A stretch of 64,000 nucleotides of DNA from a bacterium (lineage in GTDB: Bacteria; Electryoneota; Electryoneia; Electryoneales; Electryoneaceae). Positions 1 to 64,000 of this stretch are shown in pieces. A program made the position numbers and the translations under genes. The notes beneath the pieces are model-generated. The model was not told the DNA's origin and did no database searches. It was given only the letters and a program-made list of their open reading frames with translations. The first letter of the stretch is position 1, and each line of letters starts with the position of its first letter. Location of the stretch: the NCBI GenBank assembly GCA_020444265.1, contig JAHLLH010000007.1:62001-126000 (forward strand), given 5' to 3'.

Positions 1-752
1 AACGGCTGCAATGCCAGCTCGATTTCGTGCTGCTCCCAGATGGTGTTGTCTTCCTCGCTCGCCTCGATGAAGCCCACTTCGCTGTGGGAATACTTGATCG
101 GTACACCCATTTCTGCAAGCAGGACCATCGCCTCGCGACGCAGGGTTTCACCGAAGACAAATGGGCTGGTCGTATGGTAGCCACGGTCATTGGAGGCGTA
201 GACATCTTCCGCTTCCGGGGTTTTGCCGAGGAAGTATTCGACCTCGCCCAGGGCGTGCAACTCGACACCGGTCTGGCTGCGAGCACGTTCATAGGCATAA
301 CGAACGATCGTATCCGGAGATTCCGGCAAGGGTAATCCGTTCGGCCCGAAATGCCCGCATAGAAGCGACAAGGTTGGGACCGGGGAGAAGGGGTTTAGGA
401 AGGCAGATCGGACACGTGGACGCAGCACGATATCCGATTTCCCGGTTTGAATGCCCATCATCCCGAAGAGGCTTGAACCATCGGCACGTTCCCCGCCAGT
501 GATGACGTCACGCAGATGCATGAAGTCGCGCGGGACAAAATCAAGCGTCTTTAAATCGCCGTCCCCACCAATGTGCATCAGGCTGACGACACGGATGCGG
601 TGTTCACGGACAAACTCGATCAGATCGTCTGCCGTCCACTGGTCTGGAGACTTGCCGAACATGCGTTCGAGACGGGACGAGGGAAGGAGCTGACCTTCAT
701 CGGCGAGGATGCCGGGGTGGAGCAATGCGGAATAGGGAGTGTCTTGTGGCAT
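1..752 (-). CDS. Glutamine synthetase (5' part, cut by window edge)
   Basis: Read by hand on the minus strand from ATG at 752; about 250 codons are open to the window edge without a stop, so the C-terminal catalytic half is missing. The frame has a beta-grasp domain with an ADGSSLFG element matching the FDGSS motif of glutamine synthetases, a linker with NPFSPVPTLSLLC, then the start of the catalytic domain with GEVEYFLG (metal-ligand glutamates) and EQHEIEL, equivalent to the GQHEI strand of the active site. The expected reaction is ATP-dependent amidation of glutamate to glutamine in the cytoplasm. An AAGAG lies upstream of the ATG. The GS subtype cannot be decided without the C-terminus. 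Family assignment is firm. Confidence 0.88.
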   Translation of the reverse strand, partial: MPQDTPYSALLHPGILADEGQLLPSSRLERMFGKSPDQWTADDLIEFVREHRIRVVSLMHIGGDGDLKTLDFVPRDFMHLRDVITGGERADGSSLFGMMGIQTGKSDIVLRPRVRSAFLNPFSPVPTLSLLCGHFGPNGLPLPESPDTIVRYAYERARSQTGVELHALGEVEYFLGKTPEAEDVYASNDRGYHTTSPFVFGETLRREAMVLLAEMGVPIKYSHSEVGFIEASEEDNTIWEQHEIELALQP

Positions 753-1035
753 AGTTGCAACTCTTGGTAACCTGTTTTGGCGTTTTTTCCTGTTGACGAG
801 TTCCGGTCACAGGGATCGTCAATGTAGGCTCCTGCGGGCAATTTCCGCAAAGAGAGGGGGAGAACGTGAAACTTCCCACAAGAGGTGTGGGAATTGTTGT
901 TTTAGAATGAAGTGATTGTTACTCCGCTCGCCCTCGTCTCCCGGTGCGCGATGCTTTCCCTTGTCGTACCCTGTCCCATCCAACATCTTGCCTGCGCCGC
1001 AGGCATCCTGCGGTCAGCCCATAAAACCACGAGTC
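753..1035. promoter_or_regulatory. Divergent intergenic region with inverted repeats
   Basis: This region separates the leftward glutamine synthetase gene from the rightward phosphatase gene. It holds a 7-bp inverted repeat, TTGACGA at 793-799 and TCGTCAA at 816-822, and a hairpin at 873-893 (TTCCCACA, 5-nt loop, TGTGGGAA) followed on the plus strand by TTGTTGTTTT, which looks like an intrinsic terminator. No open frame is convincing. The hairpin could end a short rightward transcript or act in a leader; I see no matching promoter. Confidence 0.4.
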
Positions 1036-2022
1036 ATGATGAACCTCCGTACCCTTTCAACCTCGCACCAGGAGCAGCTGGTCCAGCTGATGCGAGATGT
1101 CTCCGCGATGACACTGCGAGTGCAGCAAGACCTTGGTCGCAAGACCGCGTGGCGTAAAAAGGACCACAGCTTTGTCACCATTGCCGATCTGGCAGGGCAG
1201 GTTTTAATTCTGCACACTCTCGCGGAAGTGGTACCGGGCGAACGGATCTATGCTGAAGAGGAAGCGACTTCCCTGAAGAACACTCGTCGTCTTGGACTTG
1301 TACGTGAACTGGTTGAAGACCAATTACAGCGGACCGTTTCCATTGGTGAAGTGGTAGATTTGATCGGGTATCGTGGTGACATGGACTCGGATCGCACCTG
1401 GTTGCTCGATCCGATTGACGGGACGAAAGGATTTATTCGCACAGGGCATTATGCGGTTACCCTTGCCACGCTTGAGCAAGATCAGGTCACGCGCGGATGG
1501 CTCGCGGTTCCGGGTCCGAAAGAGAAAGCGCCGGATGTAAGCGGCTACCTCTTTGCTTCCCAGCGTGATGGGGGTGCAAAAAAAATCGACCTTGCAACTG
1601 GAACCGCATCAGCGCTTCCAGCCCCAGCCGACTTGCCGCTGCATGGTGGTGAGGTGAAGATCGCAGTGACTAAGGCGCACTACATTGACCTTCCACCCAC
1701 CGTTGATCCGAGTCAATGGAAAGCCGAACCCTATGCGATAGACAGCATCGCCAAGTATGCCGCTCTCGCGGTCGGTGCGGCCCACATCTACCCACGTAAG
1801 CCGAGCCGTTGGACCGGGCCCTTCTACTGTTGGGATCATGCAGCAGGGGTGCTACTGCTCAGGGAGACCGGAGGAGTAGCAACAGACCTGGCAGGTAAAC
1901 CATTGGATTGGAGCGCAGGTGTTCGTCTGACGAACAATCGTGGCATCTTCGCCGCGTCCCATCCCGATCTCCACGAACAACTCCAACCTCTTTTCGCGGA
2001 TCATGTACGCGACATCCTGTGA
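1036..2022 (+). CDS. 3'(2'),5'-bisphosphate nucleotidase (HAL2/SAL1-like)
   Basis: Member of the lithium-sensitive inositol-monophosphatase fold, closest in pattern to PAP phosphatases that hydrolyse 3'-phosphoadenosine 5'-phosphate from sulfate assimilation to AMP. Visible metal-site motifs are IYAEEEA, then LLDPIDGTKGF with both aspartates and the catalytic threonine, and near the C-terminus CWDHAAGVLLLRETGG. The open frame extends upstream to 916, but homology begins near the double ATG at 1036/1039, and residues upstream look like untranslated sequence; no strong ribosome site decides between the two ATGs. 328 residues suits the family. The gene stands alone. Substrate (PAP rather than another bisphosphate) is inferred from the family. 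Confidence 0.85.
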   Translation: MMNLRTLSTSHQEQLVQLMRDVSAMTLRVQQDLGRKTAWRKKDHSFVTIADLAGQVLILHTLAEVVPGERIYAEEEATSLKNTRRLGLVRELVEDQLQRTVSIGEVVDLIGYRGDMDSDRTWLLDPIDGTKGFIRTGHYAVTLATLEQDQVTRGWLAVPGPKEKAPDVSGYLFASQRDGGAKKIDLATGTASALPAPADLPLHGGEVKIAVTKAHYIDLPPTVDPSQWKAEPYAIDSIAKYAALAVGAAHIYPRKPSRWTGPFYCWDHAAGVLLLRETGGVATDLAGKPLDWSAGVRLTNNRGIFAASHPDLHEQLQPLFADHVRDIL

Positions 2023-2035
2023 CACCTGGCTGGCA

Positions 2036-2140
2036 CAAATAAATTGAGGGCTGAACGTTTCCGCTCAGCCCTCAATGTGACGTATTGCCGTCACAGGAAA
2101 TTCGGTGCTAGCTCAGTCGCGCATCGGACGTCATTGCTGT
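2036..2140 (-). ncRNA. Putative sigma-54-dependent small RNA, about 105 nt
   Basis: No gene is annotated here. On the minus strand a near-consensus sigma-54 promoter at 2167-2151 predicts a start at 2140 (an A). The transcript would contain a stem TGTGACG/CGTCACA with a 6-nt loop (2095-2076) and then the 11-bp terminator stem with a U-rich tail, ending near 2036. The only short frame, an 8-codon ATG...TAG at 2135, has no ribosome site. Palindromic sites suitable for an enhancer-binding protein lie 116-170 nt upstream of the start, and the gene immediately upstream encodes such a protein. Known analogues are GlmY/GlmZ, Qrr and CrcZ, which are sigma-54-driven RNAs. Existence and length are predictions; targets are unknown. 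Confidence 0.6.
2044..2075 (-). terminator. Intrinsic terminator of the putative small RNA
   Basis: Perfect 11-bp stem, TTGAGGGCTGA at 2044-2054 pairing with TCAGCCCTCAA at 2065-2075, with a 10-nt loop. On the minus strand the stem is followed at once by TTTATTTG, so it terminates leftward transcription. It could also serve the rightward phosphatase gene as a bidirectional hairpin, although the plus-strand side has no T tract. Confidence 0.75.
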
Positions 2141-2150
2141 CCTATACTAA

Positions 2151-2167
2151 AGCAAGCGACGGGCCAG
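2151..2167 (-). promoter_or_regulatory. rpoN-dependent promoter: Sigma-54 (-24/-12) promoter of the small RNA
   Basis: Minus-strand sequence CTGGCCCGTCGCTTGCT. Against the consensus YTGGCACG-N4-TTGCW it differs at one position (C for A in the -24 box). The invariant GG and GC are exactly 10 nt apart. It points left into the hairpin-terminated segment and has no protein-coding gene downstream before the convergent phosphatase gene. Confidence 0.7.
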
Positions 2168-2255
2168 TTTCATCTCTCCGAGTCAGAAACCGCTGAAACG
2201 CATGGCAGGGAACGTTTCTACCCTGGAGACCATAAAGTAGAGGACGATGCAGTAC

Positions 2256-2310
2256 TGTAACAAAAGTGACAGTAGTGTCACACCTTCACGTGTAATGTTA
2301 CAGTGTAACA
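2256..2310. promoter_or_regulatory. Palindromic activator sites upstream of the small RNA
   Basis: A 55-bp run of related half-sites: TGTAACA at 2256-2262; a perfect palindrome GTGACA-GTAG-TGTCAC at 2266-2281; and TGTTACA-G-TGTAACA at 2296-2310, also perfect. They sit at about -116 to -170 from the predicted start at 2140, the usual place for enhancer sites of NtrC-family activators. The GTGACA-N4-TGTCAC form recurs at 5424-5439 ahead of the neighbouring activator gene, which suggests one protein binds both. The sites end only 5 bp after the activator's stop codon. Confidence 0.6.
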
Positions 2311-2314
2311 GGCG

Positions 2315-5300
2315 TCAGCTTTCATGTCGTTCAAGCTTCATGCTTGCCATCTTCCTGTACAATGTTTGACGTGCAATCCCGAGTTCGCGAGCGGCACGGG
2401 CCACTACCCAACCATGCTTGTCAAGAGCGTGAAGAATCCGGTCACGTTCTGTTGGCGCAGGTTGCGTTGAGGAGACAGTGGTGGACGTTTTATCGGCATC
2501 CGGTGTGGAGGTGGAACTTGCATTACGAATCTCAGGAGGCAGGTGTTCAAACCGGATGGTTTTGTCACGAGTCACAATGACGGCTCGTTCGAGACAGTTT
2601 CGCAACTCACGAATATTTCCTGGCCAGGAGTATTGCATCAGGTGGGACAGCACATCTTCGCTGATCTCCTCGATCTCTTTTCCCGCCTGCTTGGAAATGG
2701 TCTGCAAGAGATCTGTAATCAGAAGGGGGATGTCATCACGTCTCTCGCGCAAGGGTGGAATCTCGATCGCCAGGACATTGATCCTGTAGTAGAGGTCCTC
2801 ACGGAATCGCCCCGCCTGCACCTCGTCCGTCATGACACGATTTGTGGCAATCAGAATACGAGTATCGACCGATATCGGGGTTGTGTCACCAACTCGTTCA
2901 ATCACCTTGTCATTGAGGACACGTAACAGCTTCACCTGGATGGCAGGGGACACTTCTCCAAATTCATCAAGGAAGAGGGTTCCTCCTTCTGCCCGTTCGA
3001 AATAGCCCACCTTGTCGCGTACCGCACCAGTAAACGAACCTTTTACATGTCCGAACAATTCACTTTCGAGCAACGTTTCTGTCAGAGCAGCGCAATGTAC
3101 CGCGACAAAGGGTCCAGTGACGCGATGGCTCTGGTGGTGGAGCGCGCGCGCGACCAGTTCTTTTCCGGTTCCGCTTTCACCGGTGATCAGAACAGTTGCA
3201 TCACTCGGCCCGATGTGTTCAATCATCGAGTAGATCTGACGCATACGTTCAGATTGACCAATCAGGTTATGGAAGCGAAACCGGGTCTGCATCAGATCTT
3301 CCAGACGCATCAGCTGGGTCTCATCACGGAAAATGACCAATCGTTCAGTGGATGCTTTGCCAAGGTGAAGCAGGGGGTTCATGCGTAGACGCACCATCTT
3401 GGTTTCGTCATGCAGTGTTGATAATTCAACCTGCGTATCCGAGACCGATGATCGGTTTTTTTCACTCGTCAGGAGTCGCGCCAGCACATCGCGCTGCTGG
3501 GGAAAGAGGTCCAGCAGGGCCATGCCGGGAACCTCTTCGTGATCCAGTTGGAAAAGCTCACCGAAGCTGAGGTTCGCACGTGTAATGATTCCTTCGCGGT
3601 CCAAGGTGATCAGGCCATCCAGAACACTGTTGAAAATGGCATCCAGGTGCTCTCGCTGAAAGGAAAGCTCCTCGTTCATCCGTCGTCGTTCTTCACTCTC
3701 CGTTTCCAGCTTCTGATTGGTTACAGCAAGCTGTTCGGAACGATGCAGAAACCGTTCTCGAAGCCGACGATAGGCGCGCATCAGGCGACTGCGAGCGTCA
3801 CGCCGGGCTTGACGAACCCGAAGCGTCGCGTAGAGGCTGAGCATCAGGAAATGGGGCAGAAGAAGGAGGATGGACAGCCAGAGATAAGGTCTAAATCGCC
3901 AGTAGGGATCAGGGTTTTGATCAAGCGAGTAGAAAGTCAGCACACCCCGGGCGTCCAGAATGGGAAGGTAGGGTTCCGATCCCTCAAATCCGGGGTGAAC
4001 AACCGAGACAAATGGGGCCAGAGAACCGGGCAGGTAGGCTTTCACCGTACCTGTTTCATCTAACATCCGAATGCCACCGTCCACCGCTTCGAGAGGAAAT
4101 AACCAGCTCTCTGAATTCGCCCAGATCGCCTGGCGAGCTCCAGCCGCCCACCCGGCCAGCTTGCCATCATACTGGGTAGCCTGCCAGAAATCATGTTCTT
4201 GTAGAATGTGCAAGCTGTCTGCGTGGGTGAGCATTCCGGCAGGGACTGCGGAGGTGGGCTGTGCGTGGACGAATCGGGTGAACTCCATATTATCGTGGGT
4301 TCGAAACTGAAGAATCGTGCCATCCTGGGTATAAATCTGGAAAAAAGAAACGATGGATGCAGCTTCTCTTTCCAACGGCTTACGGATATGGACGGCAAAC
4401 AGGGTGTCGCCACTGGAAGGAAAAGCGTACACCTCACCAGGAGCAGGCGGGAAAGAGCGGACCCAGCGAATAATGCCATCACCACTGATTTCCATCAAGG
4501 TGGCGCGTGCACCGGAAAGCAGGGTGTTCTGCACTCCCCCATCCGGTGCGATCACCTGGATGGGCAGCAGGATGGAAGGATTATCCGGACGACCACCGAA
4601 CAGGAAAACTTCTTCACCACGACGACTGCGCTTCCAATATCCCAGCCCGGGATGATTGGCGATGTCAACACGTGCAACCAACTCAGGTGTGCGTGTCCGA
4701 TTGAAAAAGAGGAGTCGGTGTACCATCGCGGCGTCGAGATCAGCGGTATAGTAGGCAACGAAACGGTTGATACCGCTGGAAGAGGGACACCCACCGGGGG
4801 TAGTAGGGAGGCTATAACCCGCAGACCATCGTTTAGCTTCCGCCGGACGAATCTGTCGGTCGAGCAGGATTTCCACACCATCAGCGATTTGAGCGCAGAA
4901 ATGAAGACTGTCAACCCCTGACAGGGAATGCCAGACCTTTGTGTAGACGAGGTCGAGCAACTGATCGTCGTCTACATCCACCGCTGCAACCGATGAATCG
5001 GGCACATTTTCAGGAAGCGACCATTGCTGGATAGGGTTGAACTGGCCATCAAGGATGATCACCTCAAGGGCGCCATCCACATTCATCAGCTGAACGGTTT
5101 CAAGACCTTCGACGGGCAGGTAATTGCCGGAAGGGAGGAACCGGCTGCCAGGTGGGAAGGAGGCGACTTCTGTCCCAACCAATGGATAGGTGCTTTGATC
5201 GTCAGGATCGGCATGCCGCAGCTTGTCTCGAAAGAAAAAGAGAGAAACTGCCTGCATAAGAAGGACAGTTATCGCCAGCAGAGTCATATCGTGAAACATG

Positions 5301-5344
5301 GTCCGCACGTAGGACCGTTTTACCTGTCTTTCCAGCATCGGCAT
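2315..5344 (-). CDS. Membrane-anchored sigma-54-dependent activator with extracytoplasmic propeller-like sensor
   Basis: About 1009 residues. An N-terminal membrane segment (near 20-40) is followed by some 430 residues outside the cytoplasm with propeller/FG-GAP-like elements (for example VDVDDDQLLDLVY near 125), a second membrane segment (near 487-508), a basic coiled coil (510-565), a PAS domain (about 565-670), a sigma-54 AAA+ domain (Walker A GESGTGKE near 724; GSFTGA loop; LFLDEFGEV Walker B) and a Fis-type helix-turn-helix at the C-terminus. There is no receiver domain, so it looks like a one-component transmembrane regulator. The open frame begins at GTG 5350, but ATG 5344 has GGAAG five bases upstream and is preferred. 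The GAFTGA loop reads GSFTGA, a tolerated variant. The same palindrome occurs on both sides of the gene. Confidence 0.9.
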   Translation of the reverse strand: MPMLERQVKRSYVRTMFHDMTLLAITVLLMQAVSLFFFRDKLRHADPDDQSTYPLVGTEVASFPPGSRFLPSGNYLPVEGLETVQLMNVDGALEVIILDGQFNPIQQWSLPENVPDSSVAAVDVDDDQLLDLVYTKVWHSLSGVDSLHFCAQIADGVEILLDRQIRPAEAKRWSAGYSLPTTPGGCPSSSGINRFVAYYTADLDAAMVHRLLFFNRTRTPELVARVDIANHPGLGYWKRSRRGEEVFLFGGRPDNPSILLPIQVIAPDGGVQNTLLSGARATLMEISGDGIIRWVRSFPPAPGEVYAFPSSGDTLFAVHIRKPLEREAASIVSFFQIYTQDGTILQFRTHDNMEFTRFVHAQPTSAVPAGMLTHADSLHILQEHDFWQATQYDGKLAGWAAGARQAIWANSESWLFPLEAVDGGIRMLDETGTVKAYLPGSLAPFVSVVHPGFEGSEPYLPILDARGVLTFYSLDQNPDPYWRFRPYLWLSILLLLPHFLMLSLYATLRVRQARRDARSRLMRAYRRLRERFLHRSEQLAVTNQKLETESEERRRMNEELSFQREHLDAIFNSVLDGLITLDREGIITRANLSFGELFQLDHEEVPGMALLDLFPQQRDVLARLLTSEKNRSSVSDTQVELSTLHDETKMVRLRMNPLLHLGKASTERLVIFRDETQLMRLEDLMQTRFRFHNLIGQSERMRQIYSMIEHIGPSDATVLITGESGTGKELVARALHHQSHRVTGPFVAVHCAALTETLLESELFGHVKGSFTGAVRDKVGYFERAEGGTLFLDEFGEVSPAIQVKLLRVLNDKVIERVGDTTPISVDTRILIATNRVMTDEVQAGRFREDLYYRINVLAIEIPPLRERRDDIPLLITDLLQTISKQAGKEIEEISEDVLSHLMQYSWPGNIRELRNCLERAVIVTRDKTIRFEHLPPEIRNASSTSTPDADKTSTTVSSTQPAPTERDRILHALDKHGWVVARAARELGIARQTLYRKMASMKLERHES

Positions 5345-5422
5345 GGACACTTCCTGTCACAATCGCAAGTGGCTGTAAAATGGGATAAAACATCGTCCAC
5401 ATGCAATTTGTGAATCCGACGA

Positions 5423-5448
5423 TGTGACACTTCTGTCACGATGTGACA
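5423..5448. promoter_or_regulatory. Operator palindromes upstream of the sigma-54 activator gene
   Basis: TGTGACA-CTTC-TGTCAC at 5423-5439 is followed by another TGTGACA at 5442-5448. A degenerate third site, TGTGACA then TGTCC on the minus strand, overlaps the start codon around 5345-5361. The core palindrome GTGACA-N4-TGTCAC is the same as at 2266-2281. No -24/-12 promoter with correct spacing was found ahead of the gene (a candidate has an 11-nt gap), so the sites may repress or otherwise autoregulate a sigma-70 promoter. Confidence 0.55.
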
Positions 5449-5474
5449 CACGTGAACGGAGAAGAAAAGACAAC

Positions 5475-5503
5475 AAAAAAGGACCGGGATTTCCCGGTCC
5501 TTC
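5475..5503 (-). terminator. Intrinsic terminator after rpoD
   Basis: GGACCGGG at 5481-5488 pairs with CCCGGTCC at 5493-5500 around a 4-nt loop. On the minus strand the stem is followed by six T residues (5480-5475). It lies 27 bases past the rpoD stop codon. Confidence 0.9.
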
Positions 5504-5526
5504 TAACAAAGTCACTCAGAGCACAA

Positions 5527-6357
5527 TCAACCCAGGTAGGCCCGTAACGCCTTGCTGCGACTGGTGTGACGCAGACGACGGATCGCCTTTTCCTTGATCT
5601 GACGAACACGTTCACGTGTCAGGTTGAACTTCTCCCCGATCTCTTCGAGAGTCAACGGCTGCTCGATGTTGAGACCGAAGTAGAGACGGATCACTTCCGC
5701 CTCACGTGGGGAGAGAGTTGCCAGGGCGCGCTCGATTTCGCGCTTGAGCGAATCGCTCATCAGGCTTGTGTCGGGCGGTGGTTCCTGGTCGTTGTGCAAA
5801 ATGTCCAGCAGACGGTTGTCCTCGCCCTGGTTGAAGGGAGCGTCCATCGAAAGATGACGTCCCGACATTTTCAGGGTGTCGGTCACCTCAAACGGTGTCA
5901 TTTCCAGCGCATCTGCGATTTCTTCCGGGCTTGGTTCACGCTCGAACTTCTGTTCGAGGTTACTGTAGGCTTTCCCGATTTTGTTCAGTGCGCCGACACG
6001 GTTGAGGGGCAGACGGACTACACGGCTCTGCTCCGCGAGTGCCTGCAGAATCGATTGACGAATCCACCAGACCGCATAGGAGATAAACTTGAACCCGCGG
6101 GTTTCGTCGAAACGTTCAGCTGCCTTGATCAACCCGAGGTTGCCCTCGTTGATCAAGTCGCCGAGGCTGAGGCCCTGGTTCTGGTACTGCTTGGCAACAC
6201 TGACAACAAAACGAAGATTCGCTTTCGTCAGCTTCTCCAGGGCTTCTTTTTCGCCGGTACGAATCCTTTGGGCGAGTTCAATCTCCTGCTGTGTTGTCAG
6301 CAGGTCATACTCGCCAATTTCCTGCAAATACTTTTCCAGGGACTGGTTGGCTCTCAC
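5527..6357 (-). CDS. rpoD: Primary RNA polymerase sigma factor, short form
   Basis: 276-residue sigma-70 family housekeeping factor. It starts directly with region 1.2 ([15 protein letters not shown]), then region 2 with the -10 recognition helix ([29 protein letters not shown]), region 3 ([14 protein letters not shown]) and region 4 with the helix-turn-helix ([28 protein letters not shown]). Region 1.1 and the non-conserved insert are absent, as in Bacteroidota/Chlorobi. The frame can begin at TTG 6372, but GTG 6357 has GGAAGGA seven bases upstream and gives the normal N-terminus, so I use it. It follows degP by a few tens of bases and is probably co-transcribed with it. Confidence 0.95.
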
Positions 6358-6395
6358 TCGTCGTCCTTCCAATCACCAACTAATGGGACCCAAAG

Positions 6396-7949
6396 CTACC
6401 GTTTCAAGGCGGTAAAGTGGCTGATGCCCTTTCCACCCCGGTAGTACATCACCAGCACAGCTCGTGCCGGTTCACCGAGTCCAGCGGTTATCTGCTGCCA
6501 GTCGCTGAGTGTGTGGACTTGTTTGCCACCCACTTTGGCGATCACATCGCCAATCTGCAGCTTTCCTTCCGACGGACTCTCTTGTTCAATATTGACAACC
6601 ACAACCCCATGTTCCACCTCGATATCAAACTGGCGGGCCTGTGGGTTGGTTAAGGCCATCACACGCAGCCCCATCCAGGAATGGGAGCTGTTATTCATAC
6701 TTGGATTCGCGGTGGCGACATAATCGCTGCGATCCGCGAGGGTGAACAGCAGAGTACGTTCCTGCTGGTCACGAATGATCGTCAACTCCATCGCCTCGCC
6801 CGGCTTGTGCTGGGCCACCAGGAGACGGAACTGGGTGACATCTTCGATTGTCTGGCCATCGACGGCGGTAATCACATCGGTGGCCATCAACCCTCCAGCT
6901 TCAGCAGGAGTGTCTGGACTGACCGATTCGACAAAGATGCCGGCTACGCTTATGTCGAGACCGAGTGCTTCTTTTTTCAAATCGTCCAGCTCGACAGGCA
7001 TCATCCCGAGATAGCCGCGCTGCACATACCCGGATTCGAGCAAGTCCGCGACCACATCACGCGCCATATTGATCGGAATCGCAAAGCCGATTCCCTGGGC
7101 GCTGGTGCTGACCGCGCTGTTCACCCCGATAACCTCGCCCTGAATATTCGCCAGGGGACCACCAGAGTTACCGAAGTTGATGGAAGCATCCGTTTGAATG
7201 AAGTCCTGAAAGACAGGTCCTCCACCCGAGATCGAAAGATCACTCCGCCCTTTAGCGCTAATCACACCAACCGTCAGCGTCCAATCGAGCCCCATCGGGT
7301 TGCCCATCGCGATGGCCCAGTCGCCAATCCGGATTTCCTCACTGTCACCCAGGTCTGCAACCCAACTGGCTTCCACTTTGCCAATTTCCAGCAAGGCGAT
7401 ATCGGTTTCGGGGTCGGCCCCGATCAGGGTCGCGTCCCGTTCCTCACCATCAAAGAGCGTCACTCTGATCTCAGTGGCATCCTCAACCACATGGTGGTTG
7501 GTCAGCACATGGCCCCGGTCGTCGATAATGAAGCCAGACCCGCCAGATGTGGCGCGTCTGGGACGAGGGGACTGCTGGTCGCCACGGAAAAAGAAATCGT
7601 GAAAATCCTCGTACCCGGAAACTTCCCGGGTGACCGTAACATTCACAACCGACGGTTTCAACCGTTCTGCCACCCCGACAAAGGGGCTCTCGAACCCGGA
7701 TGCTGGCCGTTCGGAACGTTTTGGAGCACGCTCAAGTTGCGCGACGACATCGCTCGGACTCGTACCCTGATCCAGCGGGGAGGGTGAAACCGCCTCGCCG
7801 GGCTCTTCGACCATTACTTCCTGTTCAGGACGATCGGTGTCCACAGGGCGGAGCCGTCCGCTGATCATGAAGGCGGCGGCCAACACAAAGAGGGCAATCA
7901 GAAGTGTCAGGGCGCCATTTCGTATCGAAGAAGCGCTGCGGTTGCTCAT
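6396..7949 (-). CDS. degP: HtrA/DegP-type periplasmic serine protease
   Basis: 517 residues. An uncleaved signal anchor or signal peptide (about 13-30) precedes a low-complexity linker and a trypsin-like domain. The catalytic triad is visible as His153 in LTNHHVV, Asp183 in DPETDIALL and Ser262 in INFGNSGGPL. Two PDZ domains follow (about 305-400 and 425-515), the second ending in a strand-rich C-terminus. Expected role: periplasmic protease and chaperone acting on misfolded envelope proteins, plausible in a cell exporting many large beta-rich proteins. It is upstream of rpoD on the same strand with a short gap, so the two are likely an operon. Confidence 0.94.
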   Translation of the reverse strand: MSNRSASSIRNGALTLLIALFVLAAAFMISGRLRPVDTDRPEQEVMVEEPGEAVSPSPLDQGTSPSDVVAQLERAPKRSERPASGFESPFVGVAERLKPSVVNVTVTREVSGYEDFHDFFFRGDQQSPRPRRATSGGSGFIIDDRGHVLTNHHVVEDATEIRVTLFDGEERDATLIGADPETDIALLEIGKVEASWVADLGDSEEIRIGDWAIAMGNPMGLDWTLTVGVISAKGRSDLSISGGGPVFQDFIQTDASINFGNSGGPLANIQGEVIGVNSAVSTSAQGIGFAIPINMARDVVADLLESGYVQRGYLGMMPVELDDLKKEALGLDISVAGIFVESVSPDTPAEAGGLMATDVITAVDGQTIEDVTQFRLLVAQHKPGEAMELTIIRDQQERTLLFTLADRSDYVATANPSMNNSSHSWMGLRVMALTNPQARQFDIEVEHGVVVVNIEQESPSEGKLQIGDVIAKVGGKQVHTLSDWQQITAGLGEPARAVLVMYYRGGKGISHFTALKR

Positions 7950-8475
7950 ACCTGATCCCGTAGCAAACTCGGAAAGGTAACCTCGGAGTGAGAACGCTGC
8001 AAGGAGAACCGTAACCTCAGATGGACTCTCCGTTTACACTCCTGTTCTTTCCTTACACCCTTGGAACCTCCACCCTGTTCCTGCGTTCGGGAAACTCTTG
8101 TTCAGAAAAGGAGTTTCAACTCCTTGCTTCGAGCAGTGACCGAAGCGAGTTCACCTTTCCACTCTCGGGGGAGAGGATTCGGGCTGTAGGGGTTGGATGC
8201 GGGAAGGGGCGGAGTGATGTGCTGATGCGACTGGCCCAGGCAATCTTGTTGCCCGGGTTTCTTGGGAACGCGAGACGTTTTCCGTTCTCTGGCTGACATG
8301 TCGACAGGGGAAGGAGAGATCAATTGTCATCTGGCCAAATGCGAGAAGGAGAATCTCTCAGAATGGTCCGCTCTTTAGCGCCTGGGGCATAATTCTGCGA
8401 CGGGGTTTGGCAAGGTTGGTTACTTGCTCCTAAAACCAATACGACAATGTAGCGGTCATCCTCCTAAGCCCAAAA
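7950..8475. other. Intergenic region upstream of degP, no gene seen
   Basis: About 570 bases separate degP from the next gene. It contains a copy of the short hairpin repeat near 8231-8262 (GCCCAGGCAA, then TTGCCCGGGT). Short frames on both strands lack ribosome sites and recognisable sequence. A GG-N10-GC pair at 8414-8427 with a perfect TTGCT has a poor -24 box and nothing convincing downstream. Confidence 0.5.
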
Positions 8476-8502
8476 GACCCGGGCAACAAGATTGCCCGGG
8501 TC
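8476..8502 (-). terminator. Terminator hairpin after the TolB-like gene
   Basis: GACCCGGGCAA pairs with TTGCCCGGGTC in an 11-bp perfect stem with a 5-nt loop. On the minus strand TTTT follows. It is 21 bases beyond the stop of the propeller gene. The stem belongs to the CCCGGGCA/TGCCCGGG hairpin repeat family found elsewhere in the window. Confidence 0.7.
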
Positions 8503-8523
8503 AGGGTACAGGGAAACAGTCAC

Positions 8524-9588
8524 TTACTTCACCCACTCGGCGAGGAAGAGGTTGGTGTCGCCCTTCTTGTCCGCGTTACGGTTCGAGGCGAAAACCAGGT
8601 ACTTGCCATCTGGGGAAAACATGGGGAAGCCGTCAAAGTCCTCGTACTGGGTGACACGTTCCAGCCCGGTGCCATCCTTGTTGATCAGGTAGAGATCAAA
8701 ATTCGGCTTGCCGTGCATCTGAGTCCCCTCGGGGGAGTAGTTCGTGCTGAAGATGATCTGCTCCTCGTTGGGGTGCATATAGGGCCCGAAGCTGGCTGCG
8801 TCGAGTTGGGTTACCTGACGCTGCTCTTCGCCGGAAGCCTTCATCATCCAGATTTCAAGACGCATGGGACTGACCACTTCGTTTTCGTTGTGGTAACGCA
8901 CCTTTTCGACCTCTTCAGGCGTCCTCGGGTGGTGGGCACGGTAGACGATATACGTCCCCTTCGGACTGAAGAAGGGACCCCCATCGTAGCCGAGGGTGCG
9001 GGTCAGACGAGTCAGGTTGGAGCCGTCCACGTTCATCTTGTAAAGCTCGAGGTCGCCGCTACGGATCGAGCAGAAGACAATTTCCTTGCCATCCGGCGAG
9101 ACACCTGCTTCGGCATCATAACCAGGAGTGGCGGTCAGCTGACGTTTGATCTTGCCGTCCTTGGTGCTGCCGACAAAGATGTCGTAGCCCTCGTGCAGCG
9201 GCCAGACATAGCCCATGGTCGGGTCCGGCGCGGGCGGGCAGGATGCATCGGCCCCATGGGTCGAGGCATAGATAAATTCATCGGTTCCGGGGATGAAGAA
9301 AGAGCAGGTGGTTACTCCATCGCCCGTGGACACCATCCGAGTATCACCCGTCGCGATATCCATGATGTAAATCTGGTCGCATGCACCCTCCTCGTGATGC
9401 GCCTGGAGGATCAGCTCGGTGCCTTCCGGGTTGAAATAGGCTTCCGCGTTTTCCCCGCCGAAGGTGAGCTGGCGAATGTTTTTCAGATGGGCTTCTTCGC
9501 CGGGCAGCAGCAGGCCGGGTTCTTCGGCACGCGGTTGAGCTGAGAACAGCAGAATAACGGCGAGGGCGGCAAGGGTGCGACGGGACAT
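8524..9588 (-). CDS. Secreted TolB-like WD40/PD40 beta-propeller protein
   Basis: 354 residues with a signal peptide (cut near residue 21 after QPRA). The rest is made of PD40 repeats recognisable as SPDGKEIVF, SPKGTYIVY, HPNEEQIIF and SPDGKYLVF, each followed by a blade with polar strands (LYKMNVDGSNLTRLT, LYLINKDGTGLERVT). TolB-type propellers act in the periplasm, often as protein-binding scaffolds; here no tol or pal gene is adjacent and the TolB N-terminal domain is absent, so it should not be called TolB. AAGGAAA upstream supports the ATG. The exact role is unknown. Confidence 0.85.
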   Translation of the reverse strand: MSRRTLAALAVILLFSAQPRAEEPGLLLPGEEAHLKNIRQLTFGGENAEAYFNPEGTELILQAHHEEGACDQIYIMDIATGDTRMVSTGDGVTTCSFFIPGTDEFIYASTHGADASCPPAPDPTMGYVWPLHEGYDIFVGSTKDGKIKRQLTATPGYDAEAGVSPDGKEIVFCSIRSGDLELYKMNVDGSNLTRLTRTLGYDGGPFFSPKGTYIVYRAHHPRTPEEVEKVRYHNENEVVSPMRLEIWMMKASGEEQRQVTQLDAASFGPYMHPNEEQIIFSTNYSPEGTQMHGKPNFDLYLINKDGTGLERVTQYEDFDGFPMFSPDGKYLVFASNRNADKKGDTNLFLAEWVK

Positions 9589-9650
9589 GGGGTTTTCCTT
9601 CTATGTTGGCTTGGTTGGGATCGATTTGTTTTCGTTGTTCTTCTTGTTGT

Positions 9651-9796
9651 GTCCGATCCTCAGATCGGACACCTGATTCGCGCCTCTGGCACGATCCTCT
9701 GTCAGGTCTCCGCTTCGCTAAGGACCAGACAGAACCTGAACGTTGCGTCAGGCCCCCAAGCCTGACGCTTATCCGTCAGACGTGGGCGTCTGACGG
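9651..9796. repeat. Cluster of three consecutive hairpins
   Basis: Three perfect stem-loops: GTCCGATC/GATCGGAC (9651-9670), GCGTCAGGC/GCCTGACGC (about 9745-9768) and CCGTCAGACG/CGTCTGACGG (9773-9796), with CTGTCAG/CTGACAG half-sites between them. A similar stem (TCGGTCAGGTC/GACCTGACCGA) occurs at 17281-17306. They are in the 295-base gap between two leftward genes. They may be a palindromic repeat family or the transcription end of the EamA gene; none has a good T tract. Confidence 0.6.
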
Positions 9797-9855
9797 AACA
9801 GGTAAGGACCTGACAGAACACGTAAAAAGTTAGGGTACGCAAACTATGCCGCTGA

Positions 9856-9872
9856 AAATGGGTGCACCATTT
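9856..9872. promoter_or_regulatory. 17-bp inverted repeat, possible operator
   Basis: AAATGG-GTGCA-CCATTT is a perfect inverted repeat lying just past the stop codon of the EamA gene and about 270 bases upstream of the propeller gene. Whether it is a binding site is unknown. Confidence 0.25.
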
Positions 9873-9882
9873 GGATGAAATG

Positions 9883-10785
9883 TCAGCCAAATGTCACAAG
9901 TACCGCTCCGAGCACTCCGAGCAGAATGCCCGCGACACGGACCAGGTTGACCGGTTCACGCAGCAGGAGGACGGCGAGCAGAAAAATGAAGAGGTTGGCA
10001 GTCTGGTTGAGGACGGTTGCTGTTGAAGCGAGGGCGTGCTTCAGACCGCCAATCAGCAACAACAGGGCGATGTAGGTGCCCAGCAGCGAACCGGGGATCA
10101 TGAATTTGAGGCCGCGACGGTCCACCAGGCCGGAAAGAAGGACCGCACGGTCTTTCCGGATCGCAATCAGGGGCAACAGGAAGAAGAGGCCGCCGGCCAG
10201 GCGCATCTGGGTCGCCCAGACCACCGGCACTTCGTTGAGCACTGGTTTCACCATCACCACGCTGGCGGCCATTGTTACCATCCCAATCAGCAGGTAGGCG
10301 CTCCCTAACAACAGGTCTTTACGGTTAACGGTACCGCCATTACGGAACCCGGCACGGCCTGTTACCATCAGCACCGCGCCGAGGATCAGGACGACGCCGA
10401 GCCACTGGACGAGGGTGAGCCGCTCCCCGAGCAGGATCATCGACAGGCCGATGACAATCGGGGCGTACAAGGTGGTGATAATCGAAAAAAGCCCAGCCCC
10501 GACACGATTCAGTCCCATGAAATGGAAGGTGTCTGACACCCCCATCCCGAGAAAACCGGAAGCGAGCAGGATGACGTAGGTTCGTGTATCGGCACTATGT
10601 AGCAGCGGCTGACCCAGAATCAACAGGGTCGGCGGATAGAGCAGCAGGGCAAGCACATTTTTAAAGAGATTCAGCGAGATCGGATGGACCGTCTCACCCG
10701 ATTTTTTGAAGAGAATGACCCCGAACGCCCAGGCGAGGGCGGAGCCGAGAGCAAGCGTTTCCCCGAGGTAGGTAAAGTCTGTCAT
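9883..10785 (-). CDS. EamA/DMT-family permease (copy 1)
   Basis: 300 residues, ten predicted membrane helices made of two EamA repeats (about 7-140 and 155-298). The repeat signatures are seen as WAFGVILFKKSGETVHPISLNLFKN and later LNQTANLFIFLLAVLLLREPVNLVR. DMT permeases export or take up amino acids, nucleotides or drugs; the substrate cannot be read from sequence. GAGGGACA precedes the ATG. It starts 13 bases after the stop of copy 2, so the two form an operon. Confidence 0.9.
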   Translation of the reverse strand: MTDFTYLGETLALGSALAWAFGVILFKKSGETVHPISLNLFKNVLALLLYPPTLLILGQPLLHSADTRTYVILLASGFLGMGVSDTFHFMGLNRVGAGLFSIITTLYAPIVIGLSMILLGERLTLVQWLGVVLILGAVLMVTGRAGFRNGGTVNRKDLLLGSAYLLIGMVTMAASVVMVKPVLNEVPVVWATQMRLAGGLFFLLPLIAIRKDRAVLLSGLVDRRGLKFMIPGSLLGTYIALLLLIGGLKHALASTATVLNQTANLFIFLLAVLLLREPVNLVRVAGILLGVLGAVLVTFG

Positions 10786-10798
10786 TTAGTGTCCCTCA

Positions 10799-11707
10799 TC
10801 ACGGCTTGACCCCGGTGAAGGTCACCAGTGCTACTCCTGCCAGACCGAATACGAGGCCGAGGAGACGTTTCCATGTCACCGGTTCTTTCAAAAGCCAGGC
10901 GGCCAGCACGAAGGTCCAGAGGGTGCTGGTCTGGTTAAGGGCGGAAGCGGTGGAGGCCTGGGTGTACTTCATCCCCGCCAGCCAGAACATCAGGGAAACG
11001 TACGAGCCCATCAACGCTGCCGGGATCATCACCTTCCAGACTTTTCTATTTCCCAGCGCACGCAGTTTCGTCTTCCATTGTGGCATCAAGGGGGTCAACA
11101 GCAGGCTCATCCCGACCCCGCCGATCAAACGCCATGAATTCGCCCAGATCAGGGGAGAATCGTCCAGCATCGGTTTGATCATCACAATCGAAACCGCTTG
11201 GGTGAAGGCAGCGGTCATCCCAAGCAGGACCCCCGCAACCAGCACACGCGGCGCAAACTCACCTCCCGGCCCCTTCATTTTGCTGACAGAAAGGACAGCA
11301 GTCAGGATCAGGCCCACGCCAATAAATTGCGGGATGGTCAGCCGTTCCCCGAGGAAAACGATGCTGAGCATGATGATCGAGGGGCTGTAGAAGGTGTTGA
11401 TGATCGACTGCAGGCCGGCACCGACACGGTTCAGCGTCATGAAGAAAAGCACATCCGAAATGCCGATTCCGATCGCGCCCGAGGCGATCAGCAACCACTT
11501 GTCGTTCATCGACACCGCATGATCCGGCTGCCCGCCGAAGATCCAGAGGGTGCCGAAAAACATGATCAGCGCGAGGATGTTTTTGAAGAGGTTGAGCGCA
11601 AGCGGTGGGACCGATTCGCCGGTGACACGGAAAAGGATGACCGCCACCGACCAGCAGAGCGGTGCGGCGAGAGCAAACAGTTCACCGATGTAGGGGATGG
11701 TGCCCAC
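10799..11707 (-). CDS. EamA/DMT-family permease (copy 2)
   Basis: 302 residues, ten helices, same two-repeat plan as its neighbours: WSVAVILFRVTGESVPPLALNLFKN in the first half and LNQTSTLWTFVLAAWLLKEPVTW in the second. Starts with GTG, with GGAG seven bases upstream. Sequence similarity to copies 1 and 3 extends over the full length, so the three arose by duplication. Substrate unknown. It is the first gene of a two-gene unit with copy 1. Confidence 0.9.
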   Translation of the reverse strand: MGTIPYIGELFALAAPLCWSVAVILFRVTGESVPPLALNLFKNILALIMFFGTLWIFGGQPDHAVSMNDKWLLIASGAIGIGISDVLFFMTLNRVGAGLQSIINTFYSPSIIMLSIVFLGERLTIPQFIGVGLILTAVLSVSKMKGPGGEFAPRVLVAGVLLGMTAAFTQAVSIVMIKPMLDDSPLIWANSWRLIGGVGMSLLLTPLMPQWKTKLRALGNRKVWKVMIPAALMGSYVSLMFWLAGMKYTQASTASALNQTSTLWTFVLAAWLLKEPVTWKRLLGLVFGLAGVALVTFTGVKP

Positions 11708-11802
11708 TCACTGCTCCTACCTGAAAGGTTGTGCATCCCGGGGAAAGGCGAAGATACGGCTTGGATGGGTCCGGGTCCAAAAGCGGGAGCAATTGGCAGG
11801 GT

Positions 11803-12213
11803 GGCCCGGGCAGTCCCCTGCCCGGGTCTCATTCCCTTCAGTCCGCCCCCTACCACGTCATTGCGAGGACCGTAGCGCAGCGAAGGGACGTGGCAATCTG
11901 CCCCTGAAACGGTGTTGACAGACACCGATGCCACGTCGCACTGGTGGGGGCTGCCGCCCCCAATTCAAGAGCAGATTGCTTCGCTTTGCTTGCAATGACG
12001 GGTAGCCAGATGGGCTGACAAACATTCCTCGCGCTCTGTCATCCCCAGCGCACAAGCCTGCGTCAGCAGGCTGAGCGTTTGTCGTTGTGCGCGTCGGGGA
12101 TCCCCTTGAGTGAGGGACAAAGCTTTGACTCAGCGCCGCAGGGGACCCCCGACGCAACAAGGTTCCCTTCGGTCACAACGGGGTTGGCACCCTGTTTGTT
12201 GCTGGGGGTGACA
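11803..12213. repeat. Repeat cluster: three palindromic elements
   Basis: The 531-base gap between permease genes 2 and 3 has no gene. It holds a GGCCCGGGCA/TGCCCGGGTC hairpin (11803-11831); an element bounded by CGTCATTGCGAGG (11856) and its inverted partner ending TTGCAATGACG (12000), 145 bp, of a type common in many bacterial genomes; and a 177-bp element (12037-12213) with inverted ends TGTCATCCCCAGCG / GCTGGGGGTGACA and an inner GTCGGGGATCCCC. Copies of each occur elsewhere in the window. Confidence 0.85.
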
Positions 12214-12238
12214 GATGTCCAGGATGTCCGTGCCACCA

Positions 12239-13147
12239 CTAGCCAAAGGTCACAAGCAAAGCCCCACCGACAGCAAGCAGAATCGCAATCCAACGCCGTC
12301 CGGTGAGAGGTTCGCTCAAGAAAAGACCTGCCAGCAGGAAGGTGAAGATGGTACTCGTCTGGTTGAGGGCGGAGGCCGCAGAAGCCGTCGTGTACTTCAT
12401 TCCACCGAGCCAGGTGATCAACACCAGGTAGGCGCCGACAATCGAACCGAGGATGGTATAGCGTCTGCTACCCTGGAGACGCAGGGTGCGCAACACCCGC
12501 GCACGATTCGGATGAAAAAGCAGCACCAGCAGAAGGACCGCGATCCCACCGACGAGACGCCATTCGACGACCCACAAGAGCGGCTGTTCCTCGAGAATCT
12601 CTTTGATCATCACCAGTCCGACTGCCATCAGGAAATTCGAGACGATGGCCCAGAAGACACCCCAGACAAAGGTTTTTCGTTCGAGGGTGTGGGCGTGACG
12701 TTCCACCGTTGCGACCAGGATCGCCATGACAATGATCCCGGCCCCGAGGGTCTGGAAGCTGTTGAGACGCTCCCCGAGGAAGAGGAACGAGAGGTAGATG
12801 ACAAAGGGTGAATAGGAGGCTTCCACTACCGCCATACGCCCCGCACCAATCTTGTTCAGGCTGGCGAAAAAGACCGAGTCGGCGATCCCGATCCCAATGG
12901 CACCGCTAGCGATGACGAGGAGGTAGTCACGCCAGGGCAACCCATTAAAAAAGGGGGTTCCGAGCAGGAGCATGGTGGGGATCAGTAGCAGGAATGCAAC
13001 GCTGTTCTTGAAGAGGTTGAGGGCGATAGGGGCGGTGCGCTCACCGCTCTTTTTAAACAGTATCACCCCGAACCCCCAGAGAATGGCGGTCAGGAGCGAA
13101 AGGCTTTCACCGAAGTATGGAAATGGGATGTTCATCTGTATGTCCAC
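12239..13147 (-). CDS. EamA/DMT-family permease (copy 3)
   Basis: 302 residues, ten helices, with the paralogue signatures WGFGVILFKKSGERTAPIAL and LNQTSTIFTFLLAGLFLSEPLTG. The frame starts at GTG 13147; ATG 13135 is an alternative start but lacks a ribosome site, whereas GCAGG precedes the GTG. It ends with the same LLVTFG C-terminus as copy 1. It is separated from copies 1 and 2 by repeats and was probably once contiguous with them. Substrate unknown. Confidence 0.88.
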   Translation of the reverse strand: MDIQMNIPFPYFGESLSLLTAILWGFGVILFKKSGERTAPIALNLFKNSVAFLLLIPTMLLLGTPFFNGLPWRDYLLVIASGAIGIGIADSVFFASLNKIGAGRMAVVEASYSPFVIYLSFLFLGERLNSFQTLGAGIIVMAILVATVERHAHTLERKTFVWGVFWAIVSNFLMAVGLVMIKEILEEQPLLWVVEWRLVGGIAVLLLVLLFHPNRARVLRTLRLQGSRRYTILGSIVGAYLVLITWLGGMKYTTASAASALNQTSTIFTFLLAGLFLSEPLTGRRWIAILLAVGGALLVTFG

Positions 13148-13266
13148 TCAACCTGCTGTAATGGAGCGCAAAGGTAGGAAATGAGGCTGTGAAACGCGAT
13201 GGTTGGGCATGCTCTGGGGCTCCCTTCCATCATCCCCAGAAATGACTTCGCCGCACGTGAAAGCCT

Positions 13267-13431
13267 TTGTCATCCCCAGGCCCCATGTTCGGCAGCAGCC
13301 GGACAGGGTGTTGCTGTCGGGGCCGTCGGGGATCCCCTGCGGCTGAGTACGGAGTCAGGCAATTCTCGCCCCGGGGGTCCCCCGACGTGACAGGGTGGCC
13401 CGGGCACTCTGTTGCCCGGGTTTCATTCCAG
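13267..13431. repeat. Partial ATCCCCAG-type element plus hairpin repeat
   Basis: A diverged copy of the TGTCATCCCCAG element with an inner GTCGGGGATCCCC and GGGGGTCCCCCGACG pair, followed at 13395-13427 by a GGCCCGGGCA...TTGCCCGGG hairpin. No coding content. Confidence 0.7.
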
Positions 13432-13449
13432 TTGAACGGCTGCCCGTCA

Positions 13450-13634
13450 TGTCACCCCGGACTTGATCCGGGGTCCAGCCTCGAATGGAAAAACAGTCCG
13501 AGGCAGGAGGATCCGGGGTTGCCAGGTAGGGTGATGGGGGGCGGGGGTTCTGCCTGGCCAGTCGACCTCGGAGTAAGCGGGCGCCCTTCGCCTTACCACT
13601 GGATGCTGGATCCCGGTTCAGGCCCGGGATGACA
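13450..13634. repeat. MITE-like element with inverted ends (type A)
   Basis: A 185-bp element starting TGTCACCCCGGACTTGATCC and ending with the inverted counterpart (GCTGGATCCCGG...GGGATGACA). Each end is itself a hairpin. The interior shares sequence with the copy at 16009-16193 (CAGTC-GAG, GGATCCG-GGTTGC, CCTGGCC, GACCTCGGA). No coding content; no flanking duplication could be judged by eye. Confidence 0.8.
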
Positions 13635-13665
13635 GTCAGGAAAATCAGGCACATGGCAAAACACT

Positions 13666-14157
13666 CTACTCCTTCAACAACCCCTTCACCAGCGCCACAT
13701 CAAAGGCACGAAGTTCGCGGGTGACATCAATCTCGGAGCGGCGTGGACCACGGCGGATCATGCTGCGTGAACGGAACCCAGCGGTCACCAGGGGTAACCA
13801 GGAGAACATGAACAGGAGGGTGAAGAGGATCAGGAAGGGCACAGGCTGGTCGAAGAGACCGAGGGAGGTGGTGAAACGGTCCACCACTCGCCACACACCC
13901 AACGCGGAGACCAGGGTGGCGGAGCTGATGCTGATCAGCAAGGCTCGCCGTACGAGACGGCCAGCGGCGATACGCGGGTCACGACGGTCTATCATCGTGC
14001 GCTCAACAGCTTTACGGATCTTGATGATCCGCATCACGCTGTCGTTCTCGGAAAGGGAGGAGGGCAGGGCACGGGTTTTCGCAAGCGCAGTACGGATCAG
14101 CTCCTGATCTTCGGATGTGATCCCGCCTTGACTTTTCTTGTTTCCCTCTCCACTCAA
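13666..14157 (-). CDS. Small membrane protein coupled to dnaG, unknown function
   Basis: 163 residues. A polar, Lys/Arg-rich N-terminal half is followed by two membrane helices (LLISISSATLVSALGVW and FLILFTLLFMFSWLPLV) and a basic tail (RSRSMIRRGPRRSE). It starts with TTG inside the dnaG stop codon, so translation is probably coupled to DNA primase. I do not recognise the family. An anti-sigma-like plan (cytosolic N-terminus, membrane helices) is possible but not supported by a motif. Confidence 0.65.
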   Translation of the reverse strand: MSGEGNKKSQGGITSEDQELIRTALAKTRALPSSLSENDSVMRIIKIRKAVERTMIDRRDPRIAAGRLVRRALLISISSATLVSALGVWRVVDRFTTSLGLFDQPVPFLILFTLLFMFSWLPLVTAGFRSRSMIRRGPRRSEIDVTRELRAFDVALVKGLLKE

Positions 14158-15941
14158 TGCCCGGTCCGTTTCGTCTCGAGCTCGCCCATCTCCGCTTTCA
14201 ACTCCTGGTAACGCTTCATCAGCTCGGGTGTTGATTCGGTTTTCTGGGCTTCTTTTATCCGCGCGATCTCCTGCTTGACCCCGTGGATACGGAGAACAAC
14301 CGGTGCTTCCTTGACGATGTTCTGGATGTAGGAAGCGCTGTCGAGGTCAGGGCGATTGAGGATTTTACCGAGACGGCGGGTCAGTTCCGGGTTGTTGTCC
14401 AGTGCATCATAGAGGTCCGCTTCGCCAACTTCGGTGCCATCGATGTGGGCCCCTTCAATCCACTGGAACGCAGGCTGGAGCGGGTGGCCATCGAGATCGG
14501 ACGCTTTAAAGAAGCTGAAGACTTCGCTGCGATGCTCTGGATGTTGAATCAGCACCCAGAGCAGGCTGCGCAACATCTCCTCGAAATAGGAGGTGGGCGT
14601 GTTGTCCTGCACAACTCCGCCACCACGACGATTCTGGCTGCTGCCACGCATCCGTTGCAGCTCGCCGGTCAACGTGCGTTCGTCAATGTTGAGCTTTTCG
14701 GACGCATCGTGGAGCGCATATTGCCTGGTGATCGGGTCCTCAATACGGATGATCGTCTCGAGCAGGGCGTGCGTCGCCTCGCTTCGTCTTTGAGGACTGT
14801 CCAACCCACCGCGTCTCCGGAAGAAACCAATTTTGAAGTCAACAAGAGGCTGCGCGTCCTCGAGCACCTTTTCAATCGCTTCCGGGCCACCGTCCTGAAT
14901 GAGGGTATCCGGGTCCTCCCCGGCAGGCATCAAAGCGACCAGTACTTCCAGCCCTTGTCCGATCAGGATGTCGGCGCCACGGAACGCCGCCATGTCGCCG
15001 GCGGTGTCGGCATCGTAAAGCATTACAACCTGCGGGGCGAATCGTTTGATCAGGTTCGCCTGGTCGGAGGTCAGCGCAGTACCCAGCCCTGCGATGGAAT
15101 GTTTGAACCCGGCACGGTGCATCGCGATCAGGTCGGTGTAGCCTTCGACGAGAATGGCACGACGTTCCTGACGCATTGCATCCCGTGCCTGAGGCAAGCC
15201 ATAGACCAGCTGCCCCTTGTGGTAGATCGGGGTTTCGGAGGTGTTGATGTACTTGGGCTGGGGCTTGTCCGGATCGTCCTTCAGGATACGTCCGCCGAAC
15301 GCCACCACTCGTCCACTCGGGTTGAAGATGGGGAACATCAGGCGGCCACGGAACCAGTCGTAATAGTTGCCACGGTCACCGCGTCGTGCCAAGCCAGCTT
15401 TTTCCAGCATCGGGGGTGGTAGTTTACGACGTCCCGCCACCTTAATCAGCTCGTCCCAGGTATCCGGTGCCAACCCGATCTTGAAGGTTTCCTGCAGCGA
15501 CTCGTCGATACCACGATTCGCGAGATACTCCTTCGCGAAGGTGATATCGTCCCCTTCCTGGTTGGTGAGACGATAGTGGTAATACTTCATCGCAAGCTCG
15601 TTGGCGCGATAAAGCTCCTCGTTGTCACTGCGAGGTTTTTTCCCCTCTTCGACCACCTCGATCCCGGCACGGTCTCCCAATCGACGGACCACATCGGGGA
15701 AATCGACCCCTTCGATTTTCATGATGAAGGTGAAGACATTGCCCCCCTCTCCACAGCCGAAGCAGTGGTAGGTCTGCCGTTGTGCGTGGACTGAAAAGCT
15801 GGGGGTCTTTTCCTCGTGGAAGGGACAGACTCCGAAGTAGTTCGCAGAGCCGCGTTTCGTCAGCGAGACATATTCGCTGATAACTTCGACAATGTCTGTG
15901 GATTCCCGCACACGGCGGATGATGTCTTCCGAGATGGGCAT
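14154..15941 (-). CDS. dnaG: DNA primase
   Basis: 595 residues from ATG 15941 (MPISEDIIRRVRESTDIVEVI, the usual DnaG start); the open frame upstream runs into a repeat and is not coding. The CHC2 zinc finger has Cys39, His42, Cys60 and Cys63. The TOPRIM core has Glu266 in VEGYTD and the Asp310/Asp312 pair in YDADTAGD. The C-terminal 150 residues are the helical DnaB-interacting domain. It makes RNA primers for replication. No good ribosome site is visible before the ATG. Unlike many bacteria, rpoD is not adjacent. Confidence 0.96.
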   Translation of the reverse strand: MPISEDIIRRVRESTDIVEVISEYVSLTKRGSANYFGVCPFHEEKTPSFSVHAQRQTYHCFGCGEGGNVFTFIMKIEGVDFPDVVRRLGDRAGIEVVEEGKKPRSDNEELYRANELAMKYYHYRLTNQEGDDITFAKEYLANRGIDESLQETFKIGLAPDTWDELIKVAGRRKLPPPMLEKAGLARRGDRGNYYDWFRGRLMFPIFNPSGRVVAFGGRILKDDPDKPQPKYINTSETPIYHKGQLVYGLPQARDAMRQERRAILVEGYTDLIAMHRAGFKHSIAGLGTALTSDQANLIKRFAPQVVMLYDADTAGDMAAFRGADILIGQGLEVLVALMPAGEDPDTLIQDGGPEAIEKVLEDAQPLVDFKIGFFRRRGGLDSPQRRSEATHALLETIIRIEDPITRQYALHDASEKLNIDERTLTGELQRMRGSSQNRRGGGVVQDNTPTSYFEEMLRSLLWVLIQHPEHRSEVFSFFKASDLDGHPLQPAFQWIEGAHIDGTEVGEADLYDALDNNPELTRRLGKILNRPDLDSASYIQNIVKEAPVVLRIHGVKQEIARIKEAQKTESTPELMKRYQELKAEMGELETKRTGH

Positions 15942-16008
15942 GGGGGGAATGTACGGCGATAGCGTGTCCGAGGGTAGAGGTTTACCCGAAGCTCCCATGC
16001 CGCAGTGC

Positions 16009-16193
16009 GTGTCCCCCCGGCTTGATACGGAGTCCAGCCTCGAATGAAGAAACAGTCGGAGATGGATGGATCCGAGGTTGCTGTGAGGGGCGGAGCATAG
16101 CGGCACACTGCCTGGCCGTTTGACCTCGGATCAAACGGGCGCTTCTCTCTGGACCACTGGATGCTGGATCCCGGATCAAGTCCGGGGTGACAC
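16009..16193. repeat. MITE-like element with inverted ends (type A)
   Basis: Starts GTGTCCCCCCGGCTTGATAC and ends GGATCAAGTCCGGGGTGACAC. 185 bp, the same length as the copy at 13450-13634, with a related interior. It sits directly upstream of dnaG. Confidence 0.8.
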
Positions 16194-16206
16194 GTGACCT
16201 TGCAAC

Positions 16207-16282
16207 GTGCCCCGGCTTGCAAGACAAGCCGGGGCACCCAAATCAAAACAGTCCAATCGCGCCAAGGGCGCGATGCACGGGC
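16207..16282. repeat. Two hairpins downstream of the HAD gene
   Basis: GTGCCCCGGCTTG/CAAGCCGGGGCAC (16207-16237, 13-bp stem) and GCACGGGCA/TGCCCGTGC near 16274. The first could terminate the HAD gene, though it lacks a T tract. Confidence 0.5.
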
Positions 16283-16300
16283 AGGATGCCCGTGCTACAG

Positions 16301-17071
16301 TCAGGCCACTTCTTCTTTCCCAGCCAACAGCAGGCTGGTGATCTCGCTCCAGCTTTTGAGGATGTCGTCGGCCATCGAACAGGGTTTGCAGGCGGCCTCG
16401 TCGGTCGCGCCGTCGAAACGGATCGCACCCATGCCGAGGTTCTTCGCCCCGAAAATATCGGTCGGGTCGAGGTCGCCAATGTGGACGATCCGGTGATAGG
16501 GGATGTCCAGTTTTTCGGCGGCGGTCAGGAACATCCGTGAATGCGGTTTGCTGACCCCCAGGTCCTCCGAATAGATACGGACCGGGAAAAGATCGAGCAG
16601 CCCCCACTGATCCAGCAGCTTGTCAATGCTGGTTCCACCGGAGAGACCGGTGTCGCAGATGAGGGCAAGAGGGAACTCCGCAGCGAGCTCCTTCAGCGCA
16701 TCCTGGACACCGTCCACCGGCACAGGCGGAACATCAAGCAGCACCGAGTCGATCACCTTGGCGAGCGACTCACGCGCACCCTCATCCGCGACCGGATGTT
16801 TTTCGAGCACCCAATCCGCCGCTTCGAGGGAAGTCAGCGTCCGCTGCTTCAGCCTCCAGGTCTCATGCCAGAGCTTTGAATACTCGTCCATCATCGCGAA
16901 GGCCGCTTCACGGCTGATCTCGATGTTGTGGCTCGTCAGCCAGTCGTAGACACGGTTCCGTCGCAGCTCCTTCCGCTCCTCGAAGGTCGTGTCATGGGCG
17001 ATTGTATTCCAGAAGTCCACGGTGAGGGATTCGATGATCCGACCGTGGAAACGGTGCTCGTTGTTGCTCAT
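16301..17071 (-). CDS. HAD-superfamily hydrolase with altered motif I
   Basis: 256 residues from ATG 17071, which has GAGGAAAGC upstream; the longer open frame is not needed. HAD motifs are visible: motif I VDFWNTIAHD, motif II ICDTG, motif III lysine in LGVSKPHSRMF and motif IV HIGDLDPTDIFGAK. In motif I the second aspartate of DxDxT, the general acid/base of phosphatases, is replaced by Trp. Such DxWxT proteins are a known minority of the superfamily and may have a different chemistry. A helical cap lies between motifs I and II. Isolated leftward gene. Substrate unknown. Confidence 0.85.
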   Translation of the reverse strand: MSNNEHRFHGRIIESLTVDFWNTIAHDTTFEERKELRRNRVYDWLTSHNIEISREAAFAMMDEYSKLWHETWRLKQRTLTSLEAADWVLEKHPVADEGARESLAKVIDSVLLDVPPVPVDGVQDALKELAAEFPLALICDTGLSGGTSIDKLLDQWGLLDLFPVRIYSEDLGVSKPHSRMFLTAAEKLDIPYHRIVHIGDLDPTDIFGAKNLGMGAIRFDGATDEAACKPCSMADDILKSWSEITSLLLAGKEEVA

Positions 17072-17166
17072 GCTTTCCTCGGATGTTGTGTTCGAGGGTT
17101 GGATGCAGAGGGGAGGGGGAGGTTGCATCAGGGAATAATGAAGCTGGCTCCATCATTTTGAGTCGT

Positions 17167-17306
17167 GTCATCCCCAGCTCCCATGTCCATCGCTAGATGG
17201 ACACCGCGAAGCGCCCGGGAGCGTCGGGGATCCCCCCGACTGTCGCAGATCGATGGAGATCCCCGACGCTCCTCTACCGTTCGGTCAGGTCGCCTGACCT
17301 GACCGA
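17167..17306. repeat. Partial ATCCCCAG-type element and a CTGACC hairpin
   Basis: Remnant with TCATCCCCAGC, GCGTCGGGGATCCCC and GATCCCCGACGCTCC, followed by a perfect 11-bp stem TCGGTCAGGTC/GACCTGACCGA at 17281-17306. It lies between two leftward genes. Confidence 0.65.
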
Positions 17307-17370
17307 GACATACGACAGGTCAGGAGACCTGCCGCAACTGTCCATAGCTGAGGGCCTGTCACAACGCCAC

Positions 17371-17862
17371 CTACTCCTCAAACCGCCATGGCTGGGTGAA
17401 GACCTGCGGTTTCGCGAGGCCGGGCGGGAAGGTCCACTGCTGGACACGCTGTACCATGCTGTCTGTCAGAACGTCGGCGGTGGGTGGGGTCCAGTTTTCC
17501 TGCATGACACGGACCGGGCCGATGGTGCCATCGGGGTAGATGGTAAATTTCATTGAGATGGTTCCGCGCAGCTCCTCGCCATAGGTCACGCGTGCGCGAC
17601 GGTAGAGGGCATCCAGCGCCTGGGTGCGGACGATAATTGTCTCGTCGCGTGTCTGGCTGGTAAACGTCGTCCCTTCCGGCCAGACAGGCCTGTCGCCCGG
17701 GATTTCACCATGCTCCATCTCTGGAAGCTGGCCATCCTGGACCATGTTCTGCAGAGCTTCCTGCTTTTCGTTTACAGCTTCCTTTTCCGGCTCTTTTTTA
17801 TCGCCGCATCCTGCAACCAGCAGGATCATCAGGAGTGATGCAATGGGGACCAGCTTCTTCAT
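17371..17862 (-). CDS. Lipoprotein with TonB C-terminal/AgmX-like domain
   Basis: 163 residues. Lipobox LLVAGC with Cys19, then a Glu/Lys-rich linker (20-55) and a C-terminal domain with GTISMKFTIYPDGTIGPVRVMQ and VQRVQQWTFPPG, the pattern of TonB-family C-terminal domains (including the AgmX/PglI group of gliding and motility proteins). It lacks the TonB membrane anchor and proline-rich spacer and is lipid-attached instead, so it is unlikely to be a classical TonB. Neighbour of a Cache-like lipoprotein on the same strand, 86 bases apart. Confidence 0.8.
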   Translation of the reverse strand: MKKLVPIASLLMILLVAGCGDKKEPEKEAVNEKQEALQNMVQDGQLPEMEHGEIPGDRPVWPEGTTFTSQTRDETIIVRTQALDALYRRARVTYGEELRGTISMKFTIYPDGTIGPVRVMQENWTPPTADVLTDSMVQRVQQWTFPPGLAKPQVFTQPWRFEE

Positions 17863-17948
17863 CCATCATCCACATGGTTTGTGTCTGGGGTAGCCCTTCC
17901 CTCAAGCGGGAGAGGATCCCTTATATCTATCCTGCGACCAGGGCTGTG

Positions 17949-18842
17949 TTACGGTTGCCGATTCATCTTCTGATTCGACGCTTCATCGAGTTGGGTGATC
18001 GCAAAGATCAGGAAATGATCTTCGAGGTATTCACGTCGAATCCACCCAATGTAATACTCCCCCTCAATCCCGTTCTCGCCTGCGCCACCCGCACCCAGGT
18101 CAACCAGGGTGTAGCGGCCGCTTCCTTCGGTGTTGGCGTACAGATCTTCGACCAGGGGCGTGATCTCACCGAATCGCTCGGTGTCGTACACATTCAGCCC
18201 GATCAGGGTTGGATCATAGTCGTGCACAATCTGCCCCAGGTCATCGAGCATGAAAAGGTGATAGCCGGTTGAGTCGCTGAAATCGATGTAGGTCATCGAG
18301 CGGTCGATCAGGGTATCCAGGGCAAGCCCGGCGAAGACCGCACCGACCACATTCCCCTGGTCCATGATGCTGCGATAGTAGTCGATCGCGCGACGGCCAT
18401 CCTCCTGGATGATCACTGGACCAGCGTCAATCCGTTCTTCACGGAGCACGCTGTCCACGGCCGGGATTTCGATACGGTTCACATCAACAAACCGTTCCAT
18501 CGAATCGGGGAAGACGTTTCGGACAAAGCCTTCCGCATCAATTACCCCGGACCACCAGACCCGGCTAGCCGATCCGTTCACCAGGCTGCTCAACGTCTGC
18601 TCTGTGCGTTCGACCAGGGGATTGAAGGGGGAGAGCGAAAGCTGGGCCAGGTTCAGATCGGTGCGAACAACATCGATCTGGAGAAAAAACTGGCTGTCAA
18701 AGACGATTGCCTGCGCTTTCAACGCTTCGGCGGGATCGCTCGGGGGATCAATCGGGCCGTCATTATCATTACAGCCCCCAACAAGCAGCATACTGACAGC
18801 GAGCAACAAGAGGATTCGTTTTCCATCTGAAAGCATCGTCAT
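17949..18842 (-). CDS. Free-standing Cache-domain-like lipoprotein
   Basis: About 297 residues from ATG 18842 (GGAG five bases upstream). Lipobox LLVGGC near residue 24. The rest resembles the extracellular Cache sensor fold of chemoreceptors and kinases: a long N-terminal helix, GVIDAEGFVRNVFPD, then GNVVGAVFAGLALDTLIDR and LFMLDDLGQIVHDYDPTLIGLNVYD. There is no membrane helix or signalling domain after it, so any ligand signal would have to pass through a partner. The assignment rests on pattern, not on a search. It is 29 bases downstream of the exchanger gene and probably in its operon. Confidence 0.65.
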   Translation of the reverse strand: MTMLSDGKRILLLLAVSMLLVGGCNDNDGPIDPPSDPAEALKAQAIVFDSQFFLQIDVVRTDLNLAQLSLSPFNPLVERTEQTLSSLVNGSASRVWWSGVIDAEGFVRNVFPDSMERFVDVNRIEIPAVDSVLREERIDAGPVIIQEDGRRAIDYYRSIMDQGNVVGAVFAGLALDTLIDRSMTYIDFSDSTGYHLFMLDDLGQIVHDYDPTLIGLNVYDTERFGEITPLVEDLYANTEGSGRYTLVDLGAGGAGENGIEGEYYIGWIRREYLEDHFLIFAITQLDEASNQKMNRQP

Positions 18843-18871
18843 GGCCACTCCGGGAAAACAGAGGCCCGGGC

Positions 18872-19810
18872 TCAACCGGGCAACAAAAAGACACTTACTC
18901 CAATGTAGGCGATATAGATCGCGAAGAGGAGGATTCCGACCAAACGGGGCAGGGATTGACGTATCGCGAGAAAACCAACCGTCAGCACAGTTAACAGTGC
19001 GAAGACGGCGAGGTCGAGACGGATCGGTTGGGAAGCCTGGATCGGGGTGATGGTCCCACCCGTTCCGAGCACCAGCAAGGTATTGAAAGCATTGCTGCCC
19101 AAGACGTTACCGATAGCGATGTCAGCCCGTCCACGCAACGCCGCAACCAGCGAGGCAGCCACTTCCGGCATCGAGGTGCCAATCGCCACAATCACGACCC
19201 CGATGACCCACTGGGAGACTCCGAACGCCTCTGCAATGATGACCGCGCCATTCACCAGGAAGCGCCCGCCGAAGAAGAGGAGCGCCAATCCAATCAGGAT
19301 CATTACCGAGGAAATCGGCGTGTTGAACCGTGGCTTCTCCGCCCCTTCGACTGGCACACGTCCTTCCTTCGCCCCTTTCAGCGTCAACCAGGTCGAATAG
19401 GCCATACACGCAAGCAGGATGATCCCCTCGATTCGGCTGATGTGACCGTTCCAGCCAAACCCGATCAACAAGACAAAAACCATGATGATGGTCTGCCATT
19501 CACCCTTCAGAGTGCTCTTGTGCAGGAAGATGGGACGCAGGATCGCGGCGAGGCCGAGGATCAGGCCGAGGTTGGCGATGTTCGACCCGACCACGTTGCC
19601 CAGTGCCAAGTCCGGCGCGCCTTGCAGGGAGGCGATCAGGGTGACAGCGAGTTCAGGCGCGGAGGTGCCGAAGGCGATGATGGTCGCCCCGATCACATAG
19701 GGTTGAACACGGTATCGTGCGGCGATCGAGCTACCGCCCTGAACCGTTGCCTCGCCTCCGAGCGCGAGCATGATCAGCCCTGCCAGAACCAGGAGTACTG
19801 CTGTCGTCAT
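18872..19810 (-). CDS. Calcium/sodium exchanger of the CaCA family
   Basis: 312 residues, about ten helices, two inverted alpha repeats. Repeat 1 has GTSAPE (48-53) and GNVVGSNIAN (71-80); repeat 2 has GTSMPE and GNVLGSNAFN. These glutamates and asparagines line the ion site. The plan matches bacterial YrbG-like inner-membrane Ca2+/Na+ or Ca2+/H+ antiporters. Calcium extrusion would fit a cell with many secreted beta-rich, probably Ca2+-binding proteins, but that link is inference. Confidence 0.9.
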   Translation of the reverse strand: MTTAVLLVLAGLIMLALGGEATVQGGSSIAARYRVQPYVIGATIIAFGTSAPELAVTLIASLQGAPDLALGNVVGSNIANLGLILGLAAILRPIFLHKSTLKGEWQTIIMVFVLLIGFGWNGHISRIEGIILLACMAYSTWLTLKGAKEGRVPVEGAEKPRFNTPISSVMILIGLALLFFGGRFLVNGAVIIAEAFGVSQWVIGVVIVAIGTSMPEVAASLVAALRGRADIAIGNVLGSNAFNTLLVLGTGGTITPIQASQPIRLDLAVFALLTVLTVGFLAIRQSLPRLVGILLFAIYIAYIGVSVFLLPG

Positions 19811-19935
19811 CGAAGAACCTGTTACCTGTGGATGCGGATCGACCCTTTGGGGAGCAAAGGTTCACGGAGTATACGTGTTCGGACGTCAGCAGGAAAGGGG
19901 GAGGCGGCGGGACAGGAGAAAGGGGACAAGAAGAA

Positions 19936-19961
19936 CGCCCGCTTCCGGGTGGAAACGGGCG
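19936..19961 (-). terminator. Terminator after the ferredoxin gene
   Basis: CGCCCG pairs with CGGGCG, with an inner TTCC/GGAA pairing after one mismatch. On the minus strand the stem is followed by TTCTTCTT. It is 26 bases past the ferredoxin stop codon. Confidence 0.65.
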
Positions 19962-19986
19962 CGAACATCCAGATCAACAGGTGTGA

Positions 19987-20616
<630 letters not shown>

Positions 20617-21345
20617 ATGAAACGATACCTGAAACCAGTTGTTTTACTTCTCAGCCTTGCATTGTGGCTCGGAGGCGAGCCAGCCTCACTGGATCTGGTA
20701 CGTCTCGGCCAGAGTCATGACAATGTTGCGGGTCTTGAGAGTGGGGAGGGATGGTGGGGCTGGGTCGTGCAGGAAGACAGCACCTCATCGTGGCTGCCTG
20801 TCGACCTCGAGGTGAGACGTGTGCCGAACAAGTACGATGCCAGTCTGCCACAGGATTTTCTCTTCGCAGGCTACCTCGATGGGAGCAAAGAGCCGATTCT
20901 TCGCAGCGGGTATTCCCCGTACGAGTTTTACGGCAAACCATTGTTCATGGTTCGTGGATGTCCAGGGTTCGATACCTCAATCGTCCAGACGGCGGACGGA
21001 TTTTTCCCGAACAGCGACTTGCTCTTGGACGAGGGGGTTGAACTCGAGCTGGATGGGCAAACCTGGCGTCTCTTCCTGCAAGCCGATTCCATCTCGGAAC
21101 AATGGGCGACCGGGATTCATGTGATGCTGGAGAATCCTTCGGGAGAAGTTCGTGAACTGGAATCGTTGCACGAATGGACGGTTTCTGTACCCTACAAAAT
21201 CCTCTGGGCGGGTGATTTGGATGGTGACGGTAAACTGGACCTGGTGCTGAACCGGGGCTACCATATCTGCATCTCCCCCTTCGCGCTTTATCTCTCCAGC
21301 ATGCCGGGCCGGGTCGCGGCGGAGTGCCGGATGACGGCCTGCTGA
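20617..21345 (+). CDS. Secreted protein with one FG-GAP/EF-hand-like loop, unknown function
   Basis: 242 residues from ATG 20617 (GAGGGG upstream). Signal peptide with hydrophobic core LKPVVLLLSLALWLG. The body is unrecognised; near the C-terminus it has AGDLDGDGKLDLVLN, the DxDxDGxxDL calcium-binding loop of FG-GAP/VCBS repeats, then a cysteine-containing tail. Two cysteine-containing segments suggest a periplasmic or exported location. The activator at 2315-5344 carries a related loop in its sensor part, but nothing else links them. The gene stands alone. Confidence 0.6.
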   Translation: MKRYLKPVVLLLSLALWLGGEPASLDLVRLGQSHDNVAGLESGEGWWGWVVQEDSTSSWLPVDLEVRRVPNKYDASLPQDFLFAGYLDGSKEPILRSGYSPYEFYGKPLFMVRGCPGFDTSIVQTADGFFPNSDLLLDEGVELELDGQTWRLFLQADSISEQWATGIHVMLENPSGEVRELESLHEWTVSVPYKILWAGDLDGDGKLDLVLNRGYHICISPFALYLSSMPGRVAAECRMTAC

Positions 21346-21690
21346 AGCGCGCACCTGTGCCGCGTTAATGGATGGCCCGGGCAGCGGGTCTCTCTCCCCG
21401 CCGTGTGTATGGATCACCGGCTCGCGCAAGGTGCACACGCCCCAATCGGACGATCAACGAGCATCGTCCTCGATCAAGGATATCCCCAACGGCCCCAACC
21501 CCAACACCTTGTCAGGAGGTTGCCGGGCGGGGGCTCAGCCTGGCTAATCGATCTCGGTCCTAGCGGGTGTCCTTCGCGGTACGACTTACAGGATGCTGGA
21601 CCCCGGGTCAGCTCGCCAAAGGCGAGTAAAGCCCAAGCTTGCCCGCCTGGTGCTGGATGACTGGCGGCCGAGTGCAAGGGAGTGAGTGAC
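21346..21690. repeat. Degraded type A repeat remnants
   Basis: A GGCCCGGGCAGCGGGTC fragment near 21376 and, at about 21520-21660, the right half of a type A element (GGTTGCCGGGCGGGGGCTCAGCCTGGC, GGATGCTGGACCCCGGGTCAG, GGATGACTGG) with an insertion of GCTCGCCAAAGGCGAG. No gene seen. Confidence 0.6.
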
Positions 21691-21693
21691 CCA

Positions 21694-21727
21694 ACAAAAC
21701 AGCCCCGCGACAAAGCCGCGGGGCTGT
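21694..21727 (-). terminator. Intrinsic terminator after frr
   Basis: ACAGCCCCGCG (21699-21709) pairs with CGCGGGGCTGT (21717-21727), 11 bp with a 7-nt loop; on the minus strand TTTTG follows. It closes the rpsB-tsf-pyrH-frr transcription unit. Confidence 0.88.
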
Positions 21728-21750
21728 ACATCTATCTGAACGGAAGCGCG

Positions 21751-22311
21751 TCAGATCTCGAGCACTTCCTTTTCCTTCTCTTCCATGATCTCGTCGATCT
21801 CCTTGATGTACTGGTCGGTGACATCCTGGACCTCTTTCAGCTTGCCGTGCATCTGGTCCTCGGAAATGTCGGAATCCTTTTCCAGCTTTTTCAGGTGATC
21901 GTTGGCATCGCGACGGACCTGGCGGACCGCAGTGCGCTGCTCTTCAGCGATACGATGGACGATCTTCACCATTTCCTTACGGCGTTCCTCGGTCAATTGC
22001 GGAATGGTAATGCGGACAACCGTTCCGTCATTGACAGGATTAAGACCGAGGTTGGCTTGGAGAATCGCCTTTTCAATGCCAGGGATGGCGTTCTTGTCGT
22101 AGGGTTGGATGACGATCAGCCGTGCCTCGGGCGCCAACAGGTTGGCGGTTTGTTCGAGCGGCATCTCCGTTCCATACAGGTTGATGGTAATGCCTTCCAA
22201 CAACCCGACCGACGCTTTCCCCGTCCTCAACTTGCCAAGGTTTTCACGAAACACCTTGACCGCTGTCTGCATCCGATCCTCTGCATCCAGAAGGATCTCG
22301 TCCATATCCAT
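21751..22311 (-). CDS. frr: Ribosome recycling factor
   Basis: 186 residues, standard length. Helical domain I and III strands with FRENLGKLRTGKAS and VRRDANDHLKKLEKD, and the compact domain II with PYDKNAIPGIEKAILQANLGLNPVNDG. Splits post-termination 70S ribosomes together with EF-G. ATG 22311 has GGGAGAGG upstream; an in-frame ATG two codons later is possible. Last gene of rpsB-tsf-pyrH-frr. Confidence 0.97.
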   Translation of the reverse strand: MDMDEILLDAEDRMQTAVKVFRENLGKLRTGKASVGLLEGITINLYGTEMPLEQTANLLAPEARLIVIQPYDKNAIPGIEKAILQANLGLNPVNDGTVVRITIPQLTEERRKEMVKIVHRIAEEQRTAVRQVRRDANDHLKKLEKDSDISEDQMHGKLKEVQDVTDQYIKEIDEIMEEKEKEVLEI

Positions 22312-22356
22312 GGCGAACCTCTCCCCTGATACCTGACCTGTTTCGAAGGGGGACCC

Positions 22357-23070
22357 TCAGGAAACGGTGGTCCCGATCTGCTCACCTTTCAACAGGGCCA
22401 GCAAATTGCCCCGTGTGGTCATATCAAACACACGCAACGGAATATCGTTGTCGTGGCAGAAGGTAATGGCTGTAAGGTCCATCACGCGAAGCTCTGCTCC
22501 AAGAACTTCACGATAACTCAGGTGCTCGAACTTCTTGGCGTCGGCGTGCTTCTCCGGGTCCTTGTCGTAGACACCGTCCACACGAGTACCCTTCAGCAGG
22601 ACATCCGCCTTGATTTCGCTGGCACGCAGGGCCGCGGCAGTATCCGTGGTGAAAAAAGGATTGCCGGTTCCTGCGGCGAAGATAACAATCCGTCCCTTTT
22701 CAAGGTGACGCATCGCCCGCCTTCGAATATACGGCTCCGCGACCTCGTCCACCGAGATGGCAGACATGACACGTGTCTGGATGCCGTACCGCTCGATGTA
22801 GTTCTGCAATGCGACCGCGTTGATGATGGTCGCAAGCATGCCCATGTGGTCGCCCGGGACACGTTCCATGCCACGGCCCGCGGCCTGCAGGCCACGGAAG
22901 ATGTTGCCACCACCGACAACGATACCCAGTTCGATACCGAGCGCTATGACCTGCTTCAGGTCCAGCGCAATATTGGTCAGCACTTCTTCGTCGAGACCGT
23001 AATGCTGCTTTCCGGCGAGCATCTCGCCGGAAAGTTTCAGCAGTACACGCCTGTAAGGAAGCTCACTCAC
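22357..23070 (-). CDS. pyrH: UMP kinase
   Basis: 237-residue amino-acid-kinase fold protein that phosphorylates UMP to UDP. Motifs: LLKLSGEML at the N-terminus, [10 protein letters not shown], and [17 protein letters not shown] at the UMP site, then [13 protein letters not shown]. Starts with GTG one base after the tsf stop, using a GGAG inside the tsf end, so the two are translationally coupled. It feeds pyrimidine nucleotide synthesis, as do carA and carB further on. Confidence 0.97.
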
Positions 23071-23071
23071 G

Positions 23072-23923
23072 TCAGGCTCCTTCGCCCACCTTGAACCGGA
23101 GGAAACTGGAGACGGCGATGTCGGACCCGGCAGCCTTGGCGGCTTCCTTGACTCGGTCCGCGACCTTCATCTTCGATTCCTTGACGTAGATCTGGTCGAT
23201 CAGGCAAATCTCTTCAAAGAACTTGTTCAGCTTGCCAGTCGCGATCTTGTCGATGATGTTGTCCGGTTTGCCTTCGTTCTTCATCTGGGTGACGTAGATC
23301 TCTTTTTCCTTCTCGATCACGTCTGCCGGGACCTCGTCGCGGTTCACATACTGCGGAGCGGCTGCTGCGATCTGCAAGGTAAGGTCATGGGCCAGTTCTT
23401 TCGCGGCATCCGAGCCGGCACCTTCGCCGGTCAGCTCAAGCAGCACGCCGAGCATATCACCGGGGTGAATGTAGCTCTCGATGTGGCCGTCGGTCTTGAG
23501 GCAGCCCGCGCGACGCAGGGTGAGGTTCTCGCCCAGTTTGCCCGCCAGGGCGGTCACGGCGGTCATATCGAACGCATCCACCGGGATGATGCCATCCACT
23601 GCCTTGTCCGCGAGGCCTTCGGCCTGGGCGATATAGCCATCGACCATCTCGATGAATTCGTCGTTCCGTGCGACAAAGTCAGTTTCACTGTTGATCTCTA
23701 CGATCACGGCACTCTTGCCGTCCTCGGAGATCTTTACAGCGACACGGCCTTCGTTGGCTTCACGTCCCTGACGTTTGGCCGCGCTGGCCATGCCTTTTTC
23801 ACGCAAGTACTTGATGGCGGCGTCAAGATCACCATCAGTCTCGGCAAGCGCCTTCTTGCAGTCCATCATGCCAGCGCCAGTTTTCTGACGCAGGGCCATT
23901 ACATCTTTCGCGGAGATAGACAT
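23072..23923 (-). CDS. tsf: Translation elongation factor Ts
   Basis: 283 residues. UBA-like N-terminus ([19 protein letters not shown]) and the core nucleotide-exchange segments including [14 protein letters not shown], the EF-Tu-contacting TDFV motif. Nucleotide exchange factor for EF-Tu. Directly downstream of rpsB with 83 bases between them and coupled to pyrH. Confidence 0.97.
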
Positions 23924-24006
23924 CTCTTTTATCGCTCCGGTTTTACTGTTGTCCCGAAAAAAACGGGGAAGCCCTGTCGGCCGCCCCGTCGTTGCAGTCG
24001 TTCAGG

Positions 24007-24834
24007 TTACTTCTCACCCTTGCCAGAATCGCCCCGGCCTCCCTTGGAGGGGGCGGCGCTGCGACGGCGACGTGGGCCGCCTTTCGGCTTGCGTGGTCCG
24101 CGACGATCACGATCATCGGAGGCTTCCGGTTCATCCTGCTTCTTCGCATCCGCAACCGCGACACCCTCAATCACCGCATCGGTGAAGGTTTTGGTGATCA
24201 GGCCGATCGACTTGTACGCATCGTCGTTGGCCGGGATCGGGTAATCGATCGGGTCCGGGTCAGAGTTGGTATCAACAATCGCGAAGATCGGGATGCCGAG
24301 CTTGATCGCTTCACGGACCGCGATATCTTCCATCAGCGTATCGACGACAAAGATGGCGCCGGGGAGACGCTTCATGTGACGGATACCGCTGAGGTTCAGC
24401 TCGAGCTTCGCCTTCTGGCTATCCATCGAAAGGCGTTCTTTTTTCGTAAGCGAATCGTAGGTGCCGTCGACACCCTTCTTCTCGATCGCTTCCAGCTTCT
24501 TGATCGACTTGCGCATGGTCGAGAAGTTGGTCAACATGCCGCCGAGCCAGCGCTCGTTGACATAAGGCATGCCGGCGCGGGTCGCCTCGGCCTTCATGAT
24601 ATCGCGAGCCTGCTTCTTGGTGCCGATATAAAGGATGCTGTCACCCTTCGCGGCAATGTCGGCGGCCTTGGTGTAGGCGGCTTCGAGCAGACCGAGTGTT
24701 TTGTTCAGATCGATGATGTAGATGCCGTTCTTCTCCATGAAGATGTACGGCTTCATCTTCGGATTCCAACGGCGGGTGAGGTGCCCGAAATGGGACCCCG
24801 CGAGGATCAACTGCTGGACGGTTACCCTGGCCAT
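24007..24834 (-). CDS. rpsB: Small ribosomal subunit protein S2 with basic C-terminal extension
   Basis: 275 residues. The conserved S2 body runs from QQLILAGSHFGHLTRRWNPKMKPYI through LPGAIFVVDTLMEDIAVREAIKLGIPIFAIVDTNSDP to about residue 225. It is followed by roughly 50 residues rich in Arg, Lys, Gly and Pro (KKQDEPEASDDRDRRGPRKP onward), longer than the usual S2 end. ATG 24834 has AAAGGAAC upstream. First gene of rpsB-tsf-pyrH-frr. Confidence 0.97.
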   Translation of the reverse strand: MARVTVQQLILAGSHFGHLTRRWNPKMKPYIFMEKNGIYIIDLNKTLGLLEAAYTKAADIAAKGDSILYIGTKKQARDIMKAEATRAGMPYVNERWLGGMLTNFSTMRKSIKKLEAIEKKGVDGTYDSLTKKERLSMDSQKAKLELNLSGIRHMKRLPGAIFVVDTLMEDIAVREAIKLGIPIFAIVDTNSDPDPIDYPIPANDDAYKSIGLITKTFTDAVIEGVAVADAKKQDEPEASDDRDRRGPRKPKGGPRRRRSAAPSKGGRGDSGKGEK

Positions 24835-25065
24835 GCGTGTTCCTTTCTCTGGCCCTCACCGGCGCGATAGCAGGGGTATCCGCGGACAACGGATCTACCC
24901 TTGGCCGGATGGCTTGGACCGGTTGGTCGAATGTGTCCGACATCCGTGACGCGTTATCGCGTCCATTCCATCACAATGCGTCTGCCCGAGGAGGGTGACC
25001 TCGAAGCAGCGCTCTTCTTTGTCAAACGGCCCCGGATGGATATCCACCCTGGGGCTACCTGCAGA

Positions 25066-25090
25066 AATCGGGAGCACAGGGCTCCCGATT
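25066..25090 (-). terminator. Hairpin between rpsI and rpsB
   Basis: AATCGGGAGC/GCTCCCGATT, 10-bp stem, 5-nt loop, in the 321-base gap between rpsI and rpsB. On the minus strand it is followed by TCTGC rather than a clear T tract, so it may be a weak terminator or part of the rpsB leader. The rest of the gap holds no gene and could carry the S2 autoregulatory leader; I could not identify its structure. Confidence 0.55.
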
Positions 25091-25155
25091 CTCTGGAACC
25101 ACAAAAAAGTATCCAATCATACCACCCCATCGAAGAGAGGATGGCATAAGCGGGC

Positions 25156-25557
25156 TTAACGCTTCGAGAACTGGTACTTCTTACGGGCGCCCGGCTGGCC
25201 GTACTTTTTACGTTCCTTCTCACGCGGGTCGCGTGTCAGGAAGCCATTGCGGCGCAGCATGGAACGCAGCTCTTCGTCCGTCTTGACCAGGCAACGGCTG
25301 ATGCCGAGGCGCAGCGCGCCAGCCTGACCGGAAAGTCCGCCACCACTGCAGACAGCATAGATGTCGTACTTGCCGACACCTTCCATCATTGCGAGCGGCT
25401 GCTCAATCACCTGGCGCAGGATGTCGCGCTTGAAGTGACCCAGCAGGGACTTGCCATTGACGACGACGTCGCCCTTGCCCGGAGCGAGCCAGACCTTTGC
25501 GATCGAGGTCTTGCGGCGTCCGGTTGCATACACAGAATTGACAGGAATCTTCGCCAT
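25156..25557 (-). CDS. rpsI: Small ribosomal subunit protein S9
   Basis: 133 residues. N-terminal YATGRRKTSIAKVWL, central GGGLSGQAGALRLGISRCLV, and the conserved basic end RDPREKERKKYGQPGARKKYQFSKR that contacts P-site tRNA. Nine bases after rplM. Confidence 0.97.
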   Translation of the reverse strand: MAKIPVNSVYATGRRKTSIAKVWLAPGKGDVVVNGKSLLGHFKRDILRQVIEQPLAMMEGVGKYDIYAVCSGGGLSGQAGALRLGISRCLVKTDEELRSMLRRNGFLTRDPREKERKKYGQPGARKKYQFSKR

Positions 25558-25566
25558 GAATCTCTC

Positions 25567-25995
25567 TTACAACGGTAACGGTTCTGGCTTCTGGGCGGCA
25601 TGCGGGTGTTCTTCGCCCGCGTACACCTTCAGCTTCTTGATCTGACGGCGGCCCAACGGCCCCTTCGGCAGCATGCCCCAGACAGCGCGACGGATCACAC
25701 GGTCCGGATGCTTCTCGAGCATCTCGTGCAGCATGGTTGTACGCATCCCACCGGGATAGCCGGTGTGACGGTAATACTTCTTCTGCAAGGCCTTGTTGCC
25801 GGTCACCTTGACCTTTTCGGCATTGGTGACAATGACAAAGTCCCCACCATCCACATGGGGGCTGAATGTCGGCTTATGCTTGCCGCGCAGCACCATGGCG
25901 ATGCGGGTCGACAGACGGCCCAGGACAAGGTCCTCGGCATCGACCACGAACCAGTTGCGCTCGACGGTCTCTTTGTTTAAATGAGCGGTCTTCAC
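25567..25995 (-). CDS. rplM: Large ribosomal subunit protein L13
   Basis: 142 residues from GTG 25995, giving [20 protein letters not shown], close to the usual L13 start (MKTF...). AGGTGG lies five bases upstream of this GTG; the frame continues to GTG 26004, which would overlap that ribosome site, so the shorter form is preferred. Conserved [18 protein letters not shown] and HTGYPGGMR are present. First gene of rplM-rpsI. Confidence 0.96.
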
Positions 25996-26031
25996 GATAT
26001 CCACCTACATGAACCCGATTTCAAGCCCGAA

Positions 26032-26060
26032 AATATAGAATTAGACAGGCTTCGAGTCAA
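26032..26060 (-). promoter_or_regulatory. Sigma-70 promoter of rplM-rpsI
   Basis: On the minus strand TTGACT (26060-26055), a 17-base spacer and TATATT (26037-26032). Predicted start near 26025, about 30 bases ahead of the rplM start codon. It is the best housekeeping promoter in the window and follows the classical -35/-10 form. Confidence 0.75.
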
Positions 26061-26304
26061 CACGGAGCCTGCCCGTTCTCTCGGCTCCCGGACCAGAGGC
26101 CCGACCTCCGAAAGGCGGTTCGCAGAGTACGCTCATCCGGCGCAAAACGCAAGTGGCAAAGGGTGCAAGCGGAGACAAAGGGACCGTTTTCTGCCAAATC
26201 AGGGTGACTAAGGTCCTCCGACCCGGCTCTAAACAATGATTCACCACCCCTGTCACCCCGGCTTGATTCGGAGTGACACCTCAACATTCCCACTTTCCGC
26301 ATCA

Positions 26305-26467
26305 CGTCATTGCGAGGACCGTAGCGTAGCGAAGGGACGTGGCAATCTACGCCTTGCCAACGGTGCCACAAGGCACCGTTCCACCTCCACCAGCACGCGA
26401 CTTAGGGCCAGTGCCCTCAATGAAAGAGCGGATTGCCGCACTGCGCTTCGCTTCGTTCGCAATGACG
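26305..26467. repeat. GTCATTGCGAGG-type palindromic element
   Basis: 163 bp, starting CGTCATTGCGAGGACCGTAG and ending with the inverted TTCGCAATGACG. Second copy of the element at 11856-12000; the left 45 bases differ at about one position. No coding content. It lies downstream of the lipoprotein gene and upstream of rplM. Confidence 0.8.
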
Positions 26468-26498
26468 TGTGGTGATCTATTATCGAGGGAGGCGAAAC

Positions 26499-26755
26499 GT
26501 GTCACCCCGGACTTGATCCGGGGTCCAGCCTCGACTCTTCAGGTAGTCTAGATTGGTCAAATCTGAGGCTGTATGGAAGCGGCGGAGCTCGGTCAAAACC
26601 ACCGTCTGGGTACTGTCGCTGGGGGGGGACTATGGGGGTGCTCCTTCATGGTGAAGCGAAACGGAGCCCCGCAGTTCCCTTTCTCCTCGGATGAAACGGG
26701 CATTCCTCTCCGAAACATCGGATGCTGGATCCCGGGTCAAGGCCCGGGATGACAC
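26499..26755. repeat. MITE-like element with inverted ends (type A, long form)
   Basis: 257 bp, starting GTGTCACCCCGGACTTGATC and ending GGGTCAAGGCCCGGGATGACAC. The ends match the other type A copies, but the interior is longer and largely different. No coding content. Confidence 0.8.
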
Positions 26756-26807
26756 ACACCAGACTTTCGTGGCTGAACATGGCCACGCACATCATTGAAG
26801 ATCTCAG

Positions 26808-28679
26808 TTACGGCAAATAGACAATCGAAATCGTCGAGTCATTCCCCGTGCGGTTCCAGGTGCCAACAATCAGGTAGTGGCCGTCGGGGCTGATGCGAAT
26901 ACCGCCACGCGCCACAGGCTGCGCAAAGCTGAGCGTGCGCAGCAGGCTGTTGTCGTTCAGGTCCCAGATCTGGATCGTGTTCGCCCCGTTGGCCGTGAAG
27001 GCATACTGCCCGTCCGGACTGACTTCCACCGCGTTCGGATAGGCGCCGGTGTTCAGGCTTCCTGTTGAGCTGAAATCGCTCGGGTCGATCATCTGCACAC
27101 GATAGGGCGAGGTGCAGGCGAGCAGCAGCGCGGAGCCATCCGGCATCACATCGAGGTCACGCAGATTGTAGCCGAGCGAATTGTGCTCGTCCTCGAGTAG
27201 CAGGGTCGGAGGGACGGTTGAGGTATCGTACTTGTACAAACTGGCTGGGTAGCCGCCGATTTCGGTGAGGTAGAGACGGTCCCGATCGTCATCCATCACC
27301 ACCAGCGAGCTGTCGATAATGAGACGGCTGTCTTCGATGTCGGAGATGACCACCCCAGCGAAGGGGTCTTCACGAATCAGGATCGGGTAGCTGTTGCCGA
27401 CGGTGGTGACAAAGATCTGGGATCGAAAGTCATTGATGTCCAAAAAGAGAGGGCTGCGTGGCAGGGCGATGGTATCTGAAATGGTTTCCGTCGCGAGGTC
27501 GATCAGGTAGAGGGTCGTGTCGGCGGAATTGGCGACATAGAGATCATTGCCGTCGCCATCGTAGGCGAGACCGTAGGGTCGGTCCCCCACCTCAATGGTG
27601 AAATCAATGTTGTTCGCGGTCACGTCGAGGACGCTGATCTCGTCGTCGTCCGTCAGACTCAGGTAGAGGTAGTAGGAGTCGCTGGCGAAGATCATATCCC
27701 CGATATAGGTGTTGTTGTACGAGGTGAACACCCCGGTCGCAATCGATTTCAGGTTGCTCGCCGCGGTGATCCCGAAGCTGTTCTCCGCAAGGATCTCATA
27801 GGTGTAGCTGCTGCCGATGGCCACGGAGGAATCAACATAAACCGTGTCCTCATCGTTGGCGACCAATGCGATGGTCTCGTCCGCCGTGCTTCCGAGCAGA
27901 CGACGTTTGATGTGGTAGGCGGTGAAACGGGTCGGATCGTTGAAACGGGTCCAGGTGAGACGGTTAAACGTATACCCGCGTTCCACATCATAGAGGGTGA
28001 CCGGTTCGGGTTGATTGTTATTCACCAGCACCGTATCGGTCGCCATCAGGGTGTCGTTCAGCACGGCGGTCAGGCTGACCTCGTGGACATCATAGCTCAA
28101 CGTGGTCTCAAAAGTGACAATCCCGGTGGTGTCGGGGCTGTCCGTATTCAGCAGACTGTCGACATCGCTGCTCCACTCGATGTCAATGTTGTTGATGTTG
28201 AGCGCTTCAAAGCCCAGGAGTTGACCACGGAAGACAATCGTGTCCCCCGGAGTGTAAACCGCACCATTCAGGGGAAGGGAGATGTTGACACTGAAGGAGT
28301 TGAAAACGGGAATCGGGATGGTATCCAACGAGGTGTCGGTGCCATCGCTGACCGAAAGGATCACGTTAAAGAGGCCGATACGACCCGGCGCGGTCCAGAC
28401 CACCTGTTCCTGGTCCGTCTCACCCGAGAAGGAACCGTCGAAGCTGCTCCAGGCATAGGAAAGCGTATCCCCCTCGTCTTCATCGAGGGCGATGGCGGTC
28501 AGGGTGACGTTTTCACCGGGTGCGACGGAGTCGGGGGCAACGGTGACTCGTTGAATCACCGGTTTGCTGTTACCGGGTCCAGCGGGCTCTTCAGTGGCAC
28601 ACCCGCTCAACAGGACAAGCAGCAACCACCCGGCGAGCACCAGCGGCACTCCGGTGGGGACAGGCTTTGGTCGCGACAC
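26808..28679 (-). CDS. Lipoprotein with Ig/PKD-like, FN3-like and YVTN-propeller domains
   Basis: 623 residues starting at GTG 28679 with GGAGAGAG upstream. Lipobox LLSGC (Cys27). Domains in order: a PKD/cadherin-like region (about 38-125, APDSVAPGENVTLTAIALDEDEGDTL), a second Ig-like region (130-220), an FN3-like domain (about 228-315, FNRLTWTRFNDPTRFTAYHIKRR) and a seven-bladed YVTN/NHL-type propeller (320-620, with DRPYGLAYDGDGNDLYVANSADTTLYLIDL and SPDGQYAFTANGANTIQIWDL). Expected on the cell surface or outer-membrane inner leaflet. Function unknown. No terminator-like stem with a T tract follows; the type A repeat lies 50 bases downstream. Confidence 0.8.
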   Translation of the reverse strand: MSRPKPVPTGVPLVLAGWLLLVLLSGCATEEPAGPGNSKPVIQRVTVAPDSVAPGENVTLTAIALDEDEGDTLSYAWSSFDGSFSGETDQEQVVWTAPGRIGLFNVILSVSDGTDTSLDTIPIPVFNSFSVNISLPLNGAVYTPGDTIVFRGQLLGFEALNINNIDIEWSSDVDSLLNTDSPDTTGIVTFETTLSYDVHEVSLTAVLNDTLMATDTVLVNNNQPEPVTLYDVERGYTFNRLTWTRFNDPTRFTAYHIKRRLLGSTADETIALVANDEDTVYVDSSVAIGSSYTYEILAENSFGITAASNLKSIATGVFTSYNNTYIGDMIFASDSYYLYLSLTDDDEISVLDVTANNIDFTIEVGDRPYGLAYDGDGNDLYVANSADTTLYLIDLATETISDTIALPRSPLFLDINDFRSQIFVTTVGNSYPILIREDPFAGVVISDIEDSRLIIDSSLVVMDDDRDRLYLTEIGGYPASLYKYDTSTVPPTLLLEDEHNSLGYNLRDLDVMPDGSALLLACTSPYRVQMIDPSDFSSTGSLNTGAYPNAVEVSPDGQYAFTANGANTIQIWDLNDNSLLRTLSFAQPVARGGIRISPDGHYLIVGTWNRTGNDSTISIVYLP

Positions 28680-28820
28680 GTACTCTCTCCAGCGTTGTAC
28701 TCCACATGTCCCGCAATGTCATGCCGGAACAGAGGCCTCCTCAATAGTTATCGGCAAGCGGAGGGTCTCTCATAAGGAGGAGAGGACTCAGGTGTTGGAC
28801 GAGAATTACAGGATTACAAT

Positions 28821-28840
28821 ATTACGAACATCATCGTAAT
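28821..28840. promoter_or_regulatory. 20-bp inverted repeat, possible operator
   Basis: ATTACGA-N6-TCGTAAT, perfect 7-bp arms, in the 371-base divergent region between the lipoprotein and the small barrel gene. It could regulate either. Confidence 0.3.
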
Positions 28841-28914
28841 CATCAATAAACAAGCCTCTTGCATAAGAATATGCGATGATGGCACAAAAATTTCTTTGTT
28901 TTATCACTTGACTG

Positions 28915-28945
28915 TTGACTTCCCTCTCCGCCCCTGCCTTACATT
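28915..28945 (+). promoter_or_regulatory. Possible promoter of the small barrel gene
   Basis: TTGACT at 28915-28920 and TACATT at 28940-28945, spacer 19, about 100 bases ahead of the ATG. A perfect sigma-54 -24 box (TGGCAC at 28880) is also present, but its -12 partner reads TTTCT instead of TTGCT, so I rank it lower. Confidence 0.3.
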
Positions 28946-29050
28946 TCCGCCGACTTCAAATCTGGCACGTGCGGCCGGCACGAGCTGACAAGCGTAGACC
29001 ATTGACAGAACTAGCAGCAACCGTAAACCCCATTCAAAGCAGGAGGCAGC

Positions 29051-29590
29051 ATGCGTAAGTTTCTGATCGTTGCAGTCGCTCTTCTTCTCACAGCCCCGGC
29101 GTTTGCTGGTGACATGATGGGAAGCGCCCACTCGAAGGGCACCTGGACCGTCGGTCATGCTTTTGGCGGCAACACTGGTATCGGCTTCTTCTACATGGAC
29201 AACATCGAAGTCAGCGCTGGCTTCAACTTCGGCTCGAACAGCTCAGACAATGGTGGCGGTTCCGTAGCAACTACCAGCATGGGTTTCTCGGTCGGCGGCG
29301 CGTACTACCTGTCCCAGATGGGCCCTGGTATCCCCTACGGCGCAGCGAGCCTTGGCTATTCCAGCACCTCTTCGGATGCTGCAGGTGACCCGAAGTCGTC
29401 TAGCATGAACATCAACATCGGTGGCGGTTACGACTGGTTCCTGACCGATCACGTCTGCTGGTTTGGTGATCTTCGCTACAACATCAATAGCGGCAGCAGC
29501 GAGTCCACCGTTGGCGGTACCACGGTCTCGAATGATGTAAGCGGCGGCGGCCTGAACTTCATGATTGGCTTGAAGGCTTTCATCTTCTAA
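29051..29590 (+). CDS. Small outer-membrane beta-barrel protein
   Basis: 179 residues. Signal peptide cut after APAFA. The mature part is Gly/Ser-rich with alternating hydrophobic strands (GIGFFYMDNIEVSAGFNFG, SMGFSVGGAYYLS, MNINIGGGYDWF, GGLNFMIGLKAFIF) and ends in Phe, typical of an eight-stranded OmpA/OmpX-like barrel. AGGAGG precedes the ATG and a strong terminator follows, so it is a single-gene, probably highly expressed unit. Function unknown. Confidence 0.8.
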   Translation: MRKFLIVAVALLLTAPAFAGDMMGSAHSKGTWTVGHAFGGNTGIGFFYMDNIEVSAGFNFGSNSSDNGGGSVATTSMGFSVGGAYYLSQMGPGIPYGAASLGYSSTSSDAAGDPKSSSMNINIGGGYDWFLTDHVCWFGDLRYNINSGSSESTVGGTTVSNDVSGGGLNFMIGLKAFIF

Positions 29591-29610
29591 GATCGCTTTG
29601 AATCTGATAG

Positions 29611-29642
29611 CGCCCCGTTTCCATCCGGAGACGGGGCGTTTT
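29611..29642 (+). terminator. Intrinsic terminator after the small barrel gene
   Basis: CGCCCCGT/ACGGGGCG with inner TCC/GGA pairing, followed by TTTT. 20 bases past the stop codon. Confidence 0.9.
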
Positions 29643-29981
29643 ATGGTTTCGGCGGTTATAGCAACAAGAAAACAACAAAATCAGGCGCCCAAACGTGTCT
29701 CGAAGCCAGTGAGGAATTTTGCTTTCCTGCGTTCCCCGCTTGCAGAGAGACGCCACCCCGCCACAATTTCAGAGTAGACCGTCTTTTGTATCACATGGCC
29801 CCGGCGGGCGACCCCGCATCGCCCGGCATATGACTGCCTTCTTGCACAGCTGCTTTCGCGATTCCAGGACCATCACAGAAGCGGAACGTGTACGATTGCG
29901 TTCGATCCGCTGTCGGCAGAATCAAGGCTGATGGTGGGAGAATGCATGGGAGAGGGGAAAGTTATCTAGGGGAAGAATCAC
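29643..29981. other. Leader region of the giant T9SS cargo, no gene seen
   Basis: About 340 bases without a credible gene. Short frames lack ribosome sites. It presumably carries the promoter of the following gene, but I could not find a convincing -35/-10 or -24/-12 pair. Confidence 0.4.
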
Positions 29982-32900
29982 ATGGTTAAGAAAGTCGCGT
30001 TCCTCGCTGCTGCATTCCTGCTGATTATCCTGCCTGCCTACGGTGACATGACCGATGCAGAGAAACAGGACTTTCTACAAAAGGTCGAAGCGGCACAAAC
30101 AGCACGTGCAAATAACATGGATCTTACGCGGGAACAGGCTCTGCTGCTGCGTCAGGTGGGAGAAAGCCAACGACCGCGTGAAATTGACGAACTGGGCGGC
30201 CCCGACGAGTTTGGATACTTCTACGTTGACAGCAACGAAGAAGAGGGCCCGATTTATGAATGGGTCGAAATCCGACCCGATATGGAAGGAGAAGGAACCG
30301 GACTCGGCTTGAGTGATGATGGTGAGTCAGGATTTATCCCGATGCCAGACGGATGGAGCTTCTCTTTCTATGGTGTCGATTACAATCAATTTGTTGTCAG
30401 CCCAAATGGTTGGGTCAGTTTCATTGATGAAAATGGCGGCTTGAGCGGCACCATTCCCAGCCCCTTCACTCCCAACGCTACCCTCGCACCCTACTGGCGT
30501 GACCTCGACCCCGGCGACTCCGACGAAGAGGATGCCTGGTACTGGTTTGACGAAGAAAATCAGATCATCGTCATTCAGTGGTTCACGGGCAACTTCAACG
30601 GCCCGATGAACAACGCCAAATCTTTCGAAGTCATTCTTGATATTACCGAGAACAGCGCCCTCTACCAGTATGATACCTCCGATGAGGGCTGGGCAGCCGA
30701 TACGGGTGCAACCATCGGTGTGGAAAACGAAGAAGGCACCATCGGTCTCACCTATGACCGCGCTTCCCTGACCGACGAATTGGCCATCCTGTGGTACCTC
30801 GGAGAAGGTGATGCAAATGTCTCCGGCACAGTCTTCGATGGCGATACCCACATGCCAGTCGCGGATGCAGTGGTTCAGTTTGGTTTCAACTCGACAACAA
30901 CCAACTCCGTGGGCGAGTTCTCCCTCGAAGGTATTTTCAGTGCCCAGTACAATCTGGAAGTCTTTGCGCAAGGCTATGTGACCTACGCAGAAGCGGTTAC
31001 CGTTGAAGAAGGGGAGAACACCTTCAACATCCTCGTTGACCAGGCTCAGCCGGTCGGCGACATCTTCGACTTCGAAGAGGGGCCTGCCGGGTTTACTGCC
31101 GCAGGCGGTGCGTTTGAGCACGGATCGCCCGGTGCCGGACCGATGTCGGCATACTCCGGGTCCAATGTCTGGGCAACGTACCTGAATAGTGATTACCAGG
31201 ACTCGGACGATGCGACGCTCACCTCACCGACCATCACGCTGAACGGCAACGGGATAGGGCTTGGTTTCTGGGCCTGGTGGGAATACGAGAACGGGTGGGA
31301 CGGCTTCCACGTCCTCGTCTCGAATGATGGTGGAACGTCTTGGGATCTGGTTGTTCCGGATAACGGCTACAATGACGATTCGGTTGTAGGGCTGGATAAC
31401 CAGGCTGGGTTCACCCAGACCTCAAACGGCTGGGAGTACCTCTTCTTTGACCTGAGTGACTACAATGGCGATGAAATTCAGATCCGGTTCCGTCATGGGT
31501 CCGACTCCATCATTTCCGGCTACTATGGTGTTGCCATTGACGATCTTGCCCTGTTTGGCTCGCGTCAATTCGGCTCGCTGACGGGGTTCATCTCCTACTT
31601 TGATACCGGCCAGCTTGTCAACGCGGCCACTGTGATTCTCTATCCCTCTGGATCCGATGAAATTTTGATGGAAGCGACAACCGAATCGGACGGTATTTAT
31701 TTCTTCCCTTACCTCCAAACGGGAAGCTACCGACTGGCAGTCACCTCTCCTGGGTACGAGATCTTTATCATTGATCCACTTGAAATTACGGAGGGGTTGC
31801 CTGTTGTCGAAAACATCCAGTTGCATCCAAGTGAAGCGACGGTGCAGTTCAGCGGGACGGTGGTCTCCGCCGATCTGCCGGAAACATTAGTCGCCGGGGC
31901 GACAGTACAGGTGCCCGGTCTTGAACTTGAAGCGGTAACGGATGAAAACGGTGCCTTTGATTTCGGGATGCAACCGGAGGGGATCTACGCCATTACCCTC
32001 ACCCACGATCCTGTTGGGTCGGGTGGGTACCACAACATCCATTACCGTGGTGTGGTGGTCAACGATGCTGGTGTACCGCTCGAACTGATCATGTACAACA
32101 TCCTGCCGCCGGAAACCCTCGAAGGAACCGTTGGCAACGGCCATGTTCAACTAAGTTGGGGAGCACCGGTCAACGCCATGACCGGGATGCAATTGCGGGA
32201 ACGTGAACAGCAATTGCAGGACGTTCTCGATCGCATCGCGGCGAGTGGTTCGGAGCATGACCTCGCAAAAGCGAGTCGCTACGAGCGCGAATTGCGGCTT
32301 GTCCAGACAGAACTCCACCGTCGTGAAGAGGCGGTTTTGGACAACGAGCTGGACGAACTCCAAGATTTCCAGGGCTACAGGATTGAAGTCGATGGCGAGG
32401 TGCTGCCGGTGGTGATTGCTGGCACATCCTACGACCTGCTCGACCTGCAGAACGGACACCTCTATACGATCCGTGTCGCTGCGGATTATGGCTACGATGA
32501 GTCAACGCTGGTCTTCAGCAACGAGATCCACGTACGTCCTCTTCCGATGGATGAAATTCCGTACGCCATCCTCGAAGAATTTGAGTGGATTGAAATCAAT
32601 CCGGCCAACGATGGCGACGGCACCCCGTTGAACCTGACCGACGATGGTCCTTCCCCGTTTATCAGCATGGGGAACTTGAGCTTCAGCCACTACGGAAACG
32701 TCTTCAGTGAATTTTGTGTCTCCCCGAACGGCTGGATGAGCTTCAGCGACGCTGGCTTCGATCTCTGGCCGAACCTGCCGGATACATTTGGTCCGTTCAA
32801 TCAGGTCGTGCTGTACGGACGTGATCAGGATCCGGGTGATAGCGAAGAAGAGGATGTTTACTACCTCGTGGACGAGGCGGAAGAGCTGGTTGTTATCCAA

Positions 32901-35900
32901 TGGCACACCGGTAGCTATCCTGGTCCGACCAACCAGATCCGTACCTACCAGCTCGTGCTGGATTGTGCAATGAACCAGTATTTCTTCAACTACCAGTCGG
33001 CCACAGAAGGCTGGGAAGCAGAGATAACAGTTGGCATGCAGAACGAGGATGGTACTGCCGCCTCGATTATGCCAAGCGTCGATATTGCAGATGAAACCAC
33101 CGTCTTCTGGGCACCTGTCACCAACTTCGGAAATGTGACCGGAACTGTACGAGACGCTGATACGGACGAGGCGATGGAAGGAGTCCGTGTTCGTGTCCAA
33201 GGTGCGCCGCAATACACCGCCTTCACAGATGAAACAGGGGCCTATGAGCTCCTGCTGATCAACCGTGACCTGGCGCCACTGAACCTCGTCTTCCAAGCGA
33301 CCGGGTACGAACAGGAAGTGGTCGAAGCGGTTGAATGGGAAGGTGAAAACTTTGATGTCGTAGCCGATGCCCTCCTCACCCATGTCAGCCCGGAAAGCCC
33401 GCCTGAATTTGGTGGCTATGATGGCGATTTTGATGATCAGGTTGAGGTGATTCTGCGTGAGCCGGGCTCCTTCGAGGGCCTCGACATGATCGGTCCGGAT
33501 GATGGGTCGATCGGCAATGCCTATGGCAGCTCCGAACTAGCTACAGCAGGTACCTGGGCGGTTCCGCTGGTCACACGACAAGGCCATCTCATCCAGGTCG
33601 AGCTGCGTCTCGCGGCAGAAAACGAGCCCTACTTGCCGAGGACGGTCAATGGTTCGTCAACCGTTCAGGTCAGCATCCTTGCAGATGAGGGTGGTGTGCC
33701 TGGCGACGTGTTGTATACCAGTGAACCAGTTCAGCAGGGACGTGTCATCTTGAATCCCGACCTGCAGATCGCGGGTCCGACCTGGGTCACGGCAGATGGC
33801 GGCGCAATCTGTGTGGATCAATTGGCAGATGCGACCTCCGGGTTTGCCTGGCAGCCCGATGCTTCGGCACCCTGGCTGAGGATGACTACAACAGGCGACC
33901 CGATTGTCCGCGCCATCGTCGAGTCACCCAGGACCGCGTCCCGTGCCTACGAGTCCGGTAGCGAGATGTTGGAAGGTTTGGCAGATCTGAACCAGACCCG
34001 TGGGGCAAGTCGTCCGATCAGCGCCCTTGAAACCTCGCCGGTTTATGGCCGTTTGCCGGTCGGCACTGCGCCGCGTGCAGCCATTGCAGTCCCCGTTCCT
34101 GCCAGTTTGGATGAACTCGACGAGATCACCTTCCTTGGCTATGATGTTTACGCGTCCAGCGATGGCGGCGAAACGTATACCCAGCAAAATGCGTCGTTGA
34201 TCGAAGAGAACAACTTCATTGTCACCTTCGGCAGCGACTTTGAGCAGCTTGAAATGCTGGTCTATGCCGTTGCTCATGTTGACGATTCCGACCTGGGTGA
34301 AGTGGTCTCGGAGCCCTCCGATACGATGTCGGTGTACTTCGAAATGGCGCCGGCAACCCCGGCTGGTCTCCAGGTTGAGTTGGGTGAAGAGGAGGATGTC
34401 TACACCGCTGAACTCTCCTGGAGTGCGGTGACCACCAATGCGGATGGTTCCGATTGTGTGGACCTGGATGGCTACACAATTTACCGTGATGGCGAGGTGA
34501 TTGGGTCGGTTGAAGCCGGCGTGACAAGCTTCTCCGACGATCCGCCCAACGATGGTTTCTTTGCCTATTCGGTGCAGGCGTTTGACGATGCACCCGAGCC
34601 CAATGCCAGTGGCATGTCGATGCCAGAAACCATGTATGTCGGACCGACAGGCTTCTTCAGCGACCTTGAAGGTGGCTCGGGTGATTTCTTCGGCGATGAT
34701 CGCTGGCAGTATGGTGAGCCCATGTCACCCCCGGGGACTTTCTCCGGCGCGAATGTTCTGGCAACCAACCTGACCGGGAACTACGACAACAACGACTACA
34801 ACGTCCTGACGTGGGATCAGCTCTGGGCGGTTGAGGGCCCCTCGCAGCTCGTCTACCAGCACTACATCAACTACGAGTTCGGTTGGGATGGTTACCGGGT
34901 GGACATCTCCACCGATGAAGGCGAAACCTGGGAATTGCTGGTGCCAGAAGGAGGCTACCCGGATGATGCGGTGAACGGCATCGACAATGGTCCTGGTTTT
35001 ACCGGTTCCAGCGGAGAATGGCAGCAGGTTGTCTTCCAGCTTGGTGACTATTCCGGTGAAACCGTCAGGTTCCGTTTCCTGCATGGTACAGACAGTAGTG
35101 TGAACGGTTACTACGGTGTGGCGATCGACGATATCTACCTGCTGGGTGGCGCGGGCTTCCCGGACTTCGGGTCGATCTCTGGTGTCATCTGGTCCTGCGA
35201 GGCTGGTGTTGTGCCGGTCAACGGTGTGGCGATTCGCCTCGGCGATTCCGACCGGATTCGTGGCTATTCAAGCTTTGACGGCAGCTTTATGATCGACTCG
35301 GTCCTGGTTGGCAGCTGGGATATCCACTTCTGGCATGATGCCTACTGGCCGATGGATTATGAGGGGATTACTGTCACCCTCGACGAAAACCACGATATGG
35401 GTGACATGGAAATGATGCAGCCGGATGGCAGCGTCAACCGTACCACCCTCGAGATGTACGTCTCAATTGGCGAAGGAATGGATTCCACCGCCTCCGCTTC
35501 GATTGAGTTGACCAGCGATGGCTGCGGTCTGCTCGACTGGTCGGCCTGGCTCGAACTGAATGCCCCGATGGTGAGCGTGCGGAATCGTGGAGAATCCTAC
35601 CATCGCGCGACAGCACCGCCTGTTGCCAAGCGGGAGGACCCCTCCACCTGGCGTGGTCCGATTGCCGGGATGGACGAGATTGACGCACTGTGGGACAGCC
35701 TCTTCAGCTTTGATCCAACTCAGGAAGCGCTCTATGAGGGGATCATTGCGGCGGCAACCACCTCCACAGGTATCTACGCCATTGACCAGGATGCGGCCGA
35801 GTTCGCCCAGTTCACCCTCGAAGGCGACTACGTCGACTCCGAGTTCATTCCGAACCAGATGCTTGACACGAACGGAAACCCACCGAAAGATCTTGCGATT

Positions 35901-36896
35901 GATCCAAACATCGGTGGGTTCTACGCGGGCAACGGGGATGGCGACCTCTTCTACTTCAGTGAATCGCTGACCGGCGTAACCCCGGTTGGCAATGTTGGTA
36001 TCCCGGTGGTCGGCATCGCCTATGATTTCGTCGAGAACAAGCTTTATACCTACGGAGTCAACGATTTCCGCCGGTATGACATGCTGAGTGGTGACACCGA
36101 AATCTTGATTCCGAACGGTTCGCTGGGGACAGTGACCGGCCTTGCCTACATGGCCTCCGACCCGGATGGCTACACCATCTGGATCCTCCGTGAGACCGCA
36201 ACAGGCGCGAAGACGGCTCGCTACAACCCGACTACCGGCTTGTACGACATGAACAACGATGCACTCTACCCAAGTGGTGATGGTTCACCCGGCGGTATGG
36301 AAATATCCAGCGCCTACAGCACGACTTTCTACGACATCACCACCGCGCTGAACCGTGACACCGGCAACGACCAGATCGACATCTGGGAAGGCATGTCTAC
36401 CGTGCCGCCATGGATTCACATCGATGGTGCCAATGCGGGAGAACTTGAACCGGGCAACTCGGTGACGATTAACCTGGTTGCCGACCTGCGCGGAACACGT
36501 CTCGATGTCGAACCGGGCATGGAGCTGGAAGTGGTGCTCTATTTCGATGGTCCGTTCTGGGGCAACCCGCCAGCAGTCTTTATCCCGGTCACCTTGACCG
36601 ACCAGGCGGTCGGCGAGGAAGAAGGTTTGCCCACGAAATATGCGCTGCACCAGAACTACCCGAACCCCTTCAATCCAGCGACACGGATCAAGTTTGACCT
36701 GATCCAGGCGCAGCATGTCAAGCTCGCGGTCTACAATGTGCTGGGTCGTGAGGTAGCGCGTCTTGTCGATGGCAAGATGGAACCGGGTTTCCATGCGATC
36801 GAGTTTGATGCGGCTCGTTTCGCGAGCGGTGTCTATTTCTACCGTCTCGAGAGCGACGCCTTCACCTCGATGAAGAAGATGGTGTTGGTGAAGTAG
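29982..36896 (+). CDS. Giant multidomain T9SS-secreted surface protein
   Basis: 2304 residues. Signal peptide (1-22). Two copies of a domain with VSPNGW and DPGDSEEED (about 95-273 and 865-1043); two MAM/jelly-roll-like domains (about 362-527 and 1560-1723) with WDGFHVLVSNDGGTSWDLVVP and GYYGVAIDDL; five carboxypeptidase-regulatory-like domains, typically VSGTVFDGDTHMPVADAVV; FN3-like domains, one (708-853) interrupted by a charged helical insert (733-788); a propeller-like region (about 1907-2140); and a type A sorting domain at the end (YPNPFNPATRIKFDL ... GVYFYRLESDAFTSMKKMVLVK). It should be exported across the outer membrane by T9SS, the sorting domain being removed. No catalytic motif seen; likely adhesive or structural. 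Confidence 0.88.
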   Translation: MVKKVAFLAAAFLLIILPAYGDMTDAEKQDFLQKVEAAQTARANNMDLTREQALLLRQVGESQRPREIDELGGPDEFGYFYVDSNEEEGPIYEWVEIRPDMEGEGTGLGLSDDGESGFIPMPDGWSFSFYGVDYNQFVVSPNGWVSFIDENGGLSGTIPSPFTPNATLAPYWRDLDPGDSDEEDAWYWFDEENQIIVIQWFTGNFNGPMNNAKSFEVILDITENSALYQYDTSDEGWAADTGATIGVENEEGTIGLTYDRASLTDELAILWYLGEGDANVSGTVFDGDTHMPVADAVVQFGFNSTTTNSVGEFSLEGIFSAQYNLEVFAQGYVTYAEAVTVEEGENTFNILVDQAQPVGDIFDFEEGPAGFTAAGGAFEHGSPGAGPMSAYSGSNVWATYLNSDYQDSDDATLTSPTITLNGNGIGLGFWAWWEYENGWDGFHVLVSNDGGTSWDLVVPDNGYNDDSVVGLDNQAGFTQTSNGWEYLFFDLSDYNGDEIQIRFRHGSDSIISGYYGVAIDDLALFGSRQFGSLTGFISYFDTGQLVNAATVILYPSGSDEILMEATTESDGIYFFPYLQTGSYRLAVTSPGYEIFIIDPLEITEGLPVVENIQLHPSEATVQFSGTVVSADLPETLVAGATVQVPGLELEAVTDENGAFDFGMQPEGIYAITLTHDPVGSGGYHNIHYRGVVVNDAGVPLELIMYNILPPETLEGTVGNGHVQLSWGAPVNAMTGMQLREREQQLQDVLDRIAASGSEHDLAKASRYERELRLVQTELHRREEAVLDNELDELQDFQGYRIEVDGEVLPVVIAGTSYDLLDLQNGHLYTIRVAADYGYDESTLVFSNEIHVRPLPMDEIPYAILEEFEWIEINPANDGDGTPLNLTDDGPSPFISMGNLSFSHYGNVFSEFCVSPNGWMSFSDAGFDLWPNLPDTFGPFNQVVLYGRDQDPGDSEEEDVYYLVDEAEELVVIQWHTGSYPGPTNQIRTYQLVLDCAMNQYFFNYQSATEGWEAEITVGMQNEDGTAASIMPSVDIADETTVFWAPVTNFGNVTGTVRDADTDEAMEGVRVRVQGAPQYTAFTDETGAYELLLINRDLAPLNLVFQATGYEQEVVEAVEWEGENFDVVADALLTHVSPESPPEFGGYDGDFDDQVEVILREPGSFEGLDMIGPDDGSIGNAYGSSELATAGTWAVPLVTRQGHLIQVELRLAAENEPYLPRTVNGSSTVQVSILADEGGVPGDVLYTSEPVQQGRVILNPDLQIAGPTWVTADGGAICVDQLADATSGFAWQPDASAPWLRMTTTGDPIVRAIVESPRTASRAYESGSEMLEGLADLNQTRGASRPISALETSPVYGRLPVGTAPRAAIAVPVPASLDELDEITFLGYDVYASSDGGETYTQQNASLIEENNFIVTFGSDFEQLEMLVYAVAHVDDSDLGEVVSEPSDTMSVYFEMAPATPAGLQVELGEEEDVYTAELSWSAVTTNADGSDCVDLDGYTIYRDGEVIGSVEAGVTSFSDDPPNDGFFAYSVQAFDDAPEPNASGMSMPETMYVGPTGFFSDLEGGSGDFFGDDRWQYGEPMSPPGTFSGANVLATNLTGNYDNNDYNVLTWDQLWAVEGPSQLVYQHYINYEFGWDGYRVDISTDEGETWELLVPEGGYPDDAVNGIDNGPGFTGSSGEWQQVVFQLGDYSGETVRFRFLHGTDSSVNGYYGVAIDDIYLLGGAGFPDFGSISGVIWSCEAGVVPVNGVAIRLGDSDRIRGYSSFDGSFMIDSVLVGSWDIHFWHDAYWPMDYEGITVTLDENHDMGDMEMMQPDGSVNRTTLEMYVSIGEGMDSTASASIELTSDGCGLLDWSAWLELNAPMVSVRNRGESYHRATAPPVAKREDPSTWRGPIAGMDEIDALWDSLFSFDPTQEALYEGIIAAATTSTGIYAIDQDAAEFAQFTLEGDYVDSEFIPNQMLDTNGNPPKDLAIDPNIGGFYAGNGDGDLFYFSESLTGVTPVGNVGIPVVGIAYDFVENKLYTYGVNDFRRYDMLSGDTEILIPNGSLGTVTGLAYMASDPDGYTIWILRETATGAKTARYNPTTGLYDMNNDALYPSGDGSPGGMEISSAYSTTFYDITTALNRDTGNDQIDIWEGMSTVPPWIHIDGANAGELEPGNSVTINLVADLRGTRLDVEPGMELEVVLYFDGPFWGNPPAVFIPVTLTDQAVGEEEGLPTKYALHQNYPNPFNPATRIKFDLIQAQHVKLAVYNVLGREVARLVDGKMEPGFHAIEFDAARFASGVYFYRLESDAFTSMKKMVLVK

Positions 36897-36923
36897 AAAT
36901 CGGGACATATCTGATGTATTCCA

Positions 36924-36949
36924 GGGGCTGCTTTGGCAGCCCCTTTTTT
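36924..36949 (+). terminator. Intrinsic terminator after the giant cargo gene
   Basis: GGGGCTGC-TTTG-GCAGCCCC followed by six T residues; textbook form, 27 bases past the stop. Confidence 0.95.
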
Positions 36950-37293
36950 GTTGCTTAGTATAGATGGCTACTCACCAGGGCATGCCCCCCTGCAGAACTA
37001 CCTCCGCCCAAACCTGCACCACCCACTTGAACCTTCCTGAATCTGCTCCCCACCCGTGAGACCGCCGTGCGATGAGAGTCAGGAGAGCCGGAACGGAGGC
37101 AAATCCGGGAAAGGTTCGAGCTTTCACTTAAGGTTTTCGCCCGTTCAACCGATGAAAGAGATGAGCCAAAGCTCGTATCGACGACCCGCGACTCCCAGAG
37201 GACAGCGGTAAAAGTGTCCGAAGATGACGAGGAAAAGCTGGAAGGTGACCGGAAATCAGCGTTTTCGTCAGATGATGGAAAAACGAAAAACGC

Positions 37294-37388
37294 AAAAAAA
37301 CTCCGTCTCTTTTAGCCGAGACCTTGTAAGATTGGAGTCGATTAAATAGCTTGTCGGAAGCAAGGGCTCTTCCTACAAGCAGCAGTTA
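37294..37388 (-). ncRNA. Candidate structured small RNA, minus strand
   Basis: On the minus strand an extended -10 (TGCTATTTC, ending 37395) predicts a start near 37388. Then follow a hairpin at 37380-37349 (GCTTGTAGGAAG with CTTCCGACAAGC, 11 of 12 pairs), a short AU-rich linker, and a second structure at 37335-37301 (ACTCC/GGAGT plus GTCTC/GAGAC with an 11-nt bulge) followed directly by seven T residues. This is the layout of a small RNA of about 95 nt ending in an intrinsic terminator. No ribosome site or frame lies inside. The bulged terminator stem is the weak point. Confidence 0.4.
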
Positions 37389-37394
37389 TTTCGG

Positions 37395-37459
37395 GAAATA
37401 GCAGAATTCGGGATTTATCTGTGACGGGGGTCACAGAATCGGCCAAAGCTGATATTATT
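37395..37459. promoter_or_regulatory. CRP/FNR-like site between divergent extended -10 promoters
   Basis: TGTGA-CGGGGG-TCACA at 37420-37435 is a perfect match to the CRP-family half-site arrangement TGTGA-N6-TCACA. To its right, TGATATTAT (37451-37459) is an extended -10 pointing to the 1389-residue cargo gene at 37606; to its left, TGCTATTTC (minus strand, 37403-37395) points to the candidate RNA. Both put the site centre about 39-41 bases from the predicted start, where class II activators bind. No crp gene is in the window. Confidence 0.5.
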
Positions 37460-37605
37460 GTCAGTTTTTGGTGATTACGTCCCTGGATAGGTCCCTCCTG
37501 AATTCGCCCACGCAATAACCCATTCGGGCCTGCTTTCCAGACAGGCTCGTGTCGGGGTTTTGACTGTATACAGGAAGAGATTGAACCCATAAGCGGGAGA
37601 GAGCC

Positions 37606-40600
37606 ATGAAGAAAAAGTTCGTAGGTATCCAGGTTCTTGTGTTCCTGCTGGCCTTCGTCTTCGTCACGGGAGTTGCCCTGGCGGATGACCGGAGTTCACC
37701 AGTAGTGAATACGGACGCCTCTTGGCCGTTCACCTTTGGTGAGGACGGTGAGGCGGACGCGGCAGTCTATGGGCGTGTTATTGGCGCCGATGACTACGAT
37801 TTCGCTGGACAGACAGTCAGCAGTTCCCAGCGAGTCCCCGTCCTCTTCTCCCTCGTTCCTTCCACAGGCACGGTCAACGAGACCAATTTCAGTGGTGGCG
37901 CAGCAAGTAACTTTGATACGTATGCCGCTGTATTCCCGCTTGCAAGCGGGAATTATGCATGGATTGGGCGCAAGGAAGTGTCCGCCGGTGTAGAATCACG
38001 CGGGTCGATCTTTGTCCGCACGAGCTCCGGCGGTCATGTGACGTACAACCACACCTTTGGTTCTGCGAGTACGTTGACCCGTTTCAACGCGGGTATGCAG
38101 ATCAGCGGTGGCACCTATGATGGCAGCATCGTTGCGGCCGGTTTCTCGACTCAGTCGGGGAATGCTGGTGCGGGCGATATTCGTCTGCAGCGCACGAATG
38201 CTTCCGACCCACTCGCCTCACAGGCCGCCGGTTTCCTTGGTGGTGTGAACGCAGAAGAGGCTTTCGCGGTCATCCAGTTGTCCAGCACCCTCGGCGCTGT
38301 TGCTGGGTATCAGGATGATGGAGCAGGCGACCACGCGTTTTACGTTGCCCCCTTCAACTTCAGCGACATGACCTTGAGTGCCACATGGACGCTTGGCTCG
38401 ATCACCGCCGATGGTGACGACGATGTCATCCGTGACATGATTCTCGATGGCAACGGCGACCTGATCATCGTCGGTACGGCTGGTACCTCCGGTTCGACCA
38501 CCGGTTTTGTCGCGAAGGTCGATACTGCAGATGGTTCGGTCGACTATGAGTGGACCACGACCGCAACCGACATCGAGTTCTACGACGCCGATCTGATGAG
38601 TGATGGCGATATCGTCATTACCGGTCGTAGCGGTGAAGATCTTTATTTGATCGAAGTTCAGGACAGCGGCACCGAGTTCACCCAGGACTGGGCGAACACC
38701 TATGATTCCAGTGCAGATGGCGACATCGGGTACTGGGTCGAGGAGCAGGCCGACAATTCGATCGTCGTAACTGGTGTTGCGGACGATGCTTCCTCCACGA
38801 ACGCGGTTTTCTGGCTGTTTGACCAGCCCGCCCTCACCGTCTACCCGGCGGCGATTTCCTACACCAGCCCGGCTGATGCAGCAACCCAGCAGGACACTGC
38901 TGGTGTGACGCTCACATGGGCCAACGGCGGCACAGGTGGTGGTGAAGATGCCACGACGAACGTTGACATCTATTTTGATGAGAACGCCACCCCGACAGCC
39001 CTCGTGGTTGACGACGATGCCATCACGACAACGACCTACGCGACTGGGTCGCTTGATCCCGGCACAACCTACTACTGGTATGCTGTCGCGCGTGACGCGG
39101 ATGGCGACGAGACAGAAGGTGCAGTCCAGAGCTTCACGACGCTCAACCCGCCGAACACTCCGAGCCTGACCTCGCCGGCGGATGCTGCTGTGGACCAGGA
39201 CTCCACGGATGTCACCATTCAGTGGGCAGATGGATCGGGTACAGGTGATGCGGCAGCCACGTATGACCTCTTCTTCGACACCAACGCGACCCCGACCACC
39301 AAGGTCGTGGATGATGCGGCACAAACCAGCTACAGCACCGGTGCTATAACCGGTGGTGCGACCTACTACTGGTATGTGGTTGCACGCGATGCCGATGGTG
39401 ATGTTACATCGAGTGCGATTCGTTCCTTCACCGTCCAGGAGCCGGCGAATGTCGTCTATGTCTCGATCGACTCCGATGTCGCGTCGACCTACTACGACAA
39501 CGACAATATCGCTGGCTTCCATGAGTTGGCCGACGACGCGTACGATGATTACGATACCCCGGAACCGCCAGCCTTTGGCGCGGGTTACATCCGGACGTAC
39601 ATCTCGGAATCCGGCTTCAGCTCACCCTTCGATCAGCTGACCGAAGATTATCGTGACTGGACCGGCAAGACCTTCGGGACAACCCCGTACCTCTTCGACA
39701 TTACCACCGTGACCGACCAGGATGGCCTGGTGTCCTACACGGTGGATGTGACGAATGGTAACGGTAACGATTGGCCGGTTGCCTGGTGGGATGGCGCGGA
39801 CTTCCAGAACATGAATGGTGCGTCCGACGAGGATAACACCTTTAGCTACACTGCGGATGCAACCGGTGGTGGCGGTACAGACACCGATAACTACGCAATT
39901 CTTATCGGTGACACCACCGCACCAGTCGTCACTGAAGTTTTCCCGGTTTCGGGTGGAACCTCTGAAATTCAGCGTAACGATGCCAATGCGACGCTGGAAG
40001 TCAGCTTCGATGACACCGCTCCAATCCGTCAGGTTCTGGTCTACTTCTCGCCGTCGGACGACAGCAACAGCCCGCGTGAGAACTGGACCGAGCTGACCAA
40101 CAGCCCGATGACCTACGATGGTTCGACCAACGGTAGCCCGGATGATCCGACGGATGGTGTGACCAACGCCAACCTGACGCTTCCCTGGGTGCCCTATGTC
40201 GACGATAACGCTCTGTTCAGCTCACCCAGTGACCTCTTCCCGGCAGCGCAGATGCGCTTCATCTCGGAAGACTGGATGGGCAACAAGGACACCACCTACG
40301 TCGACTTCGCGATTACCCCGGATGAGTTCGATTATACGGGTGACTTCGGCGCTGGCTGGCATCTGATCTCGGTTCCGATGGATCCGGATGAGGATCTGGC
40401 AGACGACATGTTCACCACTGCTACCGGCGACGATAACGGTATTGCTGGTGACTTCACAGCGTTTGAATACTCAGCTTCCGGTGGTTACGAGCAGCCGACC
40501 GTGATGGCCATCGCCAAGGGCTATTGGCTCGTCCTCGATAGTGACAACACCGCAGCAGCGGTCAATGCTGGTCTTGGTACGATCCTCGGCACCATTGCCG

Positions 40601-41775
40601 GCGCCTCTGAAAACGTTGACCTCTCGCTGGATGTTGACTCCTACAACCTCGTCGGTGTCACCGTTCGTACGGAAGACCTTTCTGGCGGTGGCGCGATCCA
40701 GGCGGAAGAGTGGGTCTTCTCGGATGACGCATGGACCTCAACATACACCTGGACCGAAGCGACCACGTCTGCAGACAAGGGTGGCGACACTGGTGTCTGG
40801 ATTGATGCGACCTCGCTGGTCAGCTACGATAACTCAGGTGGTGACTACACGGCACAGATCGCAGCCAGTGCGGACCTCGATCCGGGCGTCGGCTATACGC
40901 TGAGCGTGGGTACGGTTGGTACCGGAGTGTTGCAGATGCGTACGGTTCGTACCGATGTCGAAGGTGACATCGTCGATCCGGGCGACAATGGCAACCACGA
41001 TCTCGACGAGCTCGATGACTTTAACGGTGAGTGGTTCATCCCGATCCGTACCGCCATCGGTGACTACTTCAACGAGCAGTCCGGTTTCGGTTGCAACCTT
41101 GAAGCCAGCGAAGGCTGGGATCCGGGTCTTGACGCAACTAACCCGCCGCTTCCGCCGTCCGGACATTATGTCCGTGCCGTGGTCGATGGCCAGGCCTGTA
41201 ATGCTCCGTTCGGTCGTTACTTCGTGACCGACATCCGTGCGCCGTTCGAGCCGGGTGTGACCGAGTCCTCATGGACCTTCAAGGTCTACTCGAGCGAACA
41301 TGGTACCATCGCGATGACCTTCGACATCAGCTCGCTCGAAGAGTACAACGTGCCGGAAGGCTTCACAGCCACCGCCACGGTGAACGGTGAGACCTTCGAT
41401 CTGCTGAGCAACCAGACCATTACCTTCGATTATGATGGTGGCATGGTTCCTGTCGTGATCGAAGCCGCCCTCACCAGTACGAGCGTTGGTGAAGGTTCTG
41501 ATCTGCCGACCGAGTACTCGATTGCAAGCGCCTATCCAAACCCGTTCAACCCCTCGACGGTGATCCGTGTCGGATTGCCCGCGGCAGCGAACATGGATGT
41601 GGCCGTTTACAACGTCCTCGGTAAGCAGGTTGCCAGCCTCGCGAGTGGTACCTACAACGCGGGTTACCACAACCTCGTGTTTGATGCGCACAGCATGGCC
41701 AGCGGTGTCTACTTTATCCGTGCCAGCGTGCCCGGCAAGCTGAACCAGGTCAAGAAGGTTGTCCTGGTCCGGTAA
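37606..41775 (+). CDS. Large T9SS-secreted protein with FN3 domains
   Basis: 1389 residues. Signal peptide (1-26). Residues about 80-400 look like a propeller of delta-60/SBBP type (repeated GDLIIVGTAGTSGSTTGFVAK, DGDIVITGRSG). Two FN3-like domains follow (about 415-612; TTYYWYAVARDADGDETEG and ATYYWYVVARDADGDVTSS), then a 680-residue region shared with the next gene (GWHLISVPM, GYWLVLD, GEWFIPI, APFGRYFVTDIR, WTFKVYSSEHG), and the sorting domain (YPNPFNPSTVIRVGL ... GVYFIRASVPGKLNQVKKVVLVR). Ribosome site GGGAGAGAG. Likely regulated through the CRP-like site upstream. Function unknown; no catalytic residues seen. Confidence 0.85.
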   Translation: MKKKFVGIQVLVFLLAFVFVTGVALADDRSSPVVNTDASWPFTFGEDGEADAAVYGRVIGADDYDFAGQTVSSSQRVPVLFSLVPSTGTVNETNFSGGAASNFDTYAAVFPLASGNYAWIGRKEVSAGVESRGSIFVRTSSGGHVTYNHTFGSASTLTRFNAGMQISGGTYDGSIVAAGFSTQSGNAGAGDIRLQRTNASDPLASQAAGFLGGVNAEEAFAVIQLSSTLGAVAGYQDDGAGDHAFYVAPFNFSDMTLSATWTLGSITADGDDDVIRDMILDGNGDLIIVGTAGTSGSTTGFVAKVDTADGSVDYEWTTTATDIEFYDADLMSDGDIVITGRSGEDLYLIEVQDSGTEFTQDWANTYDSSADGDIGYWVEEQADNSIVVTGVADDASSTNAVFWLFDQPALTVYPAAISYTSPADAATQQDTAGVTLTWANGGTGGGEDATTNVDIYFDENATPTALVVDDDAITTTTYATGSLDPGTTYYWYAVARDADGDETEGAVQSFTTLNPPNTPSLTSPADAAVDQDSTDVTIQWADGSGTGDAAATYDLFFDTNATPTTKVVDDAAQTSYSTGAITGGATYYWYVVARDADGDVTSSAIRSFTVQEPANVVYVSIDSDVASTYYDNDNIAGFHELADDAYDDYDTPEPPAFGAGYIRTYISESGFSSPFDQLTEDYRDWTGKTFGTTPYLFDITTVTDQDGLVSYTVDVTNGNGNDWPVAWWDGADFQNMNGASDEDNTFSYTADATGGGGTDTDNYAILIGDTTAPVVTEVFPVSGGTSEIQRNDANATLEVSFDDTAPIRQVLVYFSPSDDSNSPRENWTELTNSPMTYDGSTNGSPDDPTDGVTNANLTLPWVPYVDDNALFSSPSDLFPAAQMRFISEDWMGNKDTTYVDFAITPDEFDYTGDFGAGWHLISVPMDPDEDLADDMFTTATGDDNGIAGDFTAFEYSASGGYEQPTVMAIAKGYWLVLDSDNTAAAVNAGLGTILGTIAGASENVDLSLDVDSYNLVGVTVRTEDLSGGGAIQAEEWVFSDDAWTSTYTWTEATTSADKGGDTGVWIDATSLVSYDNSGGDYTAQIAASADLDPGVGYTLSVGTVGTGVLQMRTVRTDVEGDIVDPGDNGNHDLDELDDFNGEWFIPIRTAIGDYFNEQSGFGCNLEASEGWDPGLDATNPPLPPSGHYVRAVVDGQACNAPFGRYFVTDIRAPFEPGVTESSWTFKVYSSEHGTIAMTFDISSLEEYNVPEGFTATATVNGETFDLLSNQTITFDYDGGMVPVVIEAALTSTSVGEGSDLPTEYSIASAYPNPFNPSTVIRVGLPAAANMDVAVYNVLGKQVASLASGTYNAGYHNLVFDAHSMASGVYFIRASVPGKLNQVKKVVLVR

Positions 41776-41797
41776 GCCATTGATGTAAGCTATCCCT

Positions 41798-41841
41798 CCC
41801 TCTCCGGGTGCTGTCGCAGGCACCCGGAGAGGGTTATTTTT
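41798..41841 (+). terminator. Intrinsic terminator between the two large cargo genes
   Basis: CCCTCTCCGGGTGC/GCACCCGGAGAGGG, 14-bp perfect stem with 8-nt loop, followed by TTATTTTT. Confidence 0.95.
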
Positions 41842-41992
41842 GACTGGTGGTCCACGTGATGCAAGGGCACGTAGCGACCGTCCCACTTCCTTCTGTGGTG
41901 AACAGCCGTGTGCGGACGTAGGAACCCGTTCCCGGCAGCACACCACCCCGATATGACCTCTCCCTGCGCAAGACTGTTCCGAGGGGACCTAC

Positions 41993-44900
41993 ATGCAGGT
42001 ACGTCGGCTGCTGATCAGCGTCGTTCTCCTGCTGTCTGCGTTGCTCGCACCGGCCCAGGCGCCCCTCGATCCCTCCTCTGTGGCACAGCTTGCCACCCGC
42101 TTTTCCGCTGATGAAGCTCGTCGTCACGGACCCCTTTTCCAGGAACTGAAGCAACGGTCACAGGGTCCAATGGGCGCGATTAATCTCAACCCCTCGATGG
42201 AACTGGTCGGAGTGGAGCCGAGCGGAGAGCTGCTCGTCTACAAAGTGGACAATCTTATCGCCGCCCAGAGTTCGCATGTCGAAAAGCTCTGGACCGGGGG
42301 CGAGAGTGGTTACAATCTGGACGGCAGCACCCTGCTGGCGCAAAATCTTGGCGTCTGGGACGCCGGAAAAGTCCGCACCAGCCACCAGGAATTCGGCGGC
42401 CGTGCCACCCAATACGATGGCGCATTGACCAATCATTACCACGCGACCCATGTCGCCGGAACCATGATCGCAGAAGGGATCAATCCGTCCGCACAGGGCA
42501 TGGCCTGGGAAGCGCAGCTTCGCTGCTATGACTGGAACAATGACAACAACGAGATGTTGACCGCTGCGACCAACGCGATGCTGGTCTCAAATCACTCCTA
42601 TGGGCTTGTTGCAGGATGGGATTACAACTCCACCGCCGAAGCGTGGTACTGGTATGGCACAGCCTCTGTATCGGAGACAGAAGACTACAAATTTGGCAAC
42701 TACAATTCCTGGGTCCGTGCCTGGGATGAGATCGCCTACACCGCACCACTCTACCTGATTGTCAAATCGGCGGGGAATGACCGTAACGACACCGGCCCAA
42801 CACCGGGCGGGGAGCACTATGTTTGGGGCGGTACTCAATGGGTGACCAGCACAACAGTCCGTGATGCGGATGGCGGCAGCTCTGGCTACGACAGCATCCC
42901 CGCCAAGGGGGTGGCAAAAAATGTATTGACCATCGGTGCAGTCGAAGATATTCCCTCTGGCTACAGCGACTCGACCGATGTGGTGATGACTGCCTTCAGC
43001 GGTTGGGGACCGTGCGATGATGGCCGTATCAAACCGGACCTCGTTGCCAATGGAGTAAGCCTTACCTCGACGGCGGAAACCTCCAACTCCGCTTACATCA
43101 CCTTGAGTGGCACCTCGATGGCCAGCCCGACTGCGGCAGGGATCGCGGGCCTGATGGTGCAACAGTATCGCAGCACCCATAGCAACCAGTATCCTCGTGC
43201 CGCGACCACCAAAGCGGTCCTCATCCACAGCGCCGGGGAAGCAGGCGACACGCCAGGTCCCGATTACCAGTTTGGTTGGGGCATGATCGATGCGCGTGCC
43301 GGGGCTGACCTGATTGAACTTGATCAGACGATCGAATGGACCCTCCAACAGCTCACACTGACCGATGGCGACACTCTCAGCGACACCTATTACGCAGGCG
43401 GGTTGGATACACTTAAGGTGACCCTCGTCTGGTCGGACCCACCCGGTCCTGCGCAGGGCGCGGAGATTGACCCGACAACTGCCGTCCTGATGCACGACCT
43501 CGATCTGCGCCTCGTCCGTCTCGAAGATGGGATCGAGTTCGAACCCTGGATGCTTGACAAGGACAATCCAGCGGATGCCGCAACGACCGGCGACAACACG
43601 GTCGACAATGTCGAGCAAGTCTACCTGACCGACCCCGAGCCGGGGAATTATGATGTCCGTATCACCCACAAGGGGACGCTTGCGGCCAACCAGCTCATCA
43701 GCCTGGTCATCACCGGCTTCCAGGGCCCGGGCATTCCTGCAGTGGCGACCGATCCGGACCCCTCGGACGGTGCAACAGCGGCCTCGATTTATTCGGATCT
43801 GAACTGGGAACAGGGGACAGGTGGGGATCCAGCGAGCGAGTGGGATGTCTATTTCGGTGATGATTCTACCCTGGTTGCCACCCTGGATAACAGCTTGCTG
43901 CTCGTCAGCTCCCTGGATGGAGGTACCACCACCATCGCCAACTCTGCTTTGAATGGAGGTGATCCGCTCGACTACAGCACGACCTACTGGTGGCGGATCA
44001 TCTCGCGGGATGGCGAGGCGGAAACCAATACGGGCTCCCTCTGGTCTTTCAGCACCCCTGCCAGCAGTGCCCAGGTGACCCTGTCAGCATCCAGTGATGG
44101 TGGTCTGATTGATTCGGACAACCTCTTCGGCTTCGCCTCGGGAGCACTGGACACCTACGATGCCTTCGACATTCCCGAACCCCCGATTCTGCCGACAGGC
44201 TACTTGTCGCTCTACTTCGATCACTCCTCCTGGAACCCGGAATTCACGAGGCGTCTGGCGCACGATTACCGAAACCGTGACACCGCCAGCCTGCTGGACA
44301 CCCCGGTTCTTTTCAGCCTGTTGGTCGAAACCAATGTGGACGCGACAGTTACCCTTACCCTCGATCCCATTACAGGAAATGTGGATGAGTATGGAGTCCT
44401 GCTCTGGGATGGCGATGCCTCCAGCTTCCAGAATGTCTTCGGGGCCGAGGATGCCGATGCAACGGTCAGCTTCACCGCCGATGGCACCCCGTCACTCGAG
44501 CAGAAAGCATACAGCCTGCTTTATGGGGACCGCACCGCTCCCGAGCTGACCCTCACATCACCCCCTGCTGATGGGTCGGGGATCTTTTATCGTGGCTCGA
44601 ACAACACCATCACCATCGACCCGGATGACAGCAGTCCGCTGCGTGAGGTGATCGTCGCCCTGTCGGACGGTACCGAAGGGAATGTCGGGGATAATGGGAT
44701 CAACCGCAGTTTCACCACTTTGAGCAACGGCACGATCTCTTACAGCTCGCCGGACGATCCAACTGATGGCATTTACAACCCTGTGATGAGCTGGAGCTGG
44801 AACCCGGTCGGTGAGGATCCAGATCTGGTGGCGCACGGCGACAGCCTGCCCGACGCGCAGCTTCGCTTCACCGCCGAAGACTGGATGGGCAACACCAGCA

Positions 44901-46378
44901 CCACCTATGTCAATGTCGCCATTCTGCCCGATGAGTTCGAGTTTGATGGTGACTACGCTCTCGGCTGGCACCTGATCAGTATCCCGTTGCTACCCGACAA
45001 CACCGTCCCCCTGGATGCCTTCGCGACGGTGGAATCGGGCGGGGAGGGGATTTATGGCGACTACGAGATGTTTGAATACACTGTCCCCACGGGCCTTGTT
45101 CACCCGCCTGATTTGAACATCGGGGAGGGGTACTGGCTGGTGCTTGATCAGGACAATACCACCGCCGCGAGCAATGCCGGCCTTGGCACGATTTACGGCA
45201 CCTCAACCCAGTCGATGCTGACGGTCGACTACGCCTTGACCCCGGACGAGCTGAACCTGGTGGGGATCCCATTGCGCGGAATGGACTTGTCAACGGGGGC
45301 CCTGCAAGCGGACGATTGGCTCTTCAGCGATGACAGTCTGACCTGGTATTCCTGGGCCGAAGCGACCTCGGCTACGAACAAGGGCGGGGACAGCAACATC
45401 TGGATCAACCCGGTCTCGCTGAAGACCTATGACAATGTGGCGGGGGATTACGGCCCGACCATCGCCGAGGATGCCGACCTCGAACCGGGTGTCGGCTATT
45501 CGATTGAAGCGGGGACAATCACCTCCGGGGAGCTCTATATCCGAACCGACCTTTCCGCCGCCGAGGCAGATGGTTATGTCGAGCCGGGGAGAGATTTCCA
45601 TGTGTTGGACGAGCTCAATGAGTTTACCGGCGAATGGTTCATCCCGATCCATATCGAGTTGAACGGTTTCTACAACGAGATGTCCGGACTCGGGTCCTGT
45701 CCCGGCGCGTTCGAGAGCTGGGACTTGCGATTGGATGTCAACCAGCCACCGCCGCCACCTTCCGGGCGCTATGTCCGTGCCATTGTGGATGGACAGGAAT
45801 GGGGTGCGCCTTTTGGAAGGTATTTTGTGCGGGATATCCGCCCACCCTTCGACTTCGGGACGACTGAAGTAACTTGGCATTTCAAGGTCTACGCGTCCGA
45901 GCATGGTGCCATTTCGATGACCTTTGACACGGCATCACTGGAGCAGTTCCAGGTGCCAGCGGGGTTCCGTGCTGAGGCGGTTGTCAACGGCGAGACCTTC
46001 GATCTGCTCGACTCACAGACCATTCAGTTCGACTATTCGGGTGGGTTGGTGCCGGTGCGTGTGGAAGCATCGCTCGATTTGGCCAGTGTGCCGGACACCT
46101 CGATTCTGCCAAAAGCCTACGGCCTGTCGCATGCCAACCCCAACCCCTTCAACCCGACTACCACTCTGCGGGTGGCCTTGCCAACCGATGCCAAGCTGAC
46201 AGTGACCGTGTTCAACATCCTTGGCCAGAAAGTGACCGTGTTGGCGGATCGACGGTTCCGTGCGGGCTACCACACCCTCCTCTTCGATGGCTCAAACCTC
46301 GCCAGCGGCATCTATTTTGTCCACGCCAACGTGCCCGGCAAGCTGAACCAGGTCCGCCGCGTGTTGTTGCTGCGCTGA
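41993..46378 (+). CDS. T9SS-secreted subtilisin-family (S8) protease
   Basis: 1461 residues. Signal peptide cut near 22. The S8 domain (about 95-440) has Asp123 in GVWDAGKVR, His150 in HATHVAGTM, oxyanion Asn262 in KSAGND and nucleophile Ser375 in LSGTSMASPTAAG, so it should be active. A short propeptide-like stretch precedes it. After a P-domain-like strand region (445-580) and an FN3-like domain, residues from about 700 match the previous gene nearly end to end (GWHLISIPL, GYWLVLD, GEWFIPI, APFGRYFVRDIR). It ends in a sorting domain (NPNPFNPTTTLRVAL ... KLNQVRRVLLLR). Ribosome site GAGGGG. A weak GG-N10-GC element at 41849-41862 precedes it. Extracellular peptide hydrolysis is the expected role. 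Confidence 0.92.
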   Translation: MQVRRLLISVVLLLSALLAPAQAPLDPSSVAQLATRFSADEARRHGPLFQELKQRSQGPMGAINLNPSMELVGVEPSGELLVYKVDNLIAAQSSHVEKLWTGGESGYNLDGSTLLAQNLGVWDAGKVRTSHQEFGGRATQYDGALTNHYHATHVAGTMIAEGINPSAQGMAWEAQLRCYDWNNDNNEMLTAATNAMLVSNHSYGLVAGWDYNSTAEAWYWYGTASVSETEDYKFGNYNSWVRAWDEIAYTAPLYLIVKSAGNDRNDTGPTPGGEHYVWGGTQWVTSTTVRDADGGSSGYDSIPAKGVAKNVLTIGAVEDIPSGYSDSTDVVMTAFSGWGPCDDGRIKPDLVANGVSLTSTAETSNSAYITLSGTSMASPTAAGIAGLMVQQYRSTHSNQYPRAATTKAVLIHSAGEAGDTPGPDYQFGWGMIDARAGADLIELDQTIEWTLQQLTLTDGDTLSDTYYAGGLDTLKVTLVWSDPPGPAQGAEIDPTTAVLMHDLDLRLVRLEDGIEFEPWMLDKDNPADAATTGDNTVDNVEQVYLTDPEPGNYDVRITHKGTLAANQLISLVITGFQGPGIPAVATDPDPSDGATAASIYSDLNWEQGTGGDPASEWDVYFGDDSTLVATLDNSLLLVSSLDGGTTTIANSALNGGDPLDYSTTYWWRIISRDGEAETNTGSLWSFSTPASSAQVTLSASSDGGLIDSDNLFGFASGALDTYDAFDIPEPPILPTGYLSLYFDHSSWNPEFTRRLAHDYRNRDTASLLDTPVLFSLLVETNVDATVTLTLDPITGNVDEYGVLLWDGDASSFQNVFGAEDADATVSFTADGTPSLEQKAYSLLYGDRTAPELTLTSPPADGSGIFYRGSNNTITIDPDDSSPLREVIVALSDGTEGNVGDNGINRSFTTLSNGTISYSSPDDPTDGIYNPVMSWSWNPVGEDPDLVAHGDSLPDAQLRFTAEDWMGNTSTTYVNVAILPDEFEFDGDYALGWHLISIPLLPDNTVPLDAFATVESGGEGIYGDYEMFEYTVPTGLVHPPDLNIGEGYWLVLDQDNTTAASNAGLGTIYGTSTQSMLTVDYALTPDELNLVGIPLRGMDLSTGALQADDWLFSDDSLTWYSWAEATSATNKGGDSNIWINPVSLKTYDNVAGDYGPTIAEDADLEPGVGYSIEAGTITSGELYIRTDLSAAEADGYVEPGRDFHVLDELNEFTGEWFIPIHIELNGFYNEMSGLGSCPGAFESWDLRLDVNQPPPPPSGRYVRAIVDGQEWGAPFGRYFVRDIRPPFDFGTTEVTWHFKVYASEHGAISMTFDTASLEQFQVPAGFRAEAVVNGETFDLLDSQTIQFDYSGGLVPVRVEASLDLASVPDTSILPKAYGLSHANPNPFNPTTTLRVALPTDAKLTVTVFNILGQKVTVLADRRFRAGYHTLLFDGSNLASGIYFVHANVPGKLNQVRRVLLLR

Positions 46379-46474
46379 CAGAATGGGCACGTGACGACTT
46401 GATAGAAGATTTTTAGGGAAAGAGGAGTAAGACAACAAACTGGTTACGTGTAAGAAGTTAACTATGGGGGAAAT

Positions 46475-47014
46475 ATGGAACCAGCACAACTCGATAGACA
46501 TCAAACGGAATACCAGATGATTCAAGCAGAACGAATGGCTCTGGGCCAGCATCTTGCAACCTGGTACCGTCTTGGCTTTACGGCGGCTATTGCTGTGCTG
46601 GGTTTTGCAATCGCAGCACAATTAGGCGAAGAGGTTGAATCAAGCAGGAAGTACTTACTTGTCTTAGGGTTTATTTTTGCAGTAGCTATACTGATTCATT
46701 GTGAGCGCAATGGGCATAGGCTGGATAGGGCAATTGTGCGATATTATCCAAGGTTGGTTTACTTGGAAATAATATTGGGATATGATTTTTACATCTCCTA
46801 TCTAACTAAACGTAATGATTGGGTAAAACGAATTGTTTCATCGGTAAAACAAAGCAATAAACCAGAAGACAAATGGAATTATATTCGAGTTCATCTGCCT
46901 GAAACCCGTTTTCCCGAGAAAAAAAGGGGACACAACTACTATTATTTAGCGATAGGAATCATTCTTTCTTCCTACATAGTAACAATATGTTTATTCTGGA
47001 TTAATCTAATTTAA
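46475..47014 (+). CDS. AT-rich orphan membrane protein
   Basis: 179 residues with GGGGGAAAT before the ATG. An N-terminal polar helix is followed by two membrane helices (RLGFTAAIAVLGFAIAAQLG and YLLVLGFIFAVAILIHCE), a basic, Tyr-rich cytosolic-type segment (about 85-150) and a C-terminal helix (YYLAIGIILSSYIVTICLFWINLI). No family recognised. Base composition is clearly more AT-rich than its neighbours and codon choice differs (many AAT, ATA, TTA), which suggests acquisition by transfer. It lies between the subtilisin gene and a large repeat cluster. Confidence 0.7.
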   Translation: MEPAQLDRHQTEYQMIQAERMALGQHLATWYRLGFTAAIAVLGFAIAAQLGEEVESSRKYLLVLGFIFAVAILIHCERNGHRLDRAIVRYYPRLVYLEIILGYDFYISYLTKRNDWVKRIVSSVKQSNKPEDKWNYIRVHLPETRFPEKKRGHNYYYLAIGIILSSYIVTICLFWINLI

Positions 47015-47088
47015 CGAAACCTTTAAAAATTAAACGTTTACAATAACATGCTGTTGTCATATGTTAGTATAAATCCGCTTAATTAAGT

Positions 47089-47277
47089 GTGTCACCCCGG
47101 GCTTGACCCGGGGCCCAGCAGCCTCAAGTAAACACGTCTCACCCGCTCAAATCCGGGTTCCTCCCCTCAAGATCGAGTGACGGTTGTCGCTGAACCAGCA
47201 GACTCTTCCCAGAGGACTTCCTGCGCATCAGCGCCCCGCCCTCGTTAGCTGGATCCCGGGTCAAGCCCGGGATGACA
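47089..47277. repeat. MITE-like element with inverted ends (type A)
   Basis: 189 bp, GTGTCACCCCGGGCTTGACC at the left end and GGGTCAAGCCCGGGATGACA at the right. Interior diverged. It starts 75 bases after the AT-rich gene. The 10-bp palindrome TAAACGTTTA at 47031-47040 precedes it. Confidence 0.8.
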
Positions 47278-47316
47278 GGGGGAACCTTCTTTCCATGTCC
47301 CCGACAGTGTGCCGAT

Positions 47317-47820
47317 CACGTTGCTTGCGTGCCCCGTCACCCAAGCGAAGCATGTCAGCACACCCTGTCATCCCCAGAGCACAAGTCCGGCAGCTGCCGG
47401 ACTTAGCCTTTGCTGTTGTGCGCGTCGGGGATCCCCTTAGGCGATGTTCCGGGGTTTCGGTTCTCCTCTTCGGGGGATCCCCGACGCGACAAGGTTCCCT
47501 TCGGTCACAACAGGGTTGGCACCCTGTATGTCGCTGGGGATGACAGGCGATGATCTCTCTTTCCAATGCCGACAAAAGGGTGCGGTTCACGTTGCTTGGG
47601 TGCCCCGTCACCCAAGCGAAGCATGTCAGCACACCCTGTCATCCCCAGAGCACAAGTCCGGCAGCTGCCGGACTTAGCCTTTGCTGTTGTGCGCGTCGGG
47701 GATCCCCTTAGGCGATGTTCCGGGGTTTCGGTTCTCCTCTTCGGGGGATCCCCGACGCGACAAGGTTCCCTTCGGTCACAACAGGGTTGGCACCCTGTTT
47801 GTCGCTGGGGATGACAGGCG
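47317..47820. repeat. Tandem duplication, two 233-bp units, period 271
   Basis: Units at 47317-47549 and 47588-47820 are nearly identical (differences seen at the GCGTGCC/GGGTGCC and CTGTATG/CTGTTTG positions). Each contains a full ATCCCCAG-type element: TGTCATCCCCAGAGCACAAG, a CGGCAGCTGCCG palindrome, GCGTCGGGGATCCCC, GGGGATCCCCGACGCG and GTCGCTGGGGATGACAG. No gene inside; overlapping short frames are by-products of the repeat. The high identity indicates a recent duplication. Confidence 0.92.
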
Positions 47821-47937
47821 GTGACCGTCCCCGATTTCCCGTCCCCATACACCAACTCCCGCTTGTCGCACCAACCCTTCCCGCTGTACGTTTAAAGATA
47901 TAGCGTTTTTCGTGTTTGCTGAGGCAGGAGGCAGGAG

Positions 47938-49032
47938 ATGAAGCGGTGGACAGCGGTGGCGATCAGCCTGGTTCTGACAATGATGTTGGTCGTGCCAGTG
48001 TGGGCACAACCCGGAGCCCAATCAGCTCTGGATGGATCGTTGGTCCTGACTGGACCCGAGGACGAGCCGCTCGTATTCCGCGCCAGCCTCACTCTCGCAG
48101 AAACTGCCGATCTCCTTTTCACCTCGGACAACCAACGGATCATGGTCGAATGGGATACGGTAGAGACTCCCCAATTGGGTGATGAAGCCTATTTCTGGGA
48201 GACTCGCTACGATGATGCCAATGAAAACAGCCTCGGCATCACGGTCCGGACAACCGTCCACCTCTTCGAAGGCGAAAGTTACCTGGTCGCCAGCTACCGT
48301 CTCTTCAACACACGCGACACAGATTTCACCCTCTACAGCTCCATTGAGATGGTACCGACCCTCGAAGGACCGGGATTGTATGGCGGGGAGACGGCGGCAG
48401 TGAACCCGGCCGAAGGGATTGCTTACCTCAGCGAAGTGGACCGTTTTCTCGGCCTGCTCTTTGTCGAACGCAACCTCGTGAGCTACCGTGCCCCGGACTA
48501 TGAAGAATTCGAGACGGCGGAGGATCCGGACGAGTTTCGTTACACCCAGATGTCTGCCATCGAGAGCAGCGAGCTGCCCTTCAGCTCCGATTATGGTCTG
48601 CTGCCCATCGCTAATACGGGTCGTATCACCATCGTCGCAGGCGACAGCACTAACCTGGTGACCGTCTGGGGCTATGGCGGCGATGCCTCCTCGATGACGT
48701 CCGCGCTGCTCGCGGGACGGGATGCCTGGCATGCGGTCTCCGCACCGGAGATCAACCCGGAACAGCCGACAGCGATCAGGTTGGCACCAGCCTGGCCAAA
48801 CCCCTTTAATGCCTCCACACGGTTCAGCTATTTGCTTCCCGAAAACCAACAGATGGCGTTACGTGTCTATGACCTGCTTGGACGGCAGGTCGCGACCCTC
48901 GCCGAAGGTCATCGCGCGGCGGGCAACTACCAGGCGAGCTGGGATGCATCAGGTCTTGCCAGCGGAACCTACCTTGTCGTCCTCGAAGCGAATGGTACGC
49001 GCCAAGCGCAGCGAGTGACTCTCGTTCGATAA
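47938..49032 (+). CDS. T9SS-sorted secreted protein
   Basis: 364 residues. Signal peptide cut after VPVWA. The mature part (25-270) is a beta-rich domain of unknown type (ITVRTTVHLFEGESYLVASYRLFN; TDFTLYSSIEMVPTLEGPGL). The sorting domain begins near 277 with WPNPFNASTRFSYLL and ends GTYLVVLEANGTRQAQRVTLVR. A strong GGAGGCAGGAG ribosome site. The next genes are a metal-uptake cluster; a link is not evident. Confidence 0.8.
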   Translation: MKRWTAVAISLVLTMMLVVPVWAQPGAQSALDGSLVLTGPEDEPLVFRASLTLAETADLLFTSDNQRIMVEWDTVETPQLGDEAYFWETRYDDANENSLGITVRTTVHLFEGESYLVASYRLFNTRDTDFTLYSSIEMVPTLEGPGLYGGETAAVNPAEGIAYLSEVDRFLGLLFVERNLVSYRAPDYEEFETAEDPDEFRYTQMSAIESSELPFSSDYGLLPIANTGRITIVAGDSTNLVTVWGYGGDASSMTSALLAGRDAWHAVSAPEINPEQPTAIRLAPAWPNPFNASTRFSYLLPENQQMALRVYDLLGRQVATLAEGHRAAGNYQASWDASGLASGTYLVVLEANGTRQAQRVTLVR

Positions 49033-49046
49033 TCCGCTGACGAATA

Positions 49047-49087
49047 GATGACATTTGGCTGACAACCAATCGGCCATGTTGTCATCC
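49047..49087. promoter_or_regulatory. Inverted repeats ahead of the metal-uptake genes
   Basis: TGACAAC (49060-49066) pairs with GTTGTCA (49078-49084), and GATGACA (49047-49053) pairs with TGTCATC (49080-49086). The two nested inverted repeats are 57-97 bases ahead of the first gene, where a metal-responsive repressor such as Zur or Fur could bind. They do not match the classical Zur or Fur box, so the assignment is by position. Confidence 0.4.
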
Positions 49088-49143
49088 AATGGTAGACGAT
49101 AGATATCCTTCAAGTGCGAAGACTGCGTAGCGGAAGGTTGGTC

Positions 49144-49464
49144 ATGATTCGGAAGACAGTTACACTCTTCCTCTTGACGCTTTACCTCTCCTCTGTGGTG
49201 ACGATTGATCTTCACCACAACCATGCTGCGCACCTTCCCGGCACCTCCGACCCCGCTGTGGTGCATTCTGTGGAGGTTGCCATTACTTCCGGGGCACATC
49301 ATGCCCCTTGCCCAGTTCAGCAGTTTTCTCTCTCCCACGCACCGGTTTCAACCGTCGAGCTGAGTACGATTGAAGTCGCCCTCGTTCGCCTGTGCACCGA
49401 TTGCTTCCATGTCGACAGCCGTCTCGCCCTCACCCCATCCGAGCGCGCCCCTCCACTAGCCTGA
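49144..49464 (+). CDS. Small secreted His-rich protein of the metal-uptake cluster
   Basis: 106 residues from ATG 49144 (GGAAGG upstream). Hydrophobic signal-like N-terminus (KTVTLFLLTLYLSSVVTID) followed by HHNHAAH, then GAHHAPCP and LCTDCFH: nine or more histidines and three cysteines in a short chain. It could be a periplasmic metal sink or carrier. I do not recognise the family. First gene of a co-directional group with the lipoprotein and receptor; the gap to the next gene is 121 bases. Confidence 0.6.
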   Translation: MIRKTVTLFLLTLYLSSVVTIDLHHNHAAHLPGTSDPAVVHSVEVAITSGAHHAPCPVQQFSLSHAPVSTVELSTIEVALVRLCTDCFHVDSRLALTPSERAPPLA

Positions 49465-49585
49465 CCATCAATGTTTTTGAGGTATCCGACACCAGGATTC
49501 CCCGCCGACAGGCTAGGAGTATCCTGTCGTGTCAATTTCAGTCGGGTTACCCATGCCCCATGATGGGCGATAAAGGAGTGTTTGT

Positions 49586-50098
49586 ATGAGTAGGAAAAAC
49601 TGGACACGACCGTTTGCGATCGTGATGATGCTTGGTGTGCTATTTGTTGCTGGTTGCAGTGAAGATGACAACCCCGCCGACAGCTCAGGAGAAGAAAACC
49701 ATCTCGAAGCAGTTGGTGTGCGAATTCTGGACGGCGATGGTGCGGTGGTTGCGGAAGCAGACGGCACCGAGTTGACCGGGTCGATCACTTTGGGAGAAGG
49801 TCTCTCAGCCTTTTACAGCGTTCATTTCCTCGATCCCGACTCGGGCGAGTGGTTCGACCCGGAAGAGCGTGAAGGGGAACACGAGGAAGGTGAGGAGGCG
49901 GCACACGGTTTAGTGATTACAGCGACCTCCAGCGAAATCGCGATTATCACCATGGGTCATGACCTTACCGATGCGCCCACCGAGTGGGGCTTCCAGCTCA
50001 CGAGCGGATCGGTCGGAGAGACGACCATTCGTGTCGAAATCTATCATGAGGACCATCCCGACTACAGCTCACCCCTGATCCCCGTCGTGGTGGAGTAA
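49586..50098 (+). CDS. His/Glu-rich lipoprotein of the metal-uptake cluster
   Basis: 170 residues. Lipobox LFVAGC (Cys24), AAAGGAG ribosome site. The mature protein is an acidic beta domain with a histidine/glutamate loop (REGEHEEGEEAAHG) and further His near MGHDL and IYHEDHPDY. Such loops bind zinc or copper. It ends three bases before the receptor gene, so the two are translated together and probably cooperate at the outer membrane. Family not recognised. Confidence 0.7.
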   Translation: MSRKNWTRPFAIVMMLGVLFVAGCSEDDNPADSSGEENHLEAVGVRILDGDGAVVAEADGTELTGSITLGEGLSAFYSVHFLDPDSGEWFDPEEREGEHEEGEEAAHGLVITATSSEIAIITMGHDLTDAPTEWGFQLTSGSVGETTIRVEIYHEDHPDYSSPLIPVVVE

Positions 50099-50101
50099 GA
50101 G

Positions 50102-52348
50102 ATGCGTCCAGCGCACCTACCTCCTTTGCTATTGCTACTCGGTTTCCTGGTCTCCGCGGCACCCACGATGGGTGCCGCGGCGGCGGGGACCTCTCCAGCA
50201 ACGTTGGTGGGAACGGTCCATGAAGAGGATGCGGATCAACCGCTTGGCTTCGTCGACTTGATTCTGGTCGAGCTGAACCATGCAGTGTCGTCCCATGCGG
50301 ACGGTCATTTCCATTTCCTCCGTGTTCCGCCAGGCGAGTATACGCTTCGGGTGACACGTATCGGGTACCGCGAGCTGTTCCGCAAGGTAAATCTGTTTCC
50401 CGGCGATACCCTTCGTCTCGATCTCACGCTGCATCACAGCGCGGTGGAATTGCAGGATGTTGAGGTGAAGGGGTTGCGGGAGCAAGAGGAATCGGTGCGT
50501 CACGAACCGGTCACCGACATGGCGGGCGGCAAGCTGCAACGGAACCTGGGTACGACGATCGCGGAGACAGTCGGTGATGAACCAGGGATTGCACAGCGGA
50601 CGATGGGGCCTGCCCCGGCACGGCCTGTCTTGCGTGGCCTGAGCGGCGACCGTTTGCTGATCCTCGAGGATGGGCAGCGCACCGGCGACCTCTCAGGCAG
50701 TTCATCGGACCATGCGGTGGCGATCGAGCCGATGACCGCCAACCGGATCGAGGTGATGCGTGGCCCGGAAACCCTTCTCTACGGTCCTGGTGTGCTCGGT
50801 GGTGTGGTCGATGTAAAACGGGAAGGAATCGTCCGCAACGAGCCGCACCGTACCCACGGTTCCGCGCTGATCGAGGTGGGAAGTGTCAATCGTGGCGCAG
50901 GTAGCGGGGTCGAACTGGTTGTACCGCTCACTTCGTTGACCGGGATTCCGTTCGCCTTCCGCACCGATGGCAGTTTCCGTTCAGCGGACGATATGACCAC
51001 CCCGTCCGGCACGCTTGGAAACACGTCGTTGCACACCTCCAATGGTTCCGTCTCGCTGAGCTACCTGCCCTCGTGGGGGATGATCGGAGTCGGGGGTGCG
51101 GCCTATGATAGCGAGTATGGCATTCCTGGAGGATTTGTCGGCGCTCATCCGAATGGGGTGGATATTGACATGAGCCGTCGCCGTCTCGATGTCGCCACCG
51201 TCGCCTATGTCGATTGGTTAAGGATCAAACGGGTTGAACTGGACTACTCCTTCTCACGTTACCAGCATGCCGAGTACGAGTCGAGTGGGTCGTTGGGCAT
51301 GGAATTTGGCGTGCTGACCGACCATGCAGATTTGAAGCTTCATCTCGGTAAACATGCTTTCTTCCAGAGCGGAGTCTTTGGCTTGAGTGGGGAGTGGCGC
51401 AACTACGCCACCGGCGGGCTCAGTTTTACCCCGGACACACGTGAGACCTCGCTGGGCGCCTACCTCTACCAGCAACGTGAGTTTGATACATTTCACCTCG
51501 ACATGGCACTCAGAATGGACCGTCGTCTCATCCTGCCGGATGAGCAACGGACCAGTATTTTTGTCGGCGACATTCGGGACCGTTCATTCGCTGGTTTCAG
51601 CGGCGCGATCCGGGCCGAAACCCACTTTACCCGCACCCTCTCCGGCGGTGTCAGCCTGCTGAAAAGCTTCCGCAGCCCGACAGTCGAGGAGCTCTTCAGC
51701 GAAGGACCGCACCTGGCGGCGTATAGCTACGAGGTCGGTGATGCAGACCTCGGCAGCGAACATGGTTATGGGGGAGAGGTCTATGTCAGGAGAACAGCCG
51801 GGTTTATCCGTGGACGTGCCGCCCTCTTCATCAACCAGTTCGACGGCTACATTTTCCCACGCAACACAGGGGCGTTCAGCCCGAGACGTGCCGATCTCTA
51901 CGAATACCGCTACACCGGTCTTGATGCTCGGATGACCGGGGCGGAGGGACGGGTTGAATTCGATGCGTCCACCCACCTTACCTTGACCCTTTCCGCCAGC
52001 TATGTGCGTGGTCTCCTTTTGGACGGTGGCGACAACCTGCCGATGATCCCGCCGCTGAATGGCAGTTTTGGAATCGACTGGCATTGCTGCATCTGGTCGG
52101 TTGGCGCTGACCTGCTGGGCGCGTTCGAGCAGGATCAACTGGGCGACTTCGAGCAACCGACCGCTGGGTATGCCCGTCTCGACCTGCACGCCCAGTACCA
52201 GAAGACCTGGGCGGGTCTGCTGCACAGCGTGGTGGTGAAGGTAGAGAATGCCACCGATGCGGAATACCGTCAGCACTTGTCACGTGTTAAGTCGGTCATG
52301 CCTGAACCGGGCCGCAATGCAAAGCTGGTGTATCGGGTTTATTTCTAA
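50102..52348 (+). CDS. ZnuD-like TonB-dependent outer-membrane receptor
   Basis: 748 residues. Signal peptide; a carboxypeptidase-regulatory-like domain (about 34-120, VGTVHEEDADQPLGFVDLILV); plug domain (125-240) with PVLRGLSGDRLLILEDGQRTGDLSGSSSDHAVAIEP and NRIEVMRGPETLLYGPGVLGGVVDV; then a 22-strand-type barrel ending in Phe. The DxSxxSxDHAV plug segment is characteristic of zinc receptors of the ZnuD type, which take up zinc using TonB energy. The preceding His-rich genes support a metal substrate; zinc rather than another divalent metal is inferred. TonB, ExbB and ExbD are not in the window. Confidence 0.87.
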   Translation: MRPAHLPPLLLLLGFLVSAAPTMGAAAAGTSPATLVGTVHEEDADQPLGFVDLILVELNHAVSSHADGHFHFLRVPPGEYTLRVTRIGYRELFRKVNLFPGDTLRLDLTLHHSAVELQDVEVKGLREQEESVRHEPVTDMAGGKLQRNLGTTIAETVGDEPGIAQRTMGPAPARPVLRGLSGDRLLILEDGQRTGDLSGSSSDHAVAIEPMTANRIEVMRGPETLLYGPGVLGGVVDVKREGIVRNEPHRTHGSALIEVGSVNRGAGSGVELVVPLTSLTGIPFAFRTDGSFRSADDMTTPSGTLGNTSLHTSNGSVSLSYLPSWGMIGVGGAAYDSEYGIPGGFVGAHPNGVDIDMSRRRLDVATVAYVDWLRIKRVELDYSFSRYQHAEYESSGSLGMEFGVLTDHADLKLHLGKHAFFQSGVFGLSGEWRNYATGGLSFTPDTRETSLGAYLYQQREFDTFHLDMALRMDRRLILPDEQRTSIFVGDIRDRSFAGFSGAIRAETHFTRTLSGGVSLLKSFRSPTVEELFSEGPHLAAYSYEVGDADLGSEHGYGGEVYVRRTAGFIRGRAALFINQFDGYIFPRNTGAFSPRRADLYEYRYTGLDARMTGAEGRVEFDASTHLTLTLSASYVRGLLLDGGDNLPMIPPLNGSFGIDWHCCIWSVGADLLGAFEQDQLGDFEQPTAGYARLDLHAQYQKTWAGLLHSVVVKVENATDAEYRQHLSRVKSVMPEPGRNAKLVYRVYF

Positions 52349-52361
52349 GGTGTGATGTTCC

Positions 52362-52671
52362 CGGGTGGCCCGGGCTTGCCCGCTTGGGGCGGGTTTCATA
52401 CCCCTTTAATACGACACGTGTGCTGACATGCTTCGCTTGGGTGGCGGGGCACCCAAGCCACATAACACTGTCATCCCCAGCGCGATAGGATGCGTTAGCA
52501 TCCTTGTGGCTGAAGGCCACCACCAGCGCGTCGGGGATCCCCTTTGAGCGAAGACATCCATTAGCCGTTCGTCAGTTGCTGAACCCGCGACGCAACCGGG
52601 CTTGTCCGCCTTCGGTAGGTTCCCTGCGGTCACAACAGGGCTGCCGCGCCTGTTTGTCGCTGGGGGTGACA
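52362..52671. repeat. Hairpin repeat and ATCCCCAG-type element before carA
   Basis: A GGCCCGGGCTTGCCC hairpin remnant near 52362-52395, then GCTTGGGTG...CACCCAAGC (52435-52458) joined to a full element from TGTCATCCCCAGCG (52469) to GCTGGGGGTGACA (52671), with GCGTCGGGGATCCCC inside and an extra TAGGATGCGTTAGCATCCT hairpin. The 475-base gap has no gene. Confidence 0.85.
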
Positions 52672-52713
52672 GAAGGTCCCCGGGAGCATTTCAGCGGATC
52701 GGCGCTTTCCCTG

Positions 52714-52740
52714 TTGCACCTCTCTCGCCCGAGCTATATT
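52714..52740 (+). promoter_or_regulatory. Possible promoter of carA
   Basis: TTGCAC (52714-52719) and TATATT (52735-52740); the 15-base spacer is short. It begins 43 bases after the repeat element and would give a start about 77 bases ahead of the carA ATG. Confidence 0.4.
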
Positions 52741-52823
52741 CCCCGGGTCGCGGCACCCCCACCATCCGTCAAGACGTTCCCCGCCCGGCCCCATCGGCAA
52801 CCATCGTTAGACATGGATTCCCT

Positions 52824-53951
52824 ATGGTGCATCGCAACAGCCTGCAACCCGGCTACCTGCTGCTCGAGGATGGCACTCGTTTTGATGGTGACTCCTTCTT
52901 TGGCAGTGATCCCTCCTTCGGCGAAGCTGTCTTTAATACCTCCCACACCGGTTACCAGGAAATCCTCACCGACCCATCGTACCGCAAGCAGATCATGACC
53001 TTTACCACGACCCACATCGGCAATGTGGGGATCAACGGTGAGGATGTCGAATCGAACCGTATCCAGGTCGCGGGCGCGGTGGTGCGTTCCCTGGCGCCGA
53101 GGGCACGGAACTGGCGTGCGGAAGAAGACCTCGAGGTCTGGATGGACCAGGCAGGAGCGCCGGTGCTGGCTGGTGCAGATACCAGGGCGATTACGCTTCA
53201 TCTCCGCAGCCGTGGCGCAATGCGTGCCGGCCTCTTTCCATCATCCATCCCGACCGACGAAGCCCTCGAACAGGTGAAGGCATCCCCGGATATGGACGGT
53301 GCCAACCTCGCTGCGGAGGTGAGCTGCGAGAAGGCCTGGAGCTACACACCGGATGATCTGCCGGAACGATGGTACCGGCGGAGTGATACCGGTACCGGCC
53401 TGAAGGTCGCGGTTCTCGATTATGGTGTGAAACGGAATATCCTGCGTCAGCTTGCCCAACGTGGTTGTGAGGTGACCGTGCTTCCAGCGACGACAACCGC
53501 CGGCGAGGTGAAAGCGGGCGGCTACCACGGTGTGTTGGTCAGCAACGGTCCCGGTGATCCGGCGGCGGTAATACAGGGGATTGAAACCGTGCGTGGTTTG
53601 ATCGGCGAGCTGCCGCTCTTTGGCATCTGCCTCGGTCATCAGCTTCTGAGCCTTGCAGCGGGACTGGAAACCTTCAAACTCCCCTTCGGCCATCGTGGCG
53701 CCAATCACCCGGTCCGTGCCCACAAGGATGGGTCCGTCGAGATCACCTCGCAGAACCACGGCTTCGCGGTGCGGGATGGGGGCTTACCAAAGCAGTGGAC
53801 CATCAGCCACCTCAACCTGAACGACCAGACCATCGAGGGGCTGGCACATACTGACTTACCCGCCTTCTCGATCCAGTACCACCCCGAGGCGAGCCCCGGC
53901 CCGCACGAGGGCTGGATCTATTTCGATCAGTTTGTTGAGATGATGAAGTAG
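52824..53951 (+). CDS. carA: Carbamoyl-phosphate synthase, small (glutaminase) subunit
   Basis: 375 residues from ATG 52824; the open frame upstream runs through a repeat and is not homologous. N-terminal CarA domain (LLLEDGTRFDGDSFF; FNTSHTGYQEILTDPSY), then a class I glutamine amidotransferase with Cys in FGICLGHQLL and the His/Glu pair in QYHPEASPGPHE. It releases ammonia from glutamine and channels it to CarB for carbamoyl phosphate, used in pyrimidine and arginine synthesis. carB follows after 381 bases of repeats. Confidence 0.96.
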   Translation: MVHRNSLQPGYLLLEDGTRFDGDSFFGSDPSFGEAVFNTSHTGYQEILTDPSYRKQIMTFTTTHIGNVGINGEDVESNRIQVAGAVVRSLAPRARNWRAEEDLEVWMDQAGAPVLAGADTRAITLHLRSRGAMRAGLFPSSIPTDEALEQVKASPDMDGANLAAEVSCEKAWSYTPDDLPERWYRRSDTGTGLKVAVLDYGVKRNILRQLAQRGCEVTVLPATTTAGEVKAGGYHGVLVSNGPGDPAAVIQGIETVRGLIGELPLFGICLGHQLLSLAAGLETFKLPFGHRGANHPVRAHKDGSVEITSQNHGFAVRDGGLPKQWTISHLNLNDQTIEGLAHTDLPAFSIQYHPEASPGPHEGWIYFDQFVEMMK

Positions 53952-53969
53952 GGTTGGGTTATTCGAGTG

Positions 53970-54118
53970 TAGGCCGGATTCTTGAATCCGGCGAGGATCA
54001 CCGAAGGTGATCGACCCTTTCGCATCTCAAGGTGTGATCAAATGTAGGCCGGGGTTTCCAACCCCGGCGAGGTCATCGCGAAGCGATGACATTCCCCATC
54101 GCGCCAACGGCGCGAAGA
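53970..54118. repeat. GTAGGCCGG-type repeat pair between carA and carB
   Basis: Two related units: GTAGGCCGGATTCTTGAATC with CACCGAAGGTG after it (from 53970), and TAGGCCGGGGTTTCCAACCC with TCATCGCGAAGCGATGA (from 54044); then an ATCGCGCC/GGCGCGA hairpin (about 54098-54117). All are palindromic and non-coding. Confidence 0.75.
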
Positions 54119-54184
54119 GGTGAGAAGACAGGATAGACCCGCGCCGCAGGCACAGGCCAGGTGGTTTATCCGTCAGGTCAAGTG

Positions 54185-54317
54185 GCTTGGGTACCCCGCC
54201 ACCCAAGCGTGCATGTCAGAACCACGGCGGGTGAGCATCAGGAAGGGGATCCCCGACGCGCCCGGGTTCCCTTCGGTCACCATCCGGTTGGCACCGGATA
54301 GGGCGCTGGGGATGACA
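54185..54317. repeat. ATCCCCAG-type element, partial, directly before carB
   Basis: GCTTGGGTACCCCGCCACCCAAGC (hairpin), then GGGGATCCCCGACGCG, TTCCCTTCGGTCAC and GCGCTGGGGATGACAG. The left half of the element is missing. It ends 15 bases before the carB ATG, so the repeat forms part of the carB leader. Confidence 0.8.
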
Positions 54318-54332
54318 GAGAATCAAGATCCC

Positions 54333-57300
54333 ATGCCGAAACGCACCGACATTCAGACCATCCTCGTCCTCGGCTCCGGCCCGATTGTCATCGGGCAGGC
54401 GTGCGAGTTTGACTATTCCGGCACCCAGGCGATCCGTGCCCTGAAGGAAGAGGGTTATTGTGTCGTGCTGGTCAATTCCAACCCGGCGACCATCATGACC
54501 GATCCCGGCCTCGCCGATGCCACCTATGTCGAGGCGCTCGAGGTGGACATGGTCGAGCGGGTGATCGAACGAGAACGGCCTGATGCCATCCTGCCTACCC
54601 TCGGTGGCCAGACCGCGCTCAACCTGGCGCTTGATCTGAACAAGGCGGGCGTGCTGGAGAGGTATGGGGTCCAACTGCTCGGCGCATCAGTCGAGGCGAT
54701 TGACCTGGCGGAGGACCGCGAAAAATTCCATGCCGCGATGGCACGGATCGGGCTCGATGTCCCGCGTGGCGGTTTCGCAAAGACGATGGACGAGGCGCTC
54801 GAGGTGCTCGAGCAGACCGGGATGCCGGTGATCATCCGCCCGAGCTTCACCCTCGGCGGCGTCGGCGGCTCGATTGTCTACAACCGGGAGGAATTTGAGG
54901 AACGGGCACATTGGGGGCTGAGTCGCAGCCCGATCAGCGAAATCCTGATCGAAGAAGCCCTCTTCGGTTGGAAGGAATTTGAACTCGAGGTGATGCGGGA
55001 CAACGCCGATCAGTGTGTCATCATCTGCTCGATTGAAAACCTCGACCCGCTTGGTGTCCACACCGGTGACTCGATCACTGTTGCCCCGCAGCAAACCCTG
55101 ACCGACAAAGAGTACCAGGCGATGCGCGATGCCTCGTTCAAGGTGATCCGTGAGGTGGGTGTCGAAACGGGCGGCTCCAACATTCAGTTCGGGGTGCATC
55201 CGACCACCGGACGGATGGTGGTGATCGAAATGAACCCCCGTGTCAGCCGTTCCTCGGCGTTGGCCTCGAAAGCGACCGGCTTCCCCATCGCACGCATCGC
55301 CGCGAAGCTGGCGGTGGGGTATCGTCTAGATGAAATTGACAATGCGATCACACGGAAGACCCCCGCCTCCTTTGAACCGGCGCTCGATTATGTGGTGGTG
55401 AAGATTCCACGGTGGGCGTTTGAGAAGTTCCCCGCCGTCGACCAGACCCTCGGCAGCCAGATGAAGTCGGTCGGGGAGGCGATGGCGATCGGACGGACCT
55501 TCCCCGAAGCACTGCAAAAAGCCTTGCGCAGCCTCGAGCAGGATCGTGCCGGGCTCGGCGCGGATGGCAAGGATGTGATCGCCTCGGATAACGTCGAACC
55601 GCACCTCCTGACCGAATGGCGTGGGCTGGTGAGACGCAAACTCTCCACCCCACGTGCGGAAAACATCTTCTACCTGCGTCACGCACTCAAACTGGGCCTC
55701 TCTGTCGAGGAAGTCGCCAAAACAACCGGTGTTGACCCCTGGTTTCTCGACCAGATCGTCCAGATTGTCGAAATGGAAAAGCGGCTCCGTGCCGCGGCTC
55801 CCACCAGCGGCGACCTGACGAGCCTGCGTACCGCCGTCAGCCCCGACCTGCTGAAACGGGCCAAACGGGAGGGCTTCTCCGACAAGCAGCTCGCCACGAT
55901 TTTCCGCACCAGCGAAGAGAGCATCCGCAGGCTGCGCGACATCCACAACCTGCACCCGGTCCATCTACCGGTGGACACCTGCGCGGCAGAGTTCGAAGCG
56001 TTTACGCCCTACTACTACTCGAGTTGGGAGACGGGGGCGGGCGAAGTGGAACGTGGCAGCAACGCCTCGATCCTCATCCTCGGCAGCGGCCCCAACCGGA
56101 TCGGACAGGGGATTGAGTTCGACACCTGCTGTGTCCAGGCCTCGTTGACCCTTCGCGAGGAGGGCTACGATGCGGTGATGGTCAACTGCAACCCGGAGAC
56201 CGTTTCCACTGACTATGACATTTCCACTCGACTGTACTTCGAACCGATCACCCTCGAGGATGTGCTCGAGATCTGCCGCGTCGAGAAGCCGGATGGTGTA
56301 ATTGTCCAGTTCGGCGGGCAGACGCCATTGAAGATCGCCGACCAGCTTGAGGCGCATGGGATCAAGGTGTTGGGCACGCCTCCGACTCGCATCGCCGATG
56401 CGGAAGACCGTGAAAAATTCGGTGCGGTGTTGCGCAGCTTGAAGATTCCGCACCCGGCTTATGGCATTGCCAAGCACTTTTCGCAGGCGCACGAGATCGC
56501 CGAGCAGGTCGGCTATCCCGTGCTGGTCCGTCCAAGTTTTGTGCTCGGTGGACGGGCGATGGAGATCGTCTTCGACCCCGATGGGCTCGACCGTTACCTG
56601 CGTGAATCCGCTGGCGAAGTGACCCCGGAACACCCGGTCCTGATCGACCGCTACATCGAGGATGCCTTCGAGTTCGATGTCGATTCGGTCAGTGATGGCA
56701 GCGAGACGATTATCTGCGGGATGATGCAGCACATCGAGGAGGCAGGGGTTCATTCGGGCGACAGCGCCTGTGTCCTGCCGCCTTTTGTGTTAACCCCGGA
56801 TCAGCGTGATACCATGGTTGCGATCACACGTCAACTCGCCTCCGCACTCGATGTGGTCGGGCTGATGAACGTACAGTTCGCTTTCCGAAACGGTGAGATG
56901 TACGTGCTTGAGGTCAACCCGAGAGCCAGCCGAACCATTCCCTTTGTCTCCAAGGCGACGGGGGTCAACTGGGCGAGTGTGGCGTCGAGGTGCATTGTGG
57001 GACGGTCCCTCCAGGAACAGGGGGTCAAAGAGAACCTTGATCCGGGGATCTTCGCGGTCAAGGAGGTGGTCTTCCCCTTCAGCCGTTTCGAAGGGATCAA
57101 CCCCTTCCTCGGGCCGGAGATGCGCAGTACCGGCGAGGTGATGGGCATCGCCCCGACCTTCAGCGAGGCCTATTCGAAGGCGCTCTACGCTTCCGGTACC
57201 CTGTTGCCCGACCCCTCGAAAGGCGGCGCGGTCTTTGTTTCGGTCAACGATCATGACAAACCACGCACAGCCCAGATTTCGGCACGGCTGGTCAAACAGG

Positions 57301-57617
57301 GATTCACCATCATTGCCACCAGGGGCACCGCCGCTTACCTGAACGAACAGGATGTTCCCGCTGAGGCGATTCCAAAAGTCTACGAGGGCCGTCCCCATGT
57401 CGTTGACCGGATGAAAAACGGTGAGGTCACGTTGGTTATCAACACGCCCCTGGGCAGCGAGTCCTACTATGACGAGCGCATTGTCGGCGAAACCGCCTAC
57501 CGTACCGGGGTCCCGTTGATAACAACCCTCTCCGCAGCGGAGGCCGCCATCGAAGCGATTGAGGCGATCGGCCAGCGCCCCCTCCAGCCGATCAAGTTGC
57601 AGGAGATTCGCCGATAG
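54333..57617 (+). CDS. carB: Carbamoyl-phosphate synthase, large subunit
   Basis: 1094 residues from ATG 54333 ([21 protein letters not shown], the standard CarB start); the longer open frame reads through a repeat. Two homologous ATP-grasp halves: the carboxyphosphate domain ([32 protein letters not shown]), the oligomerisation domain, the carbamate-kinase half ([50 protein letters not shown]) and the MGS-like allosteric domain ([14 protein letters not shown]) where UMP and ornithine regulate in known enzymes. No strong ribosome site precedes the ATG. Confidence 0.97.
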
Positions 57618-57678
57618 GGAGACACGAGTTCAGCGGGTTGCGAACTATTTCGAAAACGTCAACCGAATTGCATTGCCT

Positions 57679-57692
57679 GGTAAACGTTTAGC
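57679..57692 (+). promoter_or_regulatory. GG-N10-GC element containing the palindrome TAAACGTTTA
   Basis: GG-TAAACGTTTA-GC at 57679-57692, about 70 bases ahead of the first barrel-like gene. The GG/GC spacing fits sigma-54 but the -24 box (TGGTAA) is poor. The palindrome TAAACGTTTA also occurs at 47031-47040, so it may instead be a repressor site of LacI type. Confidence 0.2.
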
Positions 57693-57760
57693 ATTTTAAT
57701 AATTATGGCATAAAATCATTCTGGCGATTGTAGTTGTAAGATTGTCTGTTTGGGGGATAA

Positions 57761-58411
57761 ATGAGATACCTGCTCAGCTTGCTGGTTCTTCTGTCTGCGG
57801 TGAATGTTTTTGCGGAGGAACGTCCATTTTCGGTCGAGTTTTCACCTTCCTTCTTTGCTACCGAATGGAACGGCCCTGAGAAGATCCACCTGATTTTTGG
57901 TGGGGATGATTCCGAAGTCTATGATTACATCAAACCGACATGGGGGGCCGGATTGTCCATTGGCCTCTGGCATGACACCAATCCCTGGCTCGGTCTCGGC
58001 CTGACGTACATGTCCGGTAGACATCTCCCAATGCTTTACCCCTCATTCTCGGGTCTAAATTTTGTTGATGCCGACAAAACGGAATCCTGGCAGCTCACAT
58101 CACGTCTCATGACCCCCTCGCACAAGGAGAAACGTGGCTCCAGCCTCTTTCTAAGGCTCGGATTGGACTACACACGAACCGGATGGCAGGTGCATAACGC
58201 CAACTTGTGGGGGGAGGATGTACCCGAAGAAACGCTGGATGCGGCGAGGGGACACATGGGGCAATGGAGTGCGACCACCGGTTTGGGGATGCTGCTGGGG
58301 AGACGGGCTGGCTTCCACCTGACCCTGGAATGGGAATATGGCTTCCCCATTTACTCCAACAGTGACAAACTTTTCAACTTGAATGTGCTTTCCTTAAAGC
58401 TGGGTCTGTAA
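57761..58411 (+). CDS. Small outer-membrane-type protein, paralogue 1
   Basis: 216 residues, signal peptide cut after NVFAE, GGGGGATAA ribosome site. Strand-rich with Trp/Tyr girdles (PTWGAGLSIGLWHDTNPWLGLGLTYMSGRHLP; SLFLRLGLDYTRTGWQVHN; LEWEYGFPIY) and a C-terminal LSLKLGL strand. Shares length and the series 'W/Y...SGRH...W-LxxR...DYTRTGW...QWS' with the two following genes, so the three are paralogues. Likely a small outer-membrane beta barrel of unknown function. Confidence 0.7.
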   Translation: MRYLLSLLVLLSAVNVFAEERPFSVEFSPSFFATEWNGPEKIHLIFGGDDSEVYDYIKPTWGAGLSIGLWHDTNPWLGLGLTYMSGRHLPMLYPSFSGLNFVDADKTESWQLTSRLMTPSHKEKRGSSLFLRLGLDYTRTGWQVHNANLWGEDVPEETLDAARGHMGQWSATTGLGMLLGRRAGFHLTLEWEYGFPIYSNSDKLFNLNVLSLKLGL

Positions 58412-58524
58412 TCGATTTGCATGCTGGCGACTCCCCGCTTTCTTTCGATTTCTCTTCTGGTGAGCGATGTTAAAGCTATAGGAATAAGCGTAGGTGACTC
58501 AGGGACAATAAGCAAAGGCACTTC

Positions 58525-59175
58525 ATGCGACGACAACTGATTCTACTCTTCCTTCTGCTGGCCACATCGCAGGCCGTGGCAACCAACCCTCTTTTTGAAA
58601 TCTCCTACACGATGCAGGGCGCAGGACGGGACAATTATGACCTTGTTCTGCAGGCCGAAGACGACAACGGGCTGTATACCTTCAGTAAGCCAGCCGTCTG
58701 GTTTGGCTATACCCTTGCACTGTGGAAGGATGTCACTCCCGGCATGGCAGTAGGGGTTCGGTACTTACGTGGGATGCATCTACCACCCGTTCGAGACATC
58801 CTGTTTCCCCTCCCGGGGCTGCTGGCGCCGAAGATGAATTACCATTATACCGAAGGCTGGCGTCTCGGGGCACGTTTTTATCGTCCCCAGCCGGACCAGC
58901 CGCGAGCCACCTACCCTTTCCTCAGCGCCGGCTTCAGCTACACGCGAAGCGGCTGGGAGGTGAAGAACGGTTTGCTGGGTGTGCAGATCACAGAGGAGGA
59001 GCTCGACAAGGCCTACACCCGGAGCGCACAGTGGGACGTGGATGCTGGTGGCGGCCTTTTTTTCTATCGCGGGAAACGAATCCGGATTGCGATTGAACTC
59101 ACCTTCGGGTTACCTCTTATCTACACCGAGGAACCTTATTTGAACAGCCAGATGAACCTGATCTTCGGGTTCTGA
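58525..59175 (+). CDS. Small outer-membrane-type protein, paralogue 2
   Basis: 216 residues, signal peptide cut after SQAVA, AAAGG before the ATG. Same plan as its neighbours: KPAVWFGYTLALWKDVTPGMAVGVRYLRGMHLPP, GWRLGARFY, SAGFSYTRSGWEVKNGLLG, EEELDKAYTRSAQWDVDAGGG, and a final FGF. The segment after the TRSGW motif has an acidic helix-like stretch (ITEEELDKAYTRS) that is conserved in all three. Function unknown; gap to paralogue 1 is 113 bases. Confidence 0.7.
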   Translation: MRRQLILLFLLLATSQAVATNPLFEISYTMQGAGRDNYDLVLQAEDDNGLYTFSKPAVWFGYTLALWKDVTPGMAVGVRYLRGMHLPPVRDILFPLPGLLAPKMNYHYTEGWRLGARFYRPQPDQPRATYPFLSAGFSYTRSGWEVKNGLLGVQITEEELDKAYTRSAQWDVDAGGGLFFYRGKRIRIAIELTFGLPLIYTEEPYLNSQMNLIFGF

Positions 59176-59205
59176 TTGGTTGTTGAGCGGGGGGACTATC
59201 GTCCA

Positions 59206-59856
59206 ATGAAAAAACTGCTCTTGTTTCTCCTCCTGATCCTCTTCGTCTCGAATGCCGAAGCACGTCACTTCACAATCGAGATCCATGGCTCCATGTTCGC
59301 GACCGGGTGGCAGGAGGGGAATGGCTATACGTGGAGTACGAGTGGGGTGGACGAGGAGGATGAGCTCGAGTATATCAAACCAACACTCGGGTATGCTGGT
59401 GGCGTGTCGGTTTGGCATGACCTGACCTGGTGGTCCACCATCGGCCTGCGCTACACGAGCGGGCGGCAAGGGTACTGGTTTTCACCTATTGCGCTTGTTG
59501 GAGAAAGAGTTAAGCCCGGAACGACTACTTCATGGCAACTGGTGACACGGCTCTACCCCCGGATCCAGGAATGGACCTCGGACAACAAGCTCTATTTCCT
59601 GGTTGGCATCGATCGAACTCAAACCAGCTGGAGATACACCCATACGTTACTCCGGCATAATTACGAGCCAACAGAAGAACAGATCAAAGAAGCCAGTTCG
59701 GTTTTTCACCAGTGGAGTGGAGTCTTCGGGTTTGGCTTGATCGGTGGTGAAAGAGTAGGCTTCCATTCCTCCCTGGAATGGCAGACGGGGGTGCAGCTCT
59801 CCTCCAGCAAACACGCCTTCATCCTTAATCAGCTGGTCCTGAGCGTGGGGTTCTGA
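59206..59856 (+). CDS. Small outer-membrane-type protein, paralogue 3
   Basis: 216 residues from ATG 59206 (the upstream part of the frame is not signal-like). Signal peptide MKKLLLFLLLILFVSNAEA. Matches paralogue 1 best: FATGWQEG, KPTLGYAGGVSVWHDLTWWSTIGLRYTSGRQGY, SWQLVTRLYP, GIDRTQTSWRYTHTLL, EEQIKEASSVFHQWSGVFGFG, LVLSVGF. It starts 30 bases after paralogue 2, so the two share a transcript. All three have exactly 216 residues. Function unknown. Confidence 0.7.
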   Translation: MKKLLLFLLLILFVSNAEARHFTIEIHGSMFATGWQEGNGYTWSTSGVDEEDELEYIKPTLGYAGGVSVWHDLTWWSTIGLRYTSGRQGYWFSPIALVGERVKPGTTTSWQLVTRLYPRIQEWTSDNKLYFLVGIDRTQTSWRYTHTLLRHNYEPTEEQIKEASSVFHQWSGVFGFGLIGGERVGFHSSLEWQTGVQLSSSKHAFILNQLVLSVGF

Positions 59857-59873
59857 TCGCGCTGGTGGCTGGC

Positions 59874-60347
59874 TTACTTCCCTTCCTGTTCCCGTGCAAA
59901 CACGATAAAATCCGTCCTCGCCGGGGTGCCTCCTGCGGCACGGACCAGCTTGGCGATCTGGGCACGGTGATAGGTGCCGTGATTCAGCACGTGTGTCAGG
60001 ATATCCTCCAGGCTGTTGGTGAAGTTGTCGCCCTTGATGTTTCTGTAGGTGATGGGGGTGGCGAGGTCACGCTCGTCCAATCTGCCAAGAAACTCCCGCC
60101 ACATCACTCCACATCGTTCCAGTGCAGCACGGCTTTGCTCTGTCGATTTCACCAACTCGAACAGGTTCGGCGAGGGCGATTCGCCCGCGATGCGGTCGTG
60201 CCAGATCAAATCGGCTTTCAGAATGTGGTCGAACAGGGTCAATGCCTCGTCCGGTGGGATGTCGATGGCTTCGAGGCTTTGCAGGGCACATTCCTGCGCC
60301 CAGAGGTGGTAAGTCGTCAATCGGGTGAAATAGGCCTTCATATCCAT
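59874..60347 (-). CDS. DinB/YfiT-family protein
   Basis: 157 residues, four-helix bundle of the DinB superfamily. The metal-site histidines are visible in LFDHILKADLIWHDRI (near 40-52) and in the last helix HVLNHGTYHRAQI (near 118-130), the usual three-His triad. Members are damage-inducible proteins of mostly unknown activity or thiol-dependent transferases. The stop lies 17 bases from the convergent end of paralogue 3. GGAG precedes the ATG. Confidence 0.88.
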   Translation of the reverse strand: MDMKAYFTRLTTYHLWAQECALQSLEAIDIPPDEALTLFDHILKADLIWHDRIAGESPSPNLFELVKSTEQSRAALERCGVMWREFLGRLDERDLATPITYRNIKGDNFTNSLEDILTHVLNHGTYHRAQIAKLVRAAGGTPARTDFIVFAREQEGK

Positions 60348-60510
60348 CCCTTCGCTCCTGTGTGCTTTTTGCTACACACCCTCTCCCTGGCGTGGTTGAA
60401 CATGCTACATCCCCTGTCATGACACGGTCTCCGCAAGTTAGGGGCGTCGAAGCCCTGTAGTGGCGTCCCGATTTGTTTTTTCTGTTCTGTCGTGGAGCAG
60501 GCTCCGGAAT

Positions 60511-60526
60511 TGGCACACCGTTCGCT
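60511..60526 (+). promoter_or_regulatory. Sigma-54-like promoter of the 859-residue T9SS cargo
   Basis: TGGCAC-ACCGT-TCGCT: perfect -24 box, exact GG-N10-GC spacing, one mismatch in the -12 box (TCGCT for TTGCT). Predicted start near 60537, giving a 179-base leader to the ATG at 60716. A perfect 10-bp palindrome TGTCATGACA lies at 60415-60424, 113-122 bases upstream of the start. It shares the TGACA half-site with the activator sites at 2266-2281 but in the opposite order, so the same activator is not proven. The 368-base gap has no gene. Confidence 0.45.
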
Positions 60527-60715
60527 AATACTCGATTTGTCTGACAGAATGTTGGACGAGTTCTTCCTGGGGAAGAAAAATCCGGCAAGGAGCTGGATCT
60601 GGAGACAGGAGCCCGAGTGTGACGACGGGCAACCATAAAAATATTCAGGACTTCCTACATTTCCCCACGAGGGGGCTGGGGCCCCTGAATCAAGGTACTT
60701 GCAAGGAGAGAGAAC

Positions 60716-63295
60716 ATGAATTCATGGCGTGCGCGGGTGGCAGCTCTGCTGGCCATCGCGGTCTTAATGCCTGCGTTCGTCTTGGGAGCAACCATTTCCG
60801 GCTCACTGCGAGATGAGAACTGGGACCTGATCACCGAGACGATGGAAGTGTCGATTGCCCCGTACCAGAGTGACGACTGGACCTCGGTAACGACTGAGAA
60901 TGGCTTGTATTCGTTCAGCGATGTCGCTGATGGCGAGTATTGGCTTTATGCACGTAGCCTGGAAGAGGATTCCTGGCTGATTCCGGTCTATTTCCCCGGC
61001 AGCTGGATTCCGATTTTCGTGCCCCCCTTTGAAGTCGAGGAAGGTGGGACCTACGAGGACATGGACTTCTTTATCGAGATGGGCGGACGTGTTTCCGGTT
61101 CTGTCGTCCCGGTAGAGGGTGGTTCCTTCCCTGCGAATGGTGTTGCACTCAGTATGGCCGGCGAATTCCAGAATGTGGAAGGGGTTCCGCTTGAGAACCC
61201 GTCCGATTTTATCTCCCAGCCGATTCCAACCGGCTTCATGGTTCTCCAGTTCGCCACTACCGGGGAGAATGATTTCCATGTGACCACCTTTACCGGCAAT
61301 ACCTGGAACATGTGGGAAGCAGAGACGGTGGTGATCCTCTCGGGCCAGACCACCGACGTCGGGACGATTACCATGGACCAGGGTGGTGCCATTGAGGGGA
61401 CAGTAACCGGCGAAGGAAGCCCCCTGTCCAATGCGTATGTCAATGCTTCGGTGGCGCTGTCACCCTTTGAGCCACCAGCCTACATTCCGGGAACCTTCAC
61501 CTCTTCGGACGGTCACTATCGTCTGCGGGGCCTGCCCGTCGATCACGACCTTGGTATCTATTTTATGCCCGATTTCGAGTCCCCCTACAACTCGGAGTGG
61601 TATGACAACGCCAGCAGTTTCGAAACGGCTACGATGCTTACGCTTACTGCTGGCGAACTGCTCAGCGGGATTGATGCGGACCTCCAGCCTGGTGCAACGT
61701 TCTATGGCACCCTTCGCAACCCGGATGGCAGCCTTCCGGGGGAAGAGGATTGGTACGAATTCATCTTTACTGACGAGGATGGCGAGAGCGAGTGGCTGGA
61801 AGTATTGGTGAATGAGGAGGGGACATGGGAGTCGCTCTCCTCGCTGCGTGCAGGGACCTGGACGTTCTCAGCCTTCAATATTGCCGACCCCTATTCGCTG
61901 AACACCTTTGTCGGGAATGCCGTCTGGCCCTGGGATGCTGACTGGCTCGAGGTTGGCGGCGGCGATCATGTCGGCCCGATCAACCTTCAACTCGGTGAGG
62001 CAGGTGCGCTTCACGGTTATGTGCTCGACCCGGATGGGCAAGCATATGAATTTGCTGAAGTCAGCCTGATTCGCGATGGCAACCGTATCGGTGATACCTC
62101 GGTCGATTGGGATGGCTCCTTTGCGTTCGATAACCTGCCCGCAGGAGATTATGTCGTCGTCGCCTCCCTTTGGGACAGCGAAGAGGTCGATGACCAGTGG
62201 CCTGCGGTTTATAGTGGTGATGTCGGAGTGCTGTCGGAAGCGGATGTAGTGACGATTCAGGCCGGTCAGCTTACTAGTGTGGATCTCCAGTTCCAGGAGG
62301 GCGGCCTGGTGGCGGTCGAGGTTCTTACGCCAGATGACCATTGGTATGATCCCTTCACCGACAACGTAGGTATTGCCGTATTCCCGGTCAGTTCGGAAGG
62401 AGAAGTGCTGTGGGATGTACAGAGCGATGGTGATGATTTCTTTGTCTATGGCACGACCACGATGACCTTGCCCGTGGGCAGCTGGACCCTTGTCGCCGTG
62501 CCGGTCTACCTCGACTTCACCACGGGTGATGCACCAAATGTACGTCGCACCTTCCTCGGCGATGTTTCCTCGTTCGGAAACGCACAGACCTTTACGGTTA
62601 CTTCGGGCGGTTTCAATGAGGGCATCATCCGGATGAGTGAATCAGGACAAATGGTTTCCGGTTCGATATCCACCGTCACCGGACGTCAGATGTCCTATGG
62701 ACCGACCATCGCTGCGATCGACGAGGATGGTATGATCGCGAGTGTCTCTGCGTCCTTCTTTGGCGAGTCGTCGGACAGCTACGAGCTGAAGGGCTTGACC
62801 GCAGGAAACTACCGCATCTTTGCTGGCCAGGAGTTCAATGCCGGGCGTTATGTCAGCACTTGGGCACCCGAAGTCGGTGATCCTGGACGGTCTGTCGAAA
62901 ATGCTATGGTCTGGCCGGACGAGGCGGGTGTAGTTGCTGTCAGCAACAGCGACCTGGACGGGGTGAATATTGTGATGCAGGTCGGGTCGGGAGCTGTGTC
63001 GGTGGATCCTCGTGAAGAGGTCTCGGTGCCCAGTGGTTTCGCTCTGAAGCCGGCCTACCCAAACCCCTTTAATGCAATGACGGGTGTGACCTTTCTGGTG
63101 CCGAGTACTTCACGGGTCAAGCTTGAACTGGTGAACATTCTGGGTCAGCGTGTCAAAATCCTTGAGGACCGGACCTACACCGCTGGTGCGCACCGTGTCA
63201 TGCTTGATGCGAGCAACTTGACCAGTGGTCTCTACTTTATCCGTATGGAGGCTGGTTCTTTCCAGGCTGTACAGAAGGTTACCCTGGTGAAGTAG
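60716..63295 (+). CDS. T9SS-secreted protein of carboxypeptidase-regulatory-like repeats
   Basis: 859 residues, signal peptide cut after FVLGA. It is built of about six tandem beta-sandwich modules of the carboxypeptidase-regulatory/SpaA-like type, with recurring starts such as ISGSLRDENWDLI, VSGSVVPVEGG, IEGTVTGEGSPLSNAYV, FYGTLRNPDGSLP, LHGYVLDPDGQAYEFAEV and VSGSISTVTGRQ. The sorting domain begins near 772 (AYPNPFNAMTGVTFLV) and ends GLYFIRMEAGSFQAVQKVTLVK. Such modules act as stalks or spacers in surface proteins; no enzyme domain is seen. Has its own sigma-54-like promoter and terminator. Confidence 0.85.
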   Translation: MNSWRARVAALLAIAVLMPAFVLGATISGSLRDENWDLITETMEVSIAPYQSDDWTSVTTENGLYSFSDVADGEYWLYARSLEEDSWLIPVYFPGSWIPIFVPPFEVEEGGTYEDMDFFIEMGGRVSGSVVPVEGGSFPANGVALSMAGEFQNVEGVPLENPSDFISQPIPTGFMVLQFATTGENDFHVTTFTGNTWNMWEAETVVILSGQTTDVGTITMDQGGAIEGTVTGEGSPLSNAYVNASVALSPFEPPAYIPGTFTSSDGHYRLRGLPVDHDLGIYFMPDFESPYNSEWYDNASSFETATMLTLTAGELLSGIDADLQPGATFYGTLRNPDGSLPGEEDWYEFIFTDEDGESEWLEVLVNEEGTWESLSSLRAGTWTFSAFNIADPYSLNTFVGNAVWPWDADWLEVGGGDHVGPINLQLGEAGALHGYVLDPDGQAYEFAEVSLIRDGNRIGDTSVDWDGSFAFDNLPAGDYVVVASLWDSEEVDDQWPAVYSGDVGVLSEADVVTIQAGQLTSVDLQFQEGGLVAVEVLTPDDHWYDPFTDNVGIAVFPVSSEGEVLWDVQSDGDDFFVYGTTTMTLPVGSWTLVAVPVYLDFTTGDAPNVRRTFLGDVSSFGNAQTFTVTSGGFNEGIIRMSESGQMVSGSISTVTGRQMSYGPTIAAIDEDGMIASVSASFFGESSDSYELKGLTAGNYRIFAGQEFNAGRYVSTWAPEVGDPGRSVENAMVWPDEAGVVAVSNSDLDGVNIVMQVGSGAVSVDPREEVSVPSGFALKPAYPNPFNAMTGVTFLVPSTSRVKLELVNILGQRVKILEDRTYTAGAHRVMLDASNLTSGLYFIRMEAGSFQAVQKVTLVK

Positions 63296-63319
63296 GGATC
63301 TGTTCAGCAGGATATAACC

Positions 63320-63359
63320 ACACCGGCCGTCTGCTTGTCAGACGGCCGGTGTTTCTTTT
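63320..63359 (+). terminator. Intrinsic terminator after the 859-residue cargo gene
   Basis: ACACCGGCCGTCTG/CAGACGGCCGGTGT, 14-bp perfect stem with a 5-nt loop, followed by TTCTTTTC. Confidence 0.93.
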
Positions 63360-63415
63360 CTCATCGTGATCAAGTATGTTCTGAGGACAGTATTTGAAGG
63401 CAAGGGAAAGCTGGG

Positions 63416-64000
63416 ATGAGAGTACTTGTATTACTGCTGCTGTTCTGCACAGGGCCCCTTGCCGCCCAAGCTCGCTCCTTTTCGCCTGAAATGATCTTCG
63501 CATTTGTTCGTCCCGTCTGGACGGACCTGGACCCCTATTACACCCCCGAACAACCGGATGCCGGGATCAGCCTCGGGGTCGGGTTGTGGACCGTCCAATC
63601 CGACCAGCTCAGCTTGGGTTGTCGAATTACCGCAAACCGTTATTATGCGCAAAAACTTGATACGACTCCCTGGACACGCCGTCTGAACAAGCAGAACGGC
63701 TTCACCATCAATCCGGCCATTCGTTACCGGCCCACAGCCCAGAAAGAGGGGGTGTTCGGGAGGATGTATCTGCATGGTGGCGTGGAGTATCATCATCTGC
63801 GTTGGGTGCAGTATCGGGAGGTACCGCCCGCCACTGGCGCAGGGGATGCGCCTTTGTACGACGATGGACCGCGCTTTCTCGACCAGGGTGGAGTCACCCT
63901 GGGGGTAGGGATGTACAAGGGAGAATGGGAAGGCCCGAACCTCGCACTCGAGGTCCAGGCCCATTTAACCCTGGTCAACCGCAGCGATCGCGCGGATTAT
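63416..64000 (+). CDS. Secreted outer-membrane-type protein (5' part, cut by window edge)
   Basis: Read by hand from ATG 63416; 195 codons stay open to the edge. Signal peptide MRVLVLLLLFCTGPLAAQA. The mature part alternates hydrophobic strands and Tyr/Trp-rich turns (AGISLGVGLWTVQSDQLSLGCRI; AIRYRPTAQKEGVFGRMYL; HGGVEYHHLRWVQY; GGVTLGVGMYKGEWE), as in small outer-membrane barrels. It resembles the 57.7-59.9 kb paralogues in kind, but I see no clear shared motif. Function unknown. Confidence 0.65.
   Translation, partial: MRVLVLLLLFCTGPLAAQARSFSPEMIFAFVRPVWTDLDPYYTPEQPDAGISLGVGLWTVQSDQLSLGCRITANRYYAQKLDTTPWTRRLNKQNGFTINPAIRYRPTAQKEGVFGRMYLHGGVEYHHLRWVQYREVPPATGAGDAPLYDDGPRFLDQGGVTLGVGMYKGEWEGPNLALEVQAHLTLVNRSDRADY

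Follow-up and report, generated by a model that had tools for sequence, protein, structure and literature searches.

A putative sigma-54-dependent small RNA next to the gene for a predicted membrane-anchored activator in an uncultured bacterium

The question raised by this locus is what a −24/−12 promoter drives when it lies between two convergent genes, just past the gene of a probable sigma-54 activator, and faces no protein gene. We addressed it in a 64-kb window, that is, the whole stretch of DNA analysed, from the 4.33-Mb genome (94% complete) of an uncultured bacterium. A first-pass annotation had proposed a non-coding transcription unit between the convergent genes, and the anatomy of this putative unit held up in the sequence, with coordinates good to 1–2 bases (Table 1). 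On the minus strand, the activator stop (2315) is followed by a cluster of half-sites (2310–2256), the promoter, the predicted start (~2140), ~65 nt devoid of an ORF, and the terminator.

Table 1. Features of the locus, in window coordinates.
Feature	Positions	Strand	Basis or remark
Convergent neighbour, inositol monophosphatase family (CysQ-like)	1036–2022	+	Pfam matches
Predicted small RNA, ~98–105 nt	2043–2141	−	Promoter-to-terminator span
Intrinsic terminator, ~15-pair stem, GAAA loop, imperfect tail TTTATTTG	2043–2076	−	Fold, terminator scan
Small hairpin TGTGACG-GCAATA-CGTCACA	2076–2095	−	Arms also resemble the activator half-site
−24/−12 (sigma-54) promoter TGGCCCGTCGCTTGCT	2151–2166	−	Matrix match; predicted start ~2140
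TGTNACA half-site cluster, probable activator sites	2256–2310		About −116 to −170 from predicted start
GTGACACTACTGTCAC	2266–2281		Inside the 2256–2310 cluster
TGTTACACTGTAACA	2296–2310		Inside the 2256–2310 cluster
Membrane-anchored sigma-54 activator (predicted), 1011 aa	2315–5350	−	ORF, Pfam, TM segments, motifs
Second site cluster, including TGTCACATCGTGACA (5434–5448)	5423–5448		Upstream of the activator gene

Promoter, predicted transcript and terminator

Sigma-54 is encoded in the genome (PF04552, E 3e-51), along with ~27 strong matches to AAA+ activators. To score promoters we used a matrix composed from general knowledge of the sigma-54 consensus, by which TGGCCCGTCGCTTGCT reached 17.0 (maximum 19.2) and was the best match in the window, the runner-up scoring 14.2. 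As first proposed, it departs at a single base from TGGCACG-N4-TTGCW, and its GG and GC elements are spaced as in sigma-54 promoters. Dinucleotide simulation put the chance of so good a match at ~1.4e-4 per 275 bp of one strand, a rough figure derived from a single hit in 2 Mb, and the score fell within the top 0.4% of real 300-base stretches from the compared loci, a background that includes other true promoters. Perfect TGGCMCGNNNNTTGCW matches occur four times in the 4.33-Mb genome, where base composition predicts ~3 by our own arithmetic; consensus alone therefore proves nothing, and it is position that carries weight. Scanning 222 kb of strand sequence gave eight strong sigma-54-like sites, and the present promoter alone among them had a strong terminator 60–260 nt downstream. 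No IHF-like site was found between the activator sites and the promoter.

Between the predicted start and the terminator there is no ORF of at least 20 aa, so that, by sequence alone, the unit has what is expected of a small RNA gene: its own promoter, its own intrinsic terminator and no protein gene. The terminator was originally drawn as an 11-bp stem at 2075–2044; it is indeed present, albeit larger, its ~15 pairs spanning 2076–2043. The strong folding z-score of the whole unit (−5.5) is due to this element, as the segment from 2141 to 2078 folds no better than its shuffles (z −0.01), and the description of the unit as hairpin-rich consequently found no support outside the terminator.

The same structure is the first long-stem terminator 3′ of the activator stop on that strand, as it would be if it simply ended the activator mRNA, the promoter-like site being fortuitous or minor and any RNA a processed 3′ UTR. 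That perfect promoter matches are genome-wide no commoner than composition predicts would agree with this explanation, which we nevertheless deem rather improbable given the low simulated chance of such a match in 275 bp and the coincidence of the promoter with the window's densest cluster of activator-like sites. Alternatively, an ATG at 2134, 6–8 bases past the predicted start, could open a very short leaderless peptide (MTSDARLS), or the transcript could act mainly in cis on that of the convergent phosphatase gene, as an antisense to its 3′ end, no plus-strand terminator having been found between the two genes. However, the peptide would comprise eight codons with no ribosome site within the transcript, and the RNA would stop short of the phosphatase coding region, which makes both variants very improbable.

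The activator and its palindromic sites

The first-pass annotation had described the upstream neighbour as a membrane-bound sigma-54 activator, an assignment that the predicted protein sequence bears out. Hydropathy and Pfam matches place two transmembrane segments (residues 21–42 and 488–512) around a predicted extracytoplasmic region of ~445 residues (~43–487), followed in the cytoplasm by a PAS domain (567–676), an AAA+ domain with GSFTGA (696–862), a lid (868–951) and a Fis-type HTH (966–1002). Both the Walker A motif (GESGTGKE) and the GSFTGA loop are intact. The protein thus unites the hallmarks of sigma-54 enhancer-binding proteins (AAA+, Walker A, GAFTGA-type loop and Fis-type HTH) with the layout of a membrane one-component activator, namely two transmembrane segments around a sensor and a cytoplasmic PAS-AAA-HTH part, in a topology that is itself predicted. 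A two-sequence structure model of the sensor was too poor for use (pLDDT 39). No close relatives of the sensor were found in the named genome collection, and in the phylum recognisable relatives came from only four other genomes, at 23–28% identity. In one related genome (G001), a similar sensor is carried by a histidine kinase, so named from its sequence, which adjoins a response-regulator-type AAA+ activator (L086 7170–9947 and 5731–7287, minus strand). This fusion supports the domain being an outside sensor able to feed a sigma-54 switch. The same locus points to a swap between two-component and one-component sigma-54 routes.

Half-site matches in the window are densest at 2256–2310 (nine in 61 bp), precisely where activator sites had been proposed, and at 5423 (five), and these two clusters bracket the activator gene, one on either side. 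Across the 4.33 Mb, the full palindrome TGTNAC-N3-GTNACA has three occurrences, two flanking the activator gene and one where a coding region ends; a reversed control pattern has none. Since composition alone predicts ~3 genome-wide copies (own arithmetic), it is the two positions, rather than the count, that matter. The activator sites make a stronger case than the promoter for being more than chance. Those at 5423–5448 probably serve autoregulation of the activator gene, as judged from their location; no good sigma-54 promoter was found beside this cluster.

Known systems and searches for RNA relatives, Hfq and targets

Sigma-54 activators that switch on small RNAs include CbrB, which controls CrcZ, and LuxO, which controls the Qrr RNAs. 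Both are cytosolic response regulators, and their RNAs are linked to Hfq, CrcZ acting on Hfq/Crc and the Qrr RNAs requiring Hfq. The locus described here differs in its membrane-anchored activator and in that no Hfq (PF17209) was detected in the genome, which is 94% complete. Regulators of the ToxR/CadC type resemble the activator in combining an outside sensor and a DNA-binding part in one membrane protein, but they are not AAA+ sigma-54 activators.

In Escherichia coli, GlmY is transcribed beside qseEGF from a sigma-54 promoter driven by QseF (GlrR) through several TGT...ACA sites (PMC6075780). The likeness comprises a sigma-54 small RNA promoter, upstream TGT...ACA sites and an RNA gene adjoining activator genes (PMC6075780), whereas QseF, a soluble response regulator, receives its phosphate from QseE, and the consensus reported for its sites is TGTN12ACA, as compared to TGT-N9-ACA here. 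In Desulfovibrio vulgaris, each of the activator genes DVU0653 and DVU0679 has a non-coding RNA directly downstream, as here, and a reconstruction assigned another to DVU2359, like ours a single-component activator (PMC4641369). This is a different organism, two of these three proteins are response regulators, and membrane anchoring is not mentioned in the passages concerned (PMC4641369). DVU2359 also contradicts the first-pass statement that known sigma-54 activators of RNAs are cytosolic response regulators (PMC4641369). In Clostridiales, the sensor domains of sigma-54 activators mostly lack transmembrane regions (PMC6615313). The GlmY precedent and the Desulfovibrio ones suggest that this locus would work like these pairs; sigma-54 RNAs adjacent to their activators are already known, and the variant feature is the membrane-anchored one-component activator.

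A DNA search of the 38 other genomes of the phylum yielded no sequence relatives of the RNA unit, only chance-level matches. Similarly, Rfam scans at curated and loose thresholds returned no family match, GlmY, Qrr and CrcZ included, and as judged from its sequence the unit does not belong to these three families. A narK match was rejected as sub-threshold (E 0.38). The target search, which covered near-matches to the complement of one possible seed, the unpaired AGGAAATTCGGT, retrieved 24 sites; one was that of the unit, and none of them lay convincingly at a start codon. Of the original small-RNA proposal, what stands is a sigma-54 unit beside its probable activator; the part that it is a working small RNA gained no support from relatives, Rfam, Hfq or a convincing target.

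Comparable loci and the proposed switch

We compared the locus with others encoding related activators. In two genomes, a sigma-54 promoter comes after a homologous activator gene, 111 bases past the stop in G006 and 208 bases past it in G026; both promoters score within the top 0.5% of the 300-base stretches used as background. In G006 the promoter faces the gene of an exported protein whose C-terminal tail is type-IX-like, and in G026 that of a TonB-like protein, both names being read from sequence. G006 further carries palindromes of its own, TGTCCAGATGGACA, in the matching place. In the genome of the window, three soluble activators (L107, L110 and L116) likewise have sigma-54-like promoters just downstream, facing ORFs, and no sigma-54 promoter was found downstream of the homologous activators in G033 and G031 or of the C2 paralogue. 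An activator followed by a promoter is thus a common arrangement, of which the locus described here is the case without a protein-gene target. In G005 (L085 10861–11190), a sigma-54-like promoter lies 21 bp past the activator, followed by ~275 nt without a convincing ORF and by a terminator ~300 nt on; it may be a second non-coding case but is a weak parallel only, with no matching palindromic sites, a GSFTNA loop and a weaker promoter (14.1).

This comparison bears on the main rival explanation, namely a relic in which the protein gene once driven by the activator was deleted, leaving promoter, sites and terminator behind. The relatives provide a model for the product of the lost gene, either TonB-like or secreted and bearing a type-IX-like sorting tail; the three soluble activators of the same genome point the same way, and no excess structure precedes the terminator. 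However, the near-perfect promoter and sites fit continued selection or very recent loss, the terminator lies at an RNA-like distance and no gene remnant was recognised, so that we consider a relic unlikely, albeit a serious contender.

As the promoter here faces a short unit alone, as opposed to protein genes elsewhere, a small RNA is the best reading, and from the sequence features we put the probability of a dedicated one-component signal-to-RNA switch at roughly 0.6. We infer a circuit in which the membrane activator would sense a signal through its extracytoplasmic domain and its cytoplasmic AAA+ part, bound to the TGTNAC-N3-GTNACA sites between −116 and −170, would remodel sigma-54 polymerase at 2166–2151. 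The resulting RNA of ~100 nt, ending at the 2076–2043 terminator, would most likely base-pair with mRNAs, and its open stretch ACCGAAUUUCCU might cover ribosome sites; the activator would also bind ahead of its own gene. Since no Hfq was detected, such an RNA would pair unaided or via another chaperone. The rank of the promoter and its adjacency to the activator, the palindromes, the terminator distance, the presence of sigma-54, the intact motifs, the ORF-free unit, the parallel loci and the precedents in the literature all argue for this switch. Against it stand the lack of relatives of the unit and of close relatives of the sensor, the shuffle-like 5′ 64 nt, the failure to detect Hfq, the lack of a start-site target among near-matches to one possible seed, and the protein targets in relatives with a clear promoter. 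A more specific version, in which a kinase-less envelope circuit of one protein and one Hfq-free small RNA arose as the RNA replaced an exported-protein target, is tentative and in our estimate falls short of even odds. If true, an outside signal would be converted into a regulatory RNA in a single protein step in an uncultured lineage without detected Hfq, which would suggest an origin of small RNAs whereby an activator retains its promoter while an RNA displaces the protein target.

Several additional observations concern the activator family and sigma-54 promoters at large. A paralogue in the same genome (L033 6577–10584, minus strand) has a much longer sensor and GAFTSA replacing GAFTGA, and the exported-protein gene that comes after it has no clear sigma-54 promoter. 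Activators of the same architecture, or the kinase, repeatedly adjoin exported proteins with type-IX-like sorting tails (L033, L035, L036, L037, L085 and L086), an adjacency that suggests control of secreted cargo. Of the sigma-54 promoters seen in this genome, TGGCACGCCCCTTGCA (C9; L094 4249–4234, minus strand) scores highest; it lies ~100 bases upstream of dnaK, which hints that sigma-54 may control a heat-shock chaperone. Finally, a near-perfect sigma-54 promoter (C10; L095 4630–4615, minus strand) precedes the gene of yet another exported protein whose C-terminal sorting tail is type-IX-like.

Follow-up and report, generated by a model that had tools for sequence, protein, structure and literature searches.

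The locus described here raises the question of how a sigma-54 activator could work from within the membrane. Activation at sigma-54 promoters is normally pictured as the action of a cytosolic AAA+ ring, which reaches RNA polymerase by DNA looping. In the window (the whole stretch of 64,000 nucleotides analysed in this study), a single gene encodes two predicted transmembrane (TM) segments with a large sensor region between them, followed in the same chain by a coiled coil, a PAS domain, a sigma-54 AAA+ domain and a Fis-type helix-turn-helix (HTH) domain (Table 1). The ATG start is preceded by an AGGA-type ribosome site at 7–8 nt, and an in-frame GTG at 5350 is a possible alternative start. 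The AAA+ domain continues into an AAA lid at residues 866–949 (Pfam, E 2e-29), and the alignment showed intact Walker A (GESGTGKE), GSFTGA, Walker B (LFLDEFGE) and sensor I (ATNR) motifs. The contact loop has GSFTGA in place of GAFTGA, a form that was found in 20 of 88 readable activators and is also present in DVU3220, a Desulfovibrio activator with assigned targets (PMC4641369). The genome of the host, an uncultured bacterium, carries one rpoN gene for sigma-54 (PF04552, E 3.1e-51). With Walker A/B motifs and a GAFTGA-type loop in the AAA+ domain, a C-terminal Fis-type HTH and sigma-54 in the host, the window protein has the sequence features of NtrC-family bacterial enhancer-binding proteins, and the presence of predicted TM regions together with HTH_8 in one chain is that of a transmembrane transcription regulator. 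The identity as a hybrid two-component system (HTCS) was considered and rejected because no HisKA/HATPase or receiver domain was found in the chain by Pfam.

Table 1. Features of the activator locus in the window, with the second membrane-anchored activator of the host genome in the last line.
Feature	Position	Strand	Residues	Basis and remarks
Membrane-anchored sigma-54 activator gene	2315..5344	(-)	1009 aa	Single open frame; ATG 5344, stop 2315-2317
TM1	5231..5287	(-)	20-38	Hydropathy, strong hydrophobic segment
Predicted extracytoplasmic sensor, propeller suspected	3890..5212	(-)	45-485	Profile family of 10 copies
DVDDD calcium-loop motif	4964..4978	(-)	123-127	D123 invariant, D127 nearly; weak FG-GAP_3 match
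TM2	3821..3886	(-)	about 487-508	Hydropathy, strong hydrophobic segment
Signalling coiled coil	3659..3811	(-)	about 512-562	Kept among relatives; coiled-coil matches in PDB search
PAS domain	3323..3652	(-)	565-674	Pfam E 1.2e-10
Sigma-54 AAA+ domain (Sigma54_activat, PF00158)	2765..3265	(-)	694-860	Pfam E 6.8e-67
GSFTGA sigma-54 contact loop	3023..3040	(-)	769-774	Alignment
Fis-type HTH (HTH_8)	2345..2455	(-)	964-1000	Pfam E 2.9e-13
Terminator between sigma-70 gene and activator gene	5477..5504	(-)		Terminator prediction
Dyad TGTCACATCGTGACA, candidate activator site 5' of own gene	5434..5448	(-)		One of two genome-wide pattern matches
Dyad TGTTACACTGTAACA, candidate enhancer 3' of gene	2296..2310	(-)		Other genome-wide pattern match, just past stop
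Inverted repeat GTGACACTACTGTCAC, second candidate site	2266..2281	(-)		Inverted repeat
-24/-12 (sigma-54) promoter-like site TGGCCCGTCGCTTGCT	2151..2166	(-)		Best match in window, near-consensus
Candidate short transcript	2043..2140	(-)		Intrinsic terminator 2076-2043 at end; fold z -5.9, mostly terminator
Second membrane-anchored activator	L134:7577-11497 (G000:C2)	(-)	1306 aa	Reg_prop repeats, Y_Y_Y, TM, PAS, AAA+, HTH_8

The orientation of the protein in the membrane was predicted from the charges around its hydrophobic segments. Basic residues flank both TM1 and TM2 on the cytoplasmic side, and the basic tail before TM1 together with the basic stretch after TM2 (RVRQARRDARSRLMRAYRRLRER) suggested that both ends of the protein are cytoplasmic and that residues 45–485 lie outside. 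Independent support for export came from versions of the sensor that are fused to histidine kinases. Two of them (L133 and L136) have lipobox-like signal peptides at the start, with LNGC and LTGC as the last residues, which would place the sensor outside the inner membrane, and the sensor domain of the window protein is likewise predicted to be exported. The anchoring of a sigma-54 activator in the membrane, as claimed in the first-pass annotation, is supported by topology, homologs and motifs, and the topology and homologs also support its proposal of a probable extracytoplasmic sensor.

The same architecture was searched for in other genomes, as the first-pass annotation had proposed, and the succession of sensor, TM2, coiled coil, AAA+ and HTH was found in five relatives (G005, G006, G026, G031 and G033). 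These proteins are 990–1062 aa long with the domains in the same order, and PAS was detected by Pfam in four of the five, the exception being G006. Because these independently assembled genomes keep the fused order, the window frame does not represent two genes, and the two-gene reading or a frameshift artefact, which the earlier annotation had named as the outcome that would overturn it, was excluded. The complete motifs and the fused order in relatives together support an activator made as one chain. The AAA+ domain of the G005 protein is very divergent and its loop reads GSFTNA.

Full-length copies of the sensor numbered 10, all within one small phylum (39 genomes from three families, searched with profiles built from the relatives), and the profile search of 347 genomes outside this phylum gave no full-length sensor. 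The matches outside the phylum were essentially to the coiled coil alone, and no sigma-54 activator was found among those inspected. In G001, G003, G004 and G013 the sensor is fused to a histidine kinase instead. The G001 gene (L128:4732-8948, (-)) carries the sensor on a PAS histidine kinase and overlaps a gene whose product, an NtrC-type response regulator, contains receiver, AAA+ and HTH domains; the pair corresponds to a two-component version of the system in the window. The kinase with its regulator and the fused activator therefore look like alternative outputs of one sensor, and the same input appears to be wired either to a two-component pair or straight to an activator.

The host genome was also examined for other activators, and 27 sigma-54 activator-like matches were found, leaving out one match to PAS alone. 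Only one of the 22 other host activators with motifs readable by a simple pattern has a convincing TM segment. The view of the first-pass annotation that membrane activators are unusual therefore held within this genome, but transmembrane transcription regulators in general are widespread, with 50,302 recorded in one survey (PMC10269533). In a survey of Clostridiales, TM regions were absent from most activator regulatory domains (PMC6615313). The second membrane activator of the host has a GAFTSA loop, its gene lies between genes for proteins sorted by the T9SS, and its C-terminal half is 41–43% identical to that of the window protein. In the AAA+ tree it groups with the proteins of G026, G031 and G033 (98/96), and the place of the window protein was not fixed by this tree. 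The shared C-terminal half suggests one TM2–coiled coil–PAS–AAA+–HTH chassis that could carry different sensors. A single origin of the membrane activators was considered and set aside, as the AAA+ tree needs three changes, though one origin may still hold. In addition, a chain from Schlesneria (Planctomycetes; L042:3946-7200, (+)) combines a polytopic membrane region of about eight hydrophobic segments with a weak match to GAF, a sigma-54 AAA+ domain and HTH_8, and represents an unrelated membrane activator; membrane-embedded activators are thus not limited to the phylum of the sensor. Altered contact loops were also seen in eight host activators (L003, L004, L007, L016, L018, L021, L017 and L023), with GAFTDA in six, GAYTDA in one and GAFTGG in one.

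The genes around the activator were assigned by eye. Upstream lie genes for a sigma-70 factor and an HtrA-type protease, separated from the activator gene by a terminator, and on the other side a cysQ-like gene is found together with one for glutamine synthetase. The sensor genes of the relatives adjoin genes for T9SS-sorted secreted proteins, three of which have LVIVD repeats, one of these beside a kinase version. By our own count a T9SS neighbour is present at six of eight loci, an association that is only suggestive, given the 106 to over 150 T9SS-type genes in each of these genomes; it gives mild support to a link between the sensor genes and surface-protein expression. The host genome itself has at least 150 T9SS-type C-terminal tails. 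Elsewhere in the window, positions 29982-46378 (+) encode very large secreted proteins (2304, 1389 and 1461 aa) whose C-termini resemble T9SS-type tails when read by eye, and positions 9883-13147 (-) hold three consecutive EamA/DMT-like transporter genes of about 300 aa each (by eye), an apparent tandem duplication.

Both flanks of the activator gene contain inverted repeats that are candidate sites for its HTH domain. The start codon is preceded at a distance of about 90 bp by the dyad TGTCACATCGTGACA, and the stop codon is followed by TGTTACACTGTAACA and GTGACACTACTGTCAC. The last of these could alternatively be a weak terminator for the mRNA of the activator. The pattern TGTYACN3GTRACA has exactly two matches in the 4.33 Mb genome, both within 3.2 kb at the activator gene, and the reversed control has none. 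As the pattern was derived from the two flanks of this gene, and chance alone would give about one exact match genome-wide, the uniqueness of the dyads supports a function but does not prove it. Dyads with one mismatch numbered 20 as compared with 13 in the control, which is little or no excess, and no -24/-12 motif was found near those inspected; a wider regulon defined by such dyads was accordingly rejected.

The promoter-like site TGGCCCGTCGCTTGCT is located 149 bp past the activator stop codon and about 107–137 bp downstream of the dyads, which is the usual enhancer distance for sigma-54 promoters. With all neighbourhoods scored alike, four of seven membrane activators are followed on the same strand by a comparably strong -24/-12 site no more than 250 bp downstream, as against two such sites at other positions over 416 kb of strand (P about 7e-11 relative to the local background). 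This value is only a guide because the downstream region was chosen after the first cases had been seen. No strong downstream site is present in the other three, namely G031, G033 and the second membrane activator of the host. In G026 a perfect -24/-12 site stands about 33 bp before a TonB/AgmX-like gene that is followed by a VWA gene, and in G006 overlapping TGTCC/GGACA dyads precede the -24/-12 promoter, which itself precedes the gene for a T9SS-sorted TolB-like protein. In G005 (L126:10882 (+) onwards) the site lies 21 bp past the activator stop and leads into about 290 nt with a terminator-like hairpin; the only frame read by eye in this stretch has 44 codons, and the stretch is possibly another short transcript. 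The window's own promoter-like site leads to no protein gene and runs into the terminator at 2076-2043, so the predicted product is a transcript of about 100 nt. This candidate matched no Rfam family and had no DNA match in 40 other genomes, and the possibility of a conserved small RNA was rejected on these grounds.

Considering the domains, their conservation and the sites around the gene, we regard the window protein as probably a membrane-tethered one-component sigma-54 activator (bacterial enhancer-binding protein) of a local target. In the mechanism that we propose, a periplasmic signal such as a ligand, the Ca2+ state or a surface-protein partner would change the sensor dimer, and this change would be relayed through TM2, the coiled coil and PAS to the AAA+ domain without the involvement of phosphoryl transfer. 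The AAA+ domain would form a ring at the membrane, and HTH dimers would hold the TGTYAC-N3-GTRACA dyads on both sides of the activator gene. The activator could then control its own gene and switch on the sigma-54 promoter just behind it. In relatives the output would be a protein of the envelope or a secreted one of the T9SS, and in the window it would be the short terminated transcript. A bolder form of this scheme, which we hold only tentatively and with more doubt than belief, is that the tethered AAA+ activator grips the flanks of its own gene and so holds the locus at the inner membrane, where a periplasmic signal would remodel RNA polymerase directly and without a phosphorelay; the candidate phylum would use it to switch on neighbouring surface-protein genes, and here a small RNA.

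The local DNA sites could instead be coincidental. The 2076-2043 hairpin would then simply end the activator mRNA, the -24/-12 match would fall within the 3' part of this mRNA and the true targets would lie elsewhere. This fits a dyad pattern that was chosen after the flanks had been read and of which a chance match was expected in the genome, and it fits a promoter that leads to no gene; we nevertheless consider it unlikely, since both exact matches in the genome flank the activator gene, no other promoter match in the window scores as high and three relatives have a -24/-12 site in a like place. A different course of events, in which the protein does not act from the membrane, is that the periplasmic signal causes cleavage near TM2 and the freed coiled coil–PAS–AAA+–HTH part reaches distant promoters, as in regulated intramembrane proteolysis. 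The released half would be an ordinary soluble activator, and the HtrA-type protease gene is situated two genes upstream on the same strand. However, a strong terminator separates the HtrA and sigma-70 genes from the activator gene, and no HtrA gene was seen beside the genes of the relatives when their neighbours were inspected without a profile search. The juxtamembrane coiled coil and PAS are moreover the linker type of the kinase-fused relatives, which signal without cleavage, and the adjacent candidate target suits a tethered protein, all of which makes release from the membrane improbable.

Tethered activation leaves room for more than one fold of the sensor, which in the window protein has ~445 residues, is β-rich and belongs to no Pfam family of its own. 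In the alignment of 10 members P54, D123, W294 and G342 do not vary, D127 and G290 hardly vary, and the segment D123–D127 looks like a calcium loop of the FG-GAP type. We lean towards a beta-propeller, as an expectation and not a result. The DxDxDG calcium loop (DVDDD, the only such loop in the window sensor), FG-GAP_3 matches in three of the 10 members (in the window protein a single one at residues 90–133, below the Pfam cut-off) and the matches of the sensor part in a PDB profile search, which were all weak and mostly to WD40, NHL and FG-GAP propellers, point in this direction. Against this, none of the Pfam propeller families reached the cut-off in the sensor, the best internal self-match in the self-repeat search (an offset of 48 residues) was not significant, and AlphaFold run on the single sequence without an alignment gave a poor model (pLDDT 36). 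Another beta-rich fold, whose stimulus may be envelope stress or a protein partner and not a small ligand, is accordingly a lesser but substantial possibility.

Compared with known systems, the window protein shares with the NtrC-family enhancer-binding proteins the AAA+ domain with GxFTGA loop, the Fis-type HTH and, by sequence, dyads about 100–140 bp upstream of a -24/-12 site, but its regulatory part is a predicted exported domain between two TM helices, whereas the NtrC family has a receiver, GAF or other cytosolic domain. With the transmembrane transcription regulators ToxR, CadC, TcpP and TfoS it has in common that sensing and DNA binding are combined in one membrane-anchored, one-component chain. 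These classic regulators have winged-helix or other simple HTH domains and work with ordinary RNA polymerase; unlike them, the window protein has an AAA+ remodeller, which at the membrane would need both to assemble and to cooperate with sigma-54. With its large beta-rich sensor on the periplasmic side and its DNA-binding output anchored in the membrane, the window protein recalls the Bacteroides HTCS (Reg_prop/Y_Y_Y), and the second membrane activator has both Reg_prop and Y_Y_Y, but the window protein itself has no kinase, receiver, Reg_prop or Y_Y_Y and its output is a sigma-54 activator. The nearest documented precedent that we found is Rsp of Neisseria gonorrhoeae, a fusion of the PilS receptor to the DNA-binding part of PilR that represses pilA (PMC10269533). 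Rsp likewise joins the membrane sensor of a kinase to part of an NtrC-type regulator; it is reported as a repressor, whereas the window protein has complete AAA+ motifs and rpoN is present in its genome. No published membrane-anchored sigma-54 activator with an exported sensor was found in the literature searched, an absence that is weak evidence given incomplete coverage.

A motif-complete activator carried on two TM helices would put to the test whether the formation of an AAA+ ring and a DNA loop is possible at the membrane. In neighbouring species the sensor is attached either to a histidine kinase or to an activator, which amounts to a natural experiment in the turning of a two-component pathway into one protein, and the sensor is a large domain outside the existing Pfam families. 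The dyads and promoter-like sites lie locally, which makes the system directly testable.
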